A stretch of DNA of 64,000 bases, taken from positions 1 through 64,000 of the IMG/VR virus record IMGVR_UViG_3300009177_000033. One strand, given 5' to 3'. Position 1 is the first letter of the stretch; each line of letters opens with the position of its first letter. Made by a program: the position numbers and the translations under genes. Shown in pieces: positions 1-64,000 of the stretch. Source of the stretch: a virus. Below the pieces are notes generated by a model. It saw only the letters and a program-made list of their open reading frames with translations, did no database searches and had not been told where the DNA came from.

Positions 1-283
1 AACCGACCGTACTGTACCAGTGCAGCATCGTGGCGTCGTCCGGTGCAGCAATTCCGAACGTCGCCGGATCGAGCGTCCCGTCTGCTCTAAAACTGGCATT
101 GGCGAGATTGCTGCTGCCATCAATAAACTGCCCAAACGCACCACCACCAGTAGCAATAGCCGTCGTCGCGGCGCGAACGCCCCAATGGTAGTCGAGCGGA
201 ATTTGATCGCCGACAAATCCGGGAGGCGCGGCAGGGCCAACCGGAAGCAGCCTTGGACCGCGCCCGGTAAACGTCAGCGGCAT
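1..283 (-). CDS. Partial late-operon protein, N-terminal 94 residues
   Basis: The frame opens at ATG 283-281 and stays open to the window edge, so only the N-terminus (MPLTFTGRGPRLL...) is visible. It overlaps the stop of the preceding gene by 10 nt, in keeping with the translational coupling of this operon. The visible part is rich in Gly, Ala and Pro, has no signal peptide or membrane segment, and I recognise no domain. Its place after the portal, collagen-like and zinc-ribbon genes suggests a virion component. If the genome is circular, the coding sequence continues at or beyond the right edge of the window. Confidence 0.7.
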   Translation of the reverse strand, partial: MPLTFTGRGPRLLPVGPAAPPGFVGDQIPLDYHWGVRAATTAIATGGGAFGQFIDGSSNLANASFRADGTLDPATFGIAAPDDATMLHWYSTVG

Positions 284-1368
284 CGCTGCTCCCAAGCCTC
301 GATCAGATTATCGAGGCTGTCTTTTTTCCAGATTATTCGCTGCGCTTCGTTGAACCACGGAAACTGCTGGCCCACTTCGATGCCCATGCACTCGGGCCAG
401 AACTCGGGCCAGCCGGGGCGATAGCGCTGGTGATGCCCTTCGTCCACTTCGATGAAGGTTATAAACGGCGTGTCGAGATGATAGTTGATCGTCATCGGGC
501 CATTCGACACGAACAGATTGCATTTCGCCTGCGTGTAGAGCGCGGTGCGGATATGCAGATCGACCGACGCGGCCGGGTGCGTTGAGAAATAGTCAAACTC
601 ATCATTGGCGAAACGGGTATCGCGCAGAAAGATAACCTCTTCGCCGTGATCCTCGAGGTATTTGGCGAAAGCCAGCCACGCGGTGAGATCGCTATTCCGC
701 CAGGGCGAGTGTGTCGCTTCGCGCAGCGTAATCGTTACCGGCGCTTTTAATCCTCGCAGATCGTCTTGGACGAGCTCCATCGCTTTCTGCGACGGTTTGA
801 ACTTGGGTATTTTCTCGCCGTTGTGGATCGCTTCGACAACGTCTTTGTAGAAAACAGAAAACTTGTATTCACCGCCGAAGATTTTATTTGTCTCGCCGCC
901 AATCATGCTGACCATCGGACCGGCGACGTTATGCAGCATTTCGAAATGATAAGCGGGCATCGTCTGCGCATCCCTATGGCGAAAGAATGCGAGCTTCAAT
1001 GGATCTTCGATGCCAGAGCGCACCCGGCGCATTTCCGCATTGATCAGCCACGGCAGAAAGTCATAGCCGAGGATACCCGAGGAAACGTTGTAGCAGACTT
1101 GGTTCGCTGCGATGGATGGATCGTATGGCGGGAGACGCTTCGTGATCTCGTCGTCAATGCGCTGCTTGAGGCTATCGATGGCGCTATGAATGGCCGATTG
1201 CATGACAATCGAACCGCACACATCGGCATAAATAATATTCGGCTGTTCGCAGGCAGCGAGGGCGAGATGAGTTATCCCGCCCTCCTTTGCCTTTGCCAGC
1301 CACAGCTCAAGCAGGGCAACACATTCAGCATTGCCCCACTCTTTTTCCAGCGGGGCTTTTACGTCCAT
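274..1368 (-). CDS. Putative GT-B-like glycosyltransferase in head module
   Basis: 364 residues, soluble. The C-terminal half (about 230-360) has the layout of a GT-B nucleotide-sugar domain: a strand and helix around a KYLEDHGEEVIFL segment, then a CNLFVSNGPMTINYHL segment resembling the GPxxxxHHA region of family 9 heptosyltransferases. The match is weak and no catalytic residue can be fixed. It stands between structural genes and echoes the glycosyltransferase cassette at 55.9-62.2 kb of the same operon, so a role in modifying a virion or cell-surface glycan is inferred. It could instead be an unrelated alpha/beta protein. Confidence 0.5.
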   Translation of the reverse strand: MDVKAPLEKEWGNAECVALLELWLAKAKEGGITHLALAACEQPNIIYADVCGSIVMQSAIHSAIDSLKQRIDDEITKRLPPYDPSIAANQVCYNVSSGILGYDFLPWLINAEMRRVRSGIEDPLKLAFFRHRDAQTMPAYHFEMLHNVAGPMVSMIGGETNKIFGGEYKFSVFYKDVVEAIHNGEKIPKFKPSQKAMELVQDDLRGLKAPVTITLREATHSPWRNSDLTAWLAFAKYLEDHGEEVIFLRDTRFANDEFDYFSTHPAASVDLHIRTALYTQAKCNLFVSNGPMTINYHLDTPFITFIEVDEGHHQRYRPGWPEFWPECMGIEVGQQFPWFNEAQRIIWKKDSLDNLIEAWEQRCR

Positions 1369-1380
1369 GCTGCACCCTGT

Positions 1381-1896
1381 TTAGTACGGCTCGTAAATGC
1401 AGTGTCCATCGCCAGCGCATGACACGCCGCCATGCGAGGATGAGTTGAAGATCACCGTTTCACCGCCCGGCGTGGTGTTGCCGATAATCTGCCACTGCTG
1501 CTGCGGAGCCGCGTTCCAGCGGACGATACCGCCAAAGCCGTTGAGGCCAAGTTGCAGCGTGGCGTCGGTAACCGCCGACGAAGAAACCGGAAGTCCCGAT
1601 GCCGTTACGAACGAGACGGCAACCGTCGAAAGCGCCGTGGTGTTCGGGAACAGCGGGCCGTCCGAGTTGAACGTTGTCAACGTCGAAGGCGTCGTCGCAA
1701 TCGTCGAACTGCGTTTTGCAACCAAGCCGATGACGGTGGACGTTCCGACTTTGCCGGAGAAAAAGATTTCCAGCACGTCGATGAGTTGAGTGGCACCGCC
1801 GCCTCTCAATCCCATAAAGCCTAGCGTGGTGACCGCCGCGCCTGCCGCCGTAGCAGTGTACGTCAGGCCGCCAGTCGTGAAGATACGTTTAGCCAT
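1381..1896 (-). CDS. Probable virion protein (beta-rich, Gly/Thr/Ser-rich)
   Basis: 171 residues, unrecognised. The composition (many Gly, Thr, Ser, Val, Ala; few charges) and alternating hydrophobic pattern suggest an all-beta structural protein such as a head decoration or fibre component. The C-terminus has two cysteines in a SCAGDGHC segment. It starts 8 nt inside the end of the preceding zinc-ribbon gene. Assignment as structural rests on composition and neighbours only. Confidence 0.6.
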   Translation of the reverse strand: MAKRIFTTGGLTYTATAAGAAVTTLGFMGLRGGGATQLIDVLEIFFSGKVGTSTVIGLVAKRSSTIATTPSTLTTFNSDGPLFPNTTALSTVAVSFVTASGLPVSSSAVTDATLQLGLNGFGGIVRWNAAPQQQWQIIGNTTPGGETVIFNSSSHGGVSCAGDGHCIYEPY

Positions 1897-2317
1897 CTGT
1901 CGTTTCCTTTCGTTTCAAAATGGGGAGCGACATCGTTCCCCCGTCGAACACATATTTGCCGCTTCTGATCATCTCGATCAGTTCCTGACGGGACCGGTGG
2001 ACGTAAGTTGGGTCCTGCGCAGCAGCCAAGCACGCATCACAAACGTATCCGTCGCATTTTGTGCAACGGCCTATCATGTCCGCCCCTTTTCGTTTGATGA
2101 AGACGGACGGACAATGGCAGCAAGCAAGCGTGTCGGCCTCAAACACCTTGCCTTCGCGAACCAGCGCGGGGTCGTAACCCATCTTTCGCGCAGCGTCCTC
2201 GGGAAGGCCGGGGCTGTTTCGATGATCGACATGCAGATATCCTGCGCTTTTCGTCACCGATGGAAAATCAAAGCCGCTGGTGTCGTTGTTCTCGGGTTTA
2301 AGAATTGTTTTTCCCAT
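1889..2317 (-). CDS. Zinc-ribbon protein of the head module
   Basis: 142 residues. Two cysteine pairs in CCHCPSVFIKRK (about residue 66) and CTKCDGYVCDAC (about residue 85) can form one or two zinc sites. The rest is charged and soluble. Its ATG overlaps the last base of the collagen-like gene stop (TAATG). Function unknown; a virion-associated or assembly protein is suggested only by position. Confidence 0.65.
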   Translation of the reverse strand: MGKTILKPENNDTSGFDFPSVTKSAGYLHVDHRNSPGLPEDAARKMGYDPALVREGKVFEADTLACCHCPSVFIKRKGADMIGRCTKCDGYVCDACLAAAQDPTYVHRSRQELIEMIRSGKYVFDGGTMSLPILKRKETTDG

Positions 2318-3738
2318 TAGTATTTACTCCCGTCTGGACCAAGTTGCGTTAGATCGCGACCGGGTCTGCCCGGATCGCCTTTTTCACCTTTGAGTCCCGC
2401 CTTGCCGTCCTTGCCATCGCGACCGCGCTTTGTGCAAAGCTTCCAGTCGCTCTCGGGCGAGCCGGGAACGGTGGACGTATCTTTCTGCGCGATCCACATG
2501 GAGCCGTCGCGCACGACGATAAAGCCGCGCTTATATTCGCCCTCTTTCCAGATGTCCTTGAACAGCGGCGTTGGAAATTCAAGATCGAAGATTTTTGCTT
2601 CCTCGCCGCGAATAAATTTCAATTGGACGAGGCGCTCACCATCGAAGTCCAGTTGCAGATCATCGAAGCCTAGCCCGTCTTTCCCGTCTTTAGGTTTTTC
2701 GATGGTGGCGAGATATGCAGATACCAGCGATTTAACTGTTTCCATATCGCAATCGCGGCCGTCTTTACCAACAATTTCGCCAAGATCGGAAGTCCCGCCG
2801 TCAGAATAAGTAAGGTGCAAACGACCGTCACGATTAACGAAACCACCCACAACAGACCGAGGAAGAGGAATATCGCCAATAGCTTTAACGACGAGATCAG
2901 CAATGGCGCTTCTAAGCTCGTCCAGCGAAACGCTTTTGCCATCAATGCCATTAGTGCCATGTCGGCCGTCTTTCCCCGGTTCGCCCGGATCGCCTTTGTC
3001 GCCCTTATCGCCTTTTTCGCCTTTTTCCGGCTTGGGCAGCGCAGCTATTTTTTTATCCAGTTGTTCCCGAAGCATTTCCATTCCAGCGCTTAGTTGCTCG
3101 TTGATGTAGTCCCAATCGATAACGGCATCCTTGCCGGGTTGCCCGTCGAGGCCGTCGCGGACTTTCGGCAGGCAAAGTTCGAACTGCTCGGTGATATATG
3201 CGCGCGCCCATTCCATTATTTTTGCTTCGCCCGCTTCACGCGCCGTGGCTCCAGCCTCAAGTCCGCGGGCAACCACACGATCAATCATCTGACCGACCTC
3301 AACCATATCGGCGTCCTTGCCATCGCGAACTTTGGGCAAATTTGCTTTCAACTGTTCTTCGACATAGTTGCTTGCCCATGCCTGCATGTCGATCTGCGCA
3401 TCAGCGACGAGCGCCCGAGCCTTTTCCATAACCGTTTCGAGATCAACGACGAGACCGTTTGCGCGCCTCGCGTTAAATTCTTCGGCAATGGCTGGCGCGA
3501 TAACAGAGGGATCAAAATCCTTTCCGTCCTTGCCGGGTATCGGTGCCCATGTCGCGCAGAGGTTTTCGACAACGTTCGTCGTGTGATCGATAATCGCCTG
3601 CGGCGCTGGCAAAGCGGCGATAGTCGTTTGGAGATCGGCCATCTGCTTGCGAAACGGCTCAAGCTCGTCACGCACTTTATCCGCGATCACTTGTCCCAAA
3701 GCGCGGATCAGCGTTTGCTTTTCAGTGAGTGCTAGCAT
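2317..3738 (-). CDS. Collagen-like repeat fibre protein
   Basis: 473 residues. Two blocks of Gly-X-Y triplets (GEKGDKGDKGDPGEPGKDG near residue 240; GLKGEKGDPGRPGRD at the C-terminus) mark collagen-like triple-helix segments. The N-terminal part is helical with repeated LPKVRDG(K/L)D units. Before the last collagen block, about 395-440, is a Trp/Tyr-rich segment (DIWKEGEYKRGFIVVRDGS) laid out like small carbohydrate-binding modules of the CBM5/12 type. Collagen-like proteins in phages are usually trimeric fibres or capsid appendages. It overlaps the portal gene by 17 nt. Role as a surface fibre is inferred. Confidence 0.8.
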   Translation of the reverse strand: MLALTEKQTLIRALGQVIADKVRDELEPFRKQMADLQTTIAALPAPQAIIDHTTNVVENLCATWAPIPGKDGKDFDPSVIAPAIAEEFNARRANGLVVDLETVMEKARALVADAQIDMQAWASNYVEEQLKANLPKVRDGKDADMVEVGQMIDRVVARGLEAGATAREAGEAKIMEWARAYITEQFELCLPKVRDGLDGQPGKDAVIDWDYINEQLSAGMEMLREQLDKKIAALPKPEKGEKGDKGDKGDPGEPGKDGRHGTNGIDGKSVSLDELRSAIADLVVKAIGDIPLPRSVVGGFVNRDGRLHLTYSDGGTSDLGEIVGKDGRDCDMETVKSLVSAYLATIEKPKDGKDGLGFDDLQLDFDGERLVQLKFIRGEEAKIFDLEFPTPLFKDIWKEGEYKRGFIVVRDGSMWIAQKDTSTVPGSPESDWKLCTKRGRDGKDGKAGLKGEKGDPGRPGRDLTQLGPDGSKY

Positions 3739-5176
3739 GGTTCACCGCATCTTTGAGCAGCGCGACAAATTCTGCATCGACGAATTGATTTTCCTGCGCC
3801 GGGGCAGGCTGCGGCTTCGGCTGCGGCGGAGCCCCATTTGTCGGCGCTGATGTTTTCGTGGCGAATGGATCGTCTTTCGCGTCTCGTTTCGCGAGCGCTT
3901 CAACGCTGAAATTCTGCTGCTGCAGGAATACCGCATCGCCGCCAGTTACCGGTCCATAGCCGATCTTCTTACGTGCTTCGTTAGGCGCGAAGATGCCTTT
4001 GCTGACGCCTTCGCCATAGCTGCGGATTTGCGTATTGGTATCCATCTTCAACAGATCGTCGAGATTGAAGGCCGCGCCGTATTCCTGATTGGCGGTTTGC
4101 AATCCCAGACCATCGTCGAGCAGCGCTTCAATCGCTTCCATCAACGGCTGCAAGCAAGTCGTGTAGTATTGCAGATTGATCGACTCGATGTTGCTGAAAG
4201 ACGGAATCAATTCGACCCCGACCATATATGGGGGCACCTTAAACGCGGTGCATATGGTTCGATCGGTCCATTTGAACTGATTGATAAGCTGCGCGTCAGA
4301 CGCGCTCACCGTCAGCGGCTCGTATTTCAGACCATCGCCAAGAACCGCGATGCGCCCTGCGTTATCTCCGGTGAAATTCTGCTCCCAGTATTCTTTCAAA
4401 AGCTTGGCGTTGACCTCGGAGATCGGGCCGGGAGCGATCAGCGTTCCGCCCGGTTGCGAGCCGTTATTGAAAAACTTGATCGAATTTGCCTGCATCGCCA
4501 AACCTTGAACGGCGGCGAGCCCGCAAGCAGAGATCGGCGAGACGCCGCAGAGCGGGTGATAAAGCGCGCAATAAGTATCGTGGATGATCTCGGAAGCGGG
4601 AACATAAAGCGCTCCCTGCGAGAGCTCCGTCATATCGATGCCGATAATGCCTTCGACGCCGTTTATGCCTGCCAGATAGTTCGTTGCCAGTTGATAGAAT
4701 ACTTCGCCGTTTGGCGAGATCAGCGGGCGCGTCGTCTGCGGATCGAGCACGTACAGCGAGCGCACAACGTTTCTGCCTTCGCGCTCTTTCAGAATATAGG
4801 CGTTGCCGTGCATCAATTTGCTGCTGACCCAGTGCTCGATAAATTTCTGCCGGGTCTGGAAATGGTTGGGCTTGCGCAATACCGGGCTGAACGCGGAGAC
4901 CTCGACCTCGGTCCAGATATCGTTTTCGTCTTTTTGATATAGATCAAGACAGAGCTTGCCGATGTCCTGCGCGATCAGCGTCACGCAGGCATAGACCGTC
5001 GAATAGGTCATAACGTTGGGCAGGCGCAAATCCACGTTGCGCTGCCACGCGCCGCTAAAGCTCTCGCGGATCACTTGCCACCAGTTGCTCATTCCCGAAT
5101 TGGGCGGGATCGAGCTTGCCGGTGGCGTCAGCGTCGGCAGCGTCTTGGAGATTTCATACCCGAAGGGCAGTTTCAT
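3722..5176 (-). CDS. Portal protein (HK97 family)
   Basis: 484 residues, the usual size for HK97-type portals. Recognisable family segments are VMTYSTVYACVTLIAQDIGK near the N-terminus, SKLMHGNAYILKER, IHDTYCALYHPLCGVSPI, and the FKVPPYMVG segment with the following tunnel helix. The C-terminal 50 residues are a Pro/Gln/Ala-rich tail. The portal forms the dodecameric ring at one capsid vertex through which terminase packages DNA. The start overlaps the preceding small gene by ATGA. Unusually, the gene follows the capsid gene instead of lying between terminase and protease. Confidence 0.95.
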   Translation of the reverse strand: MKLPFGYEISKTLPTLTPPASSIPPNSGMSNWWQVIRESFSGAWQRNVDLRLPNVMTYSTVYACVTLIAQDIGKLCLDLYQKDENDIWTEVEVSAFSPVLRKPNHFQTRQKFIEHWVSSKLMHGNAYILKEREGRNVVRSLYVLDPQTTRPLISPNGEVFYQLATNYLAGINGVEGIIGIDMTELSQGALYVPASEIIHDTYCALYHPLCGVSPISACGLAAVQGLAMQANSIKFFNNGSQPGGTLIAPGPISEVNAKLLKEYWEQNFTGDNAGRIAVLGDGLKYEPLTVSASDAQLINQFKWTDRTICTAFKVPPYMVGVELIPSFSNIESINLQYYTTCLQPLMEAIEALLDDGLGLQTANQEYGAAFNLDDLLKMDTNTQIRSYGEGVSKGIFAPNEARKKIGYGPVTGGDAVFLQQQNFSVEALAKRDAKDDPFATKTSAPTNGAPPQPKPQPAPAQENQFVDAEFVALLKDAVNHASTH

Positions 5177-5397
5177 TTAGTCGCCCGCATATCGCGGCGG
5201 TTATATCGGCCGCGCCTCGCGTTTGGCGTTTCGGGTGCTTCGCTTTGAATAGGCGCAACTCCGTCCTCGACGACAACGATCTTGTGGTTGAGGCTGAGAA
5301 GTTTTGCGTGCATTTCGTTTTCGGTTTCGAACTCGTCGCCCTTTTTATAGTCGTGCTGGGCATACGTCACGTCATCGATGGCGCGCACTTTTGTCAT
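5173..5397 (-). CDS. Small protein between capsid and portal genes
   Basis: 74 residues. The N-terminal part (MTKVRAIDDVTY...YKKGDEFE) looks like a small beta domain; the C-terminus is basic (ARRGRYNRR). It ends in an ATGA overlap with the portal gene. Similar short ORFs occur beside portal and capsid genes, but I cannot name a function. Confidence 0.7.
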   Translation of the reverse strand: MTKVRAIDDVTYAQHDYKKGDEFETENEMHAKLLSLNHKIVVVEDGVAPIQSEAPETPNARRGRYNRRDMRATK

Positions 5398-5514
5398 TTA
5401 TTTCCCCAGATCCATTCCCCAGTGGACTTTCAAATCGGGGCTGGCGCGCCTGGGGATCATCGCCGCCAGCCCCGACAGAAACCGGATCGCAACTTTTGGG
5501 TAGTCCAGACCCAA
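5398..5514 (-). CDS. Possible tiny gene after the capsid gene
   Basis: An open frame from TTG 5514 (or ATG 5460) ends at TAA 5400-5398, directly abutting the next ATG. It reads LDYPKVAIRFLSGLAAMI...KVHWGMDLGK, which looks protein-like, but it lacks a convincing ribosome-binding site and its middle is formed by the large hairpin at 5435-5475. Low confidence. Confidence 0.3.
   Translation of the reverse strand: MGLDYPKVAIRFLSGLAAMIPRRASPDLKVHWGMDLGK
5435..5475 (-). other. 12-bp perfect hairpin downstream of the capsid gene
   Basis: Arms at 5435-5446 and 5464-5475 (TCGGGGCTGGCG / CGCCAGCCCCGA on the plus strand) are perfectly complementary with a 17-nt loop. No U-run follows on the minus strand, so it is not a canonical terminator. 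It may stabilise the abundant capsid mRNA or lower transcription into the portal gene. Confidence 0.6.
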
Positions 5515-5549
5515 ATCAAAAGGAGGGGGTGTTGCGACCCGGTTAGCCG

Positions 5550-7613
5550 TTAGACGTATTTTGCGTTCTGGATATAACCAACCGCAGTCGAGCGGCGCTT
5601 AAGCCAGTTGATCCAACGCTCAGCGCGGATGCCCGTCATGTTCATCTGCCACAGAGAAACAAGGACAGTTGAAGCGGACGGCGGAGAATCCGGAGCCGAG
5701 TCCATGTTCACCGACGCTTGGTTGCTCGCGTCGACAATCACCTGACCGTCGTCGGCCAAGAGGATTTCCGGCGCAATCGCCAAGATCAGCGGATATCCGT
5801 CTGTCGGGGAACCGCCCGTCGCGGGAATATTTTCCGATGCGATGTACGGATAACCGATCAGCGTTCCGCCAGTCGGCGTCATGGTCGGGTAGGACGCTTG
5901 CCCGAGAGCATTAAGCATCAGCGAGAACGCCGTTGCTTGCTGCTGGGTGCCAATCCAAACCGCCCCTGCCGTCGACAGGTTGTTTGTGAGGAACGTGTTG
6001 ATCATCGTCTTTGCGTCGGTACGGAACGCAGCGTCGTTCGTTCCCGTCGCGGTGACTGCCGACACGCCGTTGGTGATCGAAGCGGGCGAAACGTTCGTTA
6101 CCGCCGCGACTGCCGGATCGACAAACTGCCGATCAAGGAACTGCGCCATTTGCGCGATCATGTCGGTACGGACCAAGCTCTCCGCTGCCGGGTTCGAGAA
6201 CCGAGCAAGTTCCTGCGTGATCACGACGATGCCAGCGGCCTTTGCCCAACGCAGCGTGATCGAATCAAACTGCATGTTGGAAACAGGCTTCGGCGCGTTT
6301 TCACCGACCCACCCAACCGTTGTGCCAGCCGTGGCACGCGGGATTTGGATATTGAACGGAACGCGGCGCAAGCCGGGAATCCGTCCGATGATCGTAGCGG
6401 GGCGCAAGAGGTTGATATATTCCTCAGCGGCCTGCGTATAAGCAACCAGCGGCGATGCCCATGTAGCGTCGGTCGTTGTACCGGCGCCAACCGCGGCTTT
6501 GTGCATCATGCCTTCGTCGAGATTTTCGACCATGTCGAGCACTTCGGGCGTGTTCGACCAGCCGCCGTGCTGCATCGATGCTTTCGCGTAACGGATCGAG
6601 CGCATCAGATCGCCCTTACCGGCAGCGAGCGCCATGCAGTAGCGGATAAACGATGTACCTTCCGGCACGTTCGCCCTCACGCTGGCGACGACCGGGCGGC
6701 GGAACGAATTATCCGGATCGCCCACGCGCTTTTTCTCTTCCTCGGCGACGACCGGCATAAGCTGCGATTTCTGGATATCGTCGAGGCGCTTCAGGCGCTT
6801 GATGTGATCGATGACGGAAATGTTTTCCGAATCGAGCGCATCGTATTTTTCGCTCTGCTCTTGACCGAGCGTTTCGCCTGTCTCTTCCGACTTGTCCATG
6901 ATGGCCTTCATCGCGGCGATATTCGCGGCGTGCTTGGCCTCGTATGCGGAAATCTGTTCCGCAATAGTCCTCGGCATCGAACTCTCCTTTGTTGCCAATT
7001 TGGCGGGGGTCTGAGGTTTGGCCCGAATCGCCGGGACACGTTTGATAACGCTAGGCAGAACAGGGACAGGCGCGTCCCAGTGTTTCTTCAAATTTGCGAG
7101 CGCTTCGCCACCCATCGCGGTAGCGATATCGAACGCCCGTATAGTCGTAATCGTAGCTTCCGCGTTTGCGGGAATCGTCACAAGCGAGAGCTCATAGACT
7201 TCGCTTTTTTCAAAGCGCATCCCGCCTTCTTTCATGAAATTATATTCCAGCGGGACGAAACCGATGGAAACGGCTTTCACCAATCCCATCTTCACGCTGT
7301 CCCAAGCTTCCAACAAACGCTCGCGCAGATTGCTCGATTCCGCGTCGTTTGGATCGGCCACTTGCGCTTCGAACGGAATGCCATCGTCCGTCGCTTTGCC
7401 GAAACGAACCTCGCCTACCGGCTGTTCGTGATTGTGCTGCCAGAGCAGCGGCATTGGATTTTTGAAGATGACGCCCTTCGGCTCGACGATATCGCCCATC
7501 CGATCAGTCGTCGGCGTCGTCGCGATACCGGAGATTTTACGCAGCGTGGCATCGACCTTCTTCACGTTGAGGATCGAATACATACGATTTGCGTTTTCGA
7601 GCGGCTTGTTCAT
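5550..7613 (-). CDS. Prohead protease-major capsid protein fusion (HK97 type)
   Basis: 687 residues from ATG 7613; a TTG at 7628 is in frame but overlaps the Shine-Dalgarno GGAG. Residues 1 to about 165 are an HK97-type prohead protease (S78-like): PLLWQHNHEQPVG carries the catalytic His (about 60), KAVSIGFVP the catalytic Ser (about 116), followed by YELSLVTIPAN. After a Pro/Ala/Lys linker the HK97-fold capsid starts at Met 213 (MPRTIAEQISAYEAK): delta-like helical segment, then mature shell domain to the end. A strong internal ribosome-binding site precedes Met 213. Fusions of this kind are known. The protease would cleave itself and the capsid N-terminal arm after prohead assembly. Confidence 0.95.
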   Translation of the reverse strand: MNKPLENANRMYSILNVKKVDATLRKISGIATTPTTDRMGDIVEPKGVIFKNPMPLLWQHNHEQPVGEVRFGKATDDGIPFEAQVADPNDAESSNLRERLLEAWDSVKMGLVKAVSIGFVPLEYNFMKEGGMRFEKSEVYELSLVTIPANAEATITTIRAFDIATAMGGEALANLKKHWDAPVPVLPSVIKRVPAIRAKPQTPAKLATKESSMPRTIAEQISAYEAKHAANIAAMKAIMDKSEETGETLGQEQSEKYDALDSENISVIDHIKRLKRLDDIQKSQLMPVVAEEEKKRVGDPDNSFRRPVVASVRANVPEGTSFIRYCMALAAGKGDLMRSIRYAKASMQHGGWSNTPEVLDMVENLDEGMMHKAAVGAGTTTDATWASPLVAYTQAAEEYINLLRPATIIGRIPGLRRVPFNIQIPRATAGTTVGWVGENAPKPVSNMQFDSITLRWAKAAGIVVITQELARFSNPAAESLVRTDMIAQMAQFLDRQFVDPAVAAVTNVSPASITNGVSAVTATGTNDAAFRTDAKTMINTFLTNNLSTAGAVWIGTQQQATAFSLMLNALGQASYPTMTPTGGTLIGYPYIASENIPATGGSPTDGYPLILAIAPEILLADDGQVIVDASNQASVNMDSAPDSPPSASTVLVSLWQMNMTGIRAERWINWLKRRSTAVGYIQNAKYV
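6975..6990 (-). promoter_or_regulatory. Internal ribosome-binding site for capsid-only product
   Basis: On the minus strand AAAGGAGAGTTCG directly precedes ATG 6977-6975, which is in frame inside the protease-capsid gene. A 6-nt gap between GGAG and ATG is ideal. Initiation here would give a 475-residue capsid protein (5550-6977) without protease, setting the protease:capsid ratio by translation. This is sequence evidence plus inference. Confidence 0.75.
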
Positions 7614-7638
7614 CGTCCCTGTCTCCAATGTACAGAAA

Positions 7639-7664
7639 GGTACCTTTAGGTACCTTTAGGTACC
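7639..7664. repeat. Three GGTACC palindromes at 10-bp spacing
   Basis: GGTACC occurs at 7639, 7649 and 7659, separated by TTTA, so the copies sit on one face of the helix. The array fills the gap between the large terminase stop (7666-7664) and the capsid fusion gene. It could bind a protein or form alternative RNA hairpins; function unknown. Confidence 0.7.
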
Positions 7665-9199
7665 TAAACCACAAGAATCTTGTATTCGGTCGTTTTCGGC
7701 TGAGCGCCCAAAGCAATCCCCGTTGCCATCGTCAGCGCGACCATCCCGTCAATCCGTCCGCGCGCCTTCGACTTATCCAGTTTCCTCGAGCCCGCTGGAT
7801 CGCGGGTTACTACCGCGTTGTTGGCACACATTGCCAGAACGGGGTGATTCGCGTGGCGCATTTTGCCAGCAAGTAGCAAAGCTTCCAATTGCAGCAGCGC
7901 GGGCGACATCGATTGGTAGCCCTGCCCGAACTCGATAAACGTCTCATCGATTGCCGATTCCGCCATGCCCTGGCGCACCAGCGCCGCGCGAAAATGGGCC
8001 CAATTCCAGCGATCAAATGCGATCTTGCGCAGCTTCGTCGTCTGCAAAAGGTTCATGATATAGCGGGCGATGTAATCGTATTCGATGGCCTTACCCGGGG
8101 TAGTTTCCAACAGGCCATTTTGCCACCAGACGTCATAGGGCGCTCTGTCGTGCCGCGCCTTTTCCGCCAAACCGTCGAGCGGAAGCCAGAAATTCGATTT
8201 GATCGACCATAGATCGCCGACCCTCGCCACCCGCTCCAAACACGTCAAATCGTTTACGGTGGATAAGTCCAGCCCGCCGTACGCTTCCAGTTGATCGAAA
8301 TCCTCGGCAATCGCGCCAGCGTTCAAATCCCAGACCGCTTTCGAGATAAACGGATTGCTTTGCTCGACGCGCTGGTTCAGCACGAGATTTCGGTAAGCGG
8401 CCTCCGCGCTGGGCATACGCCGCGCACCTTCCGCCATCGCGAGGACTTCGGTCTCGTTGAGGAAATCCCCAAAGGCCGGATTGGCCGCTTTAATCGCCTC
8501 GATAGAGAACGGGTCCAGATCCTTTGGAGCCGTGGCATATTCGAGGACCACCCGCTTATCTTCGCCCTTTATCGCGTCGTCGATGAGCTGCGACAGCAGA
8601 TCGTTATCGGTGGGCGCTTGCGTCGAGATAATCACGCTTAGCGGGTGCTCTTGCGCACCAGTCGCCGTTTCCATCGCTTCGTACAGCGCCGATCTCGGAC
8701 CGCGTACCTGCCCAAGCTCGTCGTGCACCATAAATGCTGGCGAAAGGCCGTGCGCCGTCGATACGTCCGCGCTCAAAGCGCGATAGAGCGTCCCGCGTTC
8801 TGGGCAGAAAAGCTGCTTTGCCGTATCGCGGATGACCACGCAGCCGCGTAGGTCAGCCGCGATCCGTACAATTTTCGCTGCGAGAGCGAAAATTACTGCC
8901 GCCTGTTCCTTGCTCTGGGCGGTCGAGAATAGCTGGGCGTTTGGAACGCTTTCCGGCCCGACGAGATGCAGCAGAAGCAGAAACGCGGCAAAAGTGGTCT
9001 TGGCGTTCTTTCGACCGACGCTGAGGATCGCGGTTCGCGTTCCGTGCGGATTGCCATAGATCGCTTTGATCCAAGCTTTCTGAAATGGCCTAAGCCGTAC
9101 GGCCTTGCCGATATCCTTGCCCTCAGGGATGCGGCAGTAGCGCTCGATCCAGCGGATATTGCGGGCGACGCGCTGGGCTGGGCTGAGCGGTTTCTTCAT
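7664..9199 (-). CDS. Terminase large subunit
   Basis: 511 residues from ATG 9199, which overlaps the stop of the upstream membrane-protein gene (ATGA). ATPase domain: Walker A-like SVGRKNAKTT at about 60-69 and Walker B FMVHDE at about 156-161. Nuclease domain with acidic residues in GGLDLS (Asp 311), FDRWNW (Asp 396) and GRIDGMVALTMA (Asp 484), as in Terminase_1 family proteins. It translocates DNA into proheads through the portal and cuts concatemers, acting with the small subunit and the HNH protein encoded upstream. Confidence 0.96.
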   Translation of the reverse strand: MKKPLSPAQRVARNIRWIERYCRIPEGKDIGKAVRLRPFQKAWIKAIYGNPHGTRTAILSVGRKNAKTTFAAFLLLLHLVGPESVPNAQLFSTAQSKEQAAVIFALAAKIVRIAADLRGCVVIRDTAKQLFCPERGTLYRALSADVSTAHGLSPAFMVHDELGQVRGPRSALYEAMETATGAQEHPLSVIISTQAPTDNDLLSQLIDDAIKGEDKRVVLEYATAPKDLDPFSIEAIKAANPAFGDFLNETEVLAMAEGARRMPSAEAAYRNLVLNQRVEQSNPFISKAVWDLNAGAIAEDFDQLEAYGGLDLSTVNDLTCLERVARVGDLWSIKSNFWLPLDGLAEKARHDRAPYDVWWQNGLLETTPGKAIEYDYIARYIMNLLQTTKLRKIAFDRWNWAHFRAALVRQGMAESAIDETFIEFGQGYQSMSPALLQLEALLLAGKMRHANHPVLAMCANNAVVTRDPAGSRKLDKSKARGRIDGMVALTMATGIALGAQPKTTEYKILVV

Positions 9200-9384
9200 G
9201 CCCCGTAAACCGTCGCGACGAGCGCGATCAAAGCGCCCACCCATACCGCGATAATCAGCAGCCGAGATAGCGGATCGAGCTTTACCCACCAATGCAGCGG
9301 CGGCGGCTCGCGCCAGTAACGATCAGCAACCCGGGTTGATCTTACCCCTAGCGCCTTTTCCAGATTGGCGACGGTAAGCGCCAT
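9196..9384 (-). CDS. Small single-span membrane protein between terminase genes
   Basis: 62 residues with one strong transmembrane segment (LLIIAVWVGALIALVATVYGA) at the C-terminus and a charged N-terminus. It starts immediately after the small terminase stop and overlaps the large terminase start by ATGA. No known function; one of many tiny membrane proteins in this genome. Confidence 0.65.
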   Translation of the reverse strand: MALTVANLEKALGVRSTRVADRYWREPPPLHWWVKLDPLSRLLIIAVWVGALIALVATVYGA

Positions 9385-9891
9385 CTAGTCCTCTTCCCAA
9401 GGACGGACCTTTGACGTATTTCGCGAGGCAGTGGCAGCGGCGGCAGGCGTATAGCGGCTTTGGTTGGTTAAGCGCAGTCGCGTCGCCAATTTCGAATAAT
9501 TGCTGGTCTCGTTTCCACGCGATTTGATCAGGGCGTTATATCTCTTGAACCCTTCGCCGTTTTTGATCCACTCGTTCTTGAACTGATAGAGAACGGCGTT
9601 TAACCGATCGATCTCCGCGCGGTGACCTACCAAGTCGAGCAACATTTCCTGGGTTGCTTGGCTTTGGAAGAAATCAACGGGTTCAGACGCGACAATCTGC
9701 TTCCAAATCTTCTTGTGCGTGGTGGGTAGATATTCGGGCGGGTCTGGGCGTTTGGCAGCGCCAGCAAAACCCCCGTCGATAACGTTCAGCTTGTCGTCTT
9801 TTTGCGGGCGGCCACGTTTGCGATAACGCGGTGGTGTATCGACGGCATCCGTTCCCGTCATGGCCTCTGTTTCGTTTTTGTCACTATCCAT
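9385..9891 (-). CDS. Terminase small subunit (P27-like)
   Basis: 168 residues. An N-terminal RKRGRPQKDD AT-hook-like patch precedes a helical core (PPEYLPTTHKKIWKQIV... and LVGHRAEIDRLNAVLYQF) typical of P27-family small terminases, with a basic C-terminus. It recognises the packaging start on phage DNA and loads the large subunit. The order HNH nuclease, small, large subunit supports the call. Confidence 0.88.
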   Translation of the reverse strand: MDSDKNETEAMTGTDAVDTPPRYRKRGRPQKDDKLNVIDGGFAGAAKRPDPPEYLPTTHKKIWKQIVASEPVDFFQSQATQEMLLDLVGHRAEIDRLNAVLYQFKNEWIKNGEGFKRYNALIKSRGNETSNYSKLATRLRLTNQSRYTPAAAATASRNTSKVRPWEED

Positions 9892-9967
9892 TTTCGGCCC
9901 TGTTACGATTTAATGCGCAAAAAGCGCTCGACGCTCTTTGATCGACGCTTAAATCGTATGTTTTCAT
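9884..9967 (-). CDS. Possible 27-residue leader peptide before terminase
   Basis: ATG 9967 begins MKTYDLSVDQRASSAF..., ending 8 nt inside the small terminase gene. The purine-rich GGGGGGC in front is a poor ribosome-binding site. It may be a translated leader or chance. Confidence 0.25.
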   Translation of the reverse strand: MKTYDLSVDQRASSAFCALNRNRAENG

Positions 9968-10010
9968 GCCCCCCGGTGGTCTTTCTCAATGATTATTAGG
10001 TTTTTTCAAT

Positions 10011-10220
10011 TTACGCAATTGCATCGATAGCGAGAACACGGCGAGCTTCCTTATTGACTGCATCTCGAATGAATTGCGCCGTTCGTAGTCCTACATGGCT
10101 AGCTGCCATCTGGATTGCGCGGTGCTCGCTGGCACGAACGCGAAAGGCCAGTAGTGGCTTGATAGCGCCACGCTTATGCGACGGTGGTATTGCCTCTCGA
10201 TATGTCGAGCAGTTCGCCAT
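10011..10220 (-). CDS. Ribbon-helix-helix-like small DNA-binding protein
   Basis: 69 residues. FRVRASEHRAIQMAASHVG followed by RTAQFIRDAVNKEA matches the strand-helix-helix pattern of MobC/DUF1778-type ribbon-helix-helix proteins. It starts by TAATG overlap with the preceding small gene. Probably a DNA-binding regulator or packaging accessory upstream of terminase; target unknown. Confidence 0.7.
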   Translation of the reverse strand: MANCSTYREAIPPSHKRGAIKPLLAFRVRASEHRAIQMAASHVGLRTAQFIRDAVNKEARRVLAIDAIA

Positions 10221-10369
10221 TACTGCCGACGCTCGTTGTCGTTCGTATCGAGAGGGTGGGGCGTGACGAATAGATATCCCTGAGGATCGAGCATGCCAGC
10301 AATAACGATAACTGTGCCTTGCCAGCCACCGGCTCTTAGATTGGAGCAGAATATCTTAAAGCCCAACAC
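10220..10369 (-). CDS. Conserved-looking 49-residue protein
   Basis: Starts at GTG 10369 with AAGGGA about 8 nt upstream and ends in TAATG coupling with the next gene. The sequence includes NLRAGGWQGTVIVIAGML and FVTPHP, a hydrophobic core flanked by polar residues. Function unknown. Confidence 0.5.
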   Translation of the reverse strand: MLGFKIFCSNLRAGGWQGTVIVIAGMLDPQGYLFVTPHPLDTNDNERRQ

Positions 10370-10381
10370 TGGGGCATTCCC

Positions 10382-10468
10382 TTAATGAGCGTGCGTAAGC
10401 AGATAGGCGAACACAATCACCAGAACGACAAGAGAGATCGCAAGCGGCATAGGCCACTCGCTATTCAT
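10382..10468 (-). CDS. 28-residue single-span membrane peptide
   Basis: MNSEWPMPLAISLVVLVIVF... is almost entirely one transmembrane helix with a short His-containing tail. It starts by ATGA overlap with the preceding membrane-protein gene. Function unknown. Confidence 0.5.
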   Translation of the reverse strand: MNSEWPMPLAISLVVLVIVFAYLLTHAH

Positions 10469-10659
10469 GGGCGCTCGCGCCTTCCTTCCGCCTTACCTTC
10501 TGCAAAGCGGGCCTCGCCTGTCGTCTTAACGAGAGCATCCTTCATGCTATTGGTGGCGATCTCGACTTGCTCTGTCAATCTGAGCGTACGGTAAGCCACA
10601 ACAACAGTTACCAGATTCATGAGCGCAACTAGGCCAAGTAGCAATGTGTTTAGATCCAT
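10465..10659 (-). CDS. Small membrane protein with cytoplasmic coiled tail
   Basis: 64 residues: one N-terminal transmembrane helix (about 5-23) then a charged helix. It lies 11 nt after the HNH gene start region of the same transcript. The layout resembles other membrane plus coiled-coil proteins encoded here (42735-43088, 60371-60775). Function unknown. Confidence 0.6.
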   Translation of the reverse strand: MDLNTLLLGLVALMNLVTVVVAYRTLRLTEQVEIATNSMKDALVKTTGEARFAEGKAEGRRERP

Positions 10660-10669
10660 TTGCGCTACC

Positions 10670-10957
10670 TCATACCGGCCAACCGTCTAAGCCGATGCGG
10701 GGCTTAACCGGTTTGCCGGATCGCTCGACGCTGGCAGTATGTTGGTCGTGGCATTCCTTGCAGAGGCTTTCGAGCGGCGAATTGTTGAACTTCATCCAGT
10801 CGCCTCGATGTGGCTCGACGTGATGGACAACTTTCGCTGGCTTAACGATGCCTAATTGCAGGCATTTTTGGCAAAGCGGATGATCTTTTAACTGCCTAAG
10901 CCGAAGCATTCGCCATTGCAGGGAATTATACATCCATTGCCATGGCGGTTTTTTCAC
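10670..10957 (-). CDS. HNH endonuclease of the packaging module
   Basis: 95 residues from GTG 10957 (GTGA overlap with the preceding stop); an ATG at 10975 is also in frame. The zinc/HNH signature is CQKC, VVHHVEPHRGD, then SLCKECHDQH. Small HNH proteins beside terminase, such as HK97 gp74, aid terminase cutting during packaging; this one lies just upstream of both terminase genes. Confidence 0.88.
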   Translation of the reverse strand: MKKPPWQWMYNSLQWRMLRLRQLKDHPLCQKCLQLGIVKPAKVVHHVEPHRGDWMKFNNSPLESLCKECHDQHTASVERSGKPVKPRIGLDGWPV

Positions 10958-11049
10958 AGCCAAACCCATGCCCAAACACAGAACACCATGATCGTCAGTG
11001 CCAATAGCACGACATCTTCTCCGGAAGGCTCGAACTGAATTTGCGGCAT
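10954..11049 (-). CDS. 31-residue membrane peptide
   Basis: MPQIQFEPSGEDVVLLALTI... has one transmembrane segment. Its leader reads AAACCGATGGACCACAA before the ATG, a minus-strand variant of the shared ribosome-binding leader seen in the plus-strand operon. It ends in GTGA coupling to the HNH gene. Positions 11050-11165 upstream hold no other gene I can see. Confidence 0.5.
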   Translation of the reverse strand: MPQIQFEPSGEDVVLLALTIMVFCVWAWVWL

Positions 11050-11165
11050 TTGTGGTCCATCGGTTTTACCGTTTATGGGTTACCACTGACCGATTCGTCT
11101 GTGTCTTTCGACATACGAGACAACGGCTACCGCACTGGCGGGCGATTCCCGCATATTGTGGAGGA

Positions 11166-11669
11166 TTAAATTTTCTCCACCGCATGTAGTGGCGCTTTTA
11201 CCCGCGTCTCGCGTCCGAGTAAATGCAGCAGCAATTCGATGCGCTCGCCACGTGTGAATATCACCTTGCCAATGGCGTCTGCCGCAGTGCCAAATTTGAT
11301 CCGGACCTTATCGCCGCGGCGAATTAAATCGTCGCGCGCAATGATTAATTCTCCTGATTTTTCACGGCGTTGGATGGCTTCGACCTCTCCAACGGGCAGC
11401 GGCGCGGGTATTCCATTTTCGCCAGTCATTATCAGCGAGACGATTCCGCGCGTGCTGTTGATGGCACGCCAGCTTGCGTCCGCCAGGGCGAATTTAATCA
11501 GAACATAGCCGGGGAAAATCGGCTCACTCGTCGAGATGATTCGCCTACGGATCGTGCGCTTGATCTCGACGTGCGGGGAATACGCTTCGAATTGCTGGCG
11601 AGCCAGATTGCGCAGCGCCAAGTTTTCCTGCCGGGATTTCGTTCTGGCGGCGTACCAGCGCGGGACCAT
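11166..11669 (-). CDS. NusG/RfaH-like transcription antitermination factor
   Basis: 167 residues. The NGN domain begins RWYAARTKSRQENLALRNLA with the typical FPGYVLIKF strand near residue 55. A C-terminal KOW domain (GDKVRIKFGTAADAIGKV) follows a linker. Such specialised NusG paralogues bind RNA polymerase and suppress pausing and termination. It is the first gene of the minus-strand late operon and stands back to back with a leader that contains a terminator, which suggests it controls read-through in one or both directions. No good ribosome-binding site precedes ATG 11669. Confidence 0.9.
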   Translation of the reverse strand: MVPRWYAARTKSRQENLALRNLARQQFEAYSPHVEIKRTIRRRIISTSEPIFPGYVLIKFALADASWRAINSTRGIVSLIMTGENGIPAPLPVGEVEAIQRREKSGELIIARDDLIRRGDKVRIKFGTAADAIGKVIFTRGERIELLLHLLGRETRVKAPLHAVEKI

Positions 11670-11748
11670 GGGGATTCGCGTTTTTGCCCGATTCCTACGT
11701 CGAGCAGCGATATACCAGTTTTTAACCCTTAAAACCGCTTGGCGCTGT

Positions 11749-11766
11749 AGGCGATAATTATCGCCT
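11749..11766. promoter_or_regulatory. 18-bp perfect palindrome, candidate operator
   Basis: AGGCGATAATTATCGCCT is a perfect palindrome. GGCGATAATTGTCGCT at 30221-30236, in the other divergent region, matches 14 of the 16 core positions. A T-run follows on the plus strand, so a short terminator is the competing reading. Candidate ligand: a phage repressor such as the product of 29612-29851. Confidence 0.55.
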
Positions 11767-11995
11767 TTTTCGCTTGGCGGGGGTACGGCAAACCCCTAAA
11801 ATATCGATACAAATTGGGACTGGGAATAAGCCGAAGGTGGCCAATAAATAGTGGCCTTAAGGTGGGACCAAGAAGTTCTCGCGCGCTCCCAGTAGCGATA
11901 AGAAAATAAAAAGCTCTACGAAATGGGAAAAAATAGGCCGCTTCCAAAACGGCCCGGCGTCCAAAGCCGTCGCGAGAACGCGAAGAAAGAAAAAC

Positions 11996-12029
11996 GAGAC
12001 GCACGCATAGCAACGTCGCGTCTCTTTTT
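11996..12029 (+). terminator. Factor-independent terminator in the leader
   Basis: GAGACGC (11996-12002) pairs with GCGTCTC (12018-12024), with three further pairs inside across a one-base bulge, followed by TTTTT. It lies about 100 nt upstream of the first early gene, so it would stop or attenuate leader transcripts unless antiterminated. Confidence 0.75.
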
Positions 12030-12075
12030 CTTGAGCTTCGATGGGGCGCTTAACGGCGCTCTATCGAAGTTCAAG
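12030..12075 (+). ncRNA. Long hairpin in the untranslated leader
   Basis: CTTGAGCTTCGAT pairs with ATCGAAGTTCAAG (13 pairs, one G-U), with an inner GCGC stem. It directly follows the terminator and precedes the first gene by about 50 nt. It could be an antitermination or attenuation element; no family recognised. Confidence 0.55.
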
Positions 12076-12126
12076 AGGAACTTCGCCCAACGCGCAACGC
12101 TCTGGGCAACACCTAGGAGATAGAAA

Positions 12127-12294
12127 ATGAAAATGGTTCATCGCTGCATCGAGTGTGGCCAATCATTCAAAAATAACTCGTCGTTCAACGCGCACGAGTG
12201 CGTTACGTCAATCGAGAATTTGCCGATGGATGAACTTCTCCGACGCTACGAAGAACAGCGGAAACTTCCGCGCTCTACAACGACCAAACAGTAA
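12127..12294 (+). CDS. 55-residue zinc-finger-like protein
   Basis: First gene of the plus-strand early operon; ATG 12127 follows TAGGAGATAGAAA. The sequence HRCIECGQSFKNN...NAHEC has the C-x2-C...H-x-C spacing of a small zinc finger, then a charged helix. Probably nucleic-acid or protein binding. Function unknown. Confidence 0.65.
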   Translation: MKMVHRCIECGQSFKNNSSFNAHECVTSIENLPMDELLRRYEEQRKLPRSTTTKQ

Positions 12295-12315
12295 AACTTC
12301 CTTTTTTTCCCCCGC

Positions 12316-12336
12316 AAACGTTCGCAACGAACGTTT
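12316..12336 (+). other. 9-bp hairpin before a start codon
   Basis: AAACGTTCG CAA CGAACGTTT is a perfect 9-bp stem with a 3-nt loop, ending 2 nt before an AAACCGATGGGAG leader and about 24 nt before ATG 12360. A pyrimidine tract precedes it. It may affect access to the ribosome-binding site. Confidence 0.5.
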
Positions 12337-12359
12337 CGAAACCGATGGGAGCAATTCCA

Positions 12360-12521
12360 ATGAAAATCGCAGCCTTTATCGCAGCGCTTCGCCTTAAAAA
12401 GATTTTGGCCGAACGTCGTTACGAAAACGAAAATCAATCGCGCGTCCAAGAGCGTATTGCCGATTACGGCGACAACGGAACGGAAGCGCAGTTTTATCTT
12501 CTCACTGACAACTTTCGCTAA
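12360..12521 (+). CDS. 53-residue hypothetical protein
   Basis: MKIAAFIAALRLKKILAER... is a basic helix followed by an acidic tail. The start is preceded by AAACCGATGGGAG; the ATG inside that leader is in frame five codons upstream, so a slightly longer product is possible. Unknown function. Confidence 0.55.
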   Translation: MKIAAFIAALRLKKILAERRYENENQSRVQERIADYGDNGTEAQFYLLTDNFR

Positions 12522-12534
12522 GCGGAGAACGAAG

Positions 12535-12771
12535 ATGCAAAAGCACAAAGCAACTTTCGTTTACGTCAACGGTGGCGACGAGTTCGACGACGATTACGAG
12601 CTTCGGATCGGCGGACGCAAAACGTTTTTCGCCGTTCAAATCACTGGGCGCACTTTTTCGCCATATCGCTTCGATGGGCAAGCGCTCGACTATTTCGGAG
12701 AATACTCAACGCTCGACGCTGCCAAGGCGGCAACCGTTAAGCAATATCTTCTCGAAAAACTGGAGAAATAA
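12535..12771 (+). CDS. 78-residue hypothetical protein
   Basis: Starts at ATG 12535 after GCGGAGAACGAAG. Predicted beta strands (ATFVYVNGGDEF, YELRIGGRKTFFAVQI) and a C-terminal helix (AAKAATVKQYLLEKLEK) give a compact soluble alpha/beta protein. Unrecognised. Confidence 0.65.
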   Translation: MQKHKATFVYVNGGDEFDDDYELRIGGRKTFFAVQITGRTFSPYRFDGQALDYFGEYSTLDAAKAATVKQYLLEKLEK

Positions 12772-12772
12772 A

Positions 12773-12979
12773 ATGGCACGCAAACCGAAAGGCTTTCGCA
12801 CCGGACACGACGACAGCTTAGCTTGCCCGCATCGTGACGTTTCGGTTTGCCGAAAGTGCGCGACGCAATATGCCGAGATCGTCGAGGTATACGGGCGGCA
12901 TTACTGGATCGCCGACGTTGCCGAACGTCGCGCGTTATTTACCGAGCGAAAAACGGACGGCGACTTTAAGTGCATCTGA
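12773..12979 (+). CDS. 68-residue Cys/His-containing protein
   Basis: ATG 12773 follows the preceding stop by 1 nt. The sequence CPHRDVSVCRKCATQY suggests one zinc site (C, H, C, C). Function unknown. Confidence 0.6.
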   Translation: MARKPKGFRTGHDDSLACPHRDVSVCRKCATQYAEIVEVYGRHYWIADVAERRALFTERKTDGDFKCI

Positions 12980-12987
12980 AAATCTCT

Positions 12988-13003
12988 AAACCGATGGAGA
13001 AAC
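12988..13003 (+). promoter_or_regulatory. AAACCGATGGAG leader, copy before 13008
   Basis: AAACCGATGGAGA at 12988-13000, followed by AACGAAA and ATG 13008. Same 12-nt core as the copies at 13604, 15225, 17003, 18446 and 36649. The ATG within the leader is out of frame here, so it acts as ribosome-binding site, not as start. Confidence 0.7.
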
Positions 13004-13007
13004 GAAA

Positions 13008-13298
13008 ATGACAACGCTCTTGCAGACTATCAAGCAAACCGTATCTGCCGACTCGATCTATCGACAAAAGGATGGGACGATCATTTTCCGCCGTGGTTAT
13101 TTCTATCGCCACGGCATGACGCCAGAAGCATTCCGTGATGGCATTTCGACGAAACTTAAGAAAGCTGGCATCGATCATACCGTCGTCGATTACGGCGATC
13201 ACTGGACGCCATTTAACGGCGGCGCTTCGCTTTCGCGCTCGTCGCATTTCTACGTTCGCATCGCCGTCGAGACAGTTAAAGTCGGCGAACAATTTTGA
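13008..13298 (+). CDS. 96-residue hypothetical protein
   Basis: MTTLLQTIKQTVSADSIY... then strands around DGTIIFRRGYFYRHG and HFYVRIAVETVKVG. Soluble and small, of the kind common in phage early regions. No domain recognised. It carries the shared AAACCGATGGAG leader. Confidence 0.65.
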   Translation: MTTLLQTIKQTVSADSIYRQKDGTIIFRRGYFYRHGMTPEAFRDGISTKLKKAGIDHTVVDYGDHWTPFNGGASLSRSSHFYVRIAVETVKVGEQF

Positions 13299-13312
13299 AA
13301 ACGAACTTTATT

Positions 13313-13332
13313 GCCGCGCGCAAATGCGCGGC
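13313..13332 (+). other. GC-rich 7-bp hairpin between early genes
   Basis: GCCGCGC and GCGCGGC flank a 6-nt loop, 15 nt after the 13298 stop. There is no tight T-run after it, so weak termination or mRNA stabilisation are both possible. Confidence 0.4.
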
Positions 13333-13374
13333 GTTTGGCAATTTTGCCGTTCATATCAGATTAAGGATTGAGAC

Positions 13375-13557
13375 ATGCCAAACGAAGTCAGCCTAGCAAT
13401 CGGTCGCATCCTTCGGATCGCTTCGCGCCCTACCCAAGATGGCGATATTGCCGAATATGAGCGGTGCCGATCCATTATCATGAATAGCTGCCAGCCCCGG
13501 CCGCACTATGAGCCGAATTGGGTTCGTGATCGCCTCAAGGGCGCACAAGGCGATTGA
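13375..13557 (+). CDS. 60-residue hypothetical protein
   Basis: ATG 13375 after AAGGATTGAGAC. Helical N-terminus (MPNEVSLAIGRILRIASRP) and a DIAEYERCRSIIMNSC helix. Unknown function. Confidence 0.55.
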   Translation: MPNEVSLAIGRILRIASRPTQDGDIAEYERCRSIIMNSCQPRPHYEPNWVRDRLKGAQGD

Positions 13558-13603
13558 AGCGTTTATCCCCTACAAAAATCGAAACTTAGTTTTTGCGCAA
13601 CGC

Positions 13604-13619
13604 AAACCGATGGAGACTA
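13604..13619 (+). promoter_or_regulatory. AAACCGATGGAGACTA leader, copy before the AAA+ gene
   Basis: The full 16-nt element lies 2 nt before ATG 13622. Its own ATG (13610) is in frame four codons earlier, so either could start the AAA+ protein; the spacing from GGAG favours 13622. Confidence 0.7.
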
Positions 13620-13621
13620 CG

Positions 13622-15190
13622 ATGACGAAAAGTCAAAACGAAGCGAACAATCTCTGCGCTCACTTCAAAGCTCGTTCGAAGCTTATTTGGATCGTCTCGC
13701 GCGAAGAGGCGAGAGTCGAGCAATACGTTTTCGAGGCAGCGGCAGCGGCGAAATATATCGCGCGTTGCTGGGATGCCGCGCAAGGCGTTACAGATATCAA
13801 TGGCGAACTCGCTCGGATCGGCGATACCGACGCAAGCGCGACGCTGGCGGCGATCAGCGAACGGGGCAAAGCCGAGACTGGCAAGGAACGTGGCGTTTGG
13901 ATCATGCGCGATCTTCCGCCGTGGCTACAAGGCCCGCTTGGCGTTCCCGTTATTCGCCAGTTGCGCAACTTCGCGCGAACCGTAGAGCCGCGCGATACTG
14001 CCCAGTCCATCGTTATTATTTCCCCAAATGGCGACGTTCCGCCCGAGCTGTCGAACCATACGACAGTTATTGAATGGCCGTTGCCCGACCGGGACGAGAT
14101 CGCCGATCTCATCGACGCGCTCATCGAGGAATACGATCTCAAAGACGTTGTTAAAAACGGCCAGCGCGATTCCGCAATCGACGCTGCAATCGGACTAAGC
14201 GGCGAGGAAGCGCAAGCTTGTTACGCTCGCTCGCTCGTTCAAATGAAGACAATCGATCCCGGCACTGTCGCGAAAGAGAAAAAGCGCGTCATTGCCCGCG
14301 AGCGGATTTTGGAATGGTTCGATCCGATTCCTGGCGGCCTAGATGCCGTTGGCGGTTTGGAAAATCTCAAGACTTGGCTGAAAGGCCGCTCGTTTGCCTA
14401 TACGGCCAAAGCTCGCGAATATGGTTTGCCGCGTCCCAAGGGGACAATGCTCGTCGGTATCTCCGGCTGCGGCAAATCGCTAACCGCCAAGTCGATTGCC
14501 ACCGCGTGGAATTGCCCGCTCATTCGTGTCGATCTTGGAGCGCTCAAAAGCAAGTTCGTCGGCGAAAGCGAAGCGAATTTGCGTAAAGCGTTTGCCATCA
14601 TCGAGGCATTGGGCTTCTGCGTCGTCTGGTTCGACGAGGTAGAGAAAGCGTTGCAAGGCGCGACGAGCGGCAGCGCGGACGGCGGCGTATCTGCCGACGC
14701 GATGGGCGCGGTACTAACGTGGATGCAAGAGCGCAAGAGCGATGCCTTTATAATCATGACGGCAAACGACGTAACGCAATTGCCTCCTGAATTTCTCCGC
14801 AAAGGCCGTTTCGATGAGGTTTGGTGGGTCGATCTACCGAACCAGACAGAGCGCGGCGACGTTCTCCGCGCAGCGCTCAAAGCTCACGGGCGAGATAAAG
14901 TGGAGATCAATCGCACCGCAGTCGCCAAAGCGACGGAAGGTTTCACTGGCTCTGAAATCGCAGCGATAGTCCCAGACGCGCTCTATATCGCGTTTGCCGA
15001 CAACGCTCGCGAGATCACGACAGAGGACCTTATCGCCGCAGCGAATACGGTCGTTCCGCTCGCTCGTACGGCAAAAGAGAAAATCGACTCGATGCGTAAA
15101 TGGGCAAACGGTCGCGCTCGCTTCGCTACGCGAGTCGAGATCGAAATACCGAACACGACAAAGGCGGCTCGGGCGCTCGATATCGCCTGA
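13622..15190 (+). CDS. AAA+ ATPase, Ycf46-like
   Basis: 522 residues. An N-terminal domain of about 240 residues, with an inactive-looking P-loop-type fold (LIWIVSREEARVE...SIVIISPNG...TTVIEWPLPDRDEI), is followed by a full AAA+ module: Walker A GISGCGKS at 279-286, Walker B VVWFDE at 334-339, sensor-1 MTAND near 383, arginine finger in FLRKGRFDEV near 396, and a sensor-2 helix bundle (GFTGSEIAAI). The closest known layout is the chloroplast/cyanobacterial Ycf46 group, related to FtsH/CDC48 AAA domains. No protease domain is present. The next gene is a helical protein with the same leader and may be a partner. Function in the phage cycle unknown. Confidence 0.88.
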   Translation: MTKSQNEANNLCAHFKARSKLIWIVSREEARVEQYVFEAAAAAKYIARCWDAAQGVTDINGELARIGDTDASATLAAISERGKAETGKERGVWIMRDLPPWLQGPLGVPVIRQLRNFARTVEPRDTAQSIVIISPNGDVPPELSNHTTVIEWPLPDRDEIADLIDALIEEYDLKDVVKNGQRDSAIDAAIGLSGEEAQACYARSLVQMKTIDPGTVAKEKKRVIARERILEWFDPIPGGLDAVGGLENLKTWLKGRSFAYTAKAREYGLPRPKGTMLVGISGCGKSLTAKSIATAWNCPLIRVDLGALKSKFVGESEANLRKAFAIIEALGFCVVWFDEVEKALQGATSGSADGGVSADAMGAVLTWMQERKSDAFIIMTANDVTQLPPEFLRKGRFDEVWWVDLPNQTERGDVLRAALKAHGRDKVEINRTAVAKATEGFTGSEIAAIVPDALYIAFADNAREITTEDLIAAANTVVPLARTAKEKIDSMRKWANGRARFATRVEIEIPNTTKAARALDIA

Positions 15191-15224
15191 CTCGATCTGA
15201 CTCACTTCGATTCAAACCGATTCA

Positions 15225-15240
15225 AAACCGATGGAGACTA
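15225..15240 (+). promoter_or_regulatory. AAACCGATGGAGACTA leader, copy before 15244
   Basis: Exact 16-nt element followed by AAA and ATG 15244. A partial copy (CAAACCGATTC) lies 11 nt upstream, giving a short direct repeat. The embedded ATG is out of frame with the gene. Confidence 0.7.
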
Positions 15241-15243
15241 AAA

Positions 15244-15978
15244 ATGACAATCCAGACATCAACCCTTCGTCCCGGCCTGCTCGTTTCGCTCAAGACCTCG
15301 ACGCGCGGAAACGTCTCTTACGAAAAGCGCGACCTCGAGGACTCGAAGCTCGAAAACGTCGAGCTTAAGAAATGGGAAACCTCCCGCACTATCGCCGATC
15401 TCGACGAATGGGAGCGTTCGAAGAAAGCGCGAAGCGCCGCGTCAATCGCAGTTCGCAAAGTCTGCGCTTGGTCGGCGTTCGGATTGCTTTGCCCCGAAAG
15501 CGATAAAGACGATCTCGACGCCGCAATCGTCGAGGCTCGCCGTATCGTGGAAGAATTTAACGCAACCGCGACGATGACGCGGCTGCACGTTTTCGTCATG
15601 GTTGGCAAGATCGCTGCCGACGATGTGGAAGCGGTTCGCGCCATCAATAGCGAAGTGCGCGACTTGATGCGCGATATGGAAGAGGGGTTGAAAAACCTAG
15701 ACGTTAAGACAGTCCGCGACGCGGCGCAGAAAGCAAAAAGCTTGGGCCAGATGCTTACGCCCGATGCCGAAGGCCGCGTAACGAAAGCGGTGGAGCTCGC
15801 CCGCGAAGCGGCGAAGAAGATCGTCAAAGCTGGCGACGAAGGCACGGTAGAGATCGATAAACGCGCTATCCGCAAGATCGCAGAGCAGCGCACATCGTTC
15901 CTCGATCTCGATGGCCCGGTCGAAGTGCAAAAGCCGACCACCAAGAAAACCCGCGCTGTTGATCTCGCTGCCGATTAG
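15244..15978 (+). CDS. Helical protein paired with the AAA+ ATPase
   Basis: 244 residues, predicted mostly alpha-helical and highly charged. Segments such as ARRIVEEFNATATMTRLHVF, NSEVRDLMRDMEEGLKNL and AVELAREAAKKIVKAG suggest a helical bundle or coiled coil. No enzyme motif or membrane segment. It is transcribed directly after the AAA+ gene and shares its leader, so a substrate adaptor, substrate or scaffold for the ATPase is a reasonable inference, not shown. Confidence 0.7.
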   Translation: MTIQTSTLRPGLLVSLKTSTRGNVSYEKRDLEDSKLENVELKKWETSRTIADLDEWERSKKARSAASIAVRKVCAWSAFGLLCPESDKDDLDAAIVEARRIVEEFNATATMTRLHVFVMVGKIAADDVEAVRAINSEVRDLMRDMEEGLKNLDVKTVRDAAQKAKSLGQMLTPDAEGRVTKAVELAREAAKKIVKAGDEGTVEIDKRAIRKIAEQRTSFLDLDGPVEVQKPTTKKTRAVDLAAD

Positions 15979-15987
15979 GAGGTTTCG

Positions 15988-16212
15988 ATGCAATATCGAT
16001 TCTCGACACTCGCGAGCTTGGCCGATTATCTCGGTAATCGCGCCACGATGTTTCGCGAAAGCGCTGCGGGCGCAAAGTCCGCAGCGAAGCGTGCGCTCCT
16101 AATAGAACGCGCGACGACGCACGAAAGTATCGCCGATATGATCCGCCATACGGTCATAGAGAAAGGCGAAACTGATTTGACAATCGTTCTCAACCCGCAA
16201 CGGGAGAAGTGA
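15988..16212 (+). CDS. 74-residue helical hypothetical protein
   Basis: ATG 15988 follows TAGGAGGTTTCG, an excellent ribosome-binding site. Sequence MQYRFSTLASLADYLGNRA... is helical and basic, ending in a strand. Unrecognised. Confidence 0.6.
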   Translation: MQYRFSTLASLADYLGNRATMFRESAAGAKSAAKRALLIERATTHESIADMIRHTVIEKGETDLTIVLNPQREK

Positions 16213-16214
16213 CC

Positions 16215-16568
16215 ATGGCTTGCGATACAAGATTGCGCCAACGACAGACGATCAGCGAGCGCAAAGAGGAAGTGAAGAAAGCGCTCACGCAACTCGAAAA
16301 GCTGATCGCGGCTGGAAAGGTTTCCGTCCGCGTCGGCAAGGAAGGCATCGGCAAGGGCGCGGTGGCGTTTATGGGCTGGGCCGATAGCGAGCGCAACGGA
16401 TTAACCGATGCGTGCGCGTTGCGTCTCTTAATGGCTACCGGCTCGCAACTGACGAAATTGAAACTGGCCCAAGCGCAGCAAATGGCCGGCGTTTCGATCA
16501 ATCGTCAGGTTATCGGGCAGGGCGTTCACTCGCACGATGGAGGGGCAACATGGCACAAGGGCCACTAA
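16215..16568 (+). CDS. 117-residue hypothetical protein
   Basis: ATG 16215 after GGGAGAAGTGACC; a GTG at 16209 is also in frame. N-terminal charged helix (QRQTISERKEEVKKALTQLEK) then a GKEGIGKGAVAFMGW loop and a helical C-terminal half. The loop is not a genuine P-loop. Function unknown. Confidence 0.65.
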   Translation: MACDTRLRQRQTISERKEEVKKALTQLEKLIAAGKVSVRVGKEGIGKGAVAFMGWADSERNGLTDACALRLLMATGSQLTKLKLAQAQQMAGVSINRQVIGQGVHSHDGGATWHKGH

Positions 16569-16990
16569 CCAACCCTCCGCGTATCCAAGCAGTGCCGCGC
16601 GAAATGGCGGAAAAGAAACCGCCACACGGTTCGCCGTGTAATTCGTGCGGCCTCTGCTGCTTTTCTAGCAAGTGCGATGTCGGGCGAACTCTTTTCGGTG
16701 GGCCGTCGCGCGACGGCGGCGGCCCATGCCCGGCGCTTCGCTTCGAGACTGACGGGAAAAGCTACTGCGACGTTATGCAAAACCCGCAGCTCTATAACGA
16801 GAACGACCCAGACGAGGCGCGCGCCGCGATGATGCTTCTCATGTACGCCGGGTGGGGCTGCACGATGCGCGTCAACGGCGAATTTAATGGATCGTTCGAC
16901 CACAAGCTCAGTCGCTTTACCGAAGATCGCCGCGACGCTTTCAACAATGCGTCGCGTATCTGGAAGCTCGATCACTTACTTCCCTTCTAA
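16550..16990 (+). CDS. YkgJ-like cysteine cluster protein
   Basis: 146 residues from ATG 16550, overlapping the previous gene by 19 nt. The N-terminal SPCNSCGLCCFSSKCDVG motif, with later Cys in GPCPALRF, YCDVMQ and GWGCTM, fits the YkgJ/UPF0153 cysteine-cluster family, thought to bind Zn or an Fe-S cluster. The biochemical role of the family is not established. Confidence 0.75.
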   Translation: MAQGPLTNPPRIQAVPREMAEKKPPHGSPCNSCGLCCFSSKCDVGRTLFGGPSRDGGGPCPALRFETDGKSYCDVMQNPQLYNENDPDEARAAMMLLMYAGWGCTMRVNGEFNGSFDHKLSRFTEDRRDAFNNASRIWKLDHLLPF

Positions 16991-17002
16991 ACCCAATCCA
17001 TG

Positions 17003-17018
17003 AAACCGATGGAGACTA
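17003..17018 (+). promoter_or_regulatory. AAACCGATGGAGACTA leader, copy before 17022
   Basis: Exact copy, 3 nt before ATG 17022 of the 48-residue membrane peptide. The embedded ATG opens a different frame that I judge non-coding. Confidence 0.7.
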
Positions 17019-17021
17019 CCG

Positions 17022-17168
17022 ATGACAAAAACTTATCGCGTTTTCGAAGCTATCGCGATCCACGTTGTCGCGACTGCCGTTATCATCTTCGCCCTGTTGA
17101 TCGCTGTGGGCATCGTAAAAGCCGAGCCGCGCTGCCACCAGCACCACGGCGTCACCCACTGCCACTAA
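17022..17168 (+). CDS. 48-residue membrane peptide with Cys/His tail
   Basis: MTKTYRVFEAIAIHVVATAV... has one transmembrane or signal-anchor helix (about 10-32) ending VKAEP, then CHQHHGVTHCH at the C-terminus. Two Cys and five His in eleven residues make a plausible metal site outside the membrane. VKAEP could also be a signal-peptidase site, which would release a 12-mer. The start is fixed by the shared leader. Function unknown. Confidence 0.7.
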   Translation: MTKTYRVFEAIAIHVVATAVIIFALLIAVGIVKAEPRCHQHHGVTHCH

Positions 17169-17180
17169 CTGGAGGCGAGC

Positions 17181-17399
17181 GTGAGCTACTGCTACGACAC
17201 GATGCAAAAAGCTTGGGACAAGCTCTCCGAGCATTTGCCCGCGGACGTTCGCCACGGCGAACTCGCCGTACGTTTCGGCTTTCTGATTTCAGAAATGCAC
17301 GAAGCCAACCACCGACTAAAAGACGCGATCAATAAAGATGACCGCGTCTATCACTGCGCGCGCAATCTCGACCGGCTAATGGAGAATCCCAATGGCTGA
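17181..17399 (+). CDS. 72-residue hypothetical protein
   Basis: GTG 17181 after TGGAGGCGAGC. Helical and soluble (YDTMQKAWDKLSEHL...EMHEANHRLKDAI). Overlaps the next gene by 8 nt. Unrecognised. Confidence 0.6.
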   Translation: MSYCYDTMQKAWDKLSEHLPADVRHGELAVRFGFLISEMHEANHRLKDAINKDDRVYHCARNLDRLMENPNG

Positions 17400-17634
17400 T
17401 CACTCTATCGCCGAATGCGACGCGACGCTTTCGAGGCACTTGGACGAAATTAAAGCTGGCAGGATGACGTTTTACCAAACGTGGACCTGCTTCAAGTGCA
17501 AGCAGCGCGTCACTGGCAGCACGCCCAATAAACTTTTCATCATGGGCCACCATGAGGATTGCGGATTTGTAACCGATCTCGAAAAGGCCGGGTGCAATTA
17601 TCTGCTGCACGTTCAGATCGGAGGTCGCCAATGA
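17392..17634 (+). CDS. 80-residue zinc-binding protein
   Basis: CFKCKQRV followed by GHHEDCGF gives Cys-x2-Cys and His/Cys ligands for one zinc. It ends in an ATGA overlap with the next gene. Function unknown. Confidence 0.65.
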   Translation: MADHSIAECDATLSRHLDEIKAGRMTFYQTWTCFKCKQRVTGSTPNKLFIMGHHEDCGFVTDLEKAGCNYLLHVQIGGRQ

Positions 17635-17975
17635 CCCCCTATACACTCGCAAGACTCTGGCTAAGCGGCGACGCTTCGTCAGGGATGCGGCCGCGCTATC
17701 TCGCGCAAGAATTTGTTTTGCGTCGAGCGCTTCGCGACCCCGTAGTTGCGGCGAAGATCGTCGCAGAGCTTAACGATGGTTCCCGGTCGCTCGGTTGCGG
17801 GCGGGATTTCGCGTCCAATATGGAAATCTATCGATGCGCTCCGGACTATTGGCGACAAGAGATTATCCGCCAGTGGCGGGCGCAAAAGATCATAGATGAA
17901 TGCAGGCGTCGGGCAAACGGCACTATCGATTGGCCTGTTCCCGGCGTCGGTGCTGCTTGGTCGGTGCAATCATGA
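17631..17975 (+). CDS. 114-residue hypothetical protein
   Basis: Starts at ATG 17631 (ATGA overlap). Helical, with a Trp/Arg-rich centre (YWRQEIIRQWRAQKIIDECR). Could be nucleic-acid binding. No family recognised. Confidence 0.6.
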   Translation: MTPYTLARLWLSGDASSGMRPRYLAQEFVLRRALRDPVVAAKIVAELNDGSRSLGCGRDFASNMEIYRCAPDYWRQEIIRQWRAQKIIDECRRRANGTIDWPVPGVGAAWSVQS

Positions 17976-18439
17976 AGCCCCGATACCAATGGCAAAAGCT
18001 TCGCCGAGCGGTGCCAACGCCAATGAGCGACGCGCTCATTGACGATCTCGTTCGTCTCGGAAAATACAGTAGCCGTGAAGAGATTATCGAAAAGCTGAAC
18101 CACGAAGAAGCAACCACATCGCTCTGGGTAAACGATACGTACCAAGTTCAACGCCGCGAAATGGAAGGCGGCTTGGTGCACATCAATATCCGGCGACGCG
18201 ATGGCGGTCCGATTCTTCGCGACTGGCGACACTTCCAGCAGATCAAAAACGAAATGCTGGGAGAAGAATGCGAAGCCATCGAGCTTTATCCCGCAGAATC
18301 GCGGAAGGTCGATGCTTCGAACAAATACCACTTATGGGGATATGCCGACCCTTCGTGGCGATTTCCTATCGGCATGGAAACCCGGCAAGTTGATTATACG
18401 GACGGAAACGTGCCGGGTACTCGTCAACGTCCGCTGTAA
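17972..18439 (+). CDS. Conserved phage protein (DUF7694-like)
   Basis: 155 residues from ATG 17972 (ATGA overlap). The segment DWRHFQQIKNEMLGEECEAI, then LYPAESRKVD and NKYHLWGY, matches a protein family common in alphaproteobacterial phages and prophages, which I associate with DUF7694. The product of 31730-32110 carries the same pattern in another version. Function unknown. Confidence 0.7.
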   Translation: MKPRYQWQKLRRAVPTPMSDALIDDLVRLGKYSSREEIIEKLNHEEATTSLWVNDTYQVQRREMEGGLVHINIRRRDGGPILRDWRHFQQIKNEMLGEECEAIELYPAESRKVDASNKYHLWGYADPSWRFPIGMETRQVDYTDGNVPGTRQRPL

Positions 18440-18445
18440 AATCTC

Positions 18446-18461
18446 AAACCGATGGAGACTA
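18446..18461 (+). promoter_or_regulatory. AAACCGATGGAGACTA leader, copy before 18464
   Basis: Exact copy 2 nt before ATG 18464. Its ATG (18452) is in frame, allowing a four-residue longer product. Confidence 0.7.
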
Positions 18462-18463
18462 AA

Positions 18464-19174
18464 ATGACTGACCTCAATATTCCGACTTTCCTCGCCCGCA
18501 AAGAAACCGAAGCTGAGGCCGAAGCGCGTCGAAAGAAAAACGCGCCGAAGGACAACAGCAAGGGCCTCAAAGTCGTAACGCCGCCCGATCCGAAGATCAG
18601 CGCGGCGATTGCGAAGGACTTTGCCGAGACGAAGAAAAAAGAAAAGCTCGACGATGTTAAAAAGTTCGTCGCGAACGGCCAAGCTGCCCAGAAAGCCGCC
18701 GATAAGGCGGTAAGCGATTTCGGCAAGTCTTTCGCCAAAGGCGGAAAAGCAGTGGCGGCAGCGAACGCGAAAACAGCCAAGGAGATCGCCAAGGCAAAGC
18801 TGCCGAAGAAAGCTGGCAAGATCGTAGAGAAGGCGATCAAGGCGCGCGACGAACTCGCGGCCAAGGCGAAAGCGGCGATCTCCGCGACGAACGGCAAGAC
18901 GCCAGCCAAGCCGGCCAAAAAGACGTCAAAGGGCCGATATGACTGGGCAGCGGCGGAAGAAGCGGCGAAGAAAGGAAAGATTCCCGAGACGCCTGATTTT
19001 TCCGCGAATACGCACAAGTGCTATCGCCCGCGCCTCGACGAGATCGTCAAACTCGTCAAAGCGAAGAACGTCAAGGCGCTTAAGGCGATGAAGGATTCGG
19101 ACTTCCGCAAAGATGGAAGCCCGCTAATCATGAACCGCTATCGCAAGCTCGCGATTACTGCTCTGGAGGCTTAG
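18464..19174 (+). CDS. Lys/Ala-rich, histone H1-like protein
   Basis: 236 residues. The central 150 residues are Lys/Ala repeats (AKAKLPKKAGKIVEKAIKAR, TPAKPAKKTSKG) like bacterial and eukaryotic H1 tails. The C-terminal 60 residues (RPRLDEIVKLVKAKNVKAL... MNRYRKLAITAL) resemble a small folded helical domain. A DNA-coating or nucleoid-modulating role is inferred. It is the last gene of this operon and overlaps the convergent PLP-like gene by 20 bp without a visible terminator. Confidence 0.7.
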   Translation: MTDLNIPTFLARKETEAEAEARRKKNAPKDNSKGLKVVTPPDPKISAAIAKDFAETKKKEKLDDVKKFVANGQAAQKAADKAVSDFGKSFAKGGKAVAAANAKTAKEIAKAKLPKKAGKIVEKAIKARDELAAKAKAAISATNGKTPAKPAKKTSKGRYDWAAAEEAAKKGKIPETPDFSANTHKCYRPRLDEIVKLVKAKNVKALKAMKDSDFRKDGSPLIMNRYRKLAITALEA

Positions 19175-19862
19175 CCGGTCCGGTTACGTTCCAGAACAAC
19201 ACAGGGCCGGGGCGCTTGCCCCGGCTCTGGCATATCTGCCAAGCCTTCGCATCGTAATGCGGATCGGATGGGAACGGCGGCTGCTTTGCCCGCCATTCGA
19301 ACGGCTTTGGAAAAAATATGTGGTTTGCGCCCGACACGGGCCGCGTCTTTCTTCCCACCATAACCACATTGATCTCGGCGTCGGGCCACGTTGCCCGCAT
19401 CGCACGACCGAGAACACCACTCCCACCAGCACACCAAACTTCCCTTGGTTTTACTTTCAGCGTCTTTGCTGCCGCAGAGATCGCGTCGACCGCGCCGGGA
19501 ACGTCCATACCGAACGGCGCGAGCTTTGCACCTGTATCTCCGCAATAGCGCTTTGCCGTCGCTTGTACGTTGCTCAGCATCCCGAATGGGACTTGGATAA
19601 TCGTCGCGCCCAGCGCCTTAGCTTCGAACGCTCGCGGATGCGGTTCGCTGCGCTTCGCGACAAATAACGTGGCTTTCTTTCCAAGCTTGTGCGCGACGAA
19701 GGCCAGCGCATATTGCGCGCCGCCTTGGCACGGCGATGCATAAACCACCTCATCGGCGTCCTCATATAGCGTTGCGAGATATCGAGACTTTGTGCCACCG
19801 GGAAATAAATCCTCGCGCACCACCAGGGTGCCGTCGATTTCCTCGAGGATGGGTTTTTGCAT
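19155..19862 (-). CDS. PLP-dependent fold-type II-like enzyme
   Basis: 235 residues. DLFPGGTKSRYLATL carries a Lys (about 25) at the place of the Schiff-base Lys of the tryptophan synthase beta/ACC deaminase/cysteine synthase superfamily. The SPCQGGAQYALAFVAHKLG helix and the glycine loop WCAGGSGVLGRAM match substrate- and phosphate-binding regions. It is shorter than free-standing members (300 residues or more). It is the last gene of a tightly coupled operon with a ParB-N/methyltransferase, which suggests a role in DNA base modification, though a metabolic role is possible. Confidence 0.75.
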   Translation of the reverse strand: MQKPILEEIDGTLVVREDLFPGGTKSRYLATLYEDADEVVYASPCQGGAQYALAFVAHKLGKKATLFVAKRSEPHPRAFEAKALGATIIQVPFGMLSNVQATAKRYCGDTGAKLAPFGMDVPGAVDAISAAAKTLKVKPREVWCAGGSGVLGRAMRATWPDAEINVVMVGRKTRPVSGANHIFFPKPFEWRAKQPPFPSDPHYDAKAWQICQSRGKRPGPVLFWNVTGPAKPPEQ

Positions 19863-20054
19863 TTAAGGCCAGTCCGCGGGCTTCTCTTCCAGCGGAGCGT
19901 CCAGACCTCTTTTTATGCACTCATTCGCCAGCGTGTGAAACTCTCGCGAATGTCTTGCCCATGCATCAGATGGATTGCCAACGTCAGAGCGCGGGGCGTG
20001 GTGCGCGCGGTATAGAGCGTTGGCGGTACGTTTCAGTAATTCTGCGTCGGTCAC
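19863..20054 (-). CDS. 63-residue helical protein of the methyltransferase operon
   Basis: GTG 20054 with GGAG 6 nt upstream; GTGA overlap with the preceding stop. VTDAELLKRTANALYRAHHA... is helical. Its stop abuts the ATG of the PLP-like gene. A longer frame from 20111 exists but has no ribosome-binding site. Function unknown. Confidence 0.6.
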   Translation of the reverse strand: MTDAELLKRTANALYRAHHAPRSDVGNPSDAWARHSREFHTLANECIKRGLDAPLEEKPADWP

Positions 20055-20191
20055 GACTTGCTCCACTTGTCTGCCAGCCACGCATAGGCGGTTATGACGG
20101 CCAGCACGCATAGAAATGAAACGACAGATATAAACCCAAACACGAACCAGCGCGGCAGCAACGTGTTCCCGACCCAGATTAAATCGTTCAT
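20051..20191 (-). CDS. 46-residue membrane peptide
   Basis: MNDLIWVGNTLLPRWFVFGF... has a long hydrophobic segment (about 15-38) and a KWSKS tail. ATGA overlap with the upstream gene and GTGA with the downstream one. Function unknown. Confidence 0.6.
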   Translation of the reverse strand: MNDLIWVGNTLLPRWFVFGFISVVSFLCVLAVITAYAWLADKWSKS

Positions 20192-20328
20192 GTGTGCACC
20201 ACGGTCAGGCGCGTCAGATGATTGGGCGCGTATTGTCGAACGCGACGAATATAGTCAGCAGCTTTTTTGCGGTCGGTAAAGATCGCTTCGTGATAGTTCG
20301 CCCAGTCGTGCCAAATAATATAGATCAA
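20188..20328 (-). CDS. 46-residue hypothetical protein
   Basis: Starts at TTG 20328 (TTGA overlap with the methyltransferase stop) with GGAG 7 nt upstream. IYIIWHDWANYHEAIFTDRK... is a compact strand-helix unit. Function unknown. Confidence 0.55.
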   Translation of the reverse strand: MIYIIWHDWANYHEAIFTDRKKAADYIRRVRQYAPNHLTRLTVVHT

Positions 20329-21809
20329 AGCTTGTCTCCATATTTTTCGAGCGATGCCGATTTTGCCTTCGGTTTCCTAGCGCCCGATTTTTCGAGGATC
20401 AGAACGATCTCGCCATCATCTGGGTCTGTCCCAGTGTAATTGTTCACCATTTCGGTGTGGCGCTTCTCGACGAACTGCATATTTGCGCCGCCGATAATCT
20501 GCATGGCGGTTTCTTCCAATGGATTTTTTTGATTGCCCACTTGCAGGGCAAACACCGCGCCCGGTTTCAGCGCTGCGGCAGTTTTCTCGATCAGCGGCTT
20601 ATAGAAACCTTCCACCCACTTCGAATATTCTGGATAGCGACGCCAGCTTGATTCGTCGCCGTTGTATTTTTCCGTGTCGAAATACGGCGGGCTCGTTATC
20701 GCGAAATCGTAAAAGCCTTTCGATACGTTTGCGTCCTCATATGGGCAGAGCGTGAGATTGACTTTCTTTTTTGCATCGTAAAACGGTTTCAAATCTTCAA
20801 CCATCGCGCCGACGCCAAACGCGGTCTGCCCATCGACATCGAAGCCTTGATATTGCATCGCCGTTTCCGAAAGCAGGAAGCCAAGCGCTCGCCCGCCCCA
20901 GCCGTGACAAGGATCCAAGACTTTTCCGCCTTTCGGTGCGAACTCGTCGAACAATTTGCGCGCCAGATCGACAGGGAAATCCCCGGGCAGACGATGCCCG
21001 CCGAACGAAAGCGTGCACGCCAGCATCTTGTCGAAGTTCGGCTTGCCACCACAGAACCATTGGAGACTTTCAATATTCGGCGTTTTATCCGGTGCCGGAT
21101 CGAAATCGAGATGCAGAAAGTCGCTAAGCGATCCCTTCGTATCGCCATTCACGAATAAACGATGCCCGGTATAGGGAAGCGTCGCTCCGCGCGGGATATC
21201 GTCTCCATACAATTTGGCGCGTGCAAACCATACGGCAAGCGATCCTCGCGTATATGCCCCGCTGAGATATCCGCCTTTGTCGCGCCAGCCATCGAGAATC
21301 TGCGCCCATTCTGCCACGCAGAGCTTCCACGCGCTGTTTAGGTAAATGCGCTCGTCCTCGGTGAGCTCGCGTTCGACAACGGGCGCGCCTTCGATATCGA
21401 ACATGCCCGCGAGCTTGTCGTCAGGAAATCCGAGCATCGGCATATCGAAGCCCTGATCCTGCAATTCTTTCATTTCGATTTTGAGAAGCTCGTCGTCCCA
21501 ACCCGAGAGCAACGCAACTTGATTATCGGCTATGCGGATCGCCTGTTTATCCGCTGGCGATAGCCCGCGCAGATAGACGACAGGCACTTTCTTAAAGCCA
21601 GCTTGTATTGCAGCGAGACGGCGACCGTGGCCTTTGAGGATTATGCCTTTCTCATCGACGACGATTGGCTGATCGAAGCCATATTTCATCATCAACTGGG
21701 CGAGCAGTTCGATTTGCTTTTCAGGGTGCGTGCGGGGATTACGCTCATATGGAACGATGTCGCCGATTGGCACCAAAATGGAATCTGCGGCAGGGAAACT
21801 TTTCTTCAT
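20325..21809 (-). CDS. ParB-N domain/DNA methyltransferase fusion
   Basis: 494 residues. Residues 10-105 form a ParB/Srx-like domain (NPRTHPEKQIELLAQLM, LKGHGRRLAA at about 59-68). The C-terminal half is an amino-methyltransferase: VLDPCHGWGGRALG at about 297-310 in the SAM-binding region and catalytic TSPPYF at about 372-377, typical of N4-cytosine/N6-adenine enzymes. Such fusions are common in phages and probably protect DNA from restriction. The ParB domain here is enzymatic or DNA-guiding, not a partition protein. A GGGAGG site precedes ATG 21809. It heads an operon with three small genes and a PLP-like gene. Confidence 0.92.
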   Translation of the reverse strand: MKKSFPAADSILVPIGDIVPYERNPRTHPEKQIELLAQLMMKYGFDQPIVVDEKGIILKGHGRRLAAIQAGFKKVPVVYLRGLSPADKQAIRIADNQVALLSGWDDELLKIEMKELQDQGFDMPMLGFPDDKLAGMFDIEGAPVVERELTEDERIYLNSAWKLCVAEWAQILDGWRDKGGYLSGAYTRGSLAVWFARAKLYGDDIPRGATLPYTGHRLFVNGDTKGSLSDFLHLDFDPAPDKTPNIESLQWFCGGKPNFDKMLACTLSFGGHRLPGDFPVDLARKLFDEFAPKGGKVLDPCHGWGGRALGFLLSETAMQYQGFDVDGQTAFGVGAMVEDLKPFYDAKKKVNLTLCPYEDANVSKGFYDFAITSPPYFDTEKYNGDESSWRRYPEYSKWVEGFYKPLIEKTAAALKPGAVFALQVGNQKNPLEETAMQIIGGANMQFVEKRHTEMVNNYTGTDPDDGEIVLILEKSGARKPKAKSASLEKYGDKL

Positions 21810-21810
21810 T

Positions 21811-21900
21811 TTAATAGAACCTCCCGATCAAATCCCCGAGAAAGCGACCAGCCGTGATCGCAAAAATAAACAACAGCATGGCATGTTCCCATTTTGTCAT
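21811..21900 (-). CDS. 29-residue membrane peptide
   Basis: MTKWEHAMLLFIFAITAGRF... is one transmembrane helix with a short polar tail, ending 1 nt before the methyltransferase ATG. Small but in register with the dense gene packing here. Confidence 0.45.
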   Translation of the reverse strand: MTKWEHAMLLFIFAITAGRFLGDLIGRFY

Positions 21901-21913
21901 CGCTTGCTAGCCA

Positions 21914-22087
21914 TCAAGGATTGTCGGTCGGAAACGGCGGGCGATCTATGTGCTGAATCCATCGCTTCCCGCATTTGAAACAAACGAGGCTTTCAACAGC
22001 CAGCCCATCGCCAGTGTGGCCAACGTCAGCGGTCAAGTCGGCGGGCACTCCGCAATCCTCCCGTTCACACCTTTCCGGCTTTTCCAT
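21914..22087 (-). CDS. 57-residue zinc-ribbon-like protein
   Basis: ATG 22087 after AAAGGATCGTGACG. MEKPERCEREDCGVPADL and SLVCFKCGKRWIQ provide two Cys pairs for a zinc ribbon. Unknown function. Confidence 0.6.
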   Translation of the reverse strand: MEKPERCEREDCGVPADLTADVGHTGDGLAVESLVCFKCGKRWIQHIDRPPFPTDNP

Positions 22088-22109
22088 CGTCACGATCCTT
22101 TAGCGGCGG

Positions 22110-22184
22110 TTAATAATCCGGCTGGATTTTCCCGGCCAGCCACCATGCCAAGCCGAAAGCTGCGGCGGTAATAATCAGGTCCAT
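22110..22184 (-). CDS. 24-residue membrane peptide with strong ribosome-binding site
   Basis: MDLIITAAAFGLAWWLAGKI... follows AAGGAGACTGAAA. The strong initiation signal argues for translation in spite of its size. Function unknown. Confidence 0.45.
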   Translation of the reverse strand: MDLIITAAAFGLAWWLAGKIQPDY

Positions 22185-22186
22185 TT

Positions 22187-22375
22187 TCAGTCTCCTTTTT
22201 TCTGTGCGGCGGTTAACGATACAGCGATCAATTTTGCGCAATTCTGAAGACACCCATCTTTGACCTTATAGGTGTAATCCAGCCACTCGCCGCATTGCTC
22301 GCACTTCTCGCCGTTGTCACATGCGACTAAGCGAATCTCCCGTTTGAGAATTTCCAAAATCGTCTGTTCCATCAC
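22187..22375 (-). CDS. 62-residue Cys-rich protein
   Basis: GTG 22375 or ATG 22372. Cysteines in ACDNGEKCEQCGEWLDY and DGCLQNCAK can form a zinc site. It follows RtcB on the same transcript. Unknown function. Confidence 0.6.
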   Translation of the reverse strand: MMEQTILEILKREIRLVACDNGEKCEQCGEWLDYTYKVKDGCLQNCAKLIAVSLTAAQKKGD

Positions 22376-22394
22376 CCCAATCCCTTATGGCGCA

Positions 22395-23732
22395 TTAGTC
22401 CTTGAAAGGATCAAATTCACCCTCACCGGCCATAGCGACTGCGAACGGGCGAAGCGTGTGCAGAACATTCACCGATTTGGAATGCTGCGCCAGAACGTCA
22501 GGCAATCGACGATAGGCCATAGGACTTTCGTCGAGATCGGCACCAACCAAAGTTACGCCTCGCTCGTTCAACCACTTATCCATTTCGGCGCGCGTAAAGC
22601 GTCGCTTGGCTTCTTTGCGACCGAACAATCGGCCAGCGCCGTGGATCGTTGAATAGAGCGATTCTTTTGCCTCTTCGCTTTCGACGCCTTCGACAATAAC
22701 CGCATCGTCTCCCATCGAGCCGCCGACGAATCCGCGCTGGCCGGGGAAGGCCGGCGTCGCGCCTTTGCGAACCACCCATAGATTTTTGCCGTTATGATTC
22801 TCGCGCCATGCGTAATTGTGGTGGTTGTGGACCATATCGGTGACAGAGCCGCCGATAAGCTTGCGCACACGCTCGATCACCCATTCGCGGCCAGCGTAGG
22901 AATAGCGGCCAGCCAATTCCATCGCGGCGATGTAACGCCGACCAAGCTCGCTGTCCTCGTCGATAACCGCTGGCGGAACGTTCATTCCATCCTTTCCGCC
23001 AGCGAGCTTTAGATATTTCGTCGCGCTTGAATGGCCCAAGCCACGGCTCCCGAAGTGGACGCCGATCCAGACAAAGCCGTCCTCGTCGCGAATCAGATCG
23101 ACATAATGATTTCCAGAGCCGACGGTGCCAAGTTGCGCTGCCGCTTTCTGCCGATAGTCCTCTCTGTCCGATGCCTGCCATGCCGCATCGTCGTCCAACA
23201 GCGGATGCTCGACTTTCTCATCGTTCGTGAGGCCAACGCCGAAAGAAATCACCTTGTGGACGTCTTTGATGATCGTTCCGATGTTGTCCTGTATCGCCGA
23301 GAACGGCGTGTCGAGCCGAACAGCCATATTCCCGCAGCCGATGTCGAAGCCCACACCGGAAATTGAAATCTGTTTCTCATATGCGATCACCCCGCCAACG
23401 GGCTGCGCATAACCAAGATGGCCGTCAGCGCAGATTACGCCAGCCATGGCATTGCCGACCGCCATGCAATTCTTCATCTGGGCGATGGTGTTGTCGTCGT
23501 GCTGGCCAAATATTTTTAGCGGGCTGTTTTGGTATTGCGGTTCCTGCGGGCGCAGCATCGCAATGCCTGCCGCCGCTTCTGCGGCCTCCTTGGCGACGTG
23601 CTCTTTTCTTGCTGCGTCTCGGAACGTGCACCAAGCTGGTTGACCGCGACCCTCGCCGACCCGGCTCTCCGGATCGATGCCAGCGGCTATGCAAAGCTCC
23701 TTTGCTCTCGCCTGATATGGATCGGAACGCAT
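22395..23732 (-). CDS. rtcB: RtcB-family RNA ligase
   Basis: 445 residues. All hallmark motifs are present: GFDIGCGN with the metal-binding Cys, GSGNHY, HFGSRGLGH, HNHHNYA, the KGATPA segment, GSMGDDAVIVEG, and the HGAGR guanylylation His region. RtcB joins 2',3'-cyclic phosphate or 3'-phosphate and 5'-OH RNA ends using GTP and Mn2+. In a phage it would heal tRNAs or rRNA cut by host toxins or anticodon nucleases. No archease or RNA cyclase gene is seen nearby. Start at ATG 23732; the preceding gene ends 18 nt upstream. Confidence 0.96.
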   Translation of the reverse strand: MRSDPYQARAKELCIAAGIDPESRVGEGRGQPAWCTFRDAARKEHVAKEAAEAAAGIAMLRPQEPQYQNSPLKIFGQHDDNTIAQMKNCMAVGNAMAGVICADGHLGYAQPVGGVIAYEKQISISGVGFDIGCGNMAVRLDTPFSAIQDNIGTIIKDVHKVISFGVGLTNDEKVEHPLLDDDAAWQASDREDYRQKAAAQLGTVGSGNHYVDLIRDEDGFVWIGVHFGSRGLGHSSATKYLKLAGGKDGMNVPPAVIDEDSELGRRYIAAMELAGRYSYAGREWVIERVRKLIGGSVTDMVHNHHNYAWRENHNGKNLWVVRKGATPAFPGQRGFVGGSMGDDAVIVEGVESEEAKESLYSTIHGAGRLFGRKEAKRRFTRAEMDKWLNERGVTLVGADLDESPMAYRRLPDVLAQHSKSVNVLHTLRPFAVAMAGEGEFDPFKD

Positions 23733-23750
23733 TTTTATTTTTCCTTTTTA

Positions 23751-24158
23751 CTAGATAATTTCCATTCCTATGTCGCCGCAACGAACCGTCGTGTTTAGAA
23801 GCTCAAGCTTTTTTTTGCTGTGCAACTTGGCCCTGATAGCTGCTCCGCTTTTTATTTCATCTCCATTAATAATGGAGCTACCTACCGTTACGTCCTGCGC
23901 GGCAGTCGAAAAATCCAACGTGGCGGAAATTCTATATGTGCCGGGGCCGACATAGATACGCCACGGCGAGTCAAGCAATACCACTTTGTCGCTGACAAAT
24001 TCCTCGCCATTGATCGCGGCTTGCAGTCCTGCCGTATCGTCGTGGATGCCATCGCCAAATATTCTCGGCAAAAATAAATTGGTGACTTTACCGACCGCGA
24101 CCGTTGCGACAGCGGCGGCAGATACGAGCAACCCGCGCAGGAAATTTCTACGGTTCAT
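23751..24158 (-). CDS. Tat-signal protein with pectate-lyase-like fragment
   Basis: 135 residues. MNRRNFLRGLLVSAAAVATVAVG-type N-terminus: twin arginine followed by a hydrophobic stretch (Tat signal). It is followed by GDGIHDDTAGLQAAING, the start typical of right-handed beta-helix (pectate lyase/glycoside hydrolase 28-like) proteins; the short rest can form only a few turns. ATGA overlap with the upstream gene. It may be a trimmed exported protein or a surface component of lysogens. Confidence 0.7.
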   Translation of the reverse strand: MNRRNFLRGLLVSAAAVATVAVGKVTNLFLPRIFGDGIHDDTAGLQAAINGEEFVSDKVVLLDSPWRIYVGPGTYRISATLDFSTAAQDVTVGSSIINGDEIKSGAAIRAKLHSKKKLELLNTTVRCGDIGMEII

Positions 24159-24271
24159 TTTAATTTCCCTTCGGTTGGTTTAGGCCAAACCTTACCGCAA
24201 CGACTACAAGTCCAATGCGTCAAAAAAGGCGACGGCCATTTCGGATCGTGACCGAAAATCCAGCACCACAT
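24155..24271 (-). CDS. 38-residue zinc-knuckle peptide
   Basis: MWCWIFGHDPKWPSPFLTHW... TCSRCGKVWP: a Cys-x2-Cys knuckle with flanking His and Trp. AGGAGCGACAAAA precedes the ATG. Similar small 'GHDPKWP' peptides occur in phages. Function unknown. Confidence 0.6.
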   Translation of the reverse strand: MWCWIFGHDPKWPSPFLTHWTCSRCGKVWPKPTEGKLK

Positions 24272-24284
24272 TTTTGTCGCTCCT

Positions 24285-24644
24285 TCATTTCTTCTGGATT
24301 GGGTTTGTCACGCTTGCCATCAGGCGCTGAAACTCTTTTTCCGTCATCACCGTCGCATTCGTCAGTCCTAGCCGGTTTTTCTTCTCCCAGAATTTGCACG
24401 CGGGCGCCCCCGCCAAAATATCCGATCCTCGTCCGCCCGTCCAAGTTAGGCGACTCTTATCGCATTTATTCCAGCGGCGAAAGCGAATACAGTGCTGGCA
24501 CGTTTTGCATGTCTCGCCCTTCGGCCCAGTTCCGGGGAAATATGCGTAGCCTCTGGGCTGGACGTAATGCTTCCCGCGAATGGTGTGCGAAACCGTCTCG
24601 CCGCCCATCGTCTTAAACGTCAGTTGCTTTTCCCGCTGCGCCAT
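24285..24644 (-). CDS. 119-residue Cys-rich protein
   Basis: MAQREKQLTFKTMGGETV... with CKTCQHCIRFRRWNKCDKS and a later PACKFW: five or six cysteines arranged as a zinc or Fe-S ligand set, then a helical C-terminus. The start at 24644 is chosen for its fit with the preceding gene (32-nt overlap); a longer frame to 24779 exists. Unknown function. Confidence 0.65.
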   Translation of the reverse strand: MAQREKQLTFKTMGGETVSHTIRGKHYVQPRGYAYFPGTGPKGETCKTCQHCIRFRRWNKCDKSRLTWTGGRGSDILAGAPACKFWEKKNRLGLTNATVMTEKEFQRLMASVTNPIQKK

Positions 24645-24795
24645 TTCTCTTTTCCAGCCCCTTATGCAGAAATCGTTCCGCGTCGTGCTGGTAGATTTTA
24701 AGCGTGATCGCGATTCGCTCGGTATCGAGACCCTGATCCCATAGCCGCAAAACGGCTTCAACCATATTGTTCGGATCATAAATGACGCGGATCAT
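24613..24795 (-). CDS. 60-residue helix-turn-helix-like protein
   Basis: MIRVIYDPNNMVEAVLRLWD then QGLDTERIAITLKIYQHDAERFLHK fits a small HTH. No clear ribosome-binding site precedes ATG 24795, which lies next to a terminator tail; an upstream GTG at 24885 would read through the hairpin. Possibly regulatory. Confidence 0.6.
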   Translation of the reverse strand: MIRVIYDPNNMVEAVLRLWDQGLDTERIAITLKIYQHDAERFLHKGLEKRNGAAGKATDV

Positions 24796-24839
24796 CGGCA
24801 ATAAATAAGGCCCGACCGCTTGGTGGAGCGGTCGGGCCT
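24796..24839 (-). terminator. Strong factor-independent terminator (minus strand)
   Basis: AGGCCCGACCGCT and its perfect complement (24827-24839 and 24808-24820) form a 13-bp stem with a 6-nt loop, followed on the minus strand by TATTTATT. It would end transcripts from the 25-30 kb operon, leaving RtcB and the modification genes under partial read-through or their own promoter. Confidence 0.85.
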
Positions 24840-24907
24840 CTGTCGCGCGTACCCACCAACCGATGGAAAGGGACGCAGCGGACACCCGGGAGATCGCGGA
24901 TCGATTA

Positions 24908-25075
24908 TCATTTTTTAGTCCTCGCGTCGATGCTCCTAATTTTCACTTTCGCTGGATCGACACGCTTTCCTTTTTTCGTGATCTTGTTCCCGTAAAGAGC
25001 GCTATCCATCACCAATGCCCGCGCCTCTCGCATCGCGCGTAACGCCAATTCCCGTGGACCGAGAGGCCGGGGCAT
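24908..25075 (-). CDS. 55-residue basic protein
   Basis: MPRPLGPRELALRAMREARA... with a KITKKGKRVDPAKVKI tail. Basic, helical N-terminus, 5 nt after the preceding stop. Function unknown. The 112 nt between it and 24795 contain only the terminator. Confidence 0.55.
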   Translation of the reverse strand: MPRPLGPRELALRAMREARALVMDSALYGNKITKKGKRVDPAKVKIRSIDARTKK

Positions 25076-25080
25076 TGTCT

Positions 25081-25371
25081 TTACTTTTCCGTTTCGCCGA
25101 TCTCGGATCGCGCTTTATTTTGATCCTCGATAAGCTTCCGCAAAGCTGGTGATGTCACGGTTGTCGCTGGATCAAGCCCGGCATCACGGCACATTCTCTC
25201 AAACATGCCCTTATTGCCGCGCTCGATGGATGCTGTTGGCAGCGCATCGGTTATCTTTTTCTCTTTCGGCTTTAGCGCTTCGAACTCGCCTTTGCTGAAT
25301 GCACGAGGCTCGATGCCAGATTCCTCGCAGCGCTTTTCGAATTGCGCATAGTTGAGCTTAACCATTGGCAT
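25081..25371 (-). CDS. 96-residue hypothetical protein
   Basis: Charged and helical, with a repeated motif: FEKRCEESGIEPRAFS near the N-terminus and FERMCRDAGLDPATTV later look like two copies of one short helical unit. Start at ATG 25371 or 25365. Unknown function. Confidence 0.6.
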   Translation of the reverse strand: MPMVKLNYAQFEKRCEESGIEPRAFSKGEFEALKPKEKKITDALPTASIERGNKGMFERMCRDAGLDPATTVTSPALRKLIEDQNKARSEIGETEK

Positions 25372-25561
25372 CGCCCGTTATTGGCCGAAATACTTTAATC
25401 GGCGTTCCTACGTCTCTCCCGCAATCGACGCGAAGCCCGCGCTCGGTGCATTTCGCAATAGCCGAAATTAAATTTAGGTGTGCCGTTTGTAAATCGTCGG
25501 CCAACTCAACATCAGAAAGTTCGCGGGCCTTAGCTGCTGTCTTTTTTATTCGACGTTTCAT
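25358..25561 (-). CDS. 67-residue basic hypothetical protein
   Basis: ATG 25561 after AAGGAGAGAAAA. MKRRIKKTAAKARELS... then a helix with AHLNLISAIAKCTERG. Overlaps the next gene by 14 nt. Unknown function. Confidence 0.6.
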   Translation of the reverse strand: MKRRIKKTAAKARELSDVELADDLQTAHLNLISAIAKCTERGLRVDCGRDVGTPIKVFRPITGDANG

Positions 25562-25989
25562 TTTTCTCTCCTTTGTTTAAGCACCCACCATTTCTCACCA
25601 GTCTCCAATAACCCACCGTCCGTAACCATGCCGAGACGGATTGCGATCCGCTCCGAATACGGACGATTGGTATTGATCTTCGCTTTAATCGGCCCATAGC
25701 CGCCTTCAACCATCGCTACGAGCATCCGCGCCATTTCCGTGCCTCTGCCGCCATTCCGAAAAAGCGGCGCAACGAACCAGCTTAAAATAAAGCAATCCGA
25801 TTCAAGTTTGATCGAGCCCCACGCAAAAGCATTCCGTCCGACAGTGCTCTCACCGATAAACATGCACATCGATTTATCCACGATGCGTTTCGCCAGCCAT
25901 TCGCTTTTGTCGCCGACCCACATTTCGCCATCTGGGTCCCAAGCTTCGAGCAGAGCCAAATCCAGTGTGGTGCAAGAGCGAAGAATCAT
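25558..25989 (-). CDS. GNAT-like N-acetyltransferase
   Basis: 143 residues. Motif A for acetyl-CoA binding is seen in FVAPLFRNGGRGTEMARMLV (R/Q-x-x-G-x-G/A form), preceded by beta strands (SDCFILSWFVA) and followed by NRPYSERIAIRLGM, as in GNAT motif B. Substrate unknown; phage GNATs may modify host proteins or toxins. TGATG coupling at its start, ATGA at its end. Confidence 0.75.
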   Translation of the reverse strand: MILRSCTTLDLALLEAWDPDGEMWVGDKSEWLAKRIVDKSMCMFIGESTVGRNAFAWGSIKLESDCFILSWFVAPLFRNGGRGTEMARMLVAMVEGGYGPIKAKINTNRPYSERIAIRLGMVTDGGLLETGEKWWVLKQRREK

Positions 25990-26192
25990 CAGTGCCCGCC
26001 CTTCGGCATATCGACAGCGCCAGCGGCGTGAGAAATCTCCACAAGATGATCATGCGCGCGTTGTCGCTCTTCCCGCGTATCAAACGTCCGGCGTAATTCC
26101 GGCTTGCCGTCGACAGTAACGATCAGATGGAAGCCTTTGCTGTCGTCGAGAAATACGAATTTGCAGATAAATTGTTCTTCGTTTTCAGTCAT
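25989..26192 (-). CDS. 67-residue hypothetical protein
   Basis: Beta-rich N-terminus (QFICKFVFLDDSKGFHLIVT) with a helical second half containing several His. Coupled to both neighbours by overlaps of 1-4 nt. Unknown function. Confidence 0.6.
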   Translation of the reverse strand: MTENEEQFICKFVFLDDSKGFHLIVTVDGKPELRRTFDTREERQRAHDHLVEISHAAGAVDMPKGGH

Positions 26193-26350
26193 CGTGGCGG
26201 CCAGATTTGCGAGAGCATCGTCACGCAGGAAATCGGATCACCTTTGCTATTAAAGATTACCAATTCCCCCGGCTCGAAACACCACATGCAGCCATCGCCG
26301 AAAAATCCAGTGCGCAATTCGCGCGTGCGGTTTGTTGTGATGATATTCAT
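26189..26350 (-). CDS. 53-residue hypothetical protein
   Basis: MNIITTNRTRELRTGFFGDG... CMWCFEPGELVIF: a small beta protein with CMWC. ATGA overlaps at both ends support it. Unknown function. Confidence 0.6.
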   Translation of the reverse strand: MNIITTNRTRELRTGFFGDGCMWCFEPGELVIFNSKGDPISCVTMLSQIWPPR

Positions 26351-26925
26351 AGCGTCCTCAATTGCTGGTTTGACTTTGCAGGGCTCTCAAGCTCAGCAAT
26401 CGTCTCGTCGATATGCTTAACGTCGAGCAATAGCTTTAGATCAGCCAGCGCTTCGCGATGCTCGCGCAGCTCGTCGTCGCAAGCGCGTAGTAACAACGCT
26501 GACGATGGAGCCCAGTTGAATTGATCTTCCGCCACGCCAGCTATCTTGCCCGCGTACCATTTACGAAGCGCTCGACGCATCGCCCATGCCGGGACATCGC
26601 GCAGCACTTCCATGTAGATCGCCGATTTTATCTCGACTTGTTTTTCGCTTAGCTTCGCGCTCGCCGTCGCGATCATCATTTCCGCCAACAGAGCGAGCTT
26701 TATATCCTCGTCGTTACCGCCCGGTTGAATCTCTCCCTCAATGTCGGTGATCTTCGATTCGACTTGGCGGCGCTCGTCGTCCGTCAGCCCGGGAATCCCC
26801 GCGCTCAAATATTTCTTCGTCCGTCCACCCACTGTTACGCTGCCGAGATATCGAAGCTGCCGTATTGCGAATCCCGGCAAGGATAGTTTCGTCTCTCGTT
26901 TGGGCAGAGCCACCATTGTTCCCAT
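26347..26925 (-). CDS. Conserved phage protein downstream of replication gene
   Basis: 192 residues from ATG 26925 with AAAGGAAAG in front. Helical: LTDDERRQVESKITDIEGEI, AEMMIATASAKLSEKQVEIK, then DVPAWAMRRALRKWYAGK and FNWAPSSALLLRAC. This pattern occurs in alphaproteobacterial prophages near replication genes; function unknown. Its N-terminal 62 codons overlap the C-terminal end of the replication gene in another frame, and both frames look protein-like. Confidence 0.65.
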   Translation of the reverse strand: MGTMVALPKRETKLSLPGFAIRQLRYLGSVTVGGRTKKYLSAGIPGLTDDERRQVESKITDIEGEIQPGGNDEDIKLALLAEMMIATASAKLSEKQVEIKSAIYMEVLRDVPAWAMRRALRKWYAGKIAGVAEDQFNWAPSSALLLRACDDELREHREALADLKLLLDVKHIDETIAELESPAKSNQQLRTL

Positions 26926-27607
26926 AACGCGCTTTCCTTTCTGCATCGAATTTGACTTGGTTGTTAACCCATGTCCGCCACGTTGCCGCCAAGCCGATCG
27001 ATCCGGCGATCAGCGTCCCATGCTTGAGGTGATAGTCCCGGAAAGCCACCACCAACTGCCGTATTTTGTCCTCGACGAATCCCCTTTCGAGCGCGAACTG
27101 AACACCTTTCTCGTCTGGTTCCCAGTCCTCGCGCATCCGCTGTTTTCGCTTCGGGGGCTTCGCGTCGCTAGACGCGAACAATGATGGTTCAGATTGATGG
27201 TTCTGTTTGATGGTTAGTGACGCACGTGTTGCGTCATCATCAGGGGTAGTTTGCGTCATCATCAACCCATTCTGCGTCATCATGATTTCGGCCTTTTCTG
27301 CCTCTGTAGGCGCTAGATCATGATTCCGCACCATGTGCGTTTTCATCGCATTTTTATCAAATAAAACCCGGTAGATAGTGCTTTGCCGCGCTCGTCGGCG
27401 TCGGATGATAAAACCGTCATTTTCGAGCATTACGAGCCTTCGCGCTGCCGTATCGTGCGAGCAGCAAGCCTTTTTCGCCAGCTTGTCTTGGCTAGGCCAG
27501 CACCAACCGTCCTCGTCGGCATGGTCGCAAAGAGCCAGCAAAATAAGCTTCGTTTGCGCGTCGTCGATATCCTGCTTAAAGGCCCATGCCATTGCCTCGA
27601 CGCTCAT
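26738..27607 (-). CDS. Replication initiation-like protein with N-terminal winged helix
   Basis: 289 residues. The N-terminal domain (LILLALCDHADEDGWCWPSQ, then KLAKKACCSHDTAARRLVML and ENDGFIIRRRR) is a winged-helix DNA-binding domain typical of phage O-type replication proteins. The central and C-terminal parts are charged and include a FALERGFVEDKIRQLVVAFR helix. ATG 27607 follows GGGAGAGGGAAACGGAT. A perfect parS palindrome lies 22 nt upstream of the start codon. The protein probably binds the phage origin, which may be within this gene. Confidence 0.75.
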   Translation of the reverse strand: MSVEAMAWAFKQDIDDAQTKLILLALCDHADEDGWCWPSQDKLAKKACCSHDTAARRLVMLENDGFIIRRRRARQSTIYRVLFDKNAMKTHMVRNHDLAPTEAEKAEIMMTQNGLMMTQTTPDDDATRASLTIKQNHQSEPSLFASSDAKPPKRKQRMREDWEPDEKGVQFALERGFVEDKIRQLVVAFRDYHLKHGTLIAGSIGLAATWRTWVNNQVKFDAERKARYGNNGGSAQTRDETILAGIRNTAASISRQRNSGWTDEEIFERGDSRADGRRAPPSRIEDHRH

Positions 27608-27628
27608 ATCCGTTTCCCTCTCCCAAAG

Positions 27629-27644
27629 TGTTTCACGTGAAACA
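27629..27644. promoter_or_regulatory. parS: Perfect parS-type ParB-binding site
   Basis: TGTTTCACGTGAAACA is a perfect 16-bp palindrome identical to the bacterial chromosomal parS consensus. It fills the 38-bp gap between the PD-(D/E)XK-like gene stop and the replication gene start. No parA or parB gene is in the window, so host ParB is the likely ligand. Confidence 0.85.
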
Positions 27645-27645
27645 T

Positions 27646-28224
27646 TTACCCAGTTTTGCCTCGCCTAATTTCCAGCGTTCGTAAGCGTTCGATGTCGAGC
27701 AGATCGGTTTTCGGCACATTCCAAGTATCGGGGTCGAGACCATCCGAGCCGTCCGATATTTGCTTCGTGCGGAAAAAATCCTCCTTCGTGATGAAGCCTT
27801 CGATGGCGCATTCCCCTGGCGCTGCCATCGAGTCGATACTGCACGCGATCAAGACGTTAAAAGTTTTCTGCCAATAGAGATCGTTGACCTCTAGCGACCA
27901 CAGCAGTTTTCGATAATGGCCCGGCGTAGTTTTTACATCGGCGCGAATACCGTTAGGCAGAGACAGATCCTTTCCATCGTCGGCAAACATCGCCCAGTGC
28001 ACATCAACGAGAGGCTCAAGTCCGAAATAGATCGCGACAGCACATTCGCCGATCTTGCTGTTCGTAAGTCGCACTGGGTCTTTCTCCGCGCCCCATCTTC
28101 CGGTCCGCGAGCGCGAGCGCGACGATCCGCCAGCGGCATAGTGCGCGATCAAACTGTGCGCCCATCCACTGCATCGCGCCACTAGCTGCTGCTCAACGGA
28201 CACTATTTTTCTGTTTCGATTCAT
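27646..28224 (-). CDS. Putative PD-(D/E)XK-fold nuclease
   Basis: 192 residues from ATG 28224 (ATGA overlap). SKIGECAVAIYFGL provides a Glu in the first helix, and GIRADVKTTPGHYRKLLWSL the D-x-V-K catalytic pair with the following strand, the order expected of PD-(D/E)XK enzymes. A specific role (Holliday junction, restriction-like or Vsr-like) cannot be fixed. It lies between MT-A70 and the parS site; a methyltransferase next to a nuclease-like gene may be a modification-linked pair. Confidence 0.6.
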   Translation of the reverse strand: MNRNRKIVSVEQQLVARCSGWAHSLIAHYAAGGSSRSRSRTGRWGAEKDPVRLTNSKIGECAVAIYFGLEPLVDVHWAMFADDGKDLSLPNGIRADVKTTPGHYRKLLWSLEVNDLYWQKTFNVLIACSIDSMAAPGECAIEGFITKEDFFRTKQISDGSDGLDPDTWNVPKTDLLDIERLRTLEIRRGKTG

Positions 28225-29240
28225 TCTGCTTCGTTGCCCCATGCATCCCAGCCTTTTCGTGCTGGGCCGCGCCTGTTCAGTTCGATCTTCGGCACGTTGG
28301 GATAATAGCTTTCGATAATCCGGTATGATTGCTCTGGCTTCGCAGAATGTTTTGTCCGCTTCTCTCTGATCAAAGATGGAAACTGCGTCCCGGGTGCTGG
28401 CGGCACAACTTTTCCTCGAGTACCGATCAGCAAAATTTCGTGCTGGTTAAGATTCCAATATCCTGTGCCGGTAATTTCTTTGTCCCATGCAAAATGGCTG
28501 ACGTATTTGAAACCCCATGCGCCCATAACGTTTAGAGCTTCTGGAAGCATTGGGACAATCGCCCATAAAAATAAAACGCAATCTTTCGCGGCCGGAATCT
28601 TTCGGCTCATTATCGTTTGCGTATCGCTAACCGGATAATGGTTGGCGGCCGACTTGCGTTGTCCTTTGTCGGAATGTGTTTTGAAGTGCCACTCTGGATC
28701 GGCGAGAACAACGCCATATGTTTTATCCGGCATAGCCTTGATCTTCTTCGCCAGATTCTTCTCGCGCTCTGCCCGCTGGACTTTGAAATTACCGAATTTA
28801 GTTTCTTCAATAACTGCTTTGAGAGTAGCGTCGTGCTGAGTGGCCCATAGGTCCTCGACGATCTTTCGCATTTTGTCACGGCTTAGCTTGGCGAGCTTCA
28901 TCAGCCATGCGCGAGATTTGCCGTTTATGGGAAGGTCAGATCGCCTTAAAGATTTAACCCCGGGGTTAAATCTTTTCCCGCGCCCGGGACCACCAAGCTT
29001 AGGCACGTTCTCGTCTATGCGGACGCCAATCTCTCGACGAAGCGAGAGGATCGTCCACTCCGCTTCTTGCTTTAACTGGGTCACTTCGCCGTACATGAGC
29101 TTTATCGCTTTGGCGACGCCAAGCAATTGCGAAAGTTCTTCATAGGTTTTTGTTTTCCGGCCTTGCTGCTCAAGCTCGCTTAACGCTTTGAGCGCTGCCG
29201 GGACATTTGCAAAATATTTTTGGGGCGTCTTTTCGAGCAT
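28221..29240 (-). CDS. MT-A70-family N6-adenine methyltransferase
   Basis: 339 residues from ATG 29240 with GGAG 7 nt upstream. The N-terminal 150 residues are a helical, basic domain (EELSQLLGVAKAIKLMYGEV). The C-terminal MT-A70 domain has YGVVLADPEWHFKT, where the usual DPPW appears as DPEW, then ANHYPVSDTQTI, VLFLWAIVPMLPEAL and the NLNQHEILLIGTRG segment. It probably methylates adenine in phage DNA for protection or regulation. DPEW variants occur in this subfamily, so loss of activity is not implied. Confidence 0.9.
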   Translation of the reverse strand: MLEKTPQKYFANVPAALKALSELEQQGRKTKTYEELSQLLGVAKAIKLMYGEVTQLKQEAEWTILSLRREIGVRIDENVPKLGGPGRGKRFNPGVKSLRRSDLPINGKSRAWLMKLAKLSRDKMRKIVEDLWATQHDATLKAVIEETKFGNFKVQRAEREKNLAKKIKAMPDKTYGVVLADPEWHFKTHSDKGQRKSAANHYPVSDTQTIMSRKIPAAKDCVLFLWAIVPMLPEALNVMGAWGFKYVSHFAWDKEITGTGYWNLNQHEILLIGTRGKVVPPAPGTQFPSLIREKRTKHSAKPEQSYRIIESYYPNVPKIELNRRGPARKGWDAWGNEAE

Positions 29241-29336
29241 GAGCAACTCCACCACGTTCTCGAATCGGAAAGCGAGAACGCTAAGCGACGAATTGTGGTA
29301 CGTCGATTCTTTTCCGGAAGTTGTTCGCGCTAACTT

Positions 29337-29537
29337 TTATTGCAGCGTCGTTAGATGAACGACATTCTCAGCTTCGTTCGAACGAGCCTCATCATCTAGT
29401 ACGTCGTGCACCATTGATGCTATTACTAGCGATGGCTCAATTTGGAGCTCGTCGGCAAGCACAAGCAAGCGCTCCGCAGTAAGCGGATCGAGCAGCGTCC
29501 GAAATGGCACTTTGTTTTCTTCGTCAGGGTTTCGCAT
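29337..29537 (-). CDS. 66-residue hypothetical protein
   Basis: VPFRTLLDPLTAERLLVLADEL then EPSLVIASMVHDVLDDEA fits a short strand plus two helices, as in ribbon-helix-helix regulators. Likely DNA binding; not certain. Confidence 0.55.
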   Translation of the reverse strand: MRNPDEENKVPFRTLLDPLTAERLLVLADELQIEPSLVIASMVHDVLDDEARSNEAENVVHLTTLQ

Positions 29538-29611
29538 AAGCGAATGCTCTATCCGATTCGCGATTGTGGTCCTTCGGCCTACAACGTCTTTTTAACAGAT
29601 TTGTTGCAGCG

Positions 29612-29851
29612 CTACTTAAATGATATTTTTCTCGCCTTGGGCCATTTGGTATTATCCGGCCACTCAGCCTTAAATGCTTCTAACATTTCATCGAACTTGC
29701 GTAGCGTTATCGTAATTTTCCCTGATTCAAATTCATCGAGGAAGTTCACGTTACCGTGAAACCTGCGCGAAATTGTCGCGAGCGTCAGGTGATTCGCCTT
29801 ACCGAAAGCTGTCGCTATAGCCAGCAAATAATCTCTGCAAAATTGCTCCAT
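29612..29851 (-). CDS. Small XRE/HTH-like regulator
   Basis: 79 residues. KANHLTLATISRRFHGNVNF then LDEFESGKITITLRKFDEML resembles a family of short HTH proteins from rhizobial prophages in which the second helix pair reads LSTVSRLxHG. It sits close to the divergent promoter region at 30.2 kb and is the best candidate for the repressor acting on the palindromes at 11.75 and 30.22 kb. Confidence 0.65.
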   Translation of the reverse strand: MEQFCRDYLLAIATAFGKANHLTLATISRRFHGNVNFLDEFESGKITITLRKFDEMLEAFKAEWPDNTKWPKARKISFK

Positions 29852-29855
29852 GGCT

Positions 29856-30161
29856 TTATTCCCCTATATCCAGTTTGGGCAGTTTTCGTTTCTGTTTTTT
29901 CACCGACGTTTCGAAAGCATCGTAATCTACTGGCGGATTTACCTGCGTGACTTGTTTCGGTGCGACAATTATCTCCGATATATTGGTGCCGAAAATTGGC
30001 GTTTCAATCTTCGTGCCGTAAATAACAGTTTCATTTGGCGCGATCCAGCGAATAGTTCCGCCAGAGGCATTCATTCTCAGGTTTCTATAGTCGCGCACAA
30101 ATTCCGGCGAAAGCTCGACGCCAGATTCCTTTACCCACTTATCGAAATCGTCGCCGTCCAT
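29856..30161 (-). CDS. 101-residue hypothetical protein, first gene of the operon
   Basis: ATG 30161 with GGGAG 8 nt upstream. Charged N-terminus (MDGDDFDKWVKESGVELS), beta-rich middle (TIRWIAPNETVIYGTKI) and basic tail. Directly downstream of a TTGACA/GATAAT promoter candidate. Unknown function, possibly regulatory. Confidence 0.6.
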   Translation of the reverse strand: MDGDDFDKWVKESGVELSPEFVRDYRNLRMNASGGTIRWIAPNETVIYGTKIETPIFGTNISEIIVAPKQVTQVNPPVDYDAFETSVKKQKRKLPKLDIGE

Positions 30162-30173
30162 ATGTAGCTCCCG

Positions 30174-30200
30174 ATTATCCCCGGCAGATTTTTTTGTCAA
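30174..30200 (-). promoter_or_regulatory. Candidate sigma-70 promoter, minus strand
   Basis: TTGACA (30200-30195) and GATAAT (30179-30174) are separated by 15 bp; with TAATCG as -10 the spacing is 17. The start codon at 30161 is so near that transcripts would be leaderless or nearly so. Confidence 0.45.
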
Positions 30201-30220
30201 TCAACTTGGTAGTTTACACC

Positions 30221-30236
30221 GGCGATAATTGTCGCT
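30221..30236. promoter_or_regulatory. Near-palindromic operator candidate
   Basis: GGCGATAATTGTCGCT matches the 11750-11765 palindrome at 14 of 16 positions and lies between divergent genes. It is 21 bp upstream of the minus-strand -35 element, where a regulator could act on either direction. Confidence 0.5.
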
Positions 30237-30283
30237 AAACGATTCGTCCTCAATTTTGTCGGAAGTGAGAACGAGGACAACCG

Positions 30284-30562
30284 GTGGCGAAACGATACTA
30301 CGACAGTCGAGGACGATCCGCGCCTGCATGGTTCATGCGCCCAATGCTCGTCATGGCGTTTCCCGTCATTCTATTTTTTGCAATGACGAGAGAGATTCTT
30401 TCTGGCTTTCACCGAGCATATTTAGAAGCACGCATCCAGTGGGTTGAGCTTAAGATACTTTGGCGCAGCGCTCGCGAACCCGGCACACCGATGCCGTGGT
30501 GCGATTACTGCCAAGGCTATCACCACATCACCGCCGATCACATACACAGGAAAAGTACATGA
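30284..30562 (+). CDS. 92-residue membrane protein with zinc knuckle
   Basis: GTG 30284, first gene of the plus-strand recombination operon. One transmembrane segment (PMLVMAFPVILFFAM) and a C-terminal WCDYCQGYHH motif. Ends in ATGA overlap with the exonuclease gene. Unknown function. Confidence 0.6.
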   Translation: MAKRYYDSRGRSAPAWFMRPMLVMAFPVILFFAMTREILSGFHRAYLEARIQWVELKILWRSAREPGTPMPWCDYCQGYHHITADHIHRKST

Positions 30563-31500
30563 AGACTCTCGAATGGCTGGGCGATCCAATCACCAAGGCG
30601 GGCATCTATGCCAACGTTCCCATCGATAAATATCACAGAGGCGATATCTGCGACGGACCAAGCGTATCGTCGAGCGGGTTACGCCGTTTGTTTTCGCTCA
30701 GTCCGGCGCACTTCTATTCCGAGTGGCCGGGAAACCCCAACGCCGTCGAGCCAGAGGACAAGCCGCATTTTATTATGGGGCGCGCGGTCCACCATTTATT
30801 TCTCGGCGAAAAGTTTTTCTCGAAACTCTTTTGCATCCAGCCAGAGGAATATCCGGACAGAAACACCGGGCAGCTAAAGAAGTGGACATACCAATCTGTT
30901 TACTGCCAGCGCTGGCGCGAGCGGCAATGGAAGCAGGGGCTATCGATCTTGCCAGCGAAAGACCTAGACAACATTCGCGGCATGGCGGATTCGCTCGCGT
31001 CGCATCCCATCGTTACCGCTGGCGCTCTTGGCGGGCAGATCGAGCGATCCGGTTTCTGGCGAGATAAGGAGACGGGGTTGTGGGTAAAGATTCGCCCCGA
31101 TGCGATGCCCACAACCAGCGTCGATTTCGTCGATTTGAAATCCACCACAAGCGTTCTCTGGCCCGATATCCAGCGCACGATTGCAGACATGGGCTACCAC
31201 CAGCAGGGCGCTTTGGTATGCGAAGGCGCGAAGCGGTTGCTGGGCATAGATCGTCCCACGTTTACGCTCGTCTTTATCGAAAAGAAAAAGCCGTGGTGCG
31301 TGCGCGTCGTCACGTTGAAGGACAACGACTTGGCGCGAGGCGAAAAACAAAACCGCTACGCGCTCGACGTAATCGCTCGCTGTCTGAAATCAAATCGCTG
31401 GCCCGGTCCCGGTGGCGAGCGCGAAGATGCAGAGCATATCGAACTGCCAGAGTTCGCGCAGAAGCGTATCGACGACAAGCTCACGTTTGGAGTCTCGTGA
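30559..31500 (+). CDS. PD-(D/E)XK exonuclease (RecE/lambda-exonuclease-like role)
   Basis: 313 residues from ATG 30559. PSVSSSGLRRLFSLSPAHFY and FIMGRAVHHLFLGEKFF are typical of phage PDDEXK_1-type exonucleases, with the catalytic Asp and D-x-K in IRPDAMPTT...VDFVDLKSTT and the GYHHQGAL-like MGYHQQGALVCEG segment. It would resect double-strand ends for the RecT annealase encoded about 1.3 kb downstream; together they form a Red-like recombination system. Confidence 0.9.
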   Translation: MKTLEWLGDPITKAGIYANVPIDKYHRGDICDGPSVSSSGLRRLFSLSPAHFYSEWPGNPNAVEPEDKPHFIMGRAVHHLFLGEKFFSKLFCIQPEEYPDRNTGQLKKWTYQSVYCQRWRERQWKQGLSILPAKDLDNIRGMADSLASHPIVTAGALGGQIERSGFWRDKETGLWVKIRPDAMPTTSVDFVDLKSTTSVLWPDIQRTIADMGYHQQGALVCEGAKRLLGIDRPTFTLVFIEKKKPWCVRVVTLKDNDLARGEKQNRYALDVIARCLKSNRWPGPGGEREDAEHIELPEFAQKRIDDKLTFGVS

Positions 31501-31721
31501 TGGCCCTTTACCAATCTTTCTGGAAACCAAATCAACACACGCTGCGGATTCATATTCGCCATTGCGGAAACTACACCGAAGTGCACATGCCTTATTATTT
31601 CACCCCGCTCAGTCCAATCATCGTCATCGATGGGCATAGCATCGATGTCGTCATCGACGACATTCGCACTAACCCGACGCCGAAAGGTGTTGAGGCCGTT
31701 CGCGTTTACGAAAACTTATAG
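31500..31721 (+). CDS. 73-residue beta-rich hypothetical protein
   Basis: Starts at ATG 31500 by TGATG coupling. MALYQSFWKPNQHTLRIHIR... then PIIVIDGHSIDVVIDD. Small, probably all-beta. Unknown function. Confidence 0.6.
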   Translation: MALYQSFWKPNQHTLRIHIRHCGNYTEVHMPYYFTPLSPIIVIDGHSIDVVIDDIRTNPTPKGVEAVRVYENL

Positions 31722-31729
31722 GCGTCGCG

Positions 31730-32110
31730 ATGAGAAATCTAAATCTGCTCGAAAACTATAGACAGCCGTACGTCGAGCGCTCGCTATATGGCGAGACAGG
31801 AGATCAGAGCAATGGAATCTTCCTGCTGAAATCGCCAATCGATGGCGGCCTGCTTTCGGTTATCGCATCGAGCGGCGACGGCTGGGAGCACGTCAGCGTC
31901 TCGCGTTCGAACCGCTGCCCCAACTGGCCCGAAATGGAATTTATCAAGCGAACGTTTTTCAAAGACGACGAATGCGCCATGCAATTGCATGTGCCGACGA
32001 GCGAGCACCTTAGTTACCATCCGTACTGTCTGCATATCTGGCGGCCGCTCAATCAGACTATCCCGCAACCGCCATCTTGGATGGTCGCGCCGGAAAAGGA
32101 GAAAACGTGA
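31730..32110 (+). CDS. DUF7694-like conserved phage protein
   Basis: 126 residues. DGWEHVSVSRSNRCPNWPEM, EFIKRTFFKDDECAMQLHVP and HPYCLHIWRPLN are signature segments of a family widespread in phages, often next to recombination genes. The product of 17972-18439 looks like a distant second member. Function unknown. Confidence 0.75.
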   Translation: MRNLNLLENYRQPYVERSLYGETGDQSNGIFLLKSPIDGGLLSVIASSGDGWEHVSVSRSNRCPNWPEMEFIKRTFFKDDECAMQLHVPTSEHLSYHPYCLHIWRPLNQTIPQPPSWMVAPEKEKT

Positions 32111-32295
32111 GACGCTACAACCCAGAACGAATAAGGCAGGGGCCGCATCTGTCGACCGACCACGAGCATTATTTCGTGGTCAACGGAAAATTCATCCGCG
32201 TGCAAAAGCGCGTCGACCACAAGACGATGCAGAAAAAAGGCTTATACGAATTTCGATGGAAGACCGTCGCCACATACAAACGGGTCGACAAATGA
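32107..32295 (+). CDS. 62-residue basic protein
   Basis: GTG 32107 after AAAAGGAGAAAAC. RRYNPERIRQGPHLS... is basic throughout with beta-forming HYFVVNGKFIRVQKRV. Perhaps nucleic-acid binding. Confidence 0.55.
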   Translation: MRRYNPERIRQGPHLSTDHEHYFVVNGKFIRVQKRVDHKTMQKKGLYEFRWKTVATYKRVDK

Positions 32296-32546
32296 ACACT
32301 TGCGATGAAGCTCACTGTCTGGCCGAGAACGAAAGGCTGGGACCGTCGCGGGACGCAATCGTAAGCGACTTGGTAGAGCGTGTCGCTATAGCCAGCGCAA
32401 TGGCGACGAACGGTGGCGACTGGAATACGCACTACACCGACGACCAAAAACATTTATGGCGCGTCCGAGCGGTAGCGGCAATCGAAGCAATAAAGCAGAC
32501 GCACATTATAATTTCTCAGGAAGAATATCGGCAGATCAACAACTGA
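32292..32546 (+). CDS. 84-residue helical hypothetical protein
   Basis: ATGA overlap with the preceding gene. Helices AIVSDLVERVAIASAMATNG and LWRVRAVAAIEAIKQTH. Unknown function. Confidence 0.6.
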   Translation: MNTCDEAHCLAENERLGPSRDAIVSDLVERVAIASAMATNGGDWNTHYTDDQKHLWRVRAVAAIEAIKQTHIIISQEEYRQINN

Positions 32547-32570
32547 GATTTTGGCAAAGGAGCGACATCG

Positions 32571-32801
32571 ATGAGCCCGTTTTTCGCATTGGTGTTCACT
32601 TGCGGATATTTAACATGCGATCCGCCAAAGGAAATTATTTTTCCAGACGAAGCATCATGCCGAGAATTTATCCAGCCGTTTGTGCAATCTCATAAAGAAA
32701 ATACCGGCGTTGGCGCTGCGTGTTTCGACAGGACGACAGGAAAAGTTATCGTTTCCAGCAAGCAATTGGCAAAGGAGAAAAAAGCCGATGAACGAAACTG
32801 A
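32571..32801 (+). CDS. 76-residue protein, possibly exported
   Basis: Hydrophobic N-terminus (MSPFFALVFTCGYLTCDPP) then a Cys-containing soluble part; four Cys in total could pair. AAAGGAGCGACATCG precedes the ATG. Overlaps recT by 14 nt. Confidence 0.55.
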   Translation: MSPFFALVFTCGYLTCDPPKEIIFPDEASCREFIQPFVQSHKENTGVGAACFDRTTGKVIVSSKQLAKEKKADERN

Positions 32802-33891
32802 AACAAAAACTAGATTGACCGGGAGCGATCTCGCTACCCGCGGATTAGATGCGCTCGACGTTACCCACTACGATCAAATGCCCGTCGATAACGCCGCCAA
32901 GAGCGGCGAGATCAGCGGCGTTGACTGGATGAAAGTCATGGAGCTTGGCAAAGCTCTCTGCGCGATGCAGGACGGAATGCCCGTCCATGTTCGCGGTCGA
33001 TGGGGCATCGGCTGTCGTATCGCGGCCAACGCCTATCAGTGGCGCATGGACCCGTTCGCAATCGCGGATCAAACCTACGTTGTCAATAATCGGCTTGGCT
33101 ATATGAGCCAGCTAATCCACGCGCTGATAAATCGAAACGCGCCGCTGATGCACCGGCTGGAATGCCACTACATCGGCGAAGGGCAGGATCGGCAATGCAA
33201 AGTCGTCGGACAGTTTATCTCGGGCGACGAGCGCGACTACACGACGCCGAAGCTCAAAGACATCAAAGTCAAAAATTCACCTAGCTGGACTGGCGATGTC
33301 GATCAGCAGCTTTGGTATTTCGGCGTCCGCGCATGGGGCCGTAAATGGGTGCCCGAGGTTATGCTGGGCGTCTATACGAAAGAGGAACTTGAAAGCGATC
33401 CAGAAGCCATCCGTGGCTATGACACCGCAGCGCCAGGGCTCCACGCCCGGTTAAAGGGCAGCGAGCGCTCCGAGGAAGGCCACCACGCCGAGCACGTCGC
33501 CGCGCAGCTCGACGAGATCGAAAACGGGGGCGAGATCGTAGAGGAAGCCCCCGCGCCCGAGCAGCGGGCAGTGCAGGGTAAGGCCATAGCCCCTAAGGAG
33601 GGGAAAGACCCCACCCCGAAGGCAAAACGAGCCGGTAAGCTCCCCAAGGGCAAGGCGACTATAGAGGCCGACGAGCCGAAGCGCGGGCAGACGGCCTCCA
33701 AGGTGGCCTATCCGTCGTCCGTGGCCGAATATCTGGCCTATGCCCGCCGCTGGATCAAAGCCGAGCCCGACAAGGTGGCACTGGGCCAGCGCTGGGCTAG
33801 CGAGCGCCGTATGCGAAACGATCTCGGCTTAACGTCCGAAGATCGCGAGCCGCTGGAAGCCCTGATGCAAAAGAGGCTCGACGAGAAATGA
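32788..33891 (+). CDS. recT: RecT-family single-strand annealing protein
   Basis: 367 residues from ATG 32788. The core AYQWRMDPFAIADQTYVVNN, SQLIHALINRNAPL and VRAWGRKWVPEVMLGVYT matches RecT/Bet-type annealases. The C-terminal 140 residues are a Pro/Lys/Ala-rich linker and a small helical domain (AEYLAYARRWIKAEPDKVAL) that may bind SSB or the exonuclease. It anneals single strands left by the exonuclease at 30559. Confidence 0.93.
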   Translation: MNETETKTRLTGSDLATRGLDALDVTHYDQMPVDNAAKSGEISGVDWMKVMELGKALCAMQDGMPVHVRGRWGIGCRIAANAYQWRMDPFAIADQTYVVNNRLGYMSQLIHALINRNAPLMHRLECHYIGEGQDRQCKVVGQFISGDERDYTTPKLKDIKVKNSPSWTGDVDQQLWYFGVRAWGRKWVPEVMLGVYTKEELESDPEAIRGYDTAAPGLHARLKGSERSEEGHHAEHVAAQLDEIENGGEIVEEAPAPEQRAVQGKAIAPKEGKDPTPKAKRAGKLPKGKATIEADEPKRGQTASKVAYPSSVAEYLAYARRWIKAEPDKVALGQRWASERRMRNDLGLTSEDREPLEALMQKRLDEK

Positions 33892-34118
33892 CCAATCCGA
33901 AGCAGGTAGACGGGGGTTTAGCTCCCCCGCTTCCATCCCCCGACTATCTGCAACGGTGGGACGAGCAAGTCGTCAAGCTGCAAAACGAAAACAAGAAACT
34001 GAGGCACAGCCTTGTAGCTACAAGAACGATACTCGTCCAACTAAAGCTATCAAGCCCGCCCGGTCTGTGGCCGGGTTTCGATCTCTGGATTGCCAACATC
34101 GACGCGAGCTTAAAATGA
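33888..34118 (+). CDS. 76-residue coiled-coil hypothetical protein
   Basis: ATGA overlap with recT. A coiled-coil helix (QRWDEQVVKLQNENKKLRHS) flanked by Pro-rich ends. Unknown function. Confidence 0.55.
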   Translation: MTNPKQVDGGLAPPLPSPDYLQRWDEQVVKLQNENKKLRHSLVATRTILVQLKLSSPPGLWPGFDLWIANIDASLK

Positions 34119-34312
34119 CAATGGGCCCCGGAAAATACGATTACATTTGTACAGAAGTTCGCGAGCGAACCAATGCGCGGGCAGCGCTCGTCGTTGTTAT
34201 CGGCGGTGATCTTGGCGACGGCTTTTCAATTCAAGCGCACTCAGACGTGATGATAAATCTTCCAGAACTTCTTGAAATAATGGCGAAGAAAGTGCGCGAG
34301 GATATCCAGTGA
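34115..34312 (+). CDS. 65-residue hypothetical protein
   Basis: ATGA overlap. Alternating strands and a C-terminal helix (INLPELLEIMAKKVREDI), like the small 'single-strand-binding accessory' ORFs of phage recombination operons, but unassigned. Confidence 0.55.
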   Translation: MTMGPGKYDYICTEVRERTNARAALVVVIGGDLGDGFSIQAHSDVMINLPELLEIMAKKVREDIQ

Positions 34313-34686
34313 TCGAATATCAATGGTACGCGGTTCGCGACGGGCAGAACCAGCGAAAAGTTTTCGGCTTTATAAAGCTCGCGGTTAACGTTCGCGACTA
34401 TCGCTTGCCAATCAGGCGCGGGCTCGCGGTCGCGGCAGTTATAGGCGACGCTCAGCCGCGCGCCGTTCAAATAACCGCTGGCGTCGATTTTATCGATTTG
34501 CAAATCGAGTTCATGGGCGAAGGGCCGACACGCGAGCGCTGCATCCGATCAGATGATCGCACCATTGCTTTCTGGAGAACCGTCAGCGGTTTCTTGGAAG
34601 CGCAGATCACCGAAGCGCCGCCGCCGCAGCGCGCCGTTAAAAAGCCGAAGGCGCGAAAGCTACCGATGTTGGAGATCGATCTATGA
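34309..34686 (+). CDS. 125-residue hypothetical protein
   Basis: GTG 34309 (GTGA overlap). Beta-rich with a basic C-terminus (RAVKKPKARKLPML). Unknown function; possibly nucleic-acid binding. Confidence 0.6.
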   Translation: MIEYQWYAVRDGQNQRKVFGFIKLAVNVRDYRLPIRRGLAVAAVIGDAQPRAVQITAGVDFIDLQIEFMGEGPTRERCIRSDDRTIAFWRTVSGFLEAQITEAPPPQRAVKKPKARKLPMLEIDL

Positions 34687-34874
34687 CATGCGTTTCTTGC
34701 AGCGAGCTTAAACCGATCATCTATCGCGGCATGTGCCAGCAGTGCACCCGAGATTTCAGATACACGCGCTATCGGGGATGGATCGAGCGACGCGCCGAAC
34801 GCTTGGGCAAGCCGCTGCCGCGCGAAGGCGAACGTCGCCCGCTCGTCGAGACGCTAAAGGTGGTGGCGCGATGA
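34683..34874 (+). CDS. 63-residue zinc-ribbon protein
   Basis: MTCVSCSELKPIIYRGMCQQ CTR: two Cys-x2-Cys pairs form a zinc ribbon, followed by an Arg-rich helix. ATGA overlaps on both sides. Likely nucleic-acid binding. Confidence 0.65.
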   Translation: MTCVSCSELKPIIYRGMCQQCTRDFRYTRYRGWIERRAERLGKPLPREGERRPLVETLKVVAR

Positions 34875-35041
34875 AAGTGTATTTGGTTTGGGATGGCTAC
34901 GAGGATGTAGAGGCCGTTTTTCTCTCTGAGGGAAACGCGCAGGCGTTCGCCAATAAAATAATCGAAGAACGTACCGGCGGACTATTCTTTCACCCAGACA
35001 ATATTTCAGTCAACGAAATGGAAGTATCGGACGCGCCATGA
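34871..35041 (+). CDS. 56-residue hypothetical protein
   Basis: MKVYLVWDGYEDVEAVFLSE... a strand-helix-strand mini-domain of a type common in phages (KVYLVxxGxYSD-like). ATGA coupled. Unknown function. Confidence 0.6.
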   Translation: MKVYLVWDGYEDVEAVFLSEGNAQAFANKIIEERTGGLFFHPDNISVNEMEVSDAP

Positions 35042-35625
35042 AACTGCTTCGCCCCGACATTCCAACCCGCGTCAGGATCAAAGTAGCTCGACGCCAGCTT
35101 GAAGCTTTCGGCGCCAGCGCAGAAATGCTTAAGCGCGCCGAAGGCGAGCGTCAGGATATCTATCTCGACCGGCTGCTGACTGGGCTATCGCTATATTTGG
35201 AAAATCTGTTTCGACCGCTGCACCTCGACCACGATCCGGCGCTCGTCAATCGCAAGAAAATATTTAACCGGGCTGGCGAACACATTGGCTACAAGCCAGC
35301 CGCGAACAATCCAAAATATTTGGTCTATCGAACCAAGGAAGATCACGACCGTAAGACGCGCGTCCGTGGCGACGGCGCGCAATATTCCGATCTCGCGTTA
35401 GCCAGAAAAAATAAACGCATCGAAAAACGGAGAAAGAAAAATGCCAATGCCAAAGGAGCTATTCGTAAGAAGGGAAGAACTGGACAACAACGAGACTTTT
35501 TTCAACGCGGACGAGGATTACCAAAAGCTCGCAAGCAATGGGGAAAAAGTAATCGTTGGCCGGTACGAACTAATCGAGACGTTCGAACTTCGACTCGAAC
35601 CGAAACTCCACCCAGTGGCGAATAA
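35038..35625 (+). CDS. HNH-like endonuclease
   Basis: 195 residues. The segment RPLHLDHDPALVNRKKIFNR, then GYKPAANNPKYLVYRTKEDH and RVRGDGAQYSDLALARK, matches a phage family with an HNH-like DHD core. The family normally ends near residue 135 (KNKRIEKRR). Here the frame runs on 60 more Arg/Gly-rich codons, overlapped in another frame by the gene at 35441. This tail may be non-functional read-on. Confidence 0.7.
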   Translation: MKLLRPDIPTRVRIKVARRQLEAFGASAEMLKRAEGERQDIYLDRLLTGLSLYLENLFRPLHLDHDPALVNRKKIFNRAGEHIGYKPAANNPKYLVYRTKEDHDRKTRVRGDGAQYSDLALARKNKRIEKRRKKNANAKGAIRKKGRTGQQRDFFQRGRGLPKARKQWGKSNRWPVRTNRDVRTSTRTETPPSGE

Positions 35626-35629
35626 ATGA
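35441..35629 (+). CDS. 62-residue protein overlapping the HNH-like gene
   Basis: ATG 35441 after CGGAGAAAGAAAA. MPMPKELFVRREELDNNETF... and GRYELIETFELRLEP look like a genuine small protein. It lies almost wholly inside the 3' end of 35038-35625. Ends in ATGA coupling with the next gene, which supports this frame. Confidence 0.6.
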   Translation: MPMPKELFVRREELDNNETFFNADEDYQKLASNGEKVIVGRYELIETFELRLEPKLHPVANK

Positions 35630-35904
35630 AAATAGATCGTCGTCAGCTTCTTATCGGATCGGCAGCGTCGGTGGTCGCTTCCAGCGTTCCGGTTATATCG
35701 GCTGATCCTCTTATTCGTGGAATCGTTTGGCAGACTTTTCCGTTTGGCACAGAACCGCCTCTTGAATTTATGTCCGGACAGGTCGGCCCGACACGCGGGC
35801 CGCTTAAACCGACATCGTTCTGGCTGGCTCGCATGAACAACCGTGCTGGGCCGTTTTGGTCGAAACTTTACTGGCGAGATTTCGACGCGAAGGTGAGCGG
35901 ATGA
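35626..35904 (+). CDS. 92-residue Tat-signal protein
   Basis: MKIDRRQLLIGSAASVVASS... twin-arginine motif DRRQLL, hydrophobic core and a predicted VISA-type cleavage site, leaving about 67 mature residues with many aromatic residues (FWLARMNNRAGPFWSKLYWR). Second Tat-type protein of the genome. Exported function unknown. Confidence 0.65.
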   Translation: MKIDRRQLLIGSAASVVASSVPVISADPLIRGIVWQTFPFGTEPPLEFMSGQVGPTRGPLKPTSFWLARMNNRAGPFWSKLYWRDFDAKVSG

Positions 35905-36362
35905 AACAGGTCCCCTATTCTAGCGCGAGCGCTGGCAATCGAGCGCGGGCAGAGATTCAAAAACTGCTCGCCGCGTTCGGATGCGAGTCCGTTGGCTTCA
36001 TGGATAACTTCGAAGATAAATCCGTGCTGCTCGCGTTCCAGCATAGAGGCCGGCCAGTGCAATTGCGTGCCTCTGCCGCTGGATGGGCGTCTATGTGGCT
36101 TAAGCAGAATCCCTACACGCATCGACGCCGCGCTTCCAAAGCAGAATGGGAGCGCCAAGCGCTAGAGCAAGGCTTCCTCGCCGTTAATTCGATCTTAAGA
36201 GATTGGGTTAAAGGTCAGATAACCGCCGTCGAGTGCGGCGTGATGTCTTTCGACGCAGCGTTTATGCCGTTCATGGTGACTGATAATGGGCAGACTGTCA
36301 TCGAGCGTATTAGGAATCTTAAAGTGCTGCCCGCGCCAACCGGAGCATCGAGTGAACAGTAA
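35901..36362 (+). CDS. Conserved phage protein of the recombination region
   Basis: 153 residues from ATG 35901 (ATGA). RARAEIQKLLAAFGCESVGF, LLAFQHRGRPVQL, then an RRASKAEWERQALEQGFLAV helix and GQITAVECGVMSFDAAFMPF. Proteins with this layout are frequent in alphaproteobacterial prophages between recT and replication genes. Function unknown. Confidence 0.7.
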   Translation: MKQVPYSSASAGNRARAEIQKLLAAFGCESVGFMDNFEDKSVLLAFQHRGRPVQLRASAAGWASMWLKQNPYTHRRRASKAEWERQALEQGFLAVNSILRDWVKGQITAVECGVMSFDAAFMPFMVTDNGQTVIERIRNLKVLPAPTGASSEQ

Positions 36363-36768
36363 CGAGATCATCGCGCGGCAGCTTTCGTTCCGACAATGGG
36401 AACTGCTCGCAGAACATTTTCAGAGCCCGCGACCAGTGACTATCAACCAAGACTCGTTGGAGGCGAAAACGAGGTTGTCGTTGCTGTCGAGAAAACTGAT
36501 CAGAAAATTTCCCTACAACGCGATCACCGCGACGCACACGACGCTAACCGATGAGGGCCACGGCGTGATGTGCGCTGCGTTGGGCATGATGGCCGACATG
36601 CTCGTTAGCTGTGGCTACGATGGCATCAGCAATCCGAAGCCAACGCCTAAACCGATGGAGAAATACGCCTATGGAAAACTTATTACGTCAGCGCCTGATC
36701 CGGTCGATGTCCCAGATTCTCCGTTCGATCACCCCGCAGGCTATTCGGGAAGATATCAGTCTGGATGA
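36352..36768 (+). CDS. 138-residue hypothetical protein
   Basis: GTG 36352, 11 nt before the previous stop. N-terminal helix-turn-helix-like part (NEIIARQLSFRQWELLAEHF), then KTRLSLLSRKLIRKFP. Its last 98 nt overlap the next gene, and an AAACCGATGGAG leader for that gene lies inside it; the C-terminal 32 residues are Pro/Ser-rich. Confidence 0.55.
   Translation: MNSNEIIARQLSFRQWELLAEHFQSPRPVTINQDSLEAKTRLSLLSRKLIRKFPYNAITATHTTLTDEGHGVMCAALGMMADMLVSCGYDGISNPKPTPKPMEKYAYGKLITSAPDPVDVPDSPFDHPAGYSGRYQSG
36649..36660 (+). promoter_or_regulatory. AAACCGATGGAG leader, copy before 36671
   Basis: The 12-nt core of the shared leader, 10 nt before ATG 36671, within the coding frame of the preceding gene. 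Confidence 0.6.
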
Positions 36769-36910
36769 AATTCTCGACGACCGCTCGCTTTGCTTCGTCG
36801 TCTTATGGGAGCGAGGCTTCACCGAATACGCCCTGAACGAATATATGGACGCTGCCCGCTGCATGGCGCGTATCCGTTTGGTGAATGAGGCACGCCATGA
36901 ACAAAGCTGA
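36671..36910 (+). CDS. 79-residue helical protein
   Basis: MENLLRQRLIRSMSQILRSI... then DEILDDRSLCFVVLWERGFT. All-helical and basic at the N-terminus. The start is chosen because of the shared leader. Unknown function. Confidence 0.65.
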   Translation: MENLLRQRLIRSMSQILRSITPQAIREDISLDEILDDRSLCFVVLWERGFTEYALNEYMDAARCMARIRLVNEARHEQS

Positions 36911-37163
36911 AAGCGAACTGCTCGACGATGTGTTTTTGACTGGCGAGAAGCTGCTAACCCTGAACAAGAAATGGGCGGAGCAATACCAAAAAATCCGCGA
37001 CGAGCGCGACAAGCTTCGAAGCGAAATGTCCACAGTGGTCGACAACGTCGATAAGCTGCGTGCCGAGGTTGCCTGCATCAACGTCGAGAAATGGAAGCTC
37101 AACGACGAGATTAAGCGCCTACGTGCTCGCATCGAGCAGATGGAGGCGCGTCATGGCAGTTGA
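36897..37163 (+). CDS. 88-residue coiled-coil protein
   Basis: From ATG 36897. Nearly the whole chain forms a heptad coiled coil (KWAEQYQKIRDERDKLRSEM, NDEIKRLRARIEQMEAR). Likely a dimeric structural or adaptor protein. Unknown function. Confidence 0.65.
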   Translation: MNKAESELLDDVFLTGEKLLTLNKKWAEQYQKIRDERDKLRSEMSTVVDNVDKLRAEVACINVEKWKLNDEIKRLRARIEQMEARHGS

Positions 37164-37440
37164 TTGGATCGAGTGCATGGAGTTTTCCGCAGCAGGGCTC
37201 AACGAGTCGATGGAGTGCGTCGCCACCGTTTCAAGCGCGATATCTCTTAAGCGGATTGCTGATGCGCTCGACGCTCAAAACGAGATCGCAAAGCTCCGCG
37301 CTTGCATCGAGCGTATCGATAGCATCAACGACAACCCGGCGATCTTCAATAAAGAGATAAACGAGGCCATCACAAACGCTATTGCTGGGCGCGGGCAGAC
37401 CGGCTTTCGCAGCATCCTTAGTTGGGAGAAAACGCCATGA
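37153..37440 (+). CDS. 95-residue hypothetical protein
   Basis: ATG 37153 after GGAGGCGCGTC. Helical middle (SLKRIADALDAQNEIAKLRA) and a C-terminal RGQTGFRSILSWEKTP. Overlaps neighbours by 11 and 4 nt. Unknown function. Confidence 0.6.
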   Translation: MAVDWIECMEFSAAGLNESMECVATVSSAISLKRIADALDAQNEIAKLRACIERIDSINDNPAIFNKEINEAITNAIAGRGQTGFRSILSWEKTP

Positions 37441-37691
37441 TGTGGAACGTCTTTTCCATTCTGCTGTCCGTCGCGCTTTTCTTCGTGGTGACGTTTCTGC
37501 TCAAGCTGGTATTGGCCGGCGATAAGCGCAAACAATATTTCTGCCACCACCATTGGGGCGATTGGGTGGAAGAAGATGCCTATCTCCACGCAAACGATTA
37601 TTTCGACAGGCTACGTCTCGCTTCCGAAGGCCAGCGCCTAATCAAGACGTGCGAGAAATGCGGCAAAAGGAGAACACGATGGATCGGGTAA
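37437..37691 (+). CDS. 84-residue membrane protein with zinc motif
   Basis: One transmembrane helix (VFSILLSVALFFVVTFLLKL) followed by a soluble part with CHHHWGDWVEE and CEKCGKRRTR. Unknown function. Confidence 0.65.
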   Translation: MMWNVFSILLSVALFFVVTFLLKLVLAGDKRKQYFCHHHWGDWVEEDAYLHANDYFDRLRLASEGQRLIKTCEKCGKRRTRWIG

Positions 37692-38281
37692 TAGGTTTGC
37701 AACGTCTGATTTTGTTTCTGGCGCTAATTCTTTCTGCGCCAGCTAAAGCGGACACAATTTATGACTTCCACCTTTATGCTGGCCCTGCTGCCGCTGGCAG
37801 CGCGTCGGCAATAGGCACAATTGTATTCGGCGATAACCCGGGATGGAATGTTACGATCACAAATTATTTATCTAACGGGCAACTATACGCGCAAAACAGT
37901 TACGACAATACAACCGGCACGATGAGCGCAGTATTCGTCACCGAAGATGGCCTATTGGCCGTTCCGACTTCAACAAACTTTATGATGACTGGCCCTTGCG
38001 GACAATTGTGCGCGGTGAGCTTTCAGTTTCATTCTTTTTATCCCGGTGGGCCTGTCAGTCACCGGATCGGAACGGTCCTCGATCTCACTACGCCTTGGAC
38101 GCCGGATTCTTTTATCATTGGTACGCTAGCCAATGTCGAAACGCCTTTAGCTTTATCTTTTTATTCTGGCTCGCCGGTCGATTCAGCGCCGGGGCCAGTC
38201 GTCGGCGCTGGATTGCCCGGTCTCATAATGATCGGTGGAAGCCTTGTCGCTCTATGGCGGCGAAGGAGGACAACGCGATGA
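37679..38281 (+). CDS. Secreted protein with PEP-CTERM-like sorting tail
   Basis: 200 residues; AAAAGGAGAACACG precedes ATG 37679. Sec signal peptide (LQRLILFLALILSAPAKA), a beta-rich extracellular part of about 150 residues with DTIYDFHLYAG and GTIVFGDNPGWNVTI, and a C-terminus PGPVVGAGLPGLIMIGGSLV followed by ALWRRRRTTR. This order of short Pro motif, hydrophobic helix and Arg cluster is that of PEP-CTERM exosortase substrates in its rhizobial GAGLPGL variant. The protein is probably exported and anchored or cut by a host exosortase. Confidence 0.8.
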   Translation: MDRVIGLQRLILFLALILSAPAKADTIYDFHLYAGPAAAGSASAIGTIVFGDNPGWNVTITNYLSNGQLYAQNSYDNTTGTMSAVFVTEDGLLAVPTSTNFMMTGPCGQLCAVSFQFHSFYPGGPVSHRIGTVLDLTTPWTPDSFIIGTLANVETPLALSFYSGSPVDSAPGPVVGAGLPGLIMIGGSLVALWRRRRTTR

Positions 38282-38529
38282 CGGCTTTCCGCGTGCGAGG
38301 CTTTGCCAGCGGCCGACACCCAGATCAAGTGCCGTTTGGCAAGCTGCTGCTCGAAACATCGCACACCACAGAGACGAGCGCTTATGTCGAAATCGAAGCT
38401 TGGAAAGAGCGCATGAAGCGCGGCGAGGTTAGCAGGGTGGAGCTCGTCGATCAGCGCGTCGGCGGAGCGCTTACAAATCTCGATGTGCAGCCGCACACAG
38501 ATATCCCGTGGTCATGGAGAAAAAAATGA
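38278..38529 (+). CDS. 83-residue hypothetical protein
   Basis: ATGA overlap with the PEP-CTERM-like gene. MTAFRVRGFASGRHPDQVPF... mixed alpha/beta with an EAWKERMKRGEVSRVELVD segment. Unknown function. Confidence 0.55.
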   Translation: MTAFRVRGFASGRHPDQVPFGKLLLETSHTTETSAYVEIEAWKERMKRGEVSRVELVDQRVGGALTNLDVQPHTDIPWSWRKK

Positions 38530-38738
38530 TCGCTCCGCGCTACAACATTCCGCCACACGCGGTTCTCGATAGGCCGCCGACTCTGGAAGAGCGGCTAATA
38601 AAAGCGGCCAAACGTCTGCGGCGAGCAGAGACAGAATATCATCGCGCTATCGCCGCCGACGAGCAGCCGAGGCTTTGGAAAGCTGGAAACGCATACCAAG
38701 CGGCAAAATGGAATCTCTATAAAGTTGCGGGGGTATGA
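38526..38738 (+). CDS. 70-residue helical hypothetical protein
   Basis: ATG 38526 after GGAGAAAAAA (ATGA overlap). Helical with LEERLIKAAKRLRRAETEYH. Unknown function. Confidence 0.55.
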   Translation: MIAPRYNIPPHAVLDRPPTLEERLIKAAKRLRRAETEYHRAIAADEQPRLWKAGNAYQAAKWNLYKVAGV

Positions 38739-38741
38739 AAA

Positions 38742-39017
38742 ATGAAAACCATGATCACGCTTTTAATGAGTAACGGGCGAGCTAAGGCCGCAGCTAGTTT
38801 CGAAGTTGATTTGAAATGGTGCGCTCTAACGCCCGAGAGCGCAGAAAAGATTCGCGGATTTTCGCCTCGTTATCTTTACGATTTTACGCTTAGCGATCCC
38901 ACGGGACATTATCGTTTCTACACCATTATGCCGCGCGGCAATAAAGGCAGACCGCAAAGCCGAGGCAGCAGACTTGCGACGAAGCGCCGACGAACAATCG
39001 CCAAGCGGAGCTTTTGA
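38742..39017 (+). CDS. 91-residue hypothetical protein
   Basis: MKTMITLLMSNGRAKAAASF... beta-rich N-terminal half and a strongly basic C-terminus (RLATKRRRTIAKRSF). Possibly nucleic-acid binding. Confidence 0.55.
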   Translation: MKTMITLLMSNGRAKAAASFEVDLKWCALTPESAEKIRGFSPRYLYDFTLSDPTGHYRFYTIMPRGNKGRPQSRGSRLATKRRRTIAKRSF

Positions 39018-39018
39018 A

Positions 39019-39471
39019 ATGACAACGGCAACCAACCGAACCGATTTTATAAAATTTATCGCTCGCCTGTGCGCGGGCCAGTCGGCGCTTCCAAATCAGA
39101 TCGAGGCTTTTGAGAAGTATTACGATGCCAACGCCCCTCACGCCGACAATCTGATCGCAGTCGATGAGGTTCTGATTTCCGGCACGGCAAATAAATCAAT
39201 GCCTGTTGTTTTCGAACTGTACAAAAACGACAAAAAAGTAAACGTCTGCGCCATCAATTTGTTCGGTGGAATCTATCGCTGGTACACGGGGCCTGATCAG
39301 AAAGTAATCGCCGCCGAAAGCGATATCTACTGGCAAGTTCGCCGCAATACCTATGGCGTGAGCGCAGACTTTTTCAGGCACTATGTCGGCCAGATCAGCT
39401 TCATCGATTCAAAATATAAGCGCCACTGCCTGACGATGACCAAAGCACAAGGATCGATTGTCGACCCATGA
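39019..39471 (+). CDS. 150-residue hypothetical protein
   Basis: ATG 39019. Helical start (DFIKFIARLCAGQSALPNQIE), then beta strands (MPVVFELYKNDKKVNVCAIN, GGIYRWYTGPDQKVI). No domain recognised. ATGA overlap with the methyltransferase gene. Confidence 0.6.
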   Translation: MTTATNRTDFIKFIARLCAGQSALPNQIEAFEKYYDANAPHADNLIAVDEVLISGTANKSMPVVFELYKNDKKVNVCAINLFGGIYRWYTGPDQKVIAAESDIYWQVRRNTYGVSADFFRHYVGQISFIDSKYKRHCLTMTKAQGSIVDP

Positions 39472-40097
39472 TTTATGAACCGTTCATCGATAAAGCGCAC
39501 CGCTACAGCAAGAGCGGATTAATGCGCCTGCGCGCAACGTGGATGGCGTGTGCGCAAGTCGACCACAGCGATATCCCTGGCGCATTTGTGGAGTGCGGCG
39601 TATGGCGAGGCGGCAACGTCATGGTGGCGCGTTGGGCGTCGCCGCTTCGCCATTGCTGGCTCTACGATACTTTCGAAGGCATGACAGAGCCCGGTAAATA
39701 CGACATCAAAAACAAACCTAATTCTAAGCCTCTGGACGATAGCTGGATCGGCAAGCTTGCCGTCAGCGTGGAAGCGGTAACCGAAAATCTAAAAGAGGTT
39801 GATGTGTTCGACGACGAGCGCGTCCGCTTCATCAAAGGCGACGTGCGCAAGACACTGCTCGAGGAAAATAATCTGCCAGAGCAGATCGCCGTGCTGCGAT
39901 TGGATACTGATCTTTACGACAGCACCAAAATTGAGATGGAAGCTTTGTATCCGCGCCTCAGCGTCGGCGGGTTTCTGATCGTCGATGATTTCGGCCACTG
40001 GCAAGGCGCGCGAAAAGCAGTCATCGATTATCTGGGAAAGAAATCGAAGGGGCTTAAGCCAATCGACTACACCGGAGTCTGGATGCAAAAGGAATAA
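39468..40097 (+). CDS. TylF/MycF-like class I methyltransferase
   Basis: 209 residues. GAFVECGVWRGGNVMVARW is SAM-binding motif I; CWLYDTFEGMTEPG and AVLRLDTDLYDSTKIEMEAL (metal-binding acidic residues) are hallmarks of the TylF macrocin O-methyltransferase family, which acts on sugar hydroxyls. It stands alone in the plus-strand operon, yet its likely substrate class (sugars) matches the glycosyltransferase cassette of the late operon. Target in the phage is inferred to be a glycan. Confidence 0.85.
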   Translation: MIYEPFIDKAHRYSKSGLMRLRATWMACAQVDHSDIPGAFVECGVWRGGNVMVARWASPLRHCWLYDTFEGMTEPGKYDIKNKPNSKPLDDSWIGKLAVSVEAVTENLKEVDVFDDERVRFIKGDVRKTLLEENNLPEQIAVLRLDTDLYDSTKIEMEALYPRLSVGGFLIVDDFGHWQGARKAVIDYLGKKSKGLKPIDYTGVWMQKE

Positions 40098-40109
40098 AGG
40101 AGACGAGCC

Positions 40110-41054
40110 ATGACAACAGCAACGAAAGTGGCCGCGTGGATTCTGGCCTGTGCAATTTGGTTTGTTGGATACGTTTTATGTTTCGGCCTACCTGCTCCCG
40201 CATCGCCGACCTGCATGTCGATCAGAGAAGCGCGCGCAGAATACCCGCGAGATCATCTTTATAAGCGCGATGGTTGCTGGGACAGCAAACGCAAGCGTCG
40301 CATCGTTCCCATCGATCTAAGCGACAAGCGAATAGCCGACGCAAACGGTATGGTTATTGCGCCGATCGATCCACCGCCGCCGCCCGAATATGACAAGTTT
40401 GTCGGCCCGCATGAGCCGATGCTGAACTATATGGTGCCAGAGATCGCGTTCAAGAAATCGGATCGGCTAGATGCTGTCTTTGAAGAGGAAGCGAAGCCAG
40501 AGCCGCCGAAGATCGTAAAGACAGAAACGATAGTCGAGCACCCGAAAGGTTCGATGCGCTGGGACGAGCGGATCGTCCTATGGGTTTTAATTCTAAGCTC
40601 AGCTTCAACATTCGCAGTTATCACCGCGTACATAATTTCCCGCACAACGTTCCCGACGCTCCCAGATCGTTGGCGGAAACTTTTAGGGGGCAGGAGAAAA
40701 ACCGATGCAGACGAACACTACACCCGAATCCCTGTTGCGCGAGTTAATCGACAGCTTAAAGGGACAGGAGAACGCGCGATTGCGGGAGGCGATGGCCCGC
40801 GAGATCAACAACCATATATTTATCCGCGGCACATTTTCGACGAGTGGTGGGGAATTAACGAGCGAGGACATGGACGTGATCCTAGCCCGCCTGCAAGTCG
40901 TCCAGACGACTTTAGCGCTCTCGGCGCGTGGGCAAAGTCACGAGGCTTACGCCCCGAGACGCCACCAGCAACCGCATCCGAAATTGAGCCCAGTCAATCT
41001 CGACAGGCTCGAAAAAGAAATCGTTGGTGGAAGCGGTTCTCGATAGCGTCATGA
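40110..41054 (+). CDS. Two-span membrane protein
   Basis: 314 residues. First hydrophobic segment near residues 7-30 (AAWILACAIWFVGYVLCFGL), then a periplasmic-type region with two Cys and a PPPPPEYD linker, a second transmembrane helix (IVLWVLILSSASTFAVITAY) near 155, and a cytoplasmic Arg-rich tail. The last 115 codons overlap a nested gene in another frame. The ATGA junction at 41051-41054 supports translation to the end. Function unknown. Confidence 0.65.
   Translation: MTTATKVAAWILACAIWFVGYVLCFGLPAPASPTCMSIREARAEYPRDHLYKRDGCWDSKRKRRIVPIDLSDKRIADANGMVIAPIDPPPPPEYDKFVGPHEPMLNYMVPEIAFKKSDRLDAVFEEEAKPEPPKIVKTETIVEHPKGSMRWDERIVLWVLILSSASTFAVITAYIISRTTFPTLPDRWRKLLGGRRKTDADEHYTRIPVARVNRQLKGTGERAIAGGDGPRDQQPYIYPRHIFDEWWGINERGHGRDPSPPASRPDDFSALGAWAKSRGLRPETPPATASEIEPSQSRQARKRNRWWKRFSIAS
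40705..41046 (+). CDS. Nested gene inside the membrane-protein gene
   Basis: 113 residues, entirely within 40110-41054 in the +1 frame. AGGAGAAAAACCG before ATG 40705 is a strong ribosome-binding site. The N-terminal half (TPESLLRELIDSLKGQENAR) is a plausible amphipathic helix. The C-terminal part is less convincing. Its product could be a cytoplasmic partner of the membrane protein. Confidence 0.5.
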   Translation: MQTNTTPESLLRELIDSLKGQENARLREAMAREINNHIFIRGTFSTSGGELTSEDMDVILARLQVVQTTLALSARGQSHEAYAPRRHQQPHPKLSPVNLDRLEKEIVGGSGSR

Positions 41055-41281
41055 CGCCGCTAACTAAAGCGCGTCGCAATCTAGTCGCTCGCCTTCGGGC
41101 GGGCGACATTGCAGCCGACGAGCTGAAGCTTGGCGAGTTCGCGCGGTGCGCATTGGACATCTGGATCGCCAAGAGAAAGACGAAAGAGGCAGACGGTCTC
41201 CGAAATGAGGCGCTGAAACGCCTCGCTGATTTTGAGTCCGCTATTCAAAAAGGATACGGAAATGGGAATCAGAAAAATTGA
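41051..41281 (+). CDS. 76-residue helical protein
   Basis: ATG 41051 overlaps the preceding stop (ATGA). Helical and basic (TKARRNLVARLRAGDIAADE, ALDIWIAKRKTKEADGL). Unknown function. Confidence 0.6.
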   Translation: MTPLTKARRNLVARLRAGDIAADELKLGEFARCALDIWIAKRKTKEADGLRNEALKRLADFESAIQKGYGNGNQKN

Positions 41282-41486
41282 AGATGCAGAAATACCGGTA
41301 ATGGATGGTTCACGCGCTGCTTATGTGACCATTGGCGACATAGCGCAATACGTCGCCGATAAGAAGGCGAAGCAGCCAGAGGAAGCGGAGGTTGGCTTTG
41401 TCGCCACCGCATTACTCGGTGCCGCTGCCGTTGCGAATAAGTCGCCAGTTATTACGCGGCGATTCTGGTCGCTCAGGAGAGGTTAA
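41262..41486 (+). CDS. 74-residue hypothetical protein
   Basis: ATG 41262 after AAGGATACGGAA. Short domain with YVTIGDIAQYVADKKAKQPE and a hydrophobic VGFVATALLGAAAVANK stretch. Unknown function. Confidence 0.55.
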   Translation: MGIRKIEDAEIPVMDGSRAAYVTIGDIAQYVADKKAKQPEEAEVGFVATALLGAAAVANKSPVITRRFWSLRRG

Positions 41487-41587
41487 TGCGGAACAACGGT
41501 GATCTGGCTTTGGGGATATTGCTTGGCTTGCTGACGCTTGCCGGCTCGGCAATCCTTCTCTACCAAATCCTCAAATTATTCGCATAG
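41486..41587 (+). CDS. 33-residue membrane peptide
   Basis: MRNNGDLALGILLGLLTLAG... one transmembrane helix; AGGAGAGGTTA precedes ATG 41486 (TAATG coupling). Unknown function. Confidence 0.5.
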   Translation: MRNNGDLALGILLGLLTLAGSAILLYQILKLFA

Positions 41588-41596
41588 GGGTGGGAA

Positions 41597-41770
41597 ATGA
41601 CGGTTACAGAGATACGCGAGGGCGACGAGTTCTTCACTGATCCGGTGGAGTGCCGTCAATGCCAATGGGTCGGCTTTGTCGGTGACTTGATAGCCGGGAT
41701 GAAGCCAAAACCATATTGCCCCGAATGTGGGAGCATGGACATTGGCGCAGTTCAGATTGTGCGAACGTGA
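41597..41770 (+). CDS. 57-residue zinc-ribbon protein
   Basis: ECRQCQWVGFVGDLI...YCPECGSM: two Cys-x2-Cys pairs separated by about 22 residues, a classical zinc ribbon. Small and probably nucleic-acid or protein binding. Confidence 0.65.
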   Translation: MTVTEIREGDEFFTDPVECRQCQWVGFVGDLIAGMKPKPYCPECGSMDIGAVQIVRT

Positions 41771-41780
41771 GGGGTGGTGA

Positions 41781-41891
41781 ATGATCGGCGGGCACATTTG
41801 TTGCAAGGGCCTCATCCTAAGTGGTGAGTCTGACCCCTTCGTGAGATTGGGTTGTAAATGTGCCCACCCGTCACTCATGCGCCAGAAATGA
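41781..41891 (+). CDS. 36-residue Cys-rich peptide
   Basis: MIGGHICCKGLILSG...RLGCKCAHPS contains four Cys and two His. GGGTGGTGA before the ATG is a moderate ribosome-binding site. Uncertain. Confidence 0.4.
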   Translation: MIGGHICCKGLILSGESDPFVRLGCKCAHPSLMRQK

Positions 41892-41904
41892 CAGGGAGGT
41901 TGAT

Positions 41905-42054
41905 ATGAGCGGTAATCCAAGAACGCGCAAGCCGCTTGACGGGTGGCCTAGAATATATCTGCGTTGTGTCGATGCTGGCACCGACAATGAATGTTGGATT
42001 GTATGTGCCAAGGGCGATCCCGGTGCCATCCCGTTTCTACGCGAAGAAACTTAA
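41905..42054 (+). CDS. 49-residue hypothetical protein
   Basis: ATG 41905 after GGGAGGTTGAT. MSGNPRTRKPLDGWPRIYLR... with three strands. Unknown function. Confidence 0.55.
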   Translation: MSGNPRTRKPLDGWPRIYLRCVDAGTDNECWIVCAKGDPGAIPFLREET

Positions 42055-42081
42055 CCGCCGCTAAACACACCGGAGGATGAT

Positions 42082-42249
42082 TTGACCTACGATACAAAAT
42101 GTTACGAACTTGCAGAACATTTCCTTGGGTCGAAACCTGAGATTGAGAACCTTAGAAAGCGCCTTGCCTACGATATTCAATGCAACGTCGAGGCGTGGCT
42201 TGAAATGGAGCGCGACCAAATAATCGAGTCAATTATCGCTCATGGCTAG
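42082..42249 (+). CDS. 55-residue conserved phage protein with TTG start
   Basis: TTG 42082 after CGGAGGATGAT. TYDTKCYELAEHFLGSKPEI...LAYDIQCNVEAWLEME is a short helical protein of a kind often found in rhizobial and caulobacterial phages. Ends 8 nt inside the next gene. Function unknown. Confidence 0.65.
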   Translation: MTYDTKCYELAEHFLGSKPEIENLRKRLAYDIQCNVEAWLEMERDQIIESIIAHG

Positions 42250-42490
42250 TGTGAGCACGACAATGGGATTTGCTGACAACCCGTATCACGCACAGACGCA
42301 GATCATGGATTGGCTGCGGCAGAAGGGCCATAAGGTTGATTATGGTCGCCGGGAGACTGCGCGAGAGCGATTCATCATGCGATCATGCACAATGAAAAAG
42401 CGATATTCGATTGAGCCACCGCTACTGCTAAACGAGCGTGCCTACTCGTGCGAGTTCTGTCAGGGCTGGCACAAGACAGTCAAAAAGTAG
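42242..42490 (+). CDS. 82-residue zinc-knuckle hypothetical protein
   Basis: MASVSTTMGFADNPYHAQTQ..., C-terminal YSCEFCQGWHKTVKK with Cys-x2-Cys and His. The same C-E/D-x-CQG-x-H motif ends the product of 30284-30562. Unknown function. Confidence 0.6.
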   Translation: MASVSTTMGFADNPYHAQTQIMDWLRQKGHKVDYGRRETARERFIMRSCTMKKRYSIEPPLLLNERAYSCEFCQGWHKTVKK

Positions 42491-42512
42491 GAAATGGACG
42501 CATTCGTGTCGT

Positions 42513-42552
42513 GAAAATAAAAAAGGGGCGGAACCGCCAACTGGCTCCGCCC
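42513..42552 (-). terminator. Late-operon terminator (minus strand)
   Basis: GGGGCGGA pairs with TCCGCCCC around an inner GCC/GGC stem at 42522-42552; on the minus strand it is followed by TTTTTTATTTTC. It lies about 180 nt downstream of the last late gene and marks the end of the right-hand late operon. Confidence 0.88.
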
Positions 42553-42583
42553 CCAAGACCACAACAGCACGAGACTTTTAACA

Positions 42584-42814
42584 ATGTCCGACAAATGGCG
42601 CAAGAATAAACGCGACTGGTATCACCGTAATAAGGTTTGGTTGAAGATCAAACGCGAGCTTGGATTTACTACCGAGCGAGCGCAGCAACTAGCGCCACCA
42701 ATCCGGCTACCGCGCACCCGCGCTCGAATAAAAGCTAAAGCTTCGGACGGTTTTCAAGTTGTCGCTCTAGACGCTGTAGGACCGTCTCAACAGCCGTCAG
42801 ACGATTACCGATAA
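42584..42814 (+). CDS. 76-residue basic hypothetical protein
   Basis: MSDKWRKNKRDWYHRNKVWL... basic and helical, like many short phage ORFs (a 'KWRKNKRDW' N-terminus). The last 80 bp overlap the convergent gene 42735-43088. The only plus-strand gene right of the terminator; no strong ribosome-binding site. Moderate confidence. Confidence 0.5.
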   Translation: MSDKWRKNKRDWYHRNKVWLKIKRELGFTTERAQQLAPPIRLPRTRARIKAKASDGFQVVALDAVGPSQQPSDDYR

Positions 42815-43088
42815 GCTCTACCTTTGATGTTAGATCGCGCGCCTGCCCATCGCGTGAAATCACCGTGGCGCTAAGTTCAGATCGAATTTGCGTGGCGGCT
42901 TGCGTCGCGTTTTCTACGCGCAGAGACAGAATATCAACCTTATTGGTTAAGCCATTCCAAGTCGCGAAGGCCGTACCAATCAAACCGATCAGCGCAACGA
43001 GGTTGGCGACAGAAACGACATTGACTTTGATCTTGCCGCCTACGCCGCGATCAACCTCAAACGGGCCATCGACGTTTGTCATTGTCAT
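42735..43088 (-). CDS. Membrane-anchored coiled-coil protein, last late gene
   Basis: 117 residues from ATG 43088 (ATGA overlap with the o-spanin). One transmembrane helix (VVSVANLVALIGLIGTAFAT) near 25-45, then a long coiled coil (LTSKVELIGNRLTAVETVLQ). Could support lysis or superinfection exclusion; not assigned. Confidence 0.65.
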   Translation of the reverse strand: MTMTNVDGPFEVDRGVGGKIKVNVVSVANLVALIGLIGTAFATWNGLTNKVDILSLRVENATQAATQIRSELSATVISRDGQARDLTSKVELIGNRLTAVETVLQRLERQLENRPKL

Positions 43089-43336
43089 TTTCCTCTGCAA
43101 GCTCGCGCCTTATCGCGGAGCTTTCCATAGTCGCGTATCGCTTCGTGGACAGCCGTTCCCGATTTCTTAAGCTCGTCGGCTAGCTGCCGCTGGAACTCAC
43201 GCGAATAGACTTTTTCTGTCGGGCAACTGCGCGGATCAAAATTTGCCGTCACGCAGCCGCTTATCAACATCGTCATCGGTATCAGGACGAGCATCGATCT
43301 TTTCGAACTTTTCCTGATTGCGTTTAACAGCAGCAT
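43085..43336 (-). CDS. Outer-membrane lipoprotein spanin (Rz1-like)
   Basis: 83 residues. ATG 43336 follows AGGAAAGAAAAGCG. Lipoprotein signal with lipobox LISGC near residue 26-30, then a short periplasmic helix-rich chain (SREFQRQLADELKKSGTAV). The gene starts inside the i-spanin gene, in another frame, and extends beyond it. With the inner spanin it would join and fuse inner and outer membranes in the last step of lysis. Confidence 0.75.
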   Translation of the reverse strand: MLLLNAIRKSSKRSMLVLIPMTMLISGCVTANFDPRSCPTEKVYSREFQRQLADELKKSGTAVHEAIRDYGKLRDKARACRGK

Positions 43337-43535
43337 CGCTTTTCTTCCTTTCCTCGGCGGCACGGTCTGCCGATCCTTTCGCATATAGTGCCGCTGCGCT
43401 GCCAACGACAACAGCAGCCTCTATAGCGAGTCGCCGCAACGGCGGTATGAACCACGCGACTGCAAGACATGCGATTACGATCAGCCCCGAGAGGCCGATC
43501 CACGCGACTGTTGAGTGCCAGAACCATTCAGCCAT
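43236..43535 (-). CDS. Inner-membrane spanin-like protein (Rz-like)
   Basis: 99 residues: N-terminal transmembrane segments (WIGLSGLIVIACLAVAWFIP) and a charged periplasmic helix (ADRAAEERKKSDAAVKRNQE). Two hydrophobic stretches instead of the usual one make the topology uncertain. Overlap of 101 nt with the o-spanin gene and location after the endolysin support the Rz call. Confidence 0.65.
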   Translation of the reverse strand: MAEWFWHSTVAWIGLSGLIVIACLAVAWFIPPLRRLAIEAAVVVGSAAALYAKGSADRAAEERKKSDAAVKRNQEKFEKIDARPDTDDDVDKRLRDGKF

Positions 43536-44466
43536 CGGAGTCGTCCTGCGATAGGTGTTTGATGATGTTATTTACGTCGATACGCCCCTTGATCACCAAA
43601 TACAGCCCGAGGCTCAGCGCACCCACAATGAACACCAACGCGGCGAAGCCCCATGGCGTTGCAATGTACTGGAAAGAACCCATTACTGCGGCAGATATGC
43701 CACTGAGCCAAGTAATGATGCCGCCCCAAATCGTCTTGCTCTTTTCAAGCGGCTTGACTTGAGAGACCGTATCGTCCGCTTTCGGGCTGGCTGGCGTAGG
43801 CTCAGGCTGAATGGGAGCGTCGGTCGGGACAAGTGGCGGTGCTGCATCGATGTCGAACTTGGCGGTTGGATCCATTGCCATGATTTGCCGCAATAGGGCC
43901 ATGGCGCCTATCTGCTCATCGTAAAGCGGCTTGCCAGTTTTTGGATCGACTGTCGCGTAAACGCCGTCCGAAATGTATTTGCCGGGTTTCTGAATATTCG
44001 TCCCTGCCCAGAGGTACGGGCTAGGGATATTTTTATTCGGGTTGCGATAGCCAAAGCCATTGAACTTTTCCGCCGCATAGGCGACGCGCTCCGGTCCCCA
44101 ATCTTTAACGTTGTGGAGCTGCTCGCCGATGATCGCGTCGGCTGCGCCTGCCTCCCAGCTAATATTCGGATCGGTTGGCCGGCCCTTCGGTACGTTGACG
44201 GTTCGAACCGGCTTGCCGTCTCGGCGCATCGGATCGCCGTTGTGCAGCCAGGTATTAAAATTGCCGTTGCTTTCGCGCATATGCAGACAGCCGACGCAGA
44301 ACCAAGGCATCCCGGTCATTTTCTCGACGGTTTGATATCGCGCCTTATTCGCTGGCGAGCAGACTTTGCCAGCCTGCTTGTTCGTCTCGGTAAGCTTCGT
44401 GACGATCATCTTATCCCAGAGCGCTTTGTATTCTGGTTGCAGCGTCGAATAGGAATATTGCGCCAT
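43528..44466 (-). CDS. Endolysin with C-terminal membrane segments
   Basis: 312 residues. The N-terminal 190 residues resemble phage lysozyme-like peptidoglycan hydrolases: WFCVGCLHMRESNGNFNTWL with a likely catalytic Glu in RESNGNF, ISWEAGAADAIIGEQLH, and the substrate-cleft segment FNGFGYRNPNKNIPSPYLWA. A Pro/acidic linker leads to two hydrophobic helices (ISAAVMGSFQYIATPWG, FAALVFIVGALSLGLYLVIK), which would hold it in the membrane. This is unusual for an endolysin and may replace or control holin function. Confidence 0.8.
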   Translation of the reverse strand: MAQYSYSTLQPEYKALWDKMIVTKLTETNKQAGKVCSPANKARYQTVEKMTGMPWFCVGCLHMRESNGNFNTWLHNGDPMRRDGKPVRTVNVPKGRPTDPNISWEAGAADAIIGEQLHNVKDWGPERVAYAAEKFNGFGYRNPNKNIPSPYLWAGTNIQKPGKYISDGVYATVDPKTGKPLYDEQIGAMALLRQIMAMDPTAKFDIDAAPPLVPTDAPIQPEPTPASPKADDTVSQVKPLEKSKTIWGGIITWLSGISAAVMGSFQYIATPWGFAALVFIVGALSLGLYLVIKGRIDVNNIIKHLSQDDSDG

Positions 44467-44467
44467 G

Positions 44468-44731
44468 TCAGCCCCCGAGCAGTTTCTTGACGGGTGCGAA
44501 AGAAATCATTCCGCCCCACCAGAAATGACAACTGAGAAATCCGAGAACGAAACCAAGCACGCCGACGAAGATTACAATGATGGCTGGATGGTCCACTGTT
44601 ATCTCCCATACGAAGCGCGAGAATGTCGGAACGTGATGCTTAAGCGCGTAAGCTTCCAGCGCCGCGAAACTTAAGATGATCGCCAAGATGATGCTGATCA
44701 CCCAAAGCGGCCAGACGAGATACATATTCAT
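44468..44731 (-). CDS. Holin-like two-span membrane protein
   Basis: 87 residues with two transmembrane helices (LWVISIILAIILSFAALEAY and IIVIFVGVLGFVLGFL) and a short LSCHFWWGG tail, directly upstream of the endolysin gene. Size and place fit a class II holin; not proven. Confidence 0.6.
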   Translation of the reverse strand: MNMYLVWPLWVISIILAIILSFAALEAYALKHHVPTFSRFVWEITVDHPAIIVIFVGVLGFVLGFLSCHFWWGGMISFAPVKKLLGG

Positions 44732-44740
44732 TGCTGCCCC

Positions 44741-45670
44741 CTATGAACTTGTTAACCCGTAAAGCGCCGATGTGGCAGACGCGATGTTGCCCGTCTCAAA
44801 CTGGAATCGAAGCGCAGTAATTGCCGACTGGACATTATAGGTGCCGTTAAAGACCGACCAACCGGGCACACCAGAGGCGCACCGATAGCTCGCTTGACCG
44901 TAAAGACTGAAAAATTGGTTCATATCCGGATCGTGGAAATTGATCGTCGCGCTGAACGTTTCGCCAGATGCGTTGCCGACATCGGCGGTGCCGGATTGTC
45001 TTGTCATCGCGATTTTAGAATCGCTGGTGCTGGCAACATCGGCGGCAACGTTCGAAGCGACCGCGTGCGAATACCAATAATAGTTTGCGGTTTGATAGGT
45101 AGGCCCAGCGCCAGTGCCGATGCGCAACCAAGCTTCGACATCGTCGGTGACGGGCGCAGCGCTATTGATCTTCCAGATATAGGAATCATAGGTGCTGTCG
45201 AGCACGACGCCGGAAACGCCGTGTACAAAATCAATCGATGCGACAGCAGCCACGCTCTGAAAGCGCAGAAGCTTTGCGCCGTATGGAACGACAGCGGCGG
45301 GCGCATAGCCAACGACGACAAGCTTTGCTAACCCGCCATCATAGTGCAGCAGAACGTGGCTGTTGATGCGCAGTGCACCAGCCGTCAGCGCAACACCTTC
45401 GGCGTCGACAACCGCCGTCCCATTAAAGGTCACAGCACCAGTATTCGTCGCAACCGGCGTCAATATGAAATTCATCCCATCGAGGAAGCCAGATATCAGC
45501 GGGGGCGTGATCGTTCCGGTAATCGTATTGGTGCCAGAGACGCCGCTAATCGTAATGACGGATGCAGTATTCCAAAGCGCAAGGATTTCCTCGGCGACCT
45601 GATCGAGATAATCGTTTCCAGTACGCGGCCCAGGCGTGGCGCTGCCATCGGTTAGGCGATCAACAGTCAT
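44741..45670 (-). CDS. Tail fibre/receptor-binding protein candidate
   Basis: 309 residues. The N-terminal part (LDQVAEEILALWNTASVITI, GTITPPLISGFLDGMNFIL) resembles phage tail-fibre N-terminal segments. The C-terminal 160 residues are a beta-rich domain with aromatic residues suited to carbohydrate binding. Low charge and many Thr/Ser/Ala. Position after the tail-tip gene supports the call. Confidence 0.7.
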   Translation of the reverse strand: MTVDRLTDGSATPGPRTGNDYLDQVAEEILALWNTASVITISGVSGTNTITGTITPPLISGFLDGMNFILTPVATNTGAVTFNGTAVVDAEGVALTAGALRINSHVLLHYDGGLAKLVVVGYAPAAVVPYGAKLLRFQSVAAVASIDFVHGVSGVVLDSTYDSYIWKINSAAPVTDDVEAWLRIGTGAGPTYQTANYYWYSHAVASNVAADVASTSDSKIAMTRQSGTADVGNASGETFSATINFHDPDMNQFFSLYGQASYRCASGVPGWSVFNGTYNVQSAITALRFQFETGNIASATSALYGLTSS

Positions 45671-45816
45671 TATTTTTTCTCCGGCGCTTTAGTCGTTGCG
45701 TCTTTCAATTGTTCTTCCAGTTCCGCGATCCTCGCGTTTGCCTGTTCAAGCTGATCTTGCAGACCAGCAATTGTTAAAAGCTGCGCGCCTAGCATTGCTT
45801 CGATTTTCTTTTGCAT
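45670..45816 (-). CDS. 48-residue coiled-coil peptide
   Basis: MQKKIEAMLGAQLLTIAGLQ followed by a heptad helix (QLEQANARIAELEEQLKDA). TAATG coupled to the next fibre gene. Possibly a fibre chaperone or connector. Confidence 0.6.
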   Translation of the reverse strand: MQKKIEAMLGAQLLTIAGLQDQLEQANARIAELEEQLKDATTKAPEKK

Positions 45817-45818
45817 CG

Positions 45819-46793
45819 TTATGCTGCCGTTGTCAGTGCTGTCCAAGTTGTCCCGCCGTCCGTGTTGATATAGGCGCGGTCGTTCGTCGTCGTGCCGTTC
45901 GATTTCAGATACAGCGATCCTTTCGCCGCGCTCAGCGTCGGATTGCCAGAGCCGAAATAGACTCCAAAATTTGCTGTAGATGTCGCTTTGTAGCCAACAC
46001 GGTTATCCCCACCTGCTGGAATAGCCGTGCCATTATATGCTATTGGACTGATCGCGACGCGAAAGCGCTCAGCGAAAGCGCCCGATTGAATTGTCTCAAA
46101 TACCCAAGCGCCGCTTTCCGACGACGCGGTATTCACCGCTAGATCGACCGCCATCTTTGCGAACGTTACTGTTGCGGGCGTCGAGTTGCGGCCTTGAACG
46201 AAAACACCGCCGAGACGGTCGTTGACGGCCACCGAGCCAGAATTATGAAACAGATTGATAATCGCGCCTTGCGCGCCACTATCGTTCTGCTGTAGCGACA
46301 GCATGTTTGTCGTATTGCTGACGGCGAATGTTATGCCGCCTGTCGCATGGGTGATGGTAAAATCGCTATTCGCGAAATTGATGACGCCGCCAGAAGCGAG
46401 AGACAAATCCGACCAGCTTAGCGACCCTGTTCCTAGCGGAGCGCCATCATTGATAGCCGGGTTAAGTCCGCCCGCTCCGACAAACTGCAAGCTGCCTTCG
46501 CCGGCCGCCGTTGGCGATCCAGACGCGCCGCCAGTCGCGACGAGCGCGGAATCATAATCGAGCGCTGTCGCCCCCGAATGGAAATGGATAGCTGGGTTGC
46601 TTGCATTGCCGTCGATCCGCCCGAGCTCCAGCTTAACGTCGCCAGAGCCTTTGATCTCGACAGAGGTTAGCGCCGTCAGAAGATTGCCGACTTGGTAGCG
46701 GCGATCCGATCCAGCGCCTCCGCCCGTCGCATAACCGGCGAGGAAGTCCGTAGCGGACGGGCCGGTGCTTTCGGTAAAGTCGCCAAAGTTCAT
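45819..46793 (-). CDS. Tail fibre-like structural protein
   Basis: 324 residues, beta-rich, Gly/Ala/Ser/Thr-rich. The C-terminal module (AKGSLYLKSNGTTTNDRAYI followed by NTDGGTTWTALTTAA) is a common end of phage fibre and tail proteins. ATGA overlap with the tail-tip gene. Confidence 0.75.
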   Translation of the reverse strand: MNFGDFTESTGPSATDFLAGYATGGGAGSDRRYQVGNLLTALTSVEIKGSGDVKLELGRIDGNASNPAIHFHSGATALDYDSALVATGGASGSPTAAGEGSLQFVGAGGLNPAINDGAPLGTGSLSWSDLSLASGGVINFANSDFTITHATGGITFAVSNTTNMLSLQQNDSGAQGAIINLFHNSGSVAVNDRLGGVFVQGRNSTPATVTFAKMAVDLAVNTASSESGAWVFETIQSGAFAERFRVAISPIAYNGTAIPAGGDNRVGYKATSTANFGVYFGSGNPTLSAAKGSLYLKSNGTTTNDRAYINTDGGTTWTALTTAA

Positions 46794-49642
46794 GACATAA
46801 ACTCCAAAGTATCAGCGCCGCCTTCCATCGTATTAAGCTGCGTCAGATCATCCATCGCCTGCAGCAAGGGCGCGCCCGCGAATCGCACCAGTGATGGTGC
46901 TTCATCTACCAGCGCCATTGAAGCCTGAAAGTCCTTTGAGGGCGAAATAGATTGCACAAGCATCCGTCGATAGACGGTCGACATATCGCCAGCGACGACG
47001 AGACAGCCGTATTTGCGGTCGTTATCGGCAAAGCCTTGGATCGTGGAGACATCAGTAAATGGCGTGGAGAACGTCAGAACGTTAGTCGAGCCAGTCACAT
47101 TCGAAAGCTGATGGATCGAAATCGTCCCATCGGTTCTGCGGATCGCCACCCCGGTTTTGATTCCTACGGCATGCATATCGGCAATCGCGTGCATGTCCGT
47201 GATCGCGTGCATGTCCAGTTCATTTGTGCAATCGATCTCGGCGTCAAGCGTGATGCCGGTAATTTGCACCGGGCTACCGCCGCTTAATTGCTTGCTGGCG
47301 ATGTAGCCATCACCGGAACGGCTCGTCAGAATATCGTGCTCAAGAGCGACCAGTGATCCTCGTCGGCAGACAATCGATTCAATATCAACGTCCATGTAAT
47401 AGAACGTCGAGCGCAAAGCAGCCTGATCGAGATCGAACAACGCACGCGCTTCGACCTTATCGACATCAATTATTCCGTCGTAGGCGACGCTTTCCAAAAG
47501 CGTCAGATCAGTATTGGTTAGATCGCGCTGATAAACTGTCGTCTGCGCCTGATCGTCGTCGAGACTTTCATCCCGATAGGTAACGTTGAAGCCAGCGGGC
47601 AGACGCGCAAACGCTTTTTCATAATGCAGGTTCGCGCTATTGCGCCGCGAGAATACCTGAACCGGCGCATCTGCCGTTCTATCATTATCGACAACGATGC
47701 TATAGATATCCGATTGATACGGGCGCGCATATGCACATGACGCCAGCAAGTTAAGAACGTCCTGCGTGCGCGTATCGTTGATGATCGCGTCGCATGTCCA
47801 ATTGTTATCGCGACAGAGCACTCGCCAAGCCACCAGCGCATCGTCGTCGCGCAGATCGTCAGGCAGCGGGTCGAGGTTCTGGCTGCCGCTCAACACGTCA
47901 CGATAATGCGGAGCCGGATTGGATGAGGTCGTCCAAGCAGTCCAATCGGACCCGTCCCAATCTTGCACATAGCCAGATGCCTTGATGGACAATTGCCTGA
48001 CAGATCGGTTTAGCGCCGTCAGTGCGACTAGCGCGACCTCTCCGGAACGGGTTAACGGCGGCTCATTCCAGATCGACACCACGCGCGTTAACAACACGCG
48101 GTCGGAGAAGTTGGAATGGTTCTGGAATATTTTAAATCCACCGGAACTGAAATACCAGAAAGGATCAATGGCACCAACAAAACCGCTGTAGCCCATATTG
48201 CTGATCGAGAACGATGAACTTACCAGCGTGGTGCCGCGCTTGATTTGAATCTCATAAATGCCTTTCGGAAAAGTATTTTCGTCGAGATAAACTTCGCATC
48301 GGTTGTCAAACAAGTTAATATTTCTCAGGCGCGTCGTCGCAGTATTTCCGTTGATCAGGTAAGCCACGCCGGCCCCATCATCAAAATACGAGTCGGCAGT
48401 CCATTGCCGTTCCGGAGGCGTAGCCGGCGTCTGTGCAGAAGCGCCAGTATTTAATCGCGCGGCCCAAAATCCAGCGCTCGACGAGGCTGGTGGGTCCTGC
48501 AGGAGTTCTGCTGCCTGCCATTTTAATAGGATTGCCACCCGGCGCTGGTTCGTGGCGTTAAACTCGTAATACAATTCCGGAAGGTTTATCCACGCTGTAT
48601 CGCCGCGCATGCGAAAACGAATGCGCAATGGCACCGATGCATATGTATTGCTGCCGGGATAGATGCCACCCGGGAAAAGCAGATGCAGCCATATTTCGTC
48701 GGGCGAACTGCGCGACGCTACGCCATGCCAAACCGGCAAATCTGTTTCCGGCAAGCTTTGGTGGCTAAGCAATTGCCCATCGCCCTGCACCGAAGTGTCT
48801 GATAATTCGAGACTAGGGGTTATCGTTCTGCCCTGCCGCGTTATCAACGATTGCTGCGTATCGCTGGGCCAGCCTTCGCGCGTTTCAAATTCGATATCTT
48901 CCGCCTCGACGAGCGGACCGCCATCGATCCGGATATCCTCAAGCTTGTGCGGGCCATTGAGGATATAGAGCGCTTCGACAACTTCGTCCTGATCGACAAG
49001 CTCCACGACCGGCTCGCACGCGAGCGGTGGAAAGACCTTTCTCGTTCCTATAACGCGGGGAATTGACCCGCCCCTATCGAGAATGTTTCCGCTCGCTGCC
49101 GCTGCCTCCGCCTGCTCGGCATTGGTGCCGCCAGCGTCTACCCCTGCAGCCGATATGGGAGGTCCGCTCAACGCAGAGATGGCCAGCGCCCCGCCAATGG
49201 CGACAGCGCCAGCAAGTAATTGAGCGGAAGTCGAACCGGCAGCAAGATATGAACCGGCCAGCGCCAACCCTTCAGGACCGAAAGCGCCCGCCGTTATAGC
49301 TGTCGTAACAACGATAAGAGCGAGCGCGGCGACCAACTGGAAAGTTTGCTTGCCGCCACCACCGCCCCCGCCACGGGGGTTTTGCAGCGCAAGATGCATC
49401 GTAACAGCGATGGGAAGCTCCGCGCGTGTAGCCTTGGGCCGAACCAGCGCCCACATTTCGCGCGGTACGATCTCGTTGTTAATGCAGACATAGCCGTCCT
49501 TGTGAAAATTTGGCGGCAGAACCGGGCATGACGCGACGATATCGAGAACGCTCGACCCGGGCGGACGATGTTCGATCCAGCATTTGCCGCTGAAATCGAA
49601 CGGCGCTCGATAAGCGACCGGGACAATGGGCTCATGCTGCAT
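46790..49642 (-). CDS. Tail-tip/host-specificity protein (gpJ-like)
   Basis: 950 residues. N-terminal baseplate domain, a GGGGGGG linker near 91-97, a hydrophobic region (about 100-165, LVAALALIVVTTAITAGAFG), then SGNILDRGGSIPRVIGTRKV, a motif of the central tail-tip protein of lambda-like and GTA-like phages, followed by beta-sandwich domains and DRTADAPVQVFSRRN. It forms the tip complex that contacts the host surface. A tandem repeat of the MHAI(T/A)D unit occurs around residue 825. Confidence 0.85.
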   Translation of the reverse strand: MQHEPIVPVAYRAPFDFSGKCWIEHRPPGSSVLDIVASCPVLPPNFHKDGYVCINNEIVPREMWALVRPKATRAELPIAVTMHLALQNPRGGGGGGGKQTFQLVAALALIVVTTAITAGAFGPEGLALAGSYLAAGSTSAQLLAGAVAIGGALAISALSGPPISAAGVDAGGTNAEQAEAAAASGNILDRGGSIPRVIGTRKVFPPLACEPVVELVDQDEVVEALYILNGPHKLEDIRIDGGPLVEAEDIEFETREGWPSDTQQSLITRQGRTITPSLELSDTSVQGDGQLLSHQSLPETDLPVWHGVASRSSPDEIWLHLLFPGGIYPGSNTYASVPLRIRFRMRGDTAWINLPELYYEFNATNQRRVAILLKWQAAELLQDPPASSSAGFWAARLNTGASAQTPATPPERQWTADSYFDDGAGVAYLINGNTATTRLRNINLFDNRCEVYLDENTFPKGIYEIQIKRGTTLVSSSFSISNMGYSGFVGAIDPFWYFSSGGFKIFQNHSNFSDRVLLTRVVSIWNEPPLTRSGEVALVALTALNRSVRQLSIKASGYVQDWDGSDWTAWTTSSNPAPHYRDVLSGSQNLDPLPDDLRDDDALVAWRVLCRDNNWTCDAIINDTRTQDVLNLLASCAYARPYQSDIYSIVVDNDRTADAPVQVFSRRNSANLHYEKAFARLPAGFNVTYRDESLDDDQAQTTVYQRDLTNTDLTLLESVAYDGIIDVDKVEARALFDLDQAALRSTFYYMDVDIESIVCRRGSLVALEHDILTSRSGDGYIASKQLSGGSPVQITGITLDAEIDCTNELDMHAITDMHAIADMHAVGIKTGVAIRRTDGTISIHQLSNVTGSTNVLTFSTPFTDVSTIQGFADNDRKYGCLVVAGDMSTVYRRMLVQSISPSKDFQASMALVDEAPSLVRFAGAPLLQAMDDLTQLNTMEGGADTLEFMS

Positions 49643-50054
49643 CGCTGATTAAATCCCGGTGGCGATAGAATCGCGGATTGCGGAAAATAATACTCTCGTG
49701 TTTGACCGGCACCATGACCGCGCTGATCTTTTCCTCAATATGCAAAAGATGATCCGGCCCGCACATAATGCCGACATGGATGGGTGAATGGCGTCGGTGC
49801 ATAACGACGACATCGAACGCTCTGCGCCACTCTGGCAGAACAAGCACCCAAGGATCGATGCTGCTTTCCTTCGCGATCAGCCCCGCTACTTTTTGCAGAT
49901 CGAGCGCCGATGTTTCCCCGTAGGTGGGAAGCTCGACGCCCTTTTCCTCACGCATGACCAGTTGCACAAGCCCCCAGCAATCGACGCCGGAAAAATCGCG
50001 TCCGTGATCCTTGAATGGGAGGCCGACATAGCGCGCGGCCCATGCAACCGTCAT
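49632..50054 (-). CDS. NlpC/P60 tail peptidase
   Basis: 140 residues from ATG 50054 (ATGA overlap). Catalytic Cys in DFSGVDCWGLV (about residue 26), His in SPIHVGIMC, and a following HLLHIEEK segment, as in NlpC/P60 peptidases of phage tail tips. It would cut peptidoglycan crosslinks during DNA entry. Confidence 0.9.
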   Translation of the reverse strand: MTVAWAARYVGLPFKDHGRDFSGVDCWGLVQLVMREEKGVELPTYGETSALDLQKVAGLIAKESSIDPWVLVLPEWRRAFDVVVMHRRHSPIHVGIMCGPDHLLHIEEKISAVMVPVKHESIIFRNPRFYRHRDLISDAA

Positions 50055-50572
50055 CGGAATAATCCCGGGCATAGAGATTGCGTTGCCCGCTTCCCGGGCC
50101 ATACACGTTGCAGATAATCCCAGCCGACGATGTCACCGCTGACCGTCATGTAATCGACTTTGACGTTGATCAGAAATGCCCGAGAGAAAGAATAGACGAC
50201 AGTGGTCGGCGGCGACCCACCCGAAAGCTCGACGCGCGGATCGACAGCCGTATTAAAATCCGCAGACGACAAGACCTCTAGCTTCAACCTGGGTGGCGCA
50301 ACGAGGCCGCGGATCGTTTCGCCGATGCGCGAATCGATATTCTGGATCGCCAGTTGCGCTTTGGGCGGGCCTTCGTCGTCGGACAAAATCTGGATATCGA
50401 ACGGGAAGCCGATAAAAGTGAACCCTCCGTAAATATAATCCTTGGTATCCCAGACGACGCGGATTGGATCGGAGAGCTTGTTATGCGTGATCGTGAGAAA
50501 GCAGATATCCGCTTCGCCGGAAAATTGCGCTTCGATCTCCTTGCGAAATGAAAGCTGGATATCACGGGGCAT
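50051..50572 (-). CDS. DUF1833-like minor tail protein
   Basis: 173 residues from ATG 50572 (TAATG). ADICFLTITHNKLSDPIRVV, YGGFTFIGFPFDIQIL and AQLAIQNIDSRIGETIRGL match the DUF1833 tail family found between the tape measure and NlpC/P60 genes. Confidence 0.8.
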   Translation of the reverse strand: MPRDIQLSFRKEIEAQFSGEADICFLTITHNKLSDPIRVVWDTKDYIYGGFTFIGFPFDIQILSDDEGPPKAQLAIQNIDSRIGETIRGLVAPPRLKLEVLSSADFNTAVDPRVELSGGSPPTTVVYSFSRAFLINVKVDYMTVSGDIVGWDYLQRVWPGKRATQSLCPGLFR

Positions 50573-50928
50573 TACGGCAACCGCACAAGCTGGAAGCTCA
50601 CCGAATGAAAGCCGGGAGACGTGCGTGTGATGCGAGGATCGCTGGCAAACATCCAACTATAATTTGTCTTGGTGACAGGATGGTTCATCGTAAACGGCAG
50701 CGAGCCGTCTTTTAGCGTCGTTTCATGAAACGTCTTGAACGACGCAAGCTGCGCGGTGGAGAACCGCCACGTTGTATCCGTTACCCAGCCTTTGGCCGTC
50801 GAGCGCCGTCGATACTTTGGCGGACCGACCTCCGGCGAAAACTTCGCGACATTTGGTTGCGGCGTTTCTTCAAAGCCGTTGAGGATCGGGCATTGCGGAA
50901 TCGTGGAAGGCCAAGCTGCTGTTGTCAT
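50572..50928 (-). CDS. Minor tail protein following the tape measure
   Basis: 118 residues. MTTAAWPSTIPQCPILNGFE, then GPPKYRRRSTAKGWVTDTTW and LKDGSLPFTMNHPVTKTNY fit the small distal-tail family starting WPxTLPQ. Overlaps the tape measure by 4 nt (ATGA). Confidence 0.75.
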   Translation of the reverse strand: MTTAAWPSTIPQCPILNGFEETPQPNVAKFSPEVGPPKYRRRSTAKGWVTDTTWRFSTAQLASFKTFHETTLKDGSLPFTMNHPVTKTNYSWMFASDPRITRTSPGFHSVSFQLVRLP

Positions 50929-53048
50929 CGTGATTTCACCGCGCGTAGGCCATAGCGACCGCGTTGAACATCATCAAAGCTGCCTTTCGAGAAATGCTTT
51001 TTGACGACGCCGATTATCAGTTGCTCGCCATTGGGCCCCGAACGCTGTTCCTGCGTCGTCTCTGTATCGTTCGAGGCATAATTATTGACCAAGACTTGAA
51101 GCCCAGCCGCCGAGCCGCTTCGCGTCACCTGATTGGGAACGATAGTGCCAGCGCCCTTCGGAATGAAAAGCTCAGGGCCGTGCTCGCCGACAACGTATGG
51201 CGTATTGGCGCTAACCGGCCCGCCAGCAGCTTTGCCGCCGCCAAACCCTGATGGCGATCCGCCACCAAACAGGAAATTGAAACCCCCGCCACCACTTCCA
51301 AACAAACCCGATAACGCGCCTGCGAGCGGGCCAGTTACCGACATGCGCAGCGTCAGGCGAACCAGATCGCGAATGATCGAATCCGTCATTGACTTAAAAG
51401 CATCTTGGAACGTGCGCGTGCCGGTAGCGAAATCAGCAAAATTGTTTTCGAAGCTCGTAAATGATGATGTGACTATCGTATCGAACTGCTTAAACCCGTT
51501 TGCTGCATCCAACCCGAACCGCGTTAGCTCGGGGAGCTTTGACGCAGAGACGATCATCGCCTCATAAGCGTCTTTCGATTCCTTGACTGCTTTCGCCCGA
51601 GCCCGCTCCGCTTCGGTGTTATCGATGATGCCTTTGTTCACATCAAGCTGGATACGCGCAAGTCTAGCGTTCAATATTTCCTGCTCAGAGGCGACGCCAA
51701 GGCTTACACGCACCGCTGTATTCTGTTCGAGCTGCGCGACGTTAAAAGCTTGCAGTGCTCGCACGCGGGCGGCACCTAGCCTCACATCGTCCTGAACAGC
51801 TTTATCTAGTTGCAGCGTCTTTTGTCTCAACAAATCCTGTTGCGTCGCCGCGTCGCCGAGAACGCCGACCCACCGCTCCTGAAATGTCAGATTGGCTGCA
51901 ACCGCATCTTTCTCTTGCTGCAATGCCTCTGCCGCTTCCAGCGTCCGCTTGATATCTGCCGATGGGCGGGCCTGCGGGATAGCCGTCCTGACTTCAAATT
52001 GCGTTAGCCCAGATTCATCAACACCCGATGCACCGCTGCCGCGCCCGCGCTGCGGAGAAACCGCGAGCCCTGGAACTTGCAGATTGGAAAGATTTTCGTT
52101 GCCGGTTTTGCCGCCGCTTAATTTGCTGAGATCGATGGTGCGTGCAGCTTGGGCGATATCGTTCAGCTTCTGCGCGATGAAAGCGATTACCTGCGCGGTT
52201 TCTTTCTGCGCCTGCAATTGTGTTTCGGCAAACGCTTGTCCGAAAAGGTTATCGCTTTTCTTTTTGATCTCATCGATATCTTTTTTCAGTTGGACGATGC
52301 GATCATTCAGTCCTTTGTCAACGCCCTTGCCCAATGCTTCGAGGCTGTCGCCAGCCGCTTTGATGCCGCCCTTGCCTGCGAGGTCTTGCAGAATACGACC
52401 GACTTCAATTTGCCGTTTGCCGAACAGATCGGACGCGAAAGCATTTTTCTGAAACTGATCGGCAAGACCATCATAAGCCTTGATAACAATATCGATGGCC
52501 TCTGCCGTGCTGTTCGCGTTCGTCACTTGCCGGATCAAAGCCGGATTAATCTTCGCCAGCGCATCATAAAGCGGGCCGGTGCCCGTCGATTTCAATTCAT
52601 CGATTGCGACAGTCATGCGCTCGATGCCGCGCTCAGCTTTTTCGAAATCGACGCCGGTTGCGGTGGCTGACTGGCCCAACGCTTTTAATTGATTGAGCGT
52701 GAAGCCTGTCGTCTCTGCCGCCTCCTTCATCGCCTTTTGTTTTTCGACAAATTTGTCGGTTTTGTCGTTTAGAAATCCAATCGCCAACGTCGCCGCGCCG
52801 ATACCAGCAGCGACGGTTAATCCCACCGGGCCAAGAGCGCTAAATATTCCACCGATAGGCCCTGCCGATGCAGCGAATCGAGAAACAAAGCCGGAAAATT
52901 CCTGCTCGATTTTTGAATTCATCTGCGAGAAACGAGTCTCGATAGCCTTCGTCTGCGTGTCCGCGATCTTAACCGCGTCCTTCATGTCCTTTTCGAACTT
53001 GGTCAGTTGCGCGGACAGCGCGACGACGAGCGCGGCAGTATCAGCCAT
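50925..53048 (-). CDS. Tail tape measure protein
   Basis: 707 residues. Long helical chain with a hydrophobic section at about 60-95 (GPVGLTVAAGIGAATLAIGF), heptad regions and a Gly-rich C-terminal domain (SGGGGFNFLFGGGSPSGFGG, then GEHGPELFIPKGAGTIVPNQ) typical of tape measures of GTA-like siphophages. By the usual rule of about 0.15 nm per residue, the tail would be near 100 nm. ATG 53048 follows the chaperone stop at once. Confidence 0.95.
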   Translation of the reverse strand: MADTAALVVALSAQLTKFEKDMKDAVKIADTQTKAIETRFSQMNSKIEQEFSGFVSRFAASAGPIGGIFSALGPVGLTVAAGIGAATLAIGFLNDKTDKFVEKQKAMKEAAETTGFTLNQLKALGQSATATGVDFEKAERGIERMTVAIDELKSTGTGPLYDALAKINPALIRQVTNANSTAEAIDIVIKAYDGLADQFQKNAFASDLFGKRQIEVGRILQDLAGKGGIKAAGDSLEALGKGVDKGLNDRIVQLKKDIDEIKKKSDNLFGQAFAETQLQAQKETAQVIAFIAQKLNDIAQAARTIDLSKLSGGKTGNENLSNLQVPGLAVSPQRGRGSGASGVDESGLTQFEVRTAIPQARPSADIKRTLEAAEALQQEKDAVAANLTFQERWVGVLGDAATQQDLLRQKTLQLDKAVQDDVRLGAARVRALQAFNVAQLEQNTAVRVSLGVASEQEILNARLARIQLDVNKGIIDNTEAERARAKAVKESKDAYEAMIVSASKLPELTRFGLDAANGFKQFDTIVTSSFTSFENNFADFATGTRTFQDAFKSMTDSIIRDLVRLTLRMSVTGPLAGALSGLFGSGGGGFNFLFGGGSPSGFGGGKAAGGPVSANTPYVVGEHGPELFIPKGAGTIVPNQVTRSGSAAGLQVLVNNYASNDTETTQEQRSGPNGEQLIIGVVKKHFSKGSFDDVQRGRYGLRAVKSR

Positions 53049-53641
53049 TTAATTCGGCCTCGCCGCACGCAAGTGATCATAGTCGAGCAGCATTTGATCG
53101 AACTCCTGATCCGTTGGTGCTTCTAGTTTCTGTTCTGGATTGTTCGCGTAGTTGACGCCATCGATGCACGCCGCCAATTCCCACATCGTCATCTCGTCTA
53201 GTTCACGCGGCGAGAATCCGACTGCTGCTCCGAGCCCGTAGATAACGGAGCGCTTGTACCGTCCGTCGTCCCGGAAGATGGAGCGTCCTGCGCCTTCGCT
53301 CCCGCTGGTGTTTTTTTTTCTGGATTATCGTCTTGCACGCCGACGAGCGCGGCCATGATGACGGCTTGCGCTGGCAGGACGTTTTCGGCGAACGGGCGAT
53401 CATCGACATAGCGATTGATAAGCGTCATCGCTCTTTCTGGAATCGCGCCGCCGCCGATAAGTCCGAGCCTGAGGGTTTCCCGTATATCGTTGAAATGCCA
53501 CTTGCCGTTTGCCAAGCGCGTATAGATTTCGGCAAAGCCGCAGCCGCATTTTTCCTCAAGCTCAAGCACGCATTTCAGTTTCGCAACGTTGAATTTATGC
53601 GTGCCGTCTGCCCACTGTAGTTCGATCTCACCACTCGGCAT
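53049..53641 (-). CDS. Tail assembly chaperone, -1 frameshift product
   Basis: Shifting -1 on the A9 run (53319-53311) gives a 197-residue fusion: the upstream chaperone, a linker, and YKRSVIYGLGAAVGFSPREL, EMTMWELAACIDGVNYANNP and a Leu/Asp-rich end, as in the second part of GTA-like tail chaperones. The -1 frame is open from the run to TAA 53051-53049, just before the tape measure ATG. This is the lambda G/GT strategy. The downstream part has no start codon of its own with a ribosome-binding site. Confidence 0.85.
53198..53641 (-). CDS. Tail assembly chaperone, short product (gpG-like)
   Basis: 147 residues in frame 0. GTA-family domain: ELQWADGTHKFNVAKLKCVL, EEKCGCGFAEIYTRLANGKW and RETLRLGLIGGGAIPERAM, followed by FAENVLPAQAVIMAALVGV. 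The C-terminal 45 residues after the slippery run are low-complexity (TPAGAKAQDAPSSGTTDGTS). It coats or escorts the tape measure during tail assembly. Confidence 0.9.
   Translation of the reverse strand: MPSGEIELQWADGTHKFNVAKLKCVLELEEKCGCGFAEIYTRLANGKWHFNDIRETLRLGLIGGGAIPERAMTLINRYVDDRPFAENVLPAQAVIMAALVGVQDDNPEKKTPAGAKAQDAPSSGTTDGTSAPLSTGSEQQSDSRRVN
53311..53319 (-). promoter_or_regulatory. A9 slippery run for -1 frameshifting
   Basis: On the minus strand CCAG AAAAAAAAA CACC, read GAA AAA AAA ACA in frame 0, is an ideal A-AAA-AAA heptamer. It lies inside the tail chaperone gene. Confidence 0.85.
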
Positions 53642-53645
53642 TGCT

Positions 53646-54107
53646 TTACGCTGCGACGAACGCCAGCGCTCTGTTGTTGACCATCGTTACGTCGATGTTC
53701 ACTTTCTGACCTCGAACGCCGCTATAGGAGAGCTTCGACAGGATGAACGCGCCCTGTAGATAGCCCAAGCCCAGCGGAGAGGTTGTCGGCGAGACAAGCT
53801 GGATACGCGCTTGCCGCTCCGTCGCGCCGAGAAACCAATCCAGCCACGTGTGGAAACTCTCGACGGCCATCACGCCGCTGCCGGTAACTTCGGCAGACAG
53901 CGAATTAACGTCTTTCGCTTCCCAAGCGGGCAAGCTTGGATCGGTACAGTCGGGGATGAGCGTCGTGTTCGTCGAGGCATTCAGATCGAAGTTTTTCGTC
54001 GTCAGGCCGCACGGCTCCGAGAACACATCGGGCGAGCCGGGGCTATCGCCGCCCGTGCCGATCAGCACGAGCAGTTTAGTACCGGGAATAACAGTAGGTT
54101 GCGCCAT
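53646..54107 (-). CDS. Major tail tube protein
   Basis: 153 residues. TVIPGTKLLVLIGTGGDSPG, FDLNASTNTTLIPDCTDPSL and LSYSGVRGQKVNIDVTMVNN match the GTA/HK97-like tail tube family. Hexamers of this beta-sandwich protein stack to form the tail tube. Confidence 0.9.
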   Translation of the reverse strand: MAQPTVIPGTKLLVLIGTGGDSPGSPDVFSEPCGLTTKNFDLNASTNTTLIPDCTDPSLPAWEAKDVNSLSAEVTGSGVMAVESFHTWLDWFLGATERQARIQLVSPTTSPLGLGYLQGAFILSKLSYSGVRGQKVNIDVTMVNNRALAFVAA

Positions 54108-54123
54108 AGGGGCTTCTCCTTGG

Positions 54124-54528
54124 TTAGGCCAGTTGAATCAAAAAGCGGAAACTCAACACACAGTGAGCAGTGATTCCATCTGGGTCTGGAAGATGATTGA
54201 TAGAACTAATTTCCGCAACGATCACGGCATAGTTCGACACAGCGATATCTTGATCGTCGAGCGCGGCGACAATCGCCTTGCTCAATTGCTTGGCTTTCGG
54301 GACTGTCGGATCGCGCGCCCAGCCGTCGATTTGATAAAAGACTTCCGTCCCGTCGATACATTCGGCCTTGTCGGGCAAGACCTGAACAGGTCCGAGCGAT
54401 ATATACGGAAACGTCGGACCTTCCGGCACCCCGCCATAGACGCGAGCCCCCACTAATGCAGCGACGCCGGGATCGGCCTTTAATTTACTGATCAGCGCTG
54501 CGTGCAATTCAAGGGACGGATCAGACAT
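54124..54528 (-). CDS. Tail completion/terminator protein (DUF3168)
   Basis: 134 residues. MSDPSLELHAALISKLKADP, RVYGGVPEGPTFPYISLGPV and FYQIDGWARDPTVPKAKQL are DUF3168 family features. It caps the tail tube at the head side. Confidence 0.9.
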   Translation of the reverse strand: MSDPSLELHAALISKLKADPGVAALVGARVYGGVPEGPTFPYISLGPVQVLPDKAECIDGTEVFYQIDGWARDPTVPKAKQLSKAIVAALDDQDIAVSNYAVIVAEISSINHLPDPDGITAHCVLSFRFLIQLA

Positions 54529-54967
54529 TGCCGCCCCCTTGCGCTGCCGAATATTTCTTTATTTGCAGGGAAATGCGCCGCTTCATGCTGGCGACGATTT
54601 TCTTCTTCATCAGCCGGTAGGTCGGAAAGAAAAATGGCTGCGCTCCGTTCTGTTGCGTGCCGAACTCCGCGGCTCGCGAATAATCGAACTCGCGTCCAGA
54701 TACGCCTTTGCGCGTCGTCGTCGAGCCGCCAGCGATAACGCGGACAATCGTTTCCTTGTTGCCCGGTTTCACGCCCACCGAAGCCTTCAACGCGCCGGGG
54801 GTAACGCCAGCCTCGGGCGGGCCTTCATAGATCGGCGCGACCGACGCGATAGCGTCCTTCAATATCCCGGCTTGCCGATTAAGCTCGTTGACCGCGTTCT
54901 CGCGTACCGTTTTCTGCATGTCCAAAGTCAAGGCACGGAAGCGCTCGACCGATTTATTGACTGGCAT
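54521..54967 (-). CDS. HK97 gp10-like head-tail/neck protein
   Basis: 148 residues from ATG 54967 (TAATG). Helical N-terminus (VERFRALTLDMQKTVRENAV), then beta core with GREFDYSRAAEFGTQQNGAQ and PFFFPTYRLMKKKIVASMKR, the signature of gp10/minor tail component proteins that complete the neck. Confidence 0.9.
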   Translation of the reverse strand: MPVNKSVERFRALTLDMQKTVRENAVNELNRQAGILKDAIASVAPIYEGPPEAGVTPGALKASVGVKPGNKETIVRVIAGGSTTTRKGVSGREFDYSRAAEFGTQQNGAQPFFFPTYRLMKKKIVASMKRRISLQIKKYSAAQGGGNV

Positions 54968-55338
54968 TAGACCGCCACGCCTTTCTCGCAGAGCATTTCC
55001 CACCAGAGGCCGTGCTTGTGGTCGCCCTGGTGCGGATCGATCACGGAACGAATGTTGTAAATCTCGCCGCTATCCTCATTTTTGCAGATCCAATCCGTAT
55101 CGACCGCGTTTGATTCGGTCGACTGCCGAACGGTGATATTGGCGAAGTTTTTCCCGGTTAGACGGCTTGCCAAGATCGACTCGCCGCCAAGCTTCGGCTC
55201 GACATTCGCATAAGTGATGAACGTCGCCGTTCCCGGATATGCCCCTTCCATGCCGTAATCGGTATCAGGCGAGCCGGGTGCGCCGGCCGACCCGCGCTGA
55301 TAGAAACCGATCCTGTAGCGAAGATTACCGGCTGGCAT
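54967..55338 (-). CDS. Phage head-tail joining protein (head closure)
   Basis: 123 residues. LRYRIGFYQRGSAGAPGSPD, FITYANVEPKLGGESILASR and DSGEIYNIRSVIDPHQGDHK match PF05521-type head-tail adaptors (SPP1 gp16-like), which close the portal after packaging. Confidence 0.9.
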   Translation of the reverse strand: MPAGNLRYRIGFYQRGSAGAPGSPDTDYGMEGAYPGTATFITYANVEPKLGGESILASRLTGKNFANITVRQSTESNAVDTDWICKNEDSGEIYNIRSVIDPHQGDHKHGLWWEMLCEKGVAV

Positions 55339-55504
55339 CGGGCTTGCCTTTCGGGCGCTCGACGAGCTCAGCCTTGCCGTCCTTTATCGCCTTGTCGGCC
55401 ACTTCCTGCTTCACGAGATGCGTCGCCCCCTTGCCATAAGAAATCATCCAGCGAGCGCCCTGCGGTTGCCAGTCATACTTTTCGTTAAAGCGAACCCAAG
55501 GCAT
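55325..55504 (-). CDS. 59-residue structural-region protein
   Basis: MPWVRFNEKYDWQPQGARWM... is a short beta domain with a Lys-rich end. TGATG coupled to the preceding gene. Similar small ORFs sit before head-tail joining genes of rhizobial prophages. Function unknown. Confidence 0.65.
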   Translation of the reverse strand: MPWVRFNEKYDWQPQGARWMISYGKGATHLVKQEVADKAIKDGKAELVERPKGKPDASR

Positions 55505-55680
55505 CACAACACAACGGTTACCGATTGACTGACTACCCAGAAATAAACGGCCACCGCGGCGACGGGAGCCACCAAGCAAATCCAGAACCAGACCGCTTGC
55601 GAGACATCACTTTGGTGCCATTTGCAAGCCCGGTAGACCCGCATGTTGCCCAGTAATGCGACCGTTTGTCTGAATTTCAT
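55504..55680 (-). CDS. 58-residue membrane protein
   Basis: ATG 55680 (ATGA). Soluble N-terminus (MKFRQTVALLGNMRVYRACK) and one or two hydrophobic stretches (WFWICLVAPVAAVAVYFWVV). Unknown function. Confidence 0.6.
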   Translation of the reverse strand: MKFRQTVALLGNMRVYRACKWHQSDVSQAVWFWICLVAPVAAVAVYFWVVSQSVTVVL

Positions 55681-55919
55681 CGCATGATCCTCGGCACCGG
55701 GCCATACGGCAGTCCCGGTCCATATCCCAGCAGAGAGAATACCCAAACGACCACCGCTATAACGATTAGCAGCGTCACGATAATCTTGCCCCATTTATAG
55801 ACATCTGCATCAGGAGGGTATCCAGCAATTTTGAGAACCCAAACAATCACGAACGCAACGAAAATTATGACCGCACAATGCAGCAGCAAATAGAGCAGGC
55901 TGACCAAGATCGTTTCCAT
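55677..55919 (-). CDS. 80-residue two-span membrane protein
   Basis: Two transmembrane helices around a YPPDADVYKWGK loop. The pattern occurs in other alphaproteobacterial phages within the morphogenesis region. It could be a holin-like or accessory membrane protein; not assigned. Confidence 0.65.
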   Translation of the reverse strand: METILVSLLYLLLHCAVIIFVAFVIVWVLKIAGYPPDADVYKWGKIIVTLLIVIAVVVWVFSLLGYGPGLPYGPVPRIMR

Positions 55920-55932
55920 GTTCTGTCTCCCT

Positions 55933-56793
55933 TTAGCGGATCATTTTGAAAACCGTTCCGTCGCACAGCTCGTCCTCGGTAAACTGGCAATAGGCAAGGG
56001 AGCGCAGCCACGGCATTCTTTCGGGATAAACTGGCGTTTCCACTTGGCTAAGGTCCGTTGAGCCCACCAACGCAGCAGCCGATATCGGCTCGACGAATAC
56101 CGGACAGCCCATAACAACAGACTCAACCGCAGCAATAGAACCGTGCGCGACGAGGCAGTGAGCATTGGCTAGTTCCTCTCGCAAGGGACGCTTGCTTTCT
56201 TTGTCTCGGACGATGATAGGACGCTTCGTGATCGCTTTCAGACGCTCGACCGCTCGTTTGGTCCAATTGGGGTCGCTGAATAGCTTCCAATAATCCGGAA
56301 GCGTATCGGCGATCACGATATGCTTGCCACTTCGATTCCATGGGCTCAGTTGATTGCCTACCTCGCAGCGCTCGTCGAGCTTTAGTGCGCGCCAGCGATC
56401 ATCAGGCACATCGTAAATCTGTCCCATCTGCGGGCGGTTCAGATGCCAGCGGTAATAGCCCATCTGCACGCCCATGCCGACGCCCTTGGGAAGATGCGTG
56501 GCGAACACGCGCCGCAGATATCCTCGATCCCAGTAAATCCATTTGCGGCCTGTTTTCGCCCAGTGCGCCAAGACGTAGCGAAACTCGGGGCTGCATCCGA
56601 CTATGGGAATAATCTCGTCGGGCAGTTTTCCGACCGCTTCGAAATCATTTCGCACCACACGCCCGCCAAGCTTTTCAACATAGGCGCCGATGCGCTCGAA
56701 AAGAGCCAGCTTGAATTTCTTGAGCCCGGGCGGGATGAAAAGCGCAACGTCTTTCGGATCGACGCCTACACTTTCCAATACTCTCGTATCCAC
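55933..56793 (-). CDS. GT-B-like glycosyltransferase (capsule-polysaccharide type)
   Basis: 286 residues. The C-terminal Rossmann half has AHCLVAHGSIAAVESVVMGC followed by PVFVEP, the sugar-nucleotide-binding signature of capsule-polysaccharide-type GT-B enzymes; HIVIADTLPDYWKLF and RPIIVRDKESKRPL are the flanking strands. Last gene of the glycan cassette in transcription order. Overlaps the upstream gene by 28 nt. Substrate unknown. Confidence 0.7.
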   Translation of the reverse strand: MDTRVLESVGVDPKDVALFIPPGLKKFKLALFERIGAYVEKLGGRVVRNDFEAVGKLPDEIIPIVGCSPEFRYVLAHWAKTGRKWIYWDRGYLRRVFATHLPKGVGMGVQMGYYRWHLNRPQMGQIYDVPDDRWRALKLDERCEVGNQLSPWNRSGKHIVIADTLPDYWKLFSDPNWTKRAVERLKAITKRPIIVRDKESKRPLREELANAHCLVAHGSIAAVESVVMGCPVFVEPISAAALVGSTDLSQVETPVYPERMPWLRSLAYCQFTEDELCDGTVFKMIR

Positions 56794-57452
56794 GGCACCC
56801 CCAAATACATCGCAGGCTTGCGCTTGCCGATGAACGAAACGATCCTCGCGTCCTGCGGCAGTATCATTCCGGTCGGTCGCATCGGCCAGCCGGGTTTCTG
56901 GAAGCCATAGATGCCCGATTCCGCCCCAGCCCGCCAGCCATCGGCGTTAGGCAGCTTGTGCCATATCCAGCCCTGATCGTCGGGAAATTCATGAAAAGGC
57001 ACAGCTTTGGCCTTTTCGAGCGAGAAATCGTCCCAGACCTCGTGATGGTGCCCAGCGTGAAGAAGCATGACGCTGGCGTTAAACGGGTTTGGATTGACGG
57101 CATTAACGCCCTGCAAAATCTTGAAGCTCGATGTCGTTACAAGCAGATCGTCAATCGGCTTAAGCACCATCAAATCGAGGTCGAGCGACAGGATCGGCCC
57201 TTTATGGAAGCCGTTTCTCACTTGCCATTGCCGGTCGAACATGCGCAGCCGGCAAAAGCATGATCGATCGATCAGATTTTTGTCCTCGATCTCTCGCGTC
57301 TCTACGCCGGAAATAGAATAAGGAAGGTCAGAAAAAAGATAGAAGCGATGCCGAGCACGAAGGTTTTTTTGCACTGCATTGGCAAGCCTCTGCACATCGC
57401 GGGGATTATATTTGCTGCCCCACATCCATGAGATGACATTCACGCCGTCCAT
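56766..57452 (-). CDS. GT-A-fold glycosyltransferase with DxD motif
   Basis: 228 residues. GPILSLDLDLMVLKPIDDLL carries the D-x-D metal/nucleotide-sugar motif; LQGVNAVNPNPFNASVMLLH and FHEFPDDQGWIWHKLPNADG are signatures of a family met in phages of alphaproteobacteria, commonly annotated glycosyltransferase. Acceptor unknown; cassette context suggests a virion or host-surface glycan. Confidence 0.82.
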   Translation of the reverse strand: MDGVNVISWMWGSKYNPRDVQRLANAVQKNLRARHRFYLFSDLPYSISGVETREIEDKNLIDRSCFCRLRMFDRQWQVRNGFHKGPILSLDLDLMVLKPIDDLLVTTSSFKILQGVNAVNPNPFNASVMLLHAGHHHEVWDDFSLEKAKAVPFHEFPDDQGWIWHKLPNADGWRAGAESGIYGFQKPGWPMRPTGMILPQDARIVSFIGKRKPAMYLGVPWIREYWKV

Positions 57453-58027
57453 AGGACACCGATACCGTTGTCCCTGCCGCCGTCTTTGTTCAATCCGCCC
57501 CGGATGATTTCTTTGTGGCGATAATCTTTTTTGATCTCGTCCCAGACTTCGCGGACTTCGATTGGTTTCTTATGCGCCGGTAGCCCGCCCGGTCTATGGA
57601 AATTGATGTCGTGGAACGCAACGAGCCTGCAAATTTTGCCATAGTTCGCCCAGTCCTTTCGCACATATTCTTGCGTGTGGTTAGCGTCGATAAAACAGGC
57701 ATCGAACGGGCCAAGCTTATAAACATCCTCGATCACTTCCGGATCGGTACTGTCGCCAATAATCAGGCTGGCATGATAGCCGCGCTTGCGTAGCGCTTCG
57801 ACACATTCGCGCAAATGCGGCTCGGTATCCTTGAAGCTTTTATCGCCTTGCGGGAGATCGACAGCGACGATGGTTGAACCGGCTGGCATTTTGTTTGCGA
57901 TGATCCAGAGCGAGCCGCCGAACTTGCAGCCGATTTCCAGATAAGACTTCGCGCCTTCGGATCGCATCAGCGTCGCGAGCTCAAGTATCTCGGAGCGATC
58001 CTGCAACATATATGTTTCGCATTTCAT
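57440..58027 (-). CDS. Class I SAM methyltransferase (Methyltransf_24/cephalosporin hydroxylase type)
   Basis: 195 residues. Motif I KSYLEIGCKFGGSLWIIANK, AVDLPQGDKSF, then FDACFIDANHTQEYVRKDW and LVAFHDINFHRPGG. This group includes sugar O-methyltransferases and cephalosporin hydroxylase-like enzymes. ATGA overlap with the GT9-like gene. Probably modifies a sugar. Confidence 0.8.
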   Translation of the reverse strand: MKCETYMLQDRSEILELATLMRSEGAKSYLEIGCKFGGSLWIIANKMPAGSTIVAVDLPQGDKSFKDTEPHLRECVEALRKRGYHASLIIGDSTDPEVIEDVYKLGPFDACFIDANHTQEYVRKDWANYGKICRLVAFHDINFHRPGGLPAHKKPIEVREVWDEIKKDYRHKEIIRGGLNKDGGRDNGIGVLWTA

Positions 58028-58812
58028 TGGAGCTTCGCCATTGCTGCTTCGAAAACTTCGTCAACCGATATCCGATTCATTGCTTCCATACAGTGCGAAC
58101 ATGGCTGGATGCTCCCGCATGCTTTTGCACCGCCAGTAAAATTTGCATTGCCAGCATATCCGACCACCAGCGGCGGTATAAAGCCGCCCATGAGCACGAC
58201 AGCATCAACTCCGACCGCAGCCGACGCATGGTGCATCCCTCCCTCTGGACCGATGTAAAGTTTTGCTAGTGATAACGCGCCGATCACGTCGCGAAAGTTT
58301 TTAAGCTCCATCGTCGTCACTGGCAATCTGCGGCGTGAATTCTTATGAATGAATTGAACGACGTTAACCCCAGCCATCCTTAATCGCTGGCATAGCTGGC
58401 TGAACTTTTCGAATCCCCAATCCTTGTTAGGCGCGACAGTCTTTTGCCAGGGGACGTTTGGCTCGATCACGACGAAATCGTTGTAGCTTTTTTTCAATTC
58501 GTCGATCTTCAAGCGCTCCCATTTATCGAAAAAGAACTCACCGGGCTTCGCTCGAAAATCATAATTCCAAATCCACTTCGTTTTATCGAAGCTCTGCACG
58601 TTATAAAGACGAGCGCCTTTATAGTGCGGTATCCAGACGAGATTGCTTTGATGCGCCATGCTGGGGTGCGCGATGTTCGGATTGTTTCTAAACATTTCTT
58701 CCGACCAAGGGCCCCAAACGATTTTCTTGCCATCGCCAAACGCAGCGAGCTTGCCTTTATCGCGTAGTCCGCGGGCAAGGCCCGTCGCCATTATTTCGTC
58801 GCCGTATCCCAT
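58024..58812 (-). CDS. Family 9 (heptosyltransferase-like) glycosyltransferase
   Basis: 262 residues. N-terminal MGYGDEIMATGLARGLRDKG is the GT9 donor loop; FVVIEPNVPWQKTVAPNKDW and LYIGPEGGMHHASAAVGVDA contain the ADP-sugar-binding and catalytic region; PCSHCMEAMNRISVDEVFEA ends the domain. Shorter than LPS heptosyltransferases, which run to about 330 residues. It could add heptose-like sugars to virion or LPS acceptors. Confidence 0.85.
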   Translation of the reverse strand: MGYGDEIMATGLARGLRDKGKLAAFGDGKKIVWGPWSEEMFRNNPNIAHPSMAHQSNLVWIPHYKGARLYNVQSFDKTKWIWNYDFRAKPGEFFFDKWERLKIDELKKSYNDFVVIEPNVPWQKTVAPNKDWGFEKFSQLCQRLRMAGVNVVQFIHKNSRRRLPVTTMELKNFRDVIGALSLAKLYIGPEGGMHHASAAVGVDAVVLMGGFIPPLVVGYAGNANFTGGAKACGSIQPCSHCMEAMNRISVDEVFEAAMAKLQ

Positions 58813-58949
58813 GGTGGATCGTCCGGTATCAGTTTGTGGCGTATATCGCCATCGTGGATTTCGTATCCGGATTTTTCAAGCTCAGCGCCGACGCAGTACC
58901 CGTTCTTGCATAGATTCACGCAACGACATTTTTCGTAAATGCATTTCAC
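58791..58949 (-). CDS. 52-residue Cys-rich protein of the glycan cassette
   Basis: GTG 58949 (GTGA overlap with FkbM). MKCIYEKCRCVNLCKNGYCV contains six Cys (C-x4-C-x-C-x3-C-x4-C) in the first 20 residues, fit for a zinc or Fe-S site. Unknown function. Confidence 0.6.
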   Translation of the reverse strand: MKCIYEKCRCVNLCKNGYCVGAELEKSGYEIHDGDIRHKLIPDDPPWDTATK

Positions 58950-59599
58950 TTTACCCACCCCATACAGTGGTCGCCATTCATTTCGAATAGCTGTCGAGCG
59001 CCCCAAGCTTCCAGCATCTCCTTCGCATCGTGGCGTTCCCTACCATAAACGGATTTGTGCTTGCGCGTCTTATCGCCCTTTTGCTCGATTACGATAATAG
59101 GCTTGTGCAGCCTGATTGTTTTCTCGCCACCCTCAACAACGAAGTATTCGTAATTCTCGACATCGATCTTCAAGAAATCGACAGCGTGAAATTCGAAGCT
59201 GTCGAGCGTCCGCATTTCTATACCTTGGCCGCCCTCATCGATCTGCGTGCTGCCAGTGCTACCGGGTAATATTTTTAATCCGACCGATCCAGTCCGGTGC
59301 CCTAGCGCAATTTCGCGGACCTCATAATTAGATATCCCCAGCATGTTCGCGTGCAGACATTCGATATGCTCGGCGACTGGCTCGAAACCGATCACTGTTT
59401 CAAACCACTTCGCTAAATGCATCGCCCACAGACCAACGTGCATCCCGACATCGATAGCGCAGCGCCTTTGCTTTACATATCGCATCGCGCCTGCAAGCTT
59501 GTGGTATTGGTAAGTCGCCCTGCCATCTATCTGCGGGCCGAATACGGTTTGCAAATGCATCTCCGAATCCGGAAACCAAATCCCTTGGACGCACTTCAC
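58946..59599 (-). CDS. FkbM-family methyltransferase
   Basis: 217 residues from GTG 59599 (GTGA). CAIDVGMHVGLWAMHLAKWF is motif I, VIGFEPVAEHIECLHANM motif II, then MRTLDSFEFHAVDFLKIDVE and NYEYFVVEGG, the FkbM hallmark with its acidic residues. FkbM enzymes O-methylate sugars and polyketides. In this cassette a methylated glycan is likely. Confidence 0.88.
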   Translation of the reverse strand: MKCVQGIWFPDSEMHLQTVFGPQIDGRATYQYHKLAGAMRYVKQRRCAIDVGMHVGLWAMHLAKWFETVIGFEPVAEHIECLHANMLGISNYEVREIALGHRTGSVGLKILPGSTGSTQIDEGGQGIEMRTLDSFEFHAVDFLKIDVENYEYFVVEGGEKTIRLHKPIIVIEQKGDKTRKHKSVYGRERHDAKEMLEAWGARQLFEMNGDHCMGWVK

Positions 59600-60207
59600 A
59601 GCGTTCCTCGAGGATCGATGCGCGCCCATATAGCGGCTGGCTGCGCAACAGTCTCGGTATATTCCCGCAACATGATCTCGCAAATTTCCGAATAGTGGAC
59701 TTCGCGAAAGCCCTCTCGCAGAACCATTGGTGAGAACTCGTCGCGTTCCTCGCGCGATCCTCGCCAAACGAAATATTTTTCCGTCCTATTGACGAGATAT
59801 TGCACAAGCTCAAAAAGCCTGTCGGATGGCATGACGCGCGACAGCTTATGATAGACCGCCAGCATTAGCGTGATGTCGTAGCGCTGCTCGCCGAACGCTT
59901 TAGTAATCGCAGCGCCGCCGCCAGTCAGATCGACAACCTCAAATTTATATTGAGCATGGCGATAGTCGGCGAAAAGTTCGTTTGCGTGCCGGATTGTTTC
60001 GGCAGAATTATCGCACCCATGAAGTATAGAAGCACCGTGGTGCATAAGATCAAAGCAGACATGACCGCGATTGCATCCCACATCGAATACAGACGCTCCC
60101 GCAGCCCGAGGTAAAAGATCGCCAAGACCATCAAGGCGAAAGCCGCTGTGAGAAATAATCCGACGCTGTACACCTTTGTCCGTCCAGCTATAGGGGTCGC
60201 GCGCCAT
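59596..60207 (-). CDS. SAM-dependent methyltransferase
   Basis: 203 residues. ASVFDVGCNRGHVCFDLMHH is motif I, GCDNSAETIRHANELF motif II and DITLMLAVYHKLSRVMPSDR the motif IV region. Family within the DUF1698/Methyltransf_11-like group. TAATG coupled to the preceding gene. Confidence 0.8.
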   Translation of the reverse strand: MARDPYSWTDKGVQRRIISHSGFRLDGLGDLLPRAAGASVFDVGCNRGHVCFDLMHHGASILHGCDNSAETIRHANELFADYRHAQYKFEVVDLTGGGAAITKAFGEQRYDITLMLAVYHKLSRVMPSDRLFELVQYLVNRTEKYFVWRGSREERDEFSPMVLREGFREVHYSEICEIMLREYTETVAQPAAIWARIDPRGTL

Positions 60208-60374
60208 TATGGCGTCTCGCTATCGCGTAGATTTTCGCAGAGCGCTTGCAGCGCCCATTCGATCTCGTCAATTTTTCTTCGGAGATCAAGTTTGAGGGTA
60301 TCGAAGTCACCAGCGTCAACAGGCATTGCGCGATGCCGGGTAACGCCTTCCAAGATTTCCTGAAACGAGATCAT
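60207..60374 (-). CDS. 55-residue helical protein
   Basis: ATG 60374 (ATGA). MISFQEILEGVTRHRAMPVD then LKLDLRRKIDEIEWALQALC. Helical; unknown function. Confidence 0.6.
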   Translation of the reverse strand: MISFQEILEGVTRHRAMPVDAGDFDTLKLDLRRKIDEIEWALQALCENLRDSETP

Positions 60375-60775
60375 CGGTCTTGCTTTCTTATATTCTGCCG
60401 TTGAACGTCCTGCACGCTGTCGAGCTTATTCGTTATGGCTTCAAGCTGCTTCGAAACGTTATCCACTTGAACTTTCATTGCCGCACTGGCGATACCAAAC
60501 TGATTAAACGAAGCGATGAATTGCTCGCGCACCCTTTCGGCTTTCTCCTGATCGTTTTTATTTGTTTTTGCCCAGTCGTCGTAATTACGTTGCAGCGTTG
60601 AATTGAAGCTGTCGAATTTCTTTCCGATCTCGACGAAATTGCTTTCGTGCCGGTCGAGCTTGTCCTTAGTGGTGAAATAAAACGCTATCAATATGCCGAT
60701 AAAGGCCAGCCCTGCTGCGCCGAACGAACGAACCCATGCCGCCCAATCGACGTGCGATTCCTTTTTACGCGGCAC
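60371..60775 (-). CDS. Membrane-anchored coiled-coil protein
   Basis: 134 residues: one transmembrane helix (SFGAAGLAFIGILIAFYFTT) near 15-35, then a long coiled coil (KVQVDNVSKQLEAITNKLDS). Same architecture as the product of 42735-43088. May be a scaffold for the glycan enzymes at the membrane; unproven. Confidence 0.65.
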   Translation of the reverse strand: MPRKKESHVDWAAWVRSFGAAGLAFIGILIAFYFTTKDKLDRHESNFVEIGKKFDSFNSTLQRNYDDWAKTNKNDQEKAERVREQFIASFNQFGIASAAMKVQVDNVSKQLEAITNKLDSVQDVQRQNIRKQDR

Positions 60776-61574
60776 GTTGCCCTCCCCTTACCGCATCATA
60801 GTTGCCGAAGTTCGATGCCAGCGCTTCGTATTTCTCGGCGGTATAGCCCGCCGCTTGCGCTTCTTCCCAAAGCTGATCGACGAGCGGCTGAACGTCCTTA
60901 CGCGCGTGCGGCAGCGGTTGTTCTGCCTTAAGCGTCCATTGGTTCCAGTGGCGCTTGCCCTTGGCTTTTAATCGCGGCAGCGCCCACTTCAAATGCGGCT
61001 GCGTCTCGACCTTCGTAAAATGGATGATCTTGATATCGGGGTGCGCCAGCGTCGGATAGTTTTCGCCATCGAGGCAATTCCAGTTGCCGGTAAAGTTCGC
61101 TGCGGCGCCACCTATAGTCCGCCTGACATTTCGATACATGCCCTCAGTGCGCCGCAGCGTTTCGAAAGCGGGGATATACTTTTTGGCCGCCGCGCAATCG
61201 TAGAGGATCACGCAGGAATGTTTGTCGTCTTTCATCAGCAGACATTTGCCGGGAGGGATTTGCTGATTCCAGAGATCGAAGATATCGGCCATGAAAACTT
61301 TATCGACATCGGTATAGATCGCGCGGCCTTCAAAGCCACAGACGTGAGGGATGGCCCACCGAAAGGCGCTGAAGGGCGTCGCCCATCCTTTGGTGTTCCA
61401 TCCCTCTTGTCTCGCAGGGTTTGAATACCACGGCGAGGAAACGTCTTTCGAAAGCATCATCCAAGTCAGTTCGATATCGTTGGTTGGATGATGTTTTCGC
61501 AGCGTGTATTCGAGCAGCGCTTGCGCTTCGGCATCTTCACCATTCGCAGAGCAGCCGACGAATAATTTGATCAT
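60765..61574 (-). CDS. GT8-like glycosyltransferase
   Basis: 269 residues from ATG 61574 (ATGA). LFVGCSANGEDAEAQALLEY, then WAIPHVCGFEGRAIYTDVDK with a D-x-D motif, GNWNCLDGENYPTLAHPDIK and IIHFTKVETQPHLKWA are the strand, metal site and C-terminal His-containing segment of GT8-type enzymes. Donor and acceptor unknown. Confidence 0.8.
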   Translation of the reverse strand: MIKLFVGCSANGEDAEAQALLEYTLRKHHPTNDIELTWMMLSKDVSSPWYSNPARQEGWNTKGWATPFSAFRWAIPHVCGFEGRAIYTDVDKVFMADIFDLWNQQIPPGKCLLMKDDKHSCVILYDCAAAKKYIPAFETLRRTEGMYRNVRRTIGGAAANFTGNWNCLDGENYPTLAHPDIKIIHFTKVETQPHLKWALPRLKAKGKRHWNQWTLKAEQPLPHARKDVQPLVDQLWEEAQAAGYTAEKYEALASNFGNYDAVRGGQRAA

Positions 61575-62227
61575 AGTCCCCACCTTGCCAGTGTCGCCGC
61601 GACCTCGATCCGAGGAAATCGGCCGACTGTTGAAAACATCGACGTATTGATCACTTCGATTCCTAGTTCGTGCAGTTTCGGCGCGGCATTTTCCAGCCAA
61701 GTTTTCCAGCCAACGAAAGTGCTGTTATCCGGGTTAGTTAATTCGATTGGATGGCTACCGTGCCAGTGGACTTTGTTATTGATTATGCAGCCATCGAACC
61801 CGAGCAAGGCGATTCCCGCAACCCCTATTTGCGCTAGCCAGTTTACGACCTGAAATCCAGAGCCTTGCCCGCTGCCAATAACGCCCCATTCGTCCATCAG
61901 GAAGTATTTTATCGGTTGCCCTGGCGTCGCGTCCCGCAGCCGCAGCCGCTTGATCTCGGGATGCTCGCGCACGATTAAGGCGTCCTGCGTAACCTTCAAA
62001 CCTTTGAAATCTTTCACAAGATTCCAGCGCAGCTTCCACCACTTGTAATCGCACGAATAGAGCGCGTCCGCCCAAGGGGCGAGCTGATAGCTTTCGTTGA
62101 CGACGACGACGCGCACGCGGCCTTTCAGGCTATCGACATCGCTGCGCTTGACGGACGCCCCGCCGCCGATCACCGCGACGTATTGCCCCGCCCAGTCTGG
62201 ATACCAATCTGGCCGCTCACCCTTCAC
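61571..62227 (-). CDS. MptE/DUF115-like Rossmann protein of the glycan cassette
   Basis: 218 residues. GQYVAVIGGGASVKRSDVDS, VVVVNESYQLAPWADALYSC, GSGFQVVNWLAQIGVAGIAL and HWHGSHPIELTNP match a phage family related to DUF115/MptE-like proteins, which include flagellin and glycan modification factors and have a sialyltransferase-like fold. First gene of the cassette, coupled to the head-tail connector gene by ATGA. Confidence 0.75.
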   Translation of the reverse strand: MKGERPDWYPDWAGQYVAVIGGGASVKRSDVDSLKGRVRVVVVNESYQLAPWADALYSCDYKWWKLRWNLVKDFKGLKVTQDALIVREHPEIKRLRLRDATPGQPIKYFLMDEWGVIGSGQGSGFQVVNWLAQIGVAGIALLGFDGCIINNKVHWHGSHPIELTNPDNSTFVGWKTWLENAAPKLHELGIEVINTSMFSTVGRFPRIEVAATLARWGL

Positions 62228-62832
62228 GCCATGCTCTTGTCAATCTTGTGCCGCCGCAGCAGCATGTCCGCGCCGAACGGCAGCGTATTGATAATGCCCT
62301 CTACGTTTTCCTCGCGGCGTTCGAACATATTTCCGACGAGCAGCAATAGCCCTGCTTTGATATTGAAAGGAATATTTGCCGTCAGATCGGGCGGCGATGA
62401 ACTATCTGGGCTATAGCCAGCGACGAACTCGACGCGAACGGCATTAACCGCATCGAGCGGCGTCGGCCAGCTAACGCCCGAAACGGGGACAACCCAACCC
62501 GGCTCGCTCGCGGTATCGACATAATAATCGGTGGAGGCGACTGTCTGCTCGACGCCAGCGCCATCATCGTATTTGACGCTGTTGACGCTTTGCAGCGGCG
62601 GCAGAGGAATACGGATTTCCCCGGAGGGAAATTCGTCGATAGTCAGCAGCCACGTTTGCGTGACGATTGCGCGACCAAGAAATCCCCACTCGCCGTCGAT
62701 AAAGTCGGTGGCGGCTTTCAGATAGATCGTGATCAGATCGTCTTGGTCTGTCGTAGTAACGCGCAGATGCTTTTTCACTTCCGCCAGCGTCAAAGGCGTA
62801 ACGGTCGGCGCGACGAGTCGTTGCAGTGCCAT
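62224..62832 (-). CDS. Head-tail connector protein (gp6/phiE125 gp8-like)
   Basis: 202 residues. PLTLAEVKKHLRVTTTDQDD, LITIYLKAATDFIDGEWGFL and the closing NMFERREENVEGIINTLPFG fit the connector family that forms a ring beneath the portal. It starts where the repeat protein ends (1-nt overlap) and leads straight into the glycan cassette. Confidence 0.88.
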   Translation of the reverse strand: MALQRLVAPTVTPLTLAEVKKHLRVTTTDQDDLITIYLKAATDFIDGEWGFLGRAIVTQTWLLTIDEFPSGEIRIPLPPLQSVNSVKYDDGAGVEQTVASTDYYVDTASEPGWVVPVSGVSWPTPLDAVNAVRVEFVAGYSPDSSSPPDLTANIPFNIKAGLLLLVGNMFERREENVEGIINTLPFGADMLLRRHKIDKSMA

Positions 62833-64000
62833 TAGCTTTCGTCCTTGTACCGGCGTGGCATCGAAGATCCTTGCCGCGAAGCATCGCTAATATTTGCGCG
62901 TCCCGAATCGGCTGCATTATGCCGCTCTGGCTGCATAGTCCACAACGGACCTTTAATCGTCGGTCGTCGCGGCGTCGGCGGGATAACCGCGGGCACGATA
63001 CTGGGCGGCGAGCGCAGGAACGAGCGCAAGTCATTCGGATATTCGTAGCCAATCGGCGGCGGGAATACCGCAGTTTTTGGCGGCATCGCTTCCGGCCGAC
63101 GAGCGAGGAACGGCGCAAGGAAGTAGCCGTATCCGCCGGCCAACCGCTGAGCGGCAAACGGCAGAGGCCAGTCGTCCTGATTAACGGGCAACGGCGGCGT
63201 ATGCAGCGCTGTCGTCTGCTGATCGAACCACGTTGGCAATTGCGAGACACGGCGCGGGAACGCGAGCAGATCAAAATTGTTGACGGGCCTGATTTCTGCC
63301 GTGGTCTGCGGACGCGAGACCCAAGTAAGGACTTCACGCCGCGCTTGCACGGGAACGGGCCAATCATATTGATTGACGGGACGAGCTCCCGCAGCGGAAG
63401 CCTGAATGACGATATTGCTCTGCTGCACCGCCTGCATGAATACTTGCGGGCGGATCGGTATCGAGCCGTCGAAATTATTAACCGGCTTAGGTTGAACCTG
63501 TTGCGCGAAGTTCGGCGATTGCGTCCAAGTAATCGCCTCTGGCGTCCTGCGAATAGGCAGCGGCCAATCATCCTGATTAACCGGCATCTGCTCGGGCGCG
63601 CCGAATTGCGGTGAGCGCGTATAGGTGATCGCATCGGGCGTGCGCCGGATCGGGAGCGGCCAGTCGTCTTGGTTGACTGGCATCCTGTCGGGCGCGCGTG
63701 GTGCGAATGTATATCCAACCGCGTCGCGTACACGAATGATCGGCAACGGCCAGTCGTATTGATTAACTGGTTTACGATCAGGCGAGCGCGGCGCAAATGT
63801 ATATCCAACGGTTTCTCTCGTGCGCAGCAGCGGTAGCGGCCAGTCATATTGATTAACTGGCTTCTGTGCCGCTGGCGTGCGAAGCGCAACCGCAAAGGGT
63901 GCGAGATCGTAGGTGAAATAGGGCTGCGTCCACCGCAGCGAATAGTACGGCGCGCGGAATACATATTCGATTTGTATGCCGGCGTTAACCCATGAACGAA
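62832..64000 (-). CDS. PVNQxDWPLP-repeat protein, N-terminus beyond window
   Basis: At least 389 residues; the frame is open to the window edge. Eight imperfect repeats of about 30 residues with core PVN(Q/N)(Y/D/F)DWPLP and a following aromatic strand (VGYTFAPRSPDR) occupy the first two thirds; the first and third to last copies are degenerate. The C-terminal 100 residues are Pro/Arg-rich and unstructured. Trp/Pro/Asn content is unusual for a phage protein. It lies in the head module, so a capsid decoration, a neck appendage or a target for glycosylation are possible. Unrecognised. Confidence 0.8.
   Translation of the reverse strand, partial: RSWVNAGIQIEYVFRAPYYSLRWTQPYFTYDLAPFAVALRTPAAQKPVNQYDWPLPLLRTRETVGYTFAPRSPDRKPVNQYDWPLPIIRVRDAVGYTFAPRAPDRMPVNQDDWPLPIRRTPDAITYTRSPQFGAPEQMPVNQDDWPLPIRRTPEAITWTQSPNFAQQVQPKPVNNFDGSIPIRPQVFMQAVQQSNIVIQASAAGARPVNQYDWPVPVQARREVLTWVSRPQTTAEIRPVNNFDLLAFPRRVSQLPTWFDQQTTALHTPPLPVNQDDWPLPFAAQRLAGGYGYFLAPFLARRPEAMPPKTAVFPPPIGYEYPNDLRSFLRSPPSIVPAVIPPTPRRPTIKGPLWTMQPERHNAADSGRANISDASRQGSSMPRRYKDES

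Follow-up and report, generated by a model that had tools for sequence, protein, structure and literature searches.

Here, we present an analysis of ten overlapping minus-strand genes at positions 55933-62227 of a 64,000-nucleotide stretch of DNA (the window) from a soil phage (IMG/VR record IMGVR_UViG_3300009177_000033). These genes lie amid the head-and-tail genes of the phage, between those for a head-tail adaptor and the head closure protein Hc1, and encode five glycosyltransferases (GTs), three SAM methyltransferases (MTs), one Cys-rich protein and one protein with transmembrane (TM) and coiled-coil features (Table 1). The original prediction described ten translationally coupled genes flanked by a head-tail connector and a head closure gene; we recovered all ten, every junction within the cassette overlaps by 1-34 nt, and both flanks match the corresponding PHROG families. 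An eleventh small ORF inside the cassette was absent from the gene list of that prediction. Promoter and terminator scans gave nothing above chance. Downstream of the cassette lies a small hydrophobic ORF, for which a family match was sought and none found, followed by a small gene adjoining Hc1. The product of the latter is 32% identical to that of L007:10426-10563 (E 0.001), a relative of this gene sits between the adaptor and Hc1 in RHph_X2_26, which lacks the cassette, and, based on an HMM map of loci, its family repeatedly adjoins Hc1.

Table 1. Features of the cassette and its surroundings, in order of transcription, followed by gene 274
Feature	Position	Strand	Observation
Head-tail adaptor, upstream boundary of insert	62224..62832	-	PHROG 442 head-tail adaptor, E 1.4e-28
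GT42/CstII-like sialyltransferase-fold enzyme, core gene 1	61571..62227	-	PHROG 4603 alpha-2,3-sialyltransferase, E 1.4e-35
GT8-like GT-A glycosyltransferase with DXD, core gene 2	60765..61574	-	Frame opens at 61574
Membrane/coiled-coil protein, 134 aa	60371..60775	-	Weak spanin-like/coiled-coil matches only
Small ORF, 55 aa	60207..60374	-	Overlapping junctions; dN/dS 0.035 versus L004
MT1, SAM methyltransferase, core gene	59596..60207	-	PF13649 above cut-off
FkbM-family methyltransferase	58946..59629	-	ORF open to 59767; probable start ~59629
Cys-rich small protein	58791..58958	-	ORF open to 59006; probable start ~58958
GT9, heptosyltransferase-like, core gene	58024..58812	-	PF01075, 23.0 versus cut-off of 22 bits
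MT2, SAM O-methyltransferase, core gene	57440..58027	-	PF13578 above cut-off
GT-A glycosyltransferase with DLD, core gene	56766..57452	-	PHROG 1962 glycosyltransferase, E 5e-13
GT-B resembling KpsC/WbbB/KrkA beta-Kdo transferases, core gene	55933..56793	-	AlphaFold pLDDT 85
Small predicted membrane protein, 80 aa, downstream of cassette	55677..55919	-	Hydrophobic ORF beyond 13-nt gap
Small gene adjoining Hc1	55325..55504	-	59 aa counted from probable ATG
Head closure Hc1, downstream boundary	54967..55338	-	PHROG 25, E 2.8e-8
Gene 274	274..1368	-	C-terminal domain homologous to genes inside other phages' cassettes

The first gene had been called MptE-like. No Pfam MptE/DUF115 family was found in its product at E up to 1; several viral structural relatives of its model carry an MptE-like annotation. 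By sequence, profiles built from cassette members alone detected no solved structure for either the GT42 or the GT-B enzyme, and comparison of folds was therefore needed. The AlphaFold model of the GT42-like enzyme (pLDDT 93.7) has CstII (1ro8) as its best match among solved structures (Foldseek E 2.6e-4, prob 1.00, TM 0.50-0.55). A nine-sequence GT42 profile matches CstII at E 0.007, while a 30-sequence profile gives no CstII match; within the GT42 motif (G-GPS ... SG ... G-D), G23, G124 and D145 are invariant in 30/30 sequences. We rejected MptE as the function of this gene, and, as judged from the predicted fold, its product is better described as CstII/GT42 sialyltransferase-like, with a donor activity that is a prediction.

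The remaining enzyme assignments (GT8-like, GT-A, GT9 and GT-B, together with three MTs including FkbM) were supported. The GT8-like enzyme is weak in Pfam (PF01501 score below cut-off); its profile matches a GT8 structure (5gvv, E 1e-4) and WbbM (E 5e-4) in the PDB, its DXD is invariant in 24/24 sequences, and no homologue was found among 50,697 phage records. The GT9 profile matches heptosyltransferase structures (E 4e-4), and a C-terminal Cys/His cluster is invariant (13/13). In the GT-A enzyme, the DXD is kept in 24/24 sequences, and matches to Gat1/glycogenin structures are at E 1e-3 and weaker. Based on its model, the terminal GT-B enzyme resembles Kdo transferases (Foldseek: KpsC 4e-5, WbbB 4e-4; prob 0.99-1.00, with TM of only 0.4-0.5). 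All three MTs score above Pfam cut-offs (for FkbM, PF05050, E 4e-16, 60.1 bits versus a gathering score of 22.7). Among solved structures, the closest match to the MT1 profile is WbdD, an O-antigen terminator (E 6e-9), and the MT2 profile matches O-methyltransferases (E 3e-5). These families agree with the original reading of a pathway that builds and methylates a glycan.

For the genes from the adaptor to GT9, dN/dS was determined against two loci that are 96-98% identical in the first cassette genes. With dS of 0.04-0.73, dN/dS was 0.03-0.30 (0.07 for the GT42-like gene, 0.05 for the membrane/coiled-coil gene and 0.08-0.17 for FkbM), indicating that the compared cassette genes are under purifying selection and are therefore not chance ORFs. 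The conserved core comprises only seven genes, i.e., GT42, GT8, MT1, GT9, MT2, GT-A and GT-B. The membrane/coiled-coil gene is local to close relatives and outside the wider core, and the Cys-rich protein, which is likewise local, varies among relatives: L004 has a homologue with 81% identity over 52 aa, which comes after an inserted TM-type ORF, and L005 has only a 17-aa match.

In a survey of loci seeded with the GT9 enzyme, we found virion genes on the same strand in 72 of 91 non-redundant GT9 loci; structural genes lie ≤1.5 kb from the cassette in 61/91 and ≤3 kb in 67/91. MT1 is present in 47/91 and FkbM in 25/91, and the order GT42-GT8-GT9-MT2-GTA-GTB is identical in 29/91. The insertion slot varies but stays within the head module: adaptor-Hc1, MCP-portal (e.g., Mesorhizobium jarvisii prophage L066), after portal, MCP-adaptor, and portal-scaffold (a Bradyrhizobium prophage); these slots are intermixed on the GT9 tree. 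In related phages the corresponding sites are empty, i.e., presence/absence is polymorphic, and the block is therefore an accessory insert. The gene set occurs among the particle genes of dozens of uncultured phages and some rhizobial prophages and is almost absent from cultured phages. Distant GT9 relatives are found in bacterial chromosomes without phage neighbours. Neighbourhood provides indirect evidence, since genes can be carried in a late operon for unrelated reasons. The expectation that such a pathway at a head-tail site would be unusual is not supported, given its recurrence in dozens of uncultured phages and the existence of a non-homologous Corndog-type cassette of MT and GT genes.

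The variable content of small genes and FkbM, the signs of recombination in MT1 and FkbM among close relatives, and the presence/absence polymorphism would fit an explanation in which the cassette acts on a substrate that is diffusible or connected with lysis, or in which several genes are unrelated cargo at a tolerant insertion site. We consider this improbable: piecemeal cargo is not expected to retain a single order across several slots, and the six-gene order fixed in 29 non-redundant loci therefore counts against it, as does the strong purifying selection on the compared genes.

Rather, we suggest that the cassette is probably expressed late and encodes a pathway for building and O-methylating a glycan on one or more virion proteins. 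This suggestion draws on the gene content, the overlaps, the selection on the compared genes, the synteny of the core, the head-module location and the predicted folds of two enzymes. The proposed link to virion assembly is strengthened by a comparison of very different phages, in which the cassette remains within the head module even as its slot moves. In our model, the cassette would be transcribed together with the head and tail genes, and thus late. Using nucleotide sugars of the host, the five GTs would build up a short oligosaccharide in the cytoplasm; CMP- and ADP-activated LPS-core sugars, e.g., Kdo and heptose, are plausible donors, and the cassette contains no sugar-nucleotide synthesis genes. 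The MTs would O-methylate the glycan. Its acceptor would be one or more abundant proteins of the virion, most likely those of the capsid or tail tube, with attachment preceding or accompanying assembly, and the benefit could be shielding, stability, adhesion or receptor mimicry. A search for the acceptor based on the Ser/Thr content of structural proteins did not convincingly separate cassette-plus from cassette-minus phages, which counts against the model, as do the GT9 relatives in chromosomes, the LPS/capsule character of the GT9, GT42 and KpsC-like folds and the lack of detectable homology to Corndog-type enzymes.

The main rival, and a serious alternative even if we hold it to be rather unlikely, is modification of the host surface, whereby sugars would be added to the LPS core or a different glycan of the host and methylated there late in infection, so that superinfection would be blocked or progeny kept from re-adsorbing to debris. 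GT9, GT42 and KpsC/WbbB-like enzymes belong to classic LPS/capsule families, and MT1 is nearest to an O-antigen terminator. Moreover, enzymes of the LPS core are active in the cytoplasm, where they do not depend on a phage flippase. However, with the virion operon as its source, expression would come late, the cassette tracks head genes across several slots and lineages, and it also occurs after the tail genes of giant Caulobacter phages. GtrA/GtrB, polymerase and O-acetylase are absent from the cassette, and PAJU2 keeps its annotated O-antigen acetylase elsewhere, on the opposite strand and outside the virion operon. A classic serotype-conversion (gtr/oac) cassette was rejected because Pfam and PHROG revealed no GtrA flippase, GtrB, membrane GtrC or O-acetylase among the cassette proteins.

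It is highly improbable that the GTs act on phage DNA by glycosylating modified bases. Some phage GTs do glycosylate DNA, as noted in PMC12619734, and this genome also encodes MT-A70 and N6/N4 DNA methylases. However, the cassette lies in the virion module and not in the replication module, and among solved structures, those closest to GT42, GT9 and GT-B belong to enzymes with LPS, capsule or glycan acceptors. Pfam scans of ~70 proteins of this genome found no base-modifying enzyme of the thymidylate synthase/hydroxymethylase or TET/JBP type, and DNA hypermodification was rejected.

Virion glycosylation by the cassette would have parallels in known systems. PAJU2 gp10-12, Psp6 genes 47-50 and P1 pmgO-pmgP-pmgQ likewise combine a GT42 homologue with a GT, an MT or both; these sets differ from the cassette in having only three or four genes. 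In PAJU2 and Psp6, the GT42, GT9-like and MT genes lie in the head module, among head-tail genes, whereas the P1 genes form a separate late operon and are non-essential (PMC10695390), matching the expectation for decoration enzymes. In S20, precisely the adaptor-Hc1 interval holds a GT42/GT/MT/FkbM/GT-A set. The giant Caulobacter (Ccr) phages carry GT42, GT-B and GT9 homologues, an MT and a GT8-like enzyme in one block, which differs in lying between the tail and lysis genes and in having ~27-34% identity. XacN1 has at least two glycoproteins (PMC5852040) and carries a GT42 homologue, to which these glycoproteins were not linked.

Corndog has an O-MT and three GTs between portal and protease, and capsid modification was proposed based on missing capsid peptides (PMC4351075); glycans are reported on mycobacteriophage capsid and tail tube in work cited in PMC12619734. 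Like the cassette studied here, the Corndog-type (Cluster O) cassette places GTs and an O-methyltransferase within tailed-phage head genes; however, it has four genes of other families (TylF-type MT, GT2-like, GT25-like) and mycobacterial hosts. We made this comparison with the Corndog relatives Firecracker and Dylan, and the cassette profiles had no match and no detectable homology to Firecracker gp33-36. Flagellin glycosylation islands (fliC-fliA) similarly hold GT and SAM/FkbM methyltransferase genes of variable content among structural genes and serve a self-assembling surface polymer (PMC4875605), but they are chromosomal, have flagellin as the acceptor and carry sugar biosynthesis genes. 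In Chlorovirus PBCV-1 (A064R etc.), viral cytoplasmic GTs and a methyltransferase yield an O-methylated glycan on the major capsid protein (PMC7019647); this system differs in that the virus is eukaryotic, the glycan is an N-glycan, and the genes, which include one for a multi-domain enzyme, lie outside any head-tail operon.

Glycosylation of phage particles has so far been documented in few systems. Given the conserved core of seven enzymes among the head genes in dozens of phages, many tailed phages of Gram-negative bacteria may have methylated sugar coats, which would affect particle stability, adhesion, protist predation and immune recognition as well as the reading of capsid masses and cryo-EM maps. 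Going further, we tentatively speculate, with doubts, that the cassette represents a system that is widespread, mostly among alphaproteobacterial phages, and has so far escaped description, in which the capsid would be coated with an O-methylated glycan made from host LPS-core donors (Kdo, heptose, hexose). If so, the particle would bear a host-like sugar surface, and virion glycosylation would be common in Gram-negative soil and water phages and not a mycobacteriophage peculiarity.

In the other half of the operon, gene 274 had been described as GT-like. Pfam and PHROG gave no informative match; its family occurs inside other cassettes, as its C-terminal domain is homologous to genes within those of L098, L108, L082, L078 and L039 (phmmer, E 1e-10 to 6e-6), and the gene has 41% identity to L108:14965-16098.

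The full IMG/VR record, of which the window covers positions 1-64000, comprises 70,892 bases and has a direct repeat of 123 bases at its ends (positions 1-123 and 70770-70892); therefore, it is probably circularly closed. Its late operon is encoded on the minus strand and extends from TerL (9292) past position 1 to the other record end and on to the tail genes. The interval between the head-tail adaptor and the head closure gene Hc1 holds eleven overlapping ORFs. From the adaptor, these are GT42-like (originally predicted to be MptE-like), GT8-like, a TM/coiled-coil protein, a 55-aa ORF, the SAM methyltransferase MT1, FkbM, a Cys-rich protein, GT9, MT2, GT-A, and GT-B; next come small ORFs of membrane type, then a small gene ahead of Hc1. 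Because a relative of this small gene also precedes Hc1 in Rhizobium phage RHph_X2_26, a phage without the cassette, the insert is flanked by genes that are adjacent to each other elsewhere.

Features of the record (window positions unless prefixed by L011, a stretch of the same record)
Feature	Position	Strand	Remark
Adaptor	62832-62224	minus	upstream neighbour of cassette
Hc1	55338-54967	minus	downstream neighbour of cassette
1031-aa repeat protein	L011:2832-5927 (window 62832 onward)		immediately upstream of adaptor
Pectate-lyase-fold and concanavalin-like proteins	L011:6365-8674 and L011:8679-10797		between portal-side genes and adaptor, not among tail genes
GT9 Cys/His cluster	58024-58130		C terminus of GT9
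Gene 274	274-1368	minus	elsewhere in late operon
TylF-type macrocin O-methyltransferase	39468-40097	plus	PF05711, E 1e-43; away from cassette
RtcB-like RNA ligase	22395-23732
PLP-dependent-enzyme-like protein	19155-19862
Two DNA methylases	20325-21809 and 28221-29255		N6_N4, MT-A70

Using GT9 as the query, we gathered loci from IMG/VR and from bacterial genomes (including Mesorhizobium, Bradyrhizobium, Phenylobacterium, and Hyphomonadaceae), and removal of near-duplicates gave 91 loci. Structural genes were sought in flanks of at most 10 kb with profiles derived from this window plus a small number of reference phages. On this basis, 72 loci carry them on the strand of the cassette, at a distance of at most 3 kb in 67. 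The loci are not independent of one another in phylogeny, and fragments from IMG/VR may be partial. An identical six-gene order was found in 29 of the 91, many others being truncated contigs. Nineteen loci lacked a structural match, and some of these belong to other types of phage: in L069 and L123 the cassette comes after terminase and portal genes, in L069 it is followed by a scaffold gene, and L104 and L122 have a terminase and DUF4055 proteins in its vicinity. Most loci derive from a viral collection, and absence from cellular contexts was tested solely by the bacterial genome scan. L072 and L075 are bacterial chromosome loci (neighbours inspected: DnaJ, curlin repeats, and PurH), and the same probably holds for L073 and L076, which are closely related to them; all four have distant GT9 relatives (32-34% identity) and come from Pseudomonas luteola/asuensis and marine Alphaproteobacteria.

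The cassette slot varies among phages. On the GT9 tree, in which many deep branches are weakly supported, the different slots are interspersed. In phages whose tail tube protein or Hc1 marks them as relatives, the site is often empty or nearly so. Six relatives by tail tube protein (L147, L148, L151, and L153-L155) carry mini-cassettes in the order GT42, adaptor, GT9-like, MT2, Hc1, and their close kin have none. Among 50,697 phage records, GT8-like and MT1 had no homologue, MT2 had only two (both in uncultured giant phages), and GT9 had fifteen, 14 of them in Caulobacter giant phages. We found no description of the conserved core in the literature, of which open-access coverage was partial.

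GT42-like matches a sialyltransferase PHROG, and its confident structure model has CstII as the best match among solved structures. The DXD motif is invariant in GT8-like and GT-A, whose solved relatives are of the GT8/glycogenin type. GT9 is heptosyltransferase-type, and its C-terminal CG-x4-C-x-H-C cluster, invariant in 13 of 13 relatives, is possibly a metal site. The folds matching the GT-B model include the Kdo transferases KpsC/WbbB/KrkA, at modest TM-scores. WbdD is a solved relative of MT1, and those of MT2 are O-methyltransferases; FkbM was assigned by Pfam. Thus, two of the glycosyltransferases are similar to enzymes that transfer CMP-activated ulosonic acids, and a third is similar to a heptosyltransferase. 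Gram-negative hosts use CMP-Kdo and ADP-heptose as donors for the LPS core, and these likenesses suggest that the cassette may draw on host LPS-core sugars.

LPS synthesis uses these enzyme families too, as modification of the host LPS would predict. However, membership of the head module is the only feature that persists across changes in capsid type, slot, and small genes, and we therefore consider the virion the likeliest target of the glycan. Smaller relatives of the set in PAJU2, Psp6, and S20 likewise lie in the head module, whereas the annotated O-antigen acetylase of PAJU2 is placed elsewhere, on the opposite strand. In S20, the adaptor-Hc1 interval holds a GT42/GT/MT/FkbM/GT-A set of its own; this virus (Tetraselmis viridis virus S20; L008, NC_020840) was deposited with an algal host, and its head module is of the tailed-phage type. 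Corndog-type phages have an independent, non-homologous methyltransferase and glycosyltransferase set in the portal-protease interval, and capsid modification was proposed for them (PMC4351075); glycans on capsid and tail tube of mycobacteriophages have since been reported (as cited in PMC12619734). XacN1, which carries a GT42 homologue, yielded at least two glycoproteins (PMC5852040). In P1, pmgO, pmgP, and pmgQ are non-essential (PMC10695390). The 1031-aa protein, with many 'PVNQYDWPLPI'-like repeats, is a possible candidate for both virion decoration and glycan acceptor. In L006, a different repeat protein in the equivalent position adjoins a GT42/GT9-like/MT set.

We compared the adaptor, GT42, GT8, coiled-coil, 55-aa ORF, MT1, FkbM, and GT9 genes by codon with two short IMG/VR contigs, L004 and L005 (96-98% identical over GT42 and GT8). 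dN/dS was 0.03-0.30, without internal stops; judged from these codons, the cassette genes are real and maintained. MT2, GT-A, and GT-B fall outside this comparison because both contigs stop before them, and their conservation across many loci argues for maintenance. The dS of MT1 was 0.04 against one contig and 0.30 against the other despite equal divergence of the upstream genes, which argues for recombination in the second half of the cassette. One contig has an altered Cys-rich gene, and in the other a 17-aa match is all that is left of it.

Hc1 relatives among named phages have mostly rhizobia and related Alphaproteobacteria as hosts, and cassette relatives in genomes are mainly alphaproteobacterial; thus, the host is likely to be a rhizobium or a related bacterium. 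No integrase family was detected among the ~70 proteins of the record scanned.

The C-terminal domain of gene 274 is homologous to shorter proteins within five cassettes (L039, L078, L082, L098, and L108), and this gene, a putative glycosyltransferase, most plausibly represents a cassette enzyme that has been displaced. Corndog-type phages have a TylF-type methyltransferase within the head cassette, whereas here it lies apart.
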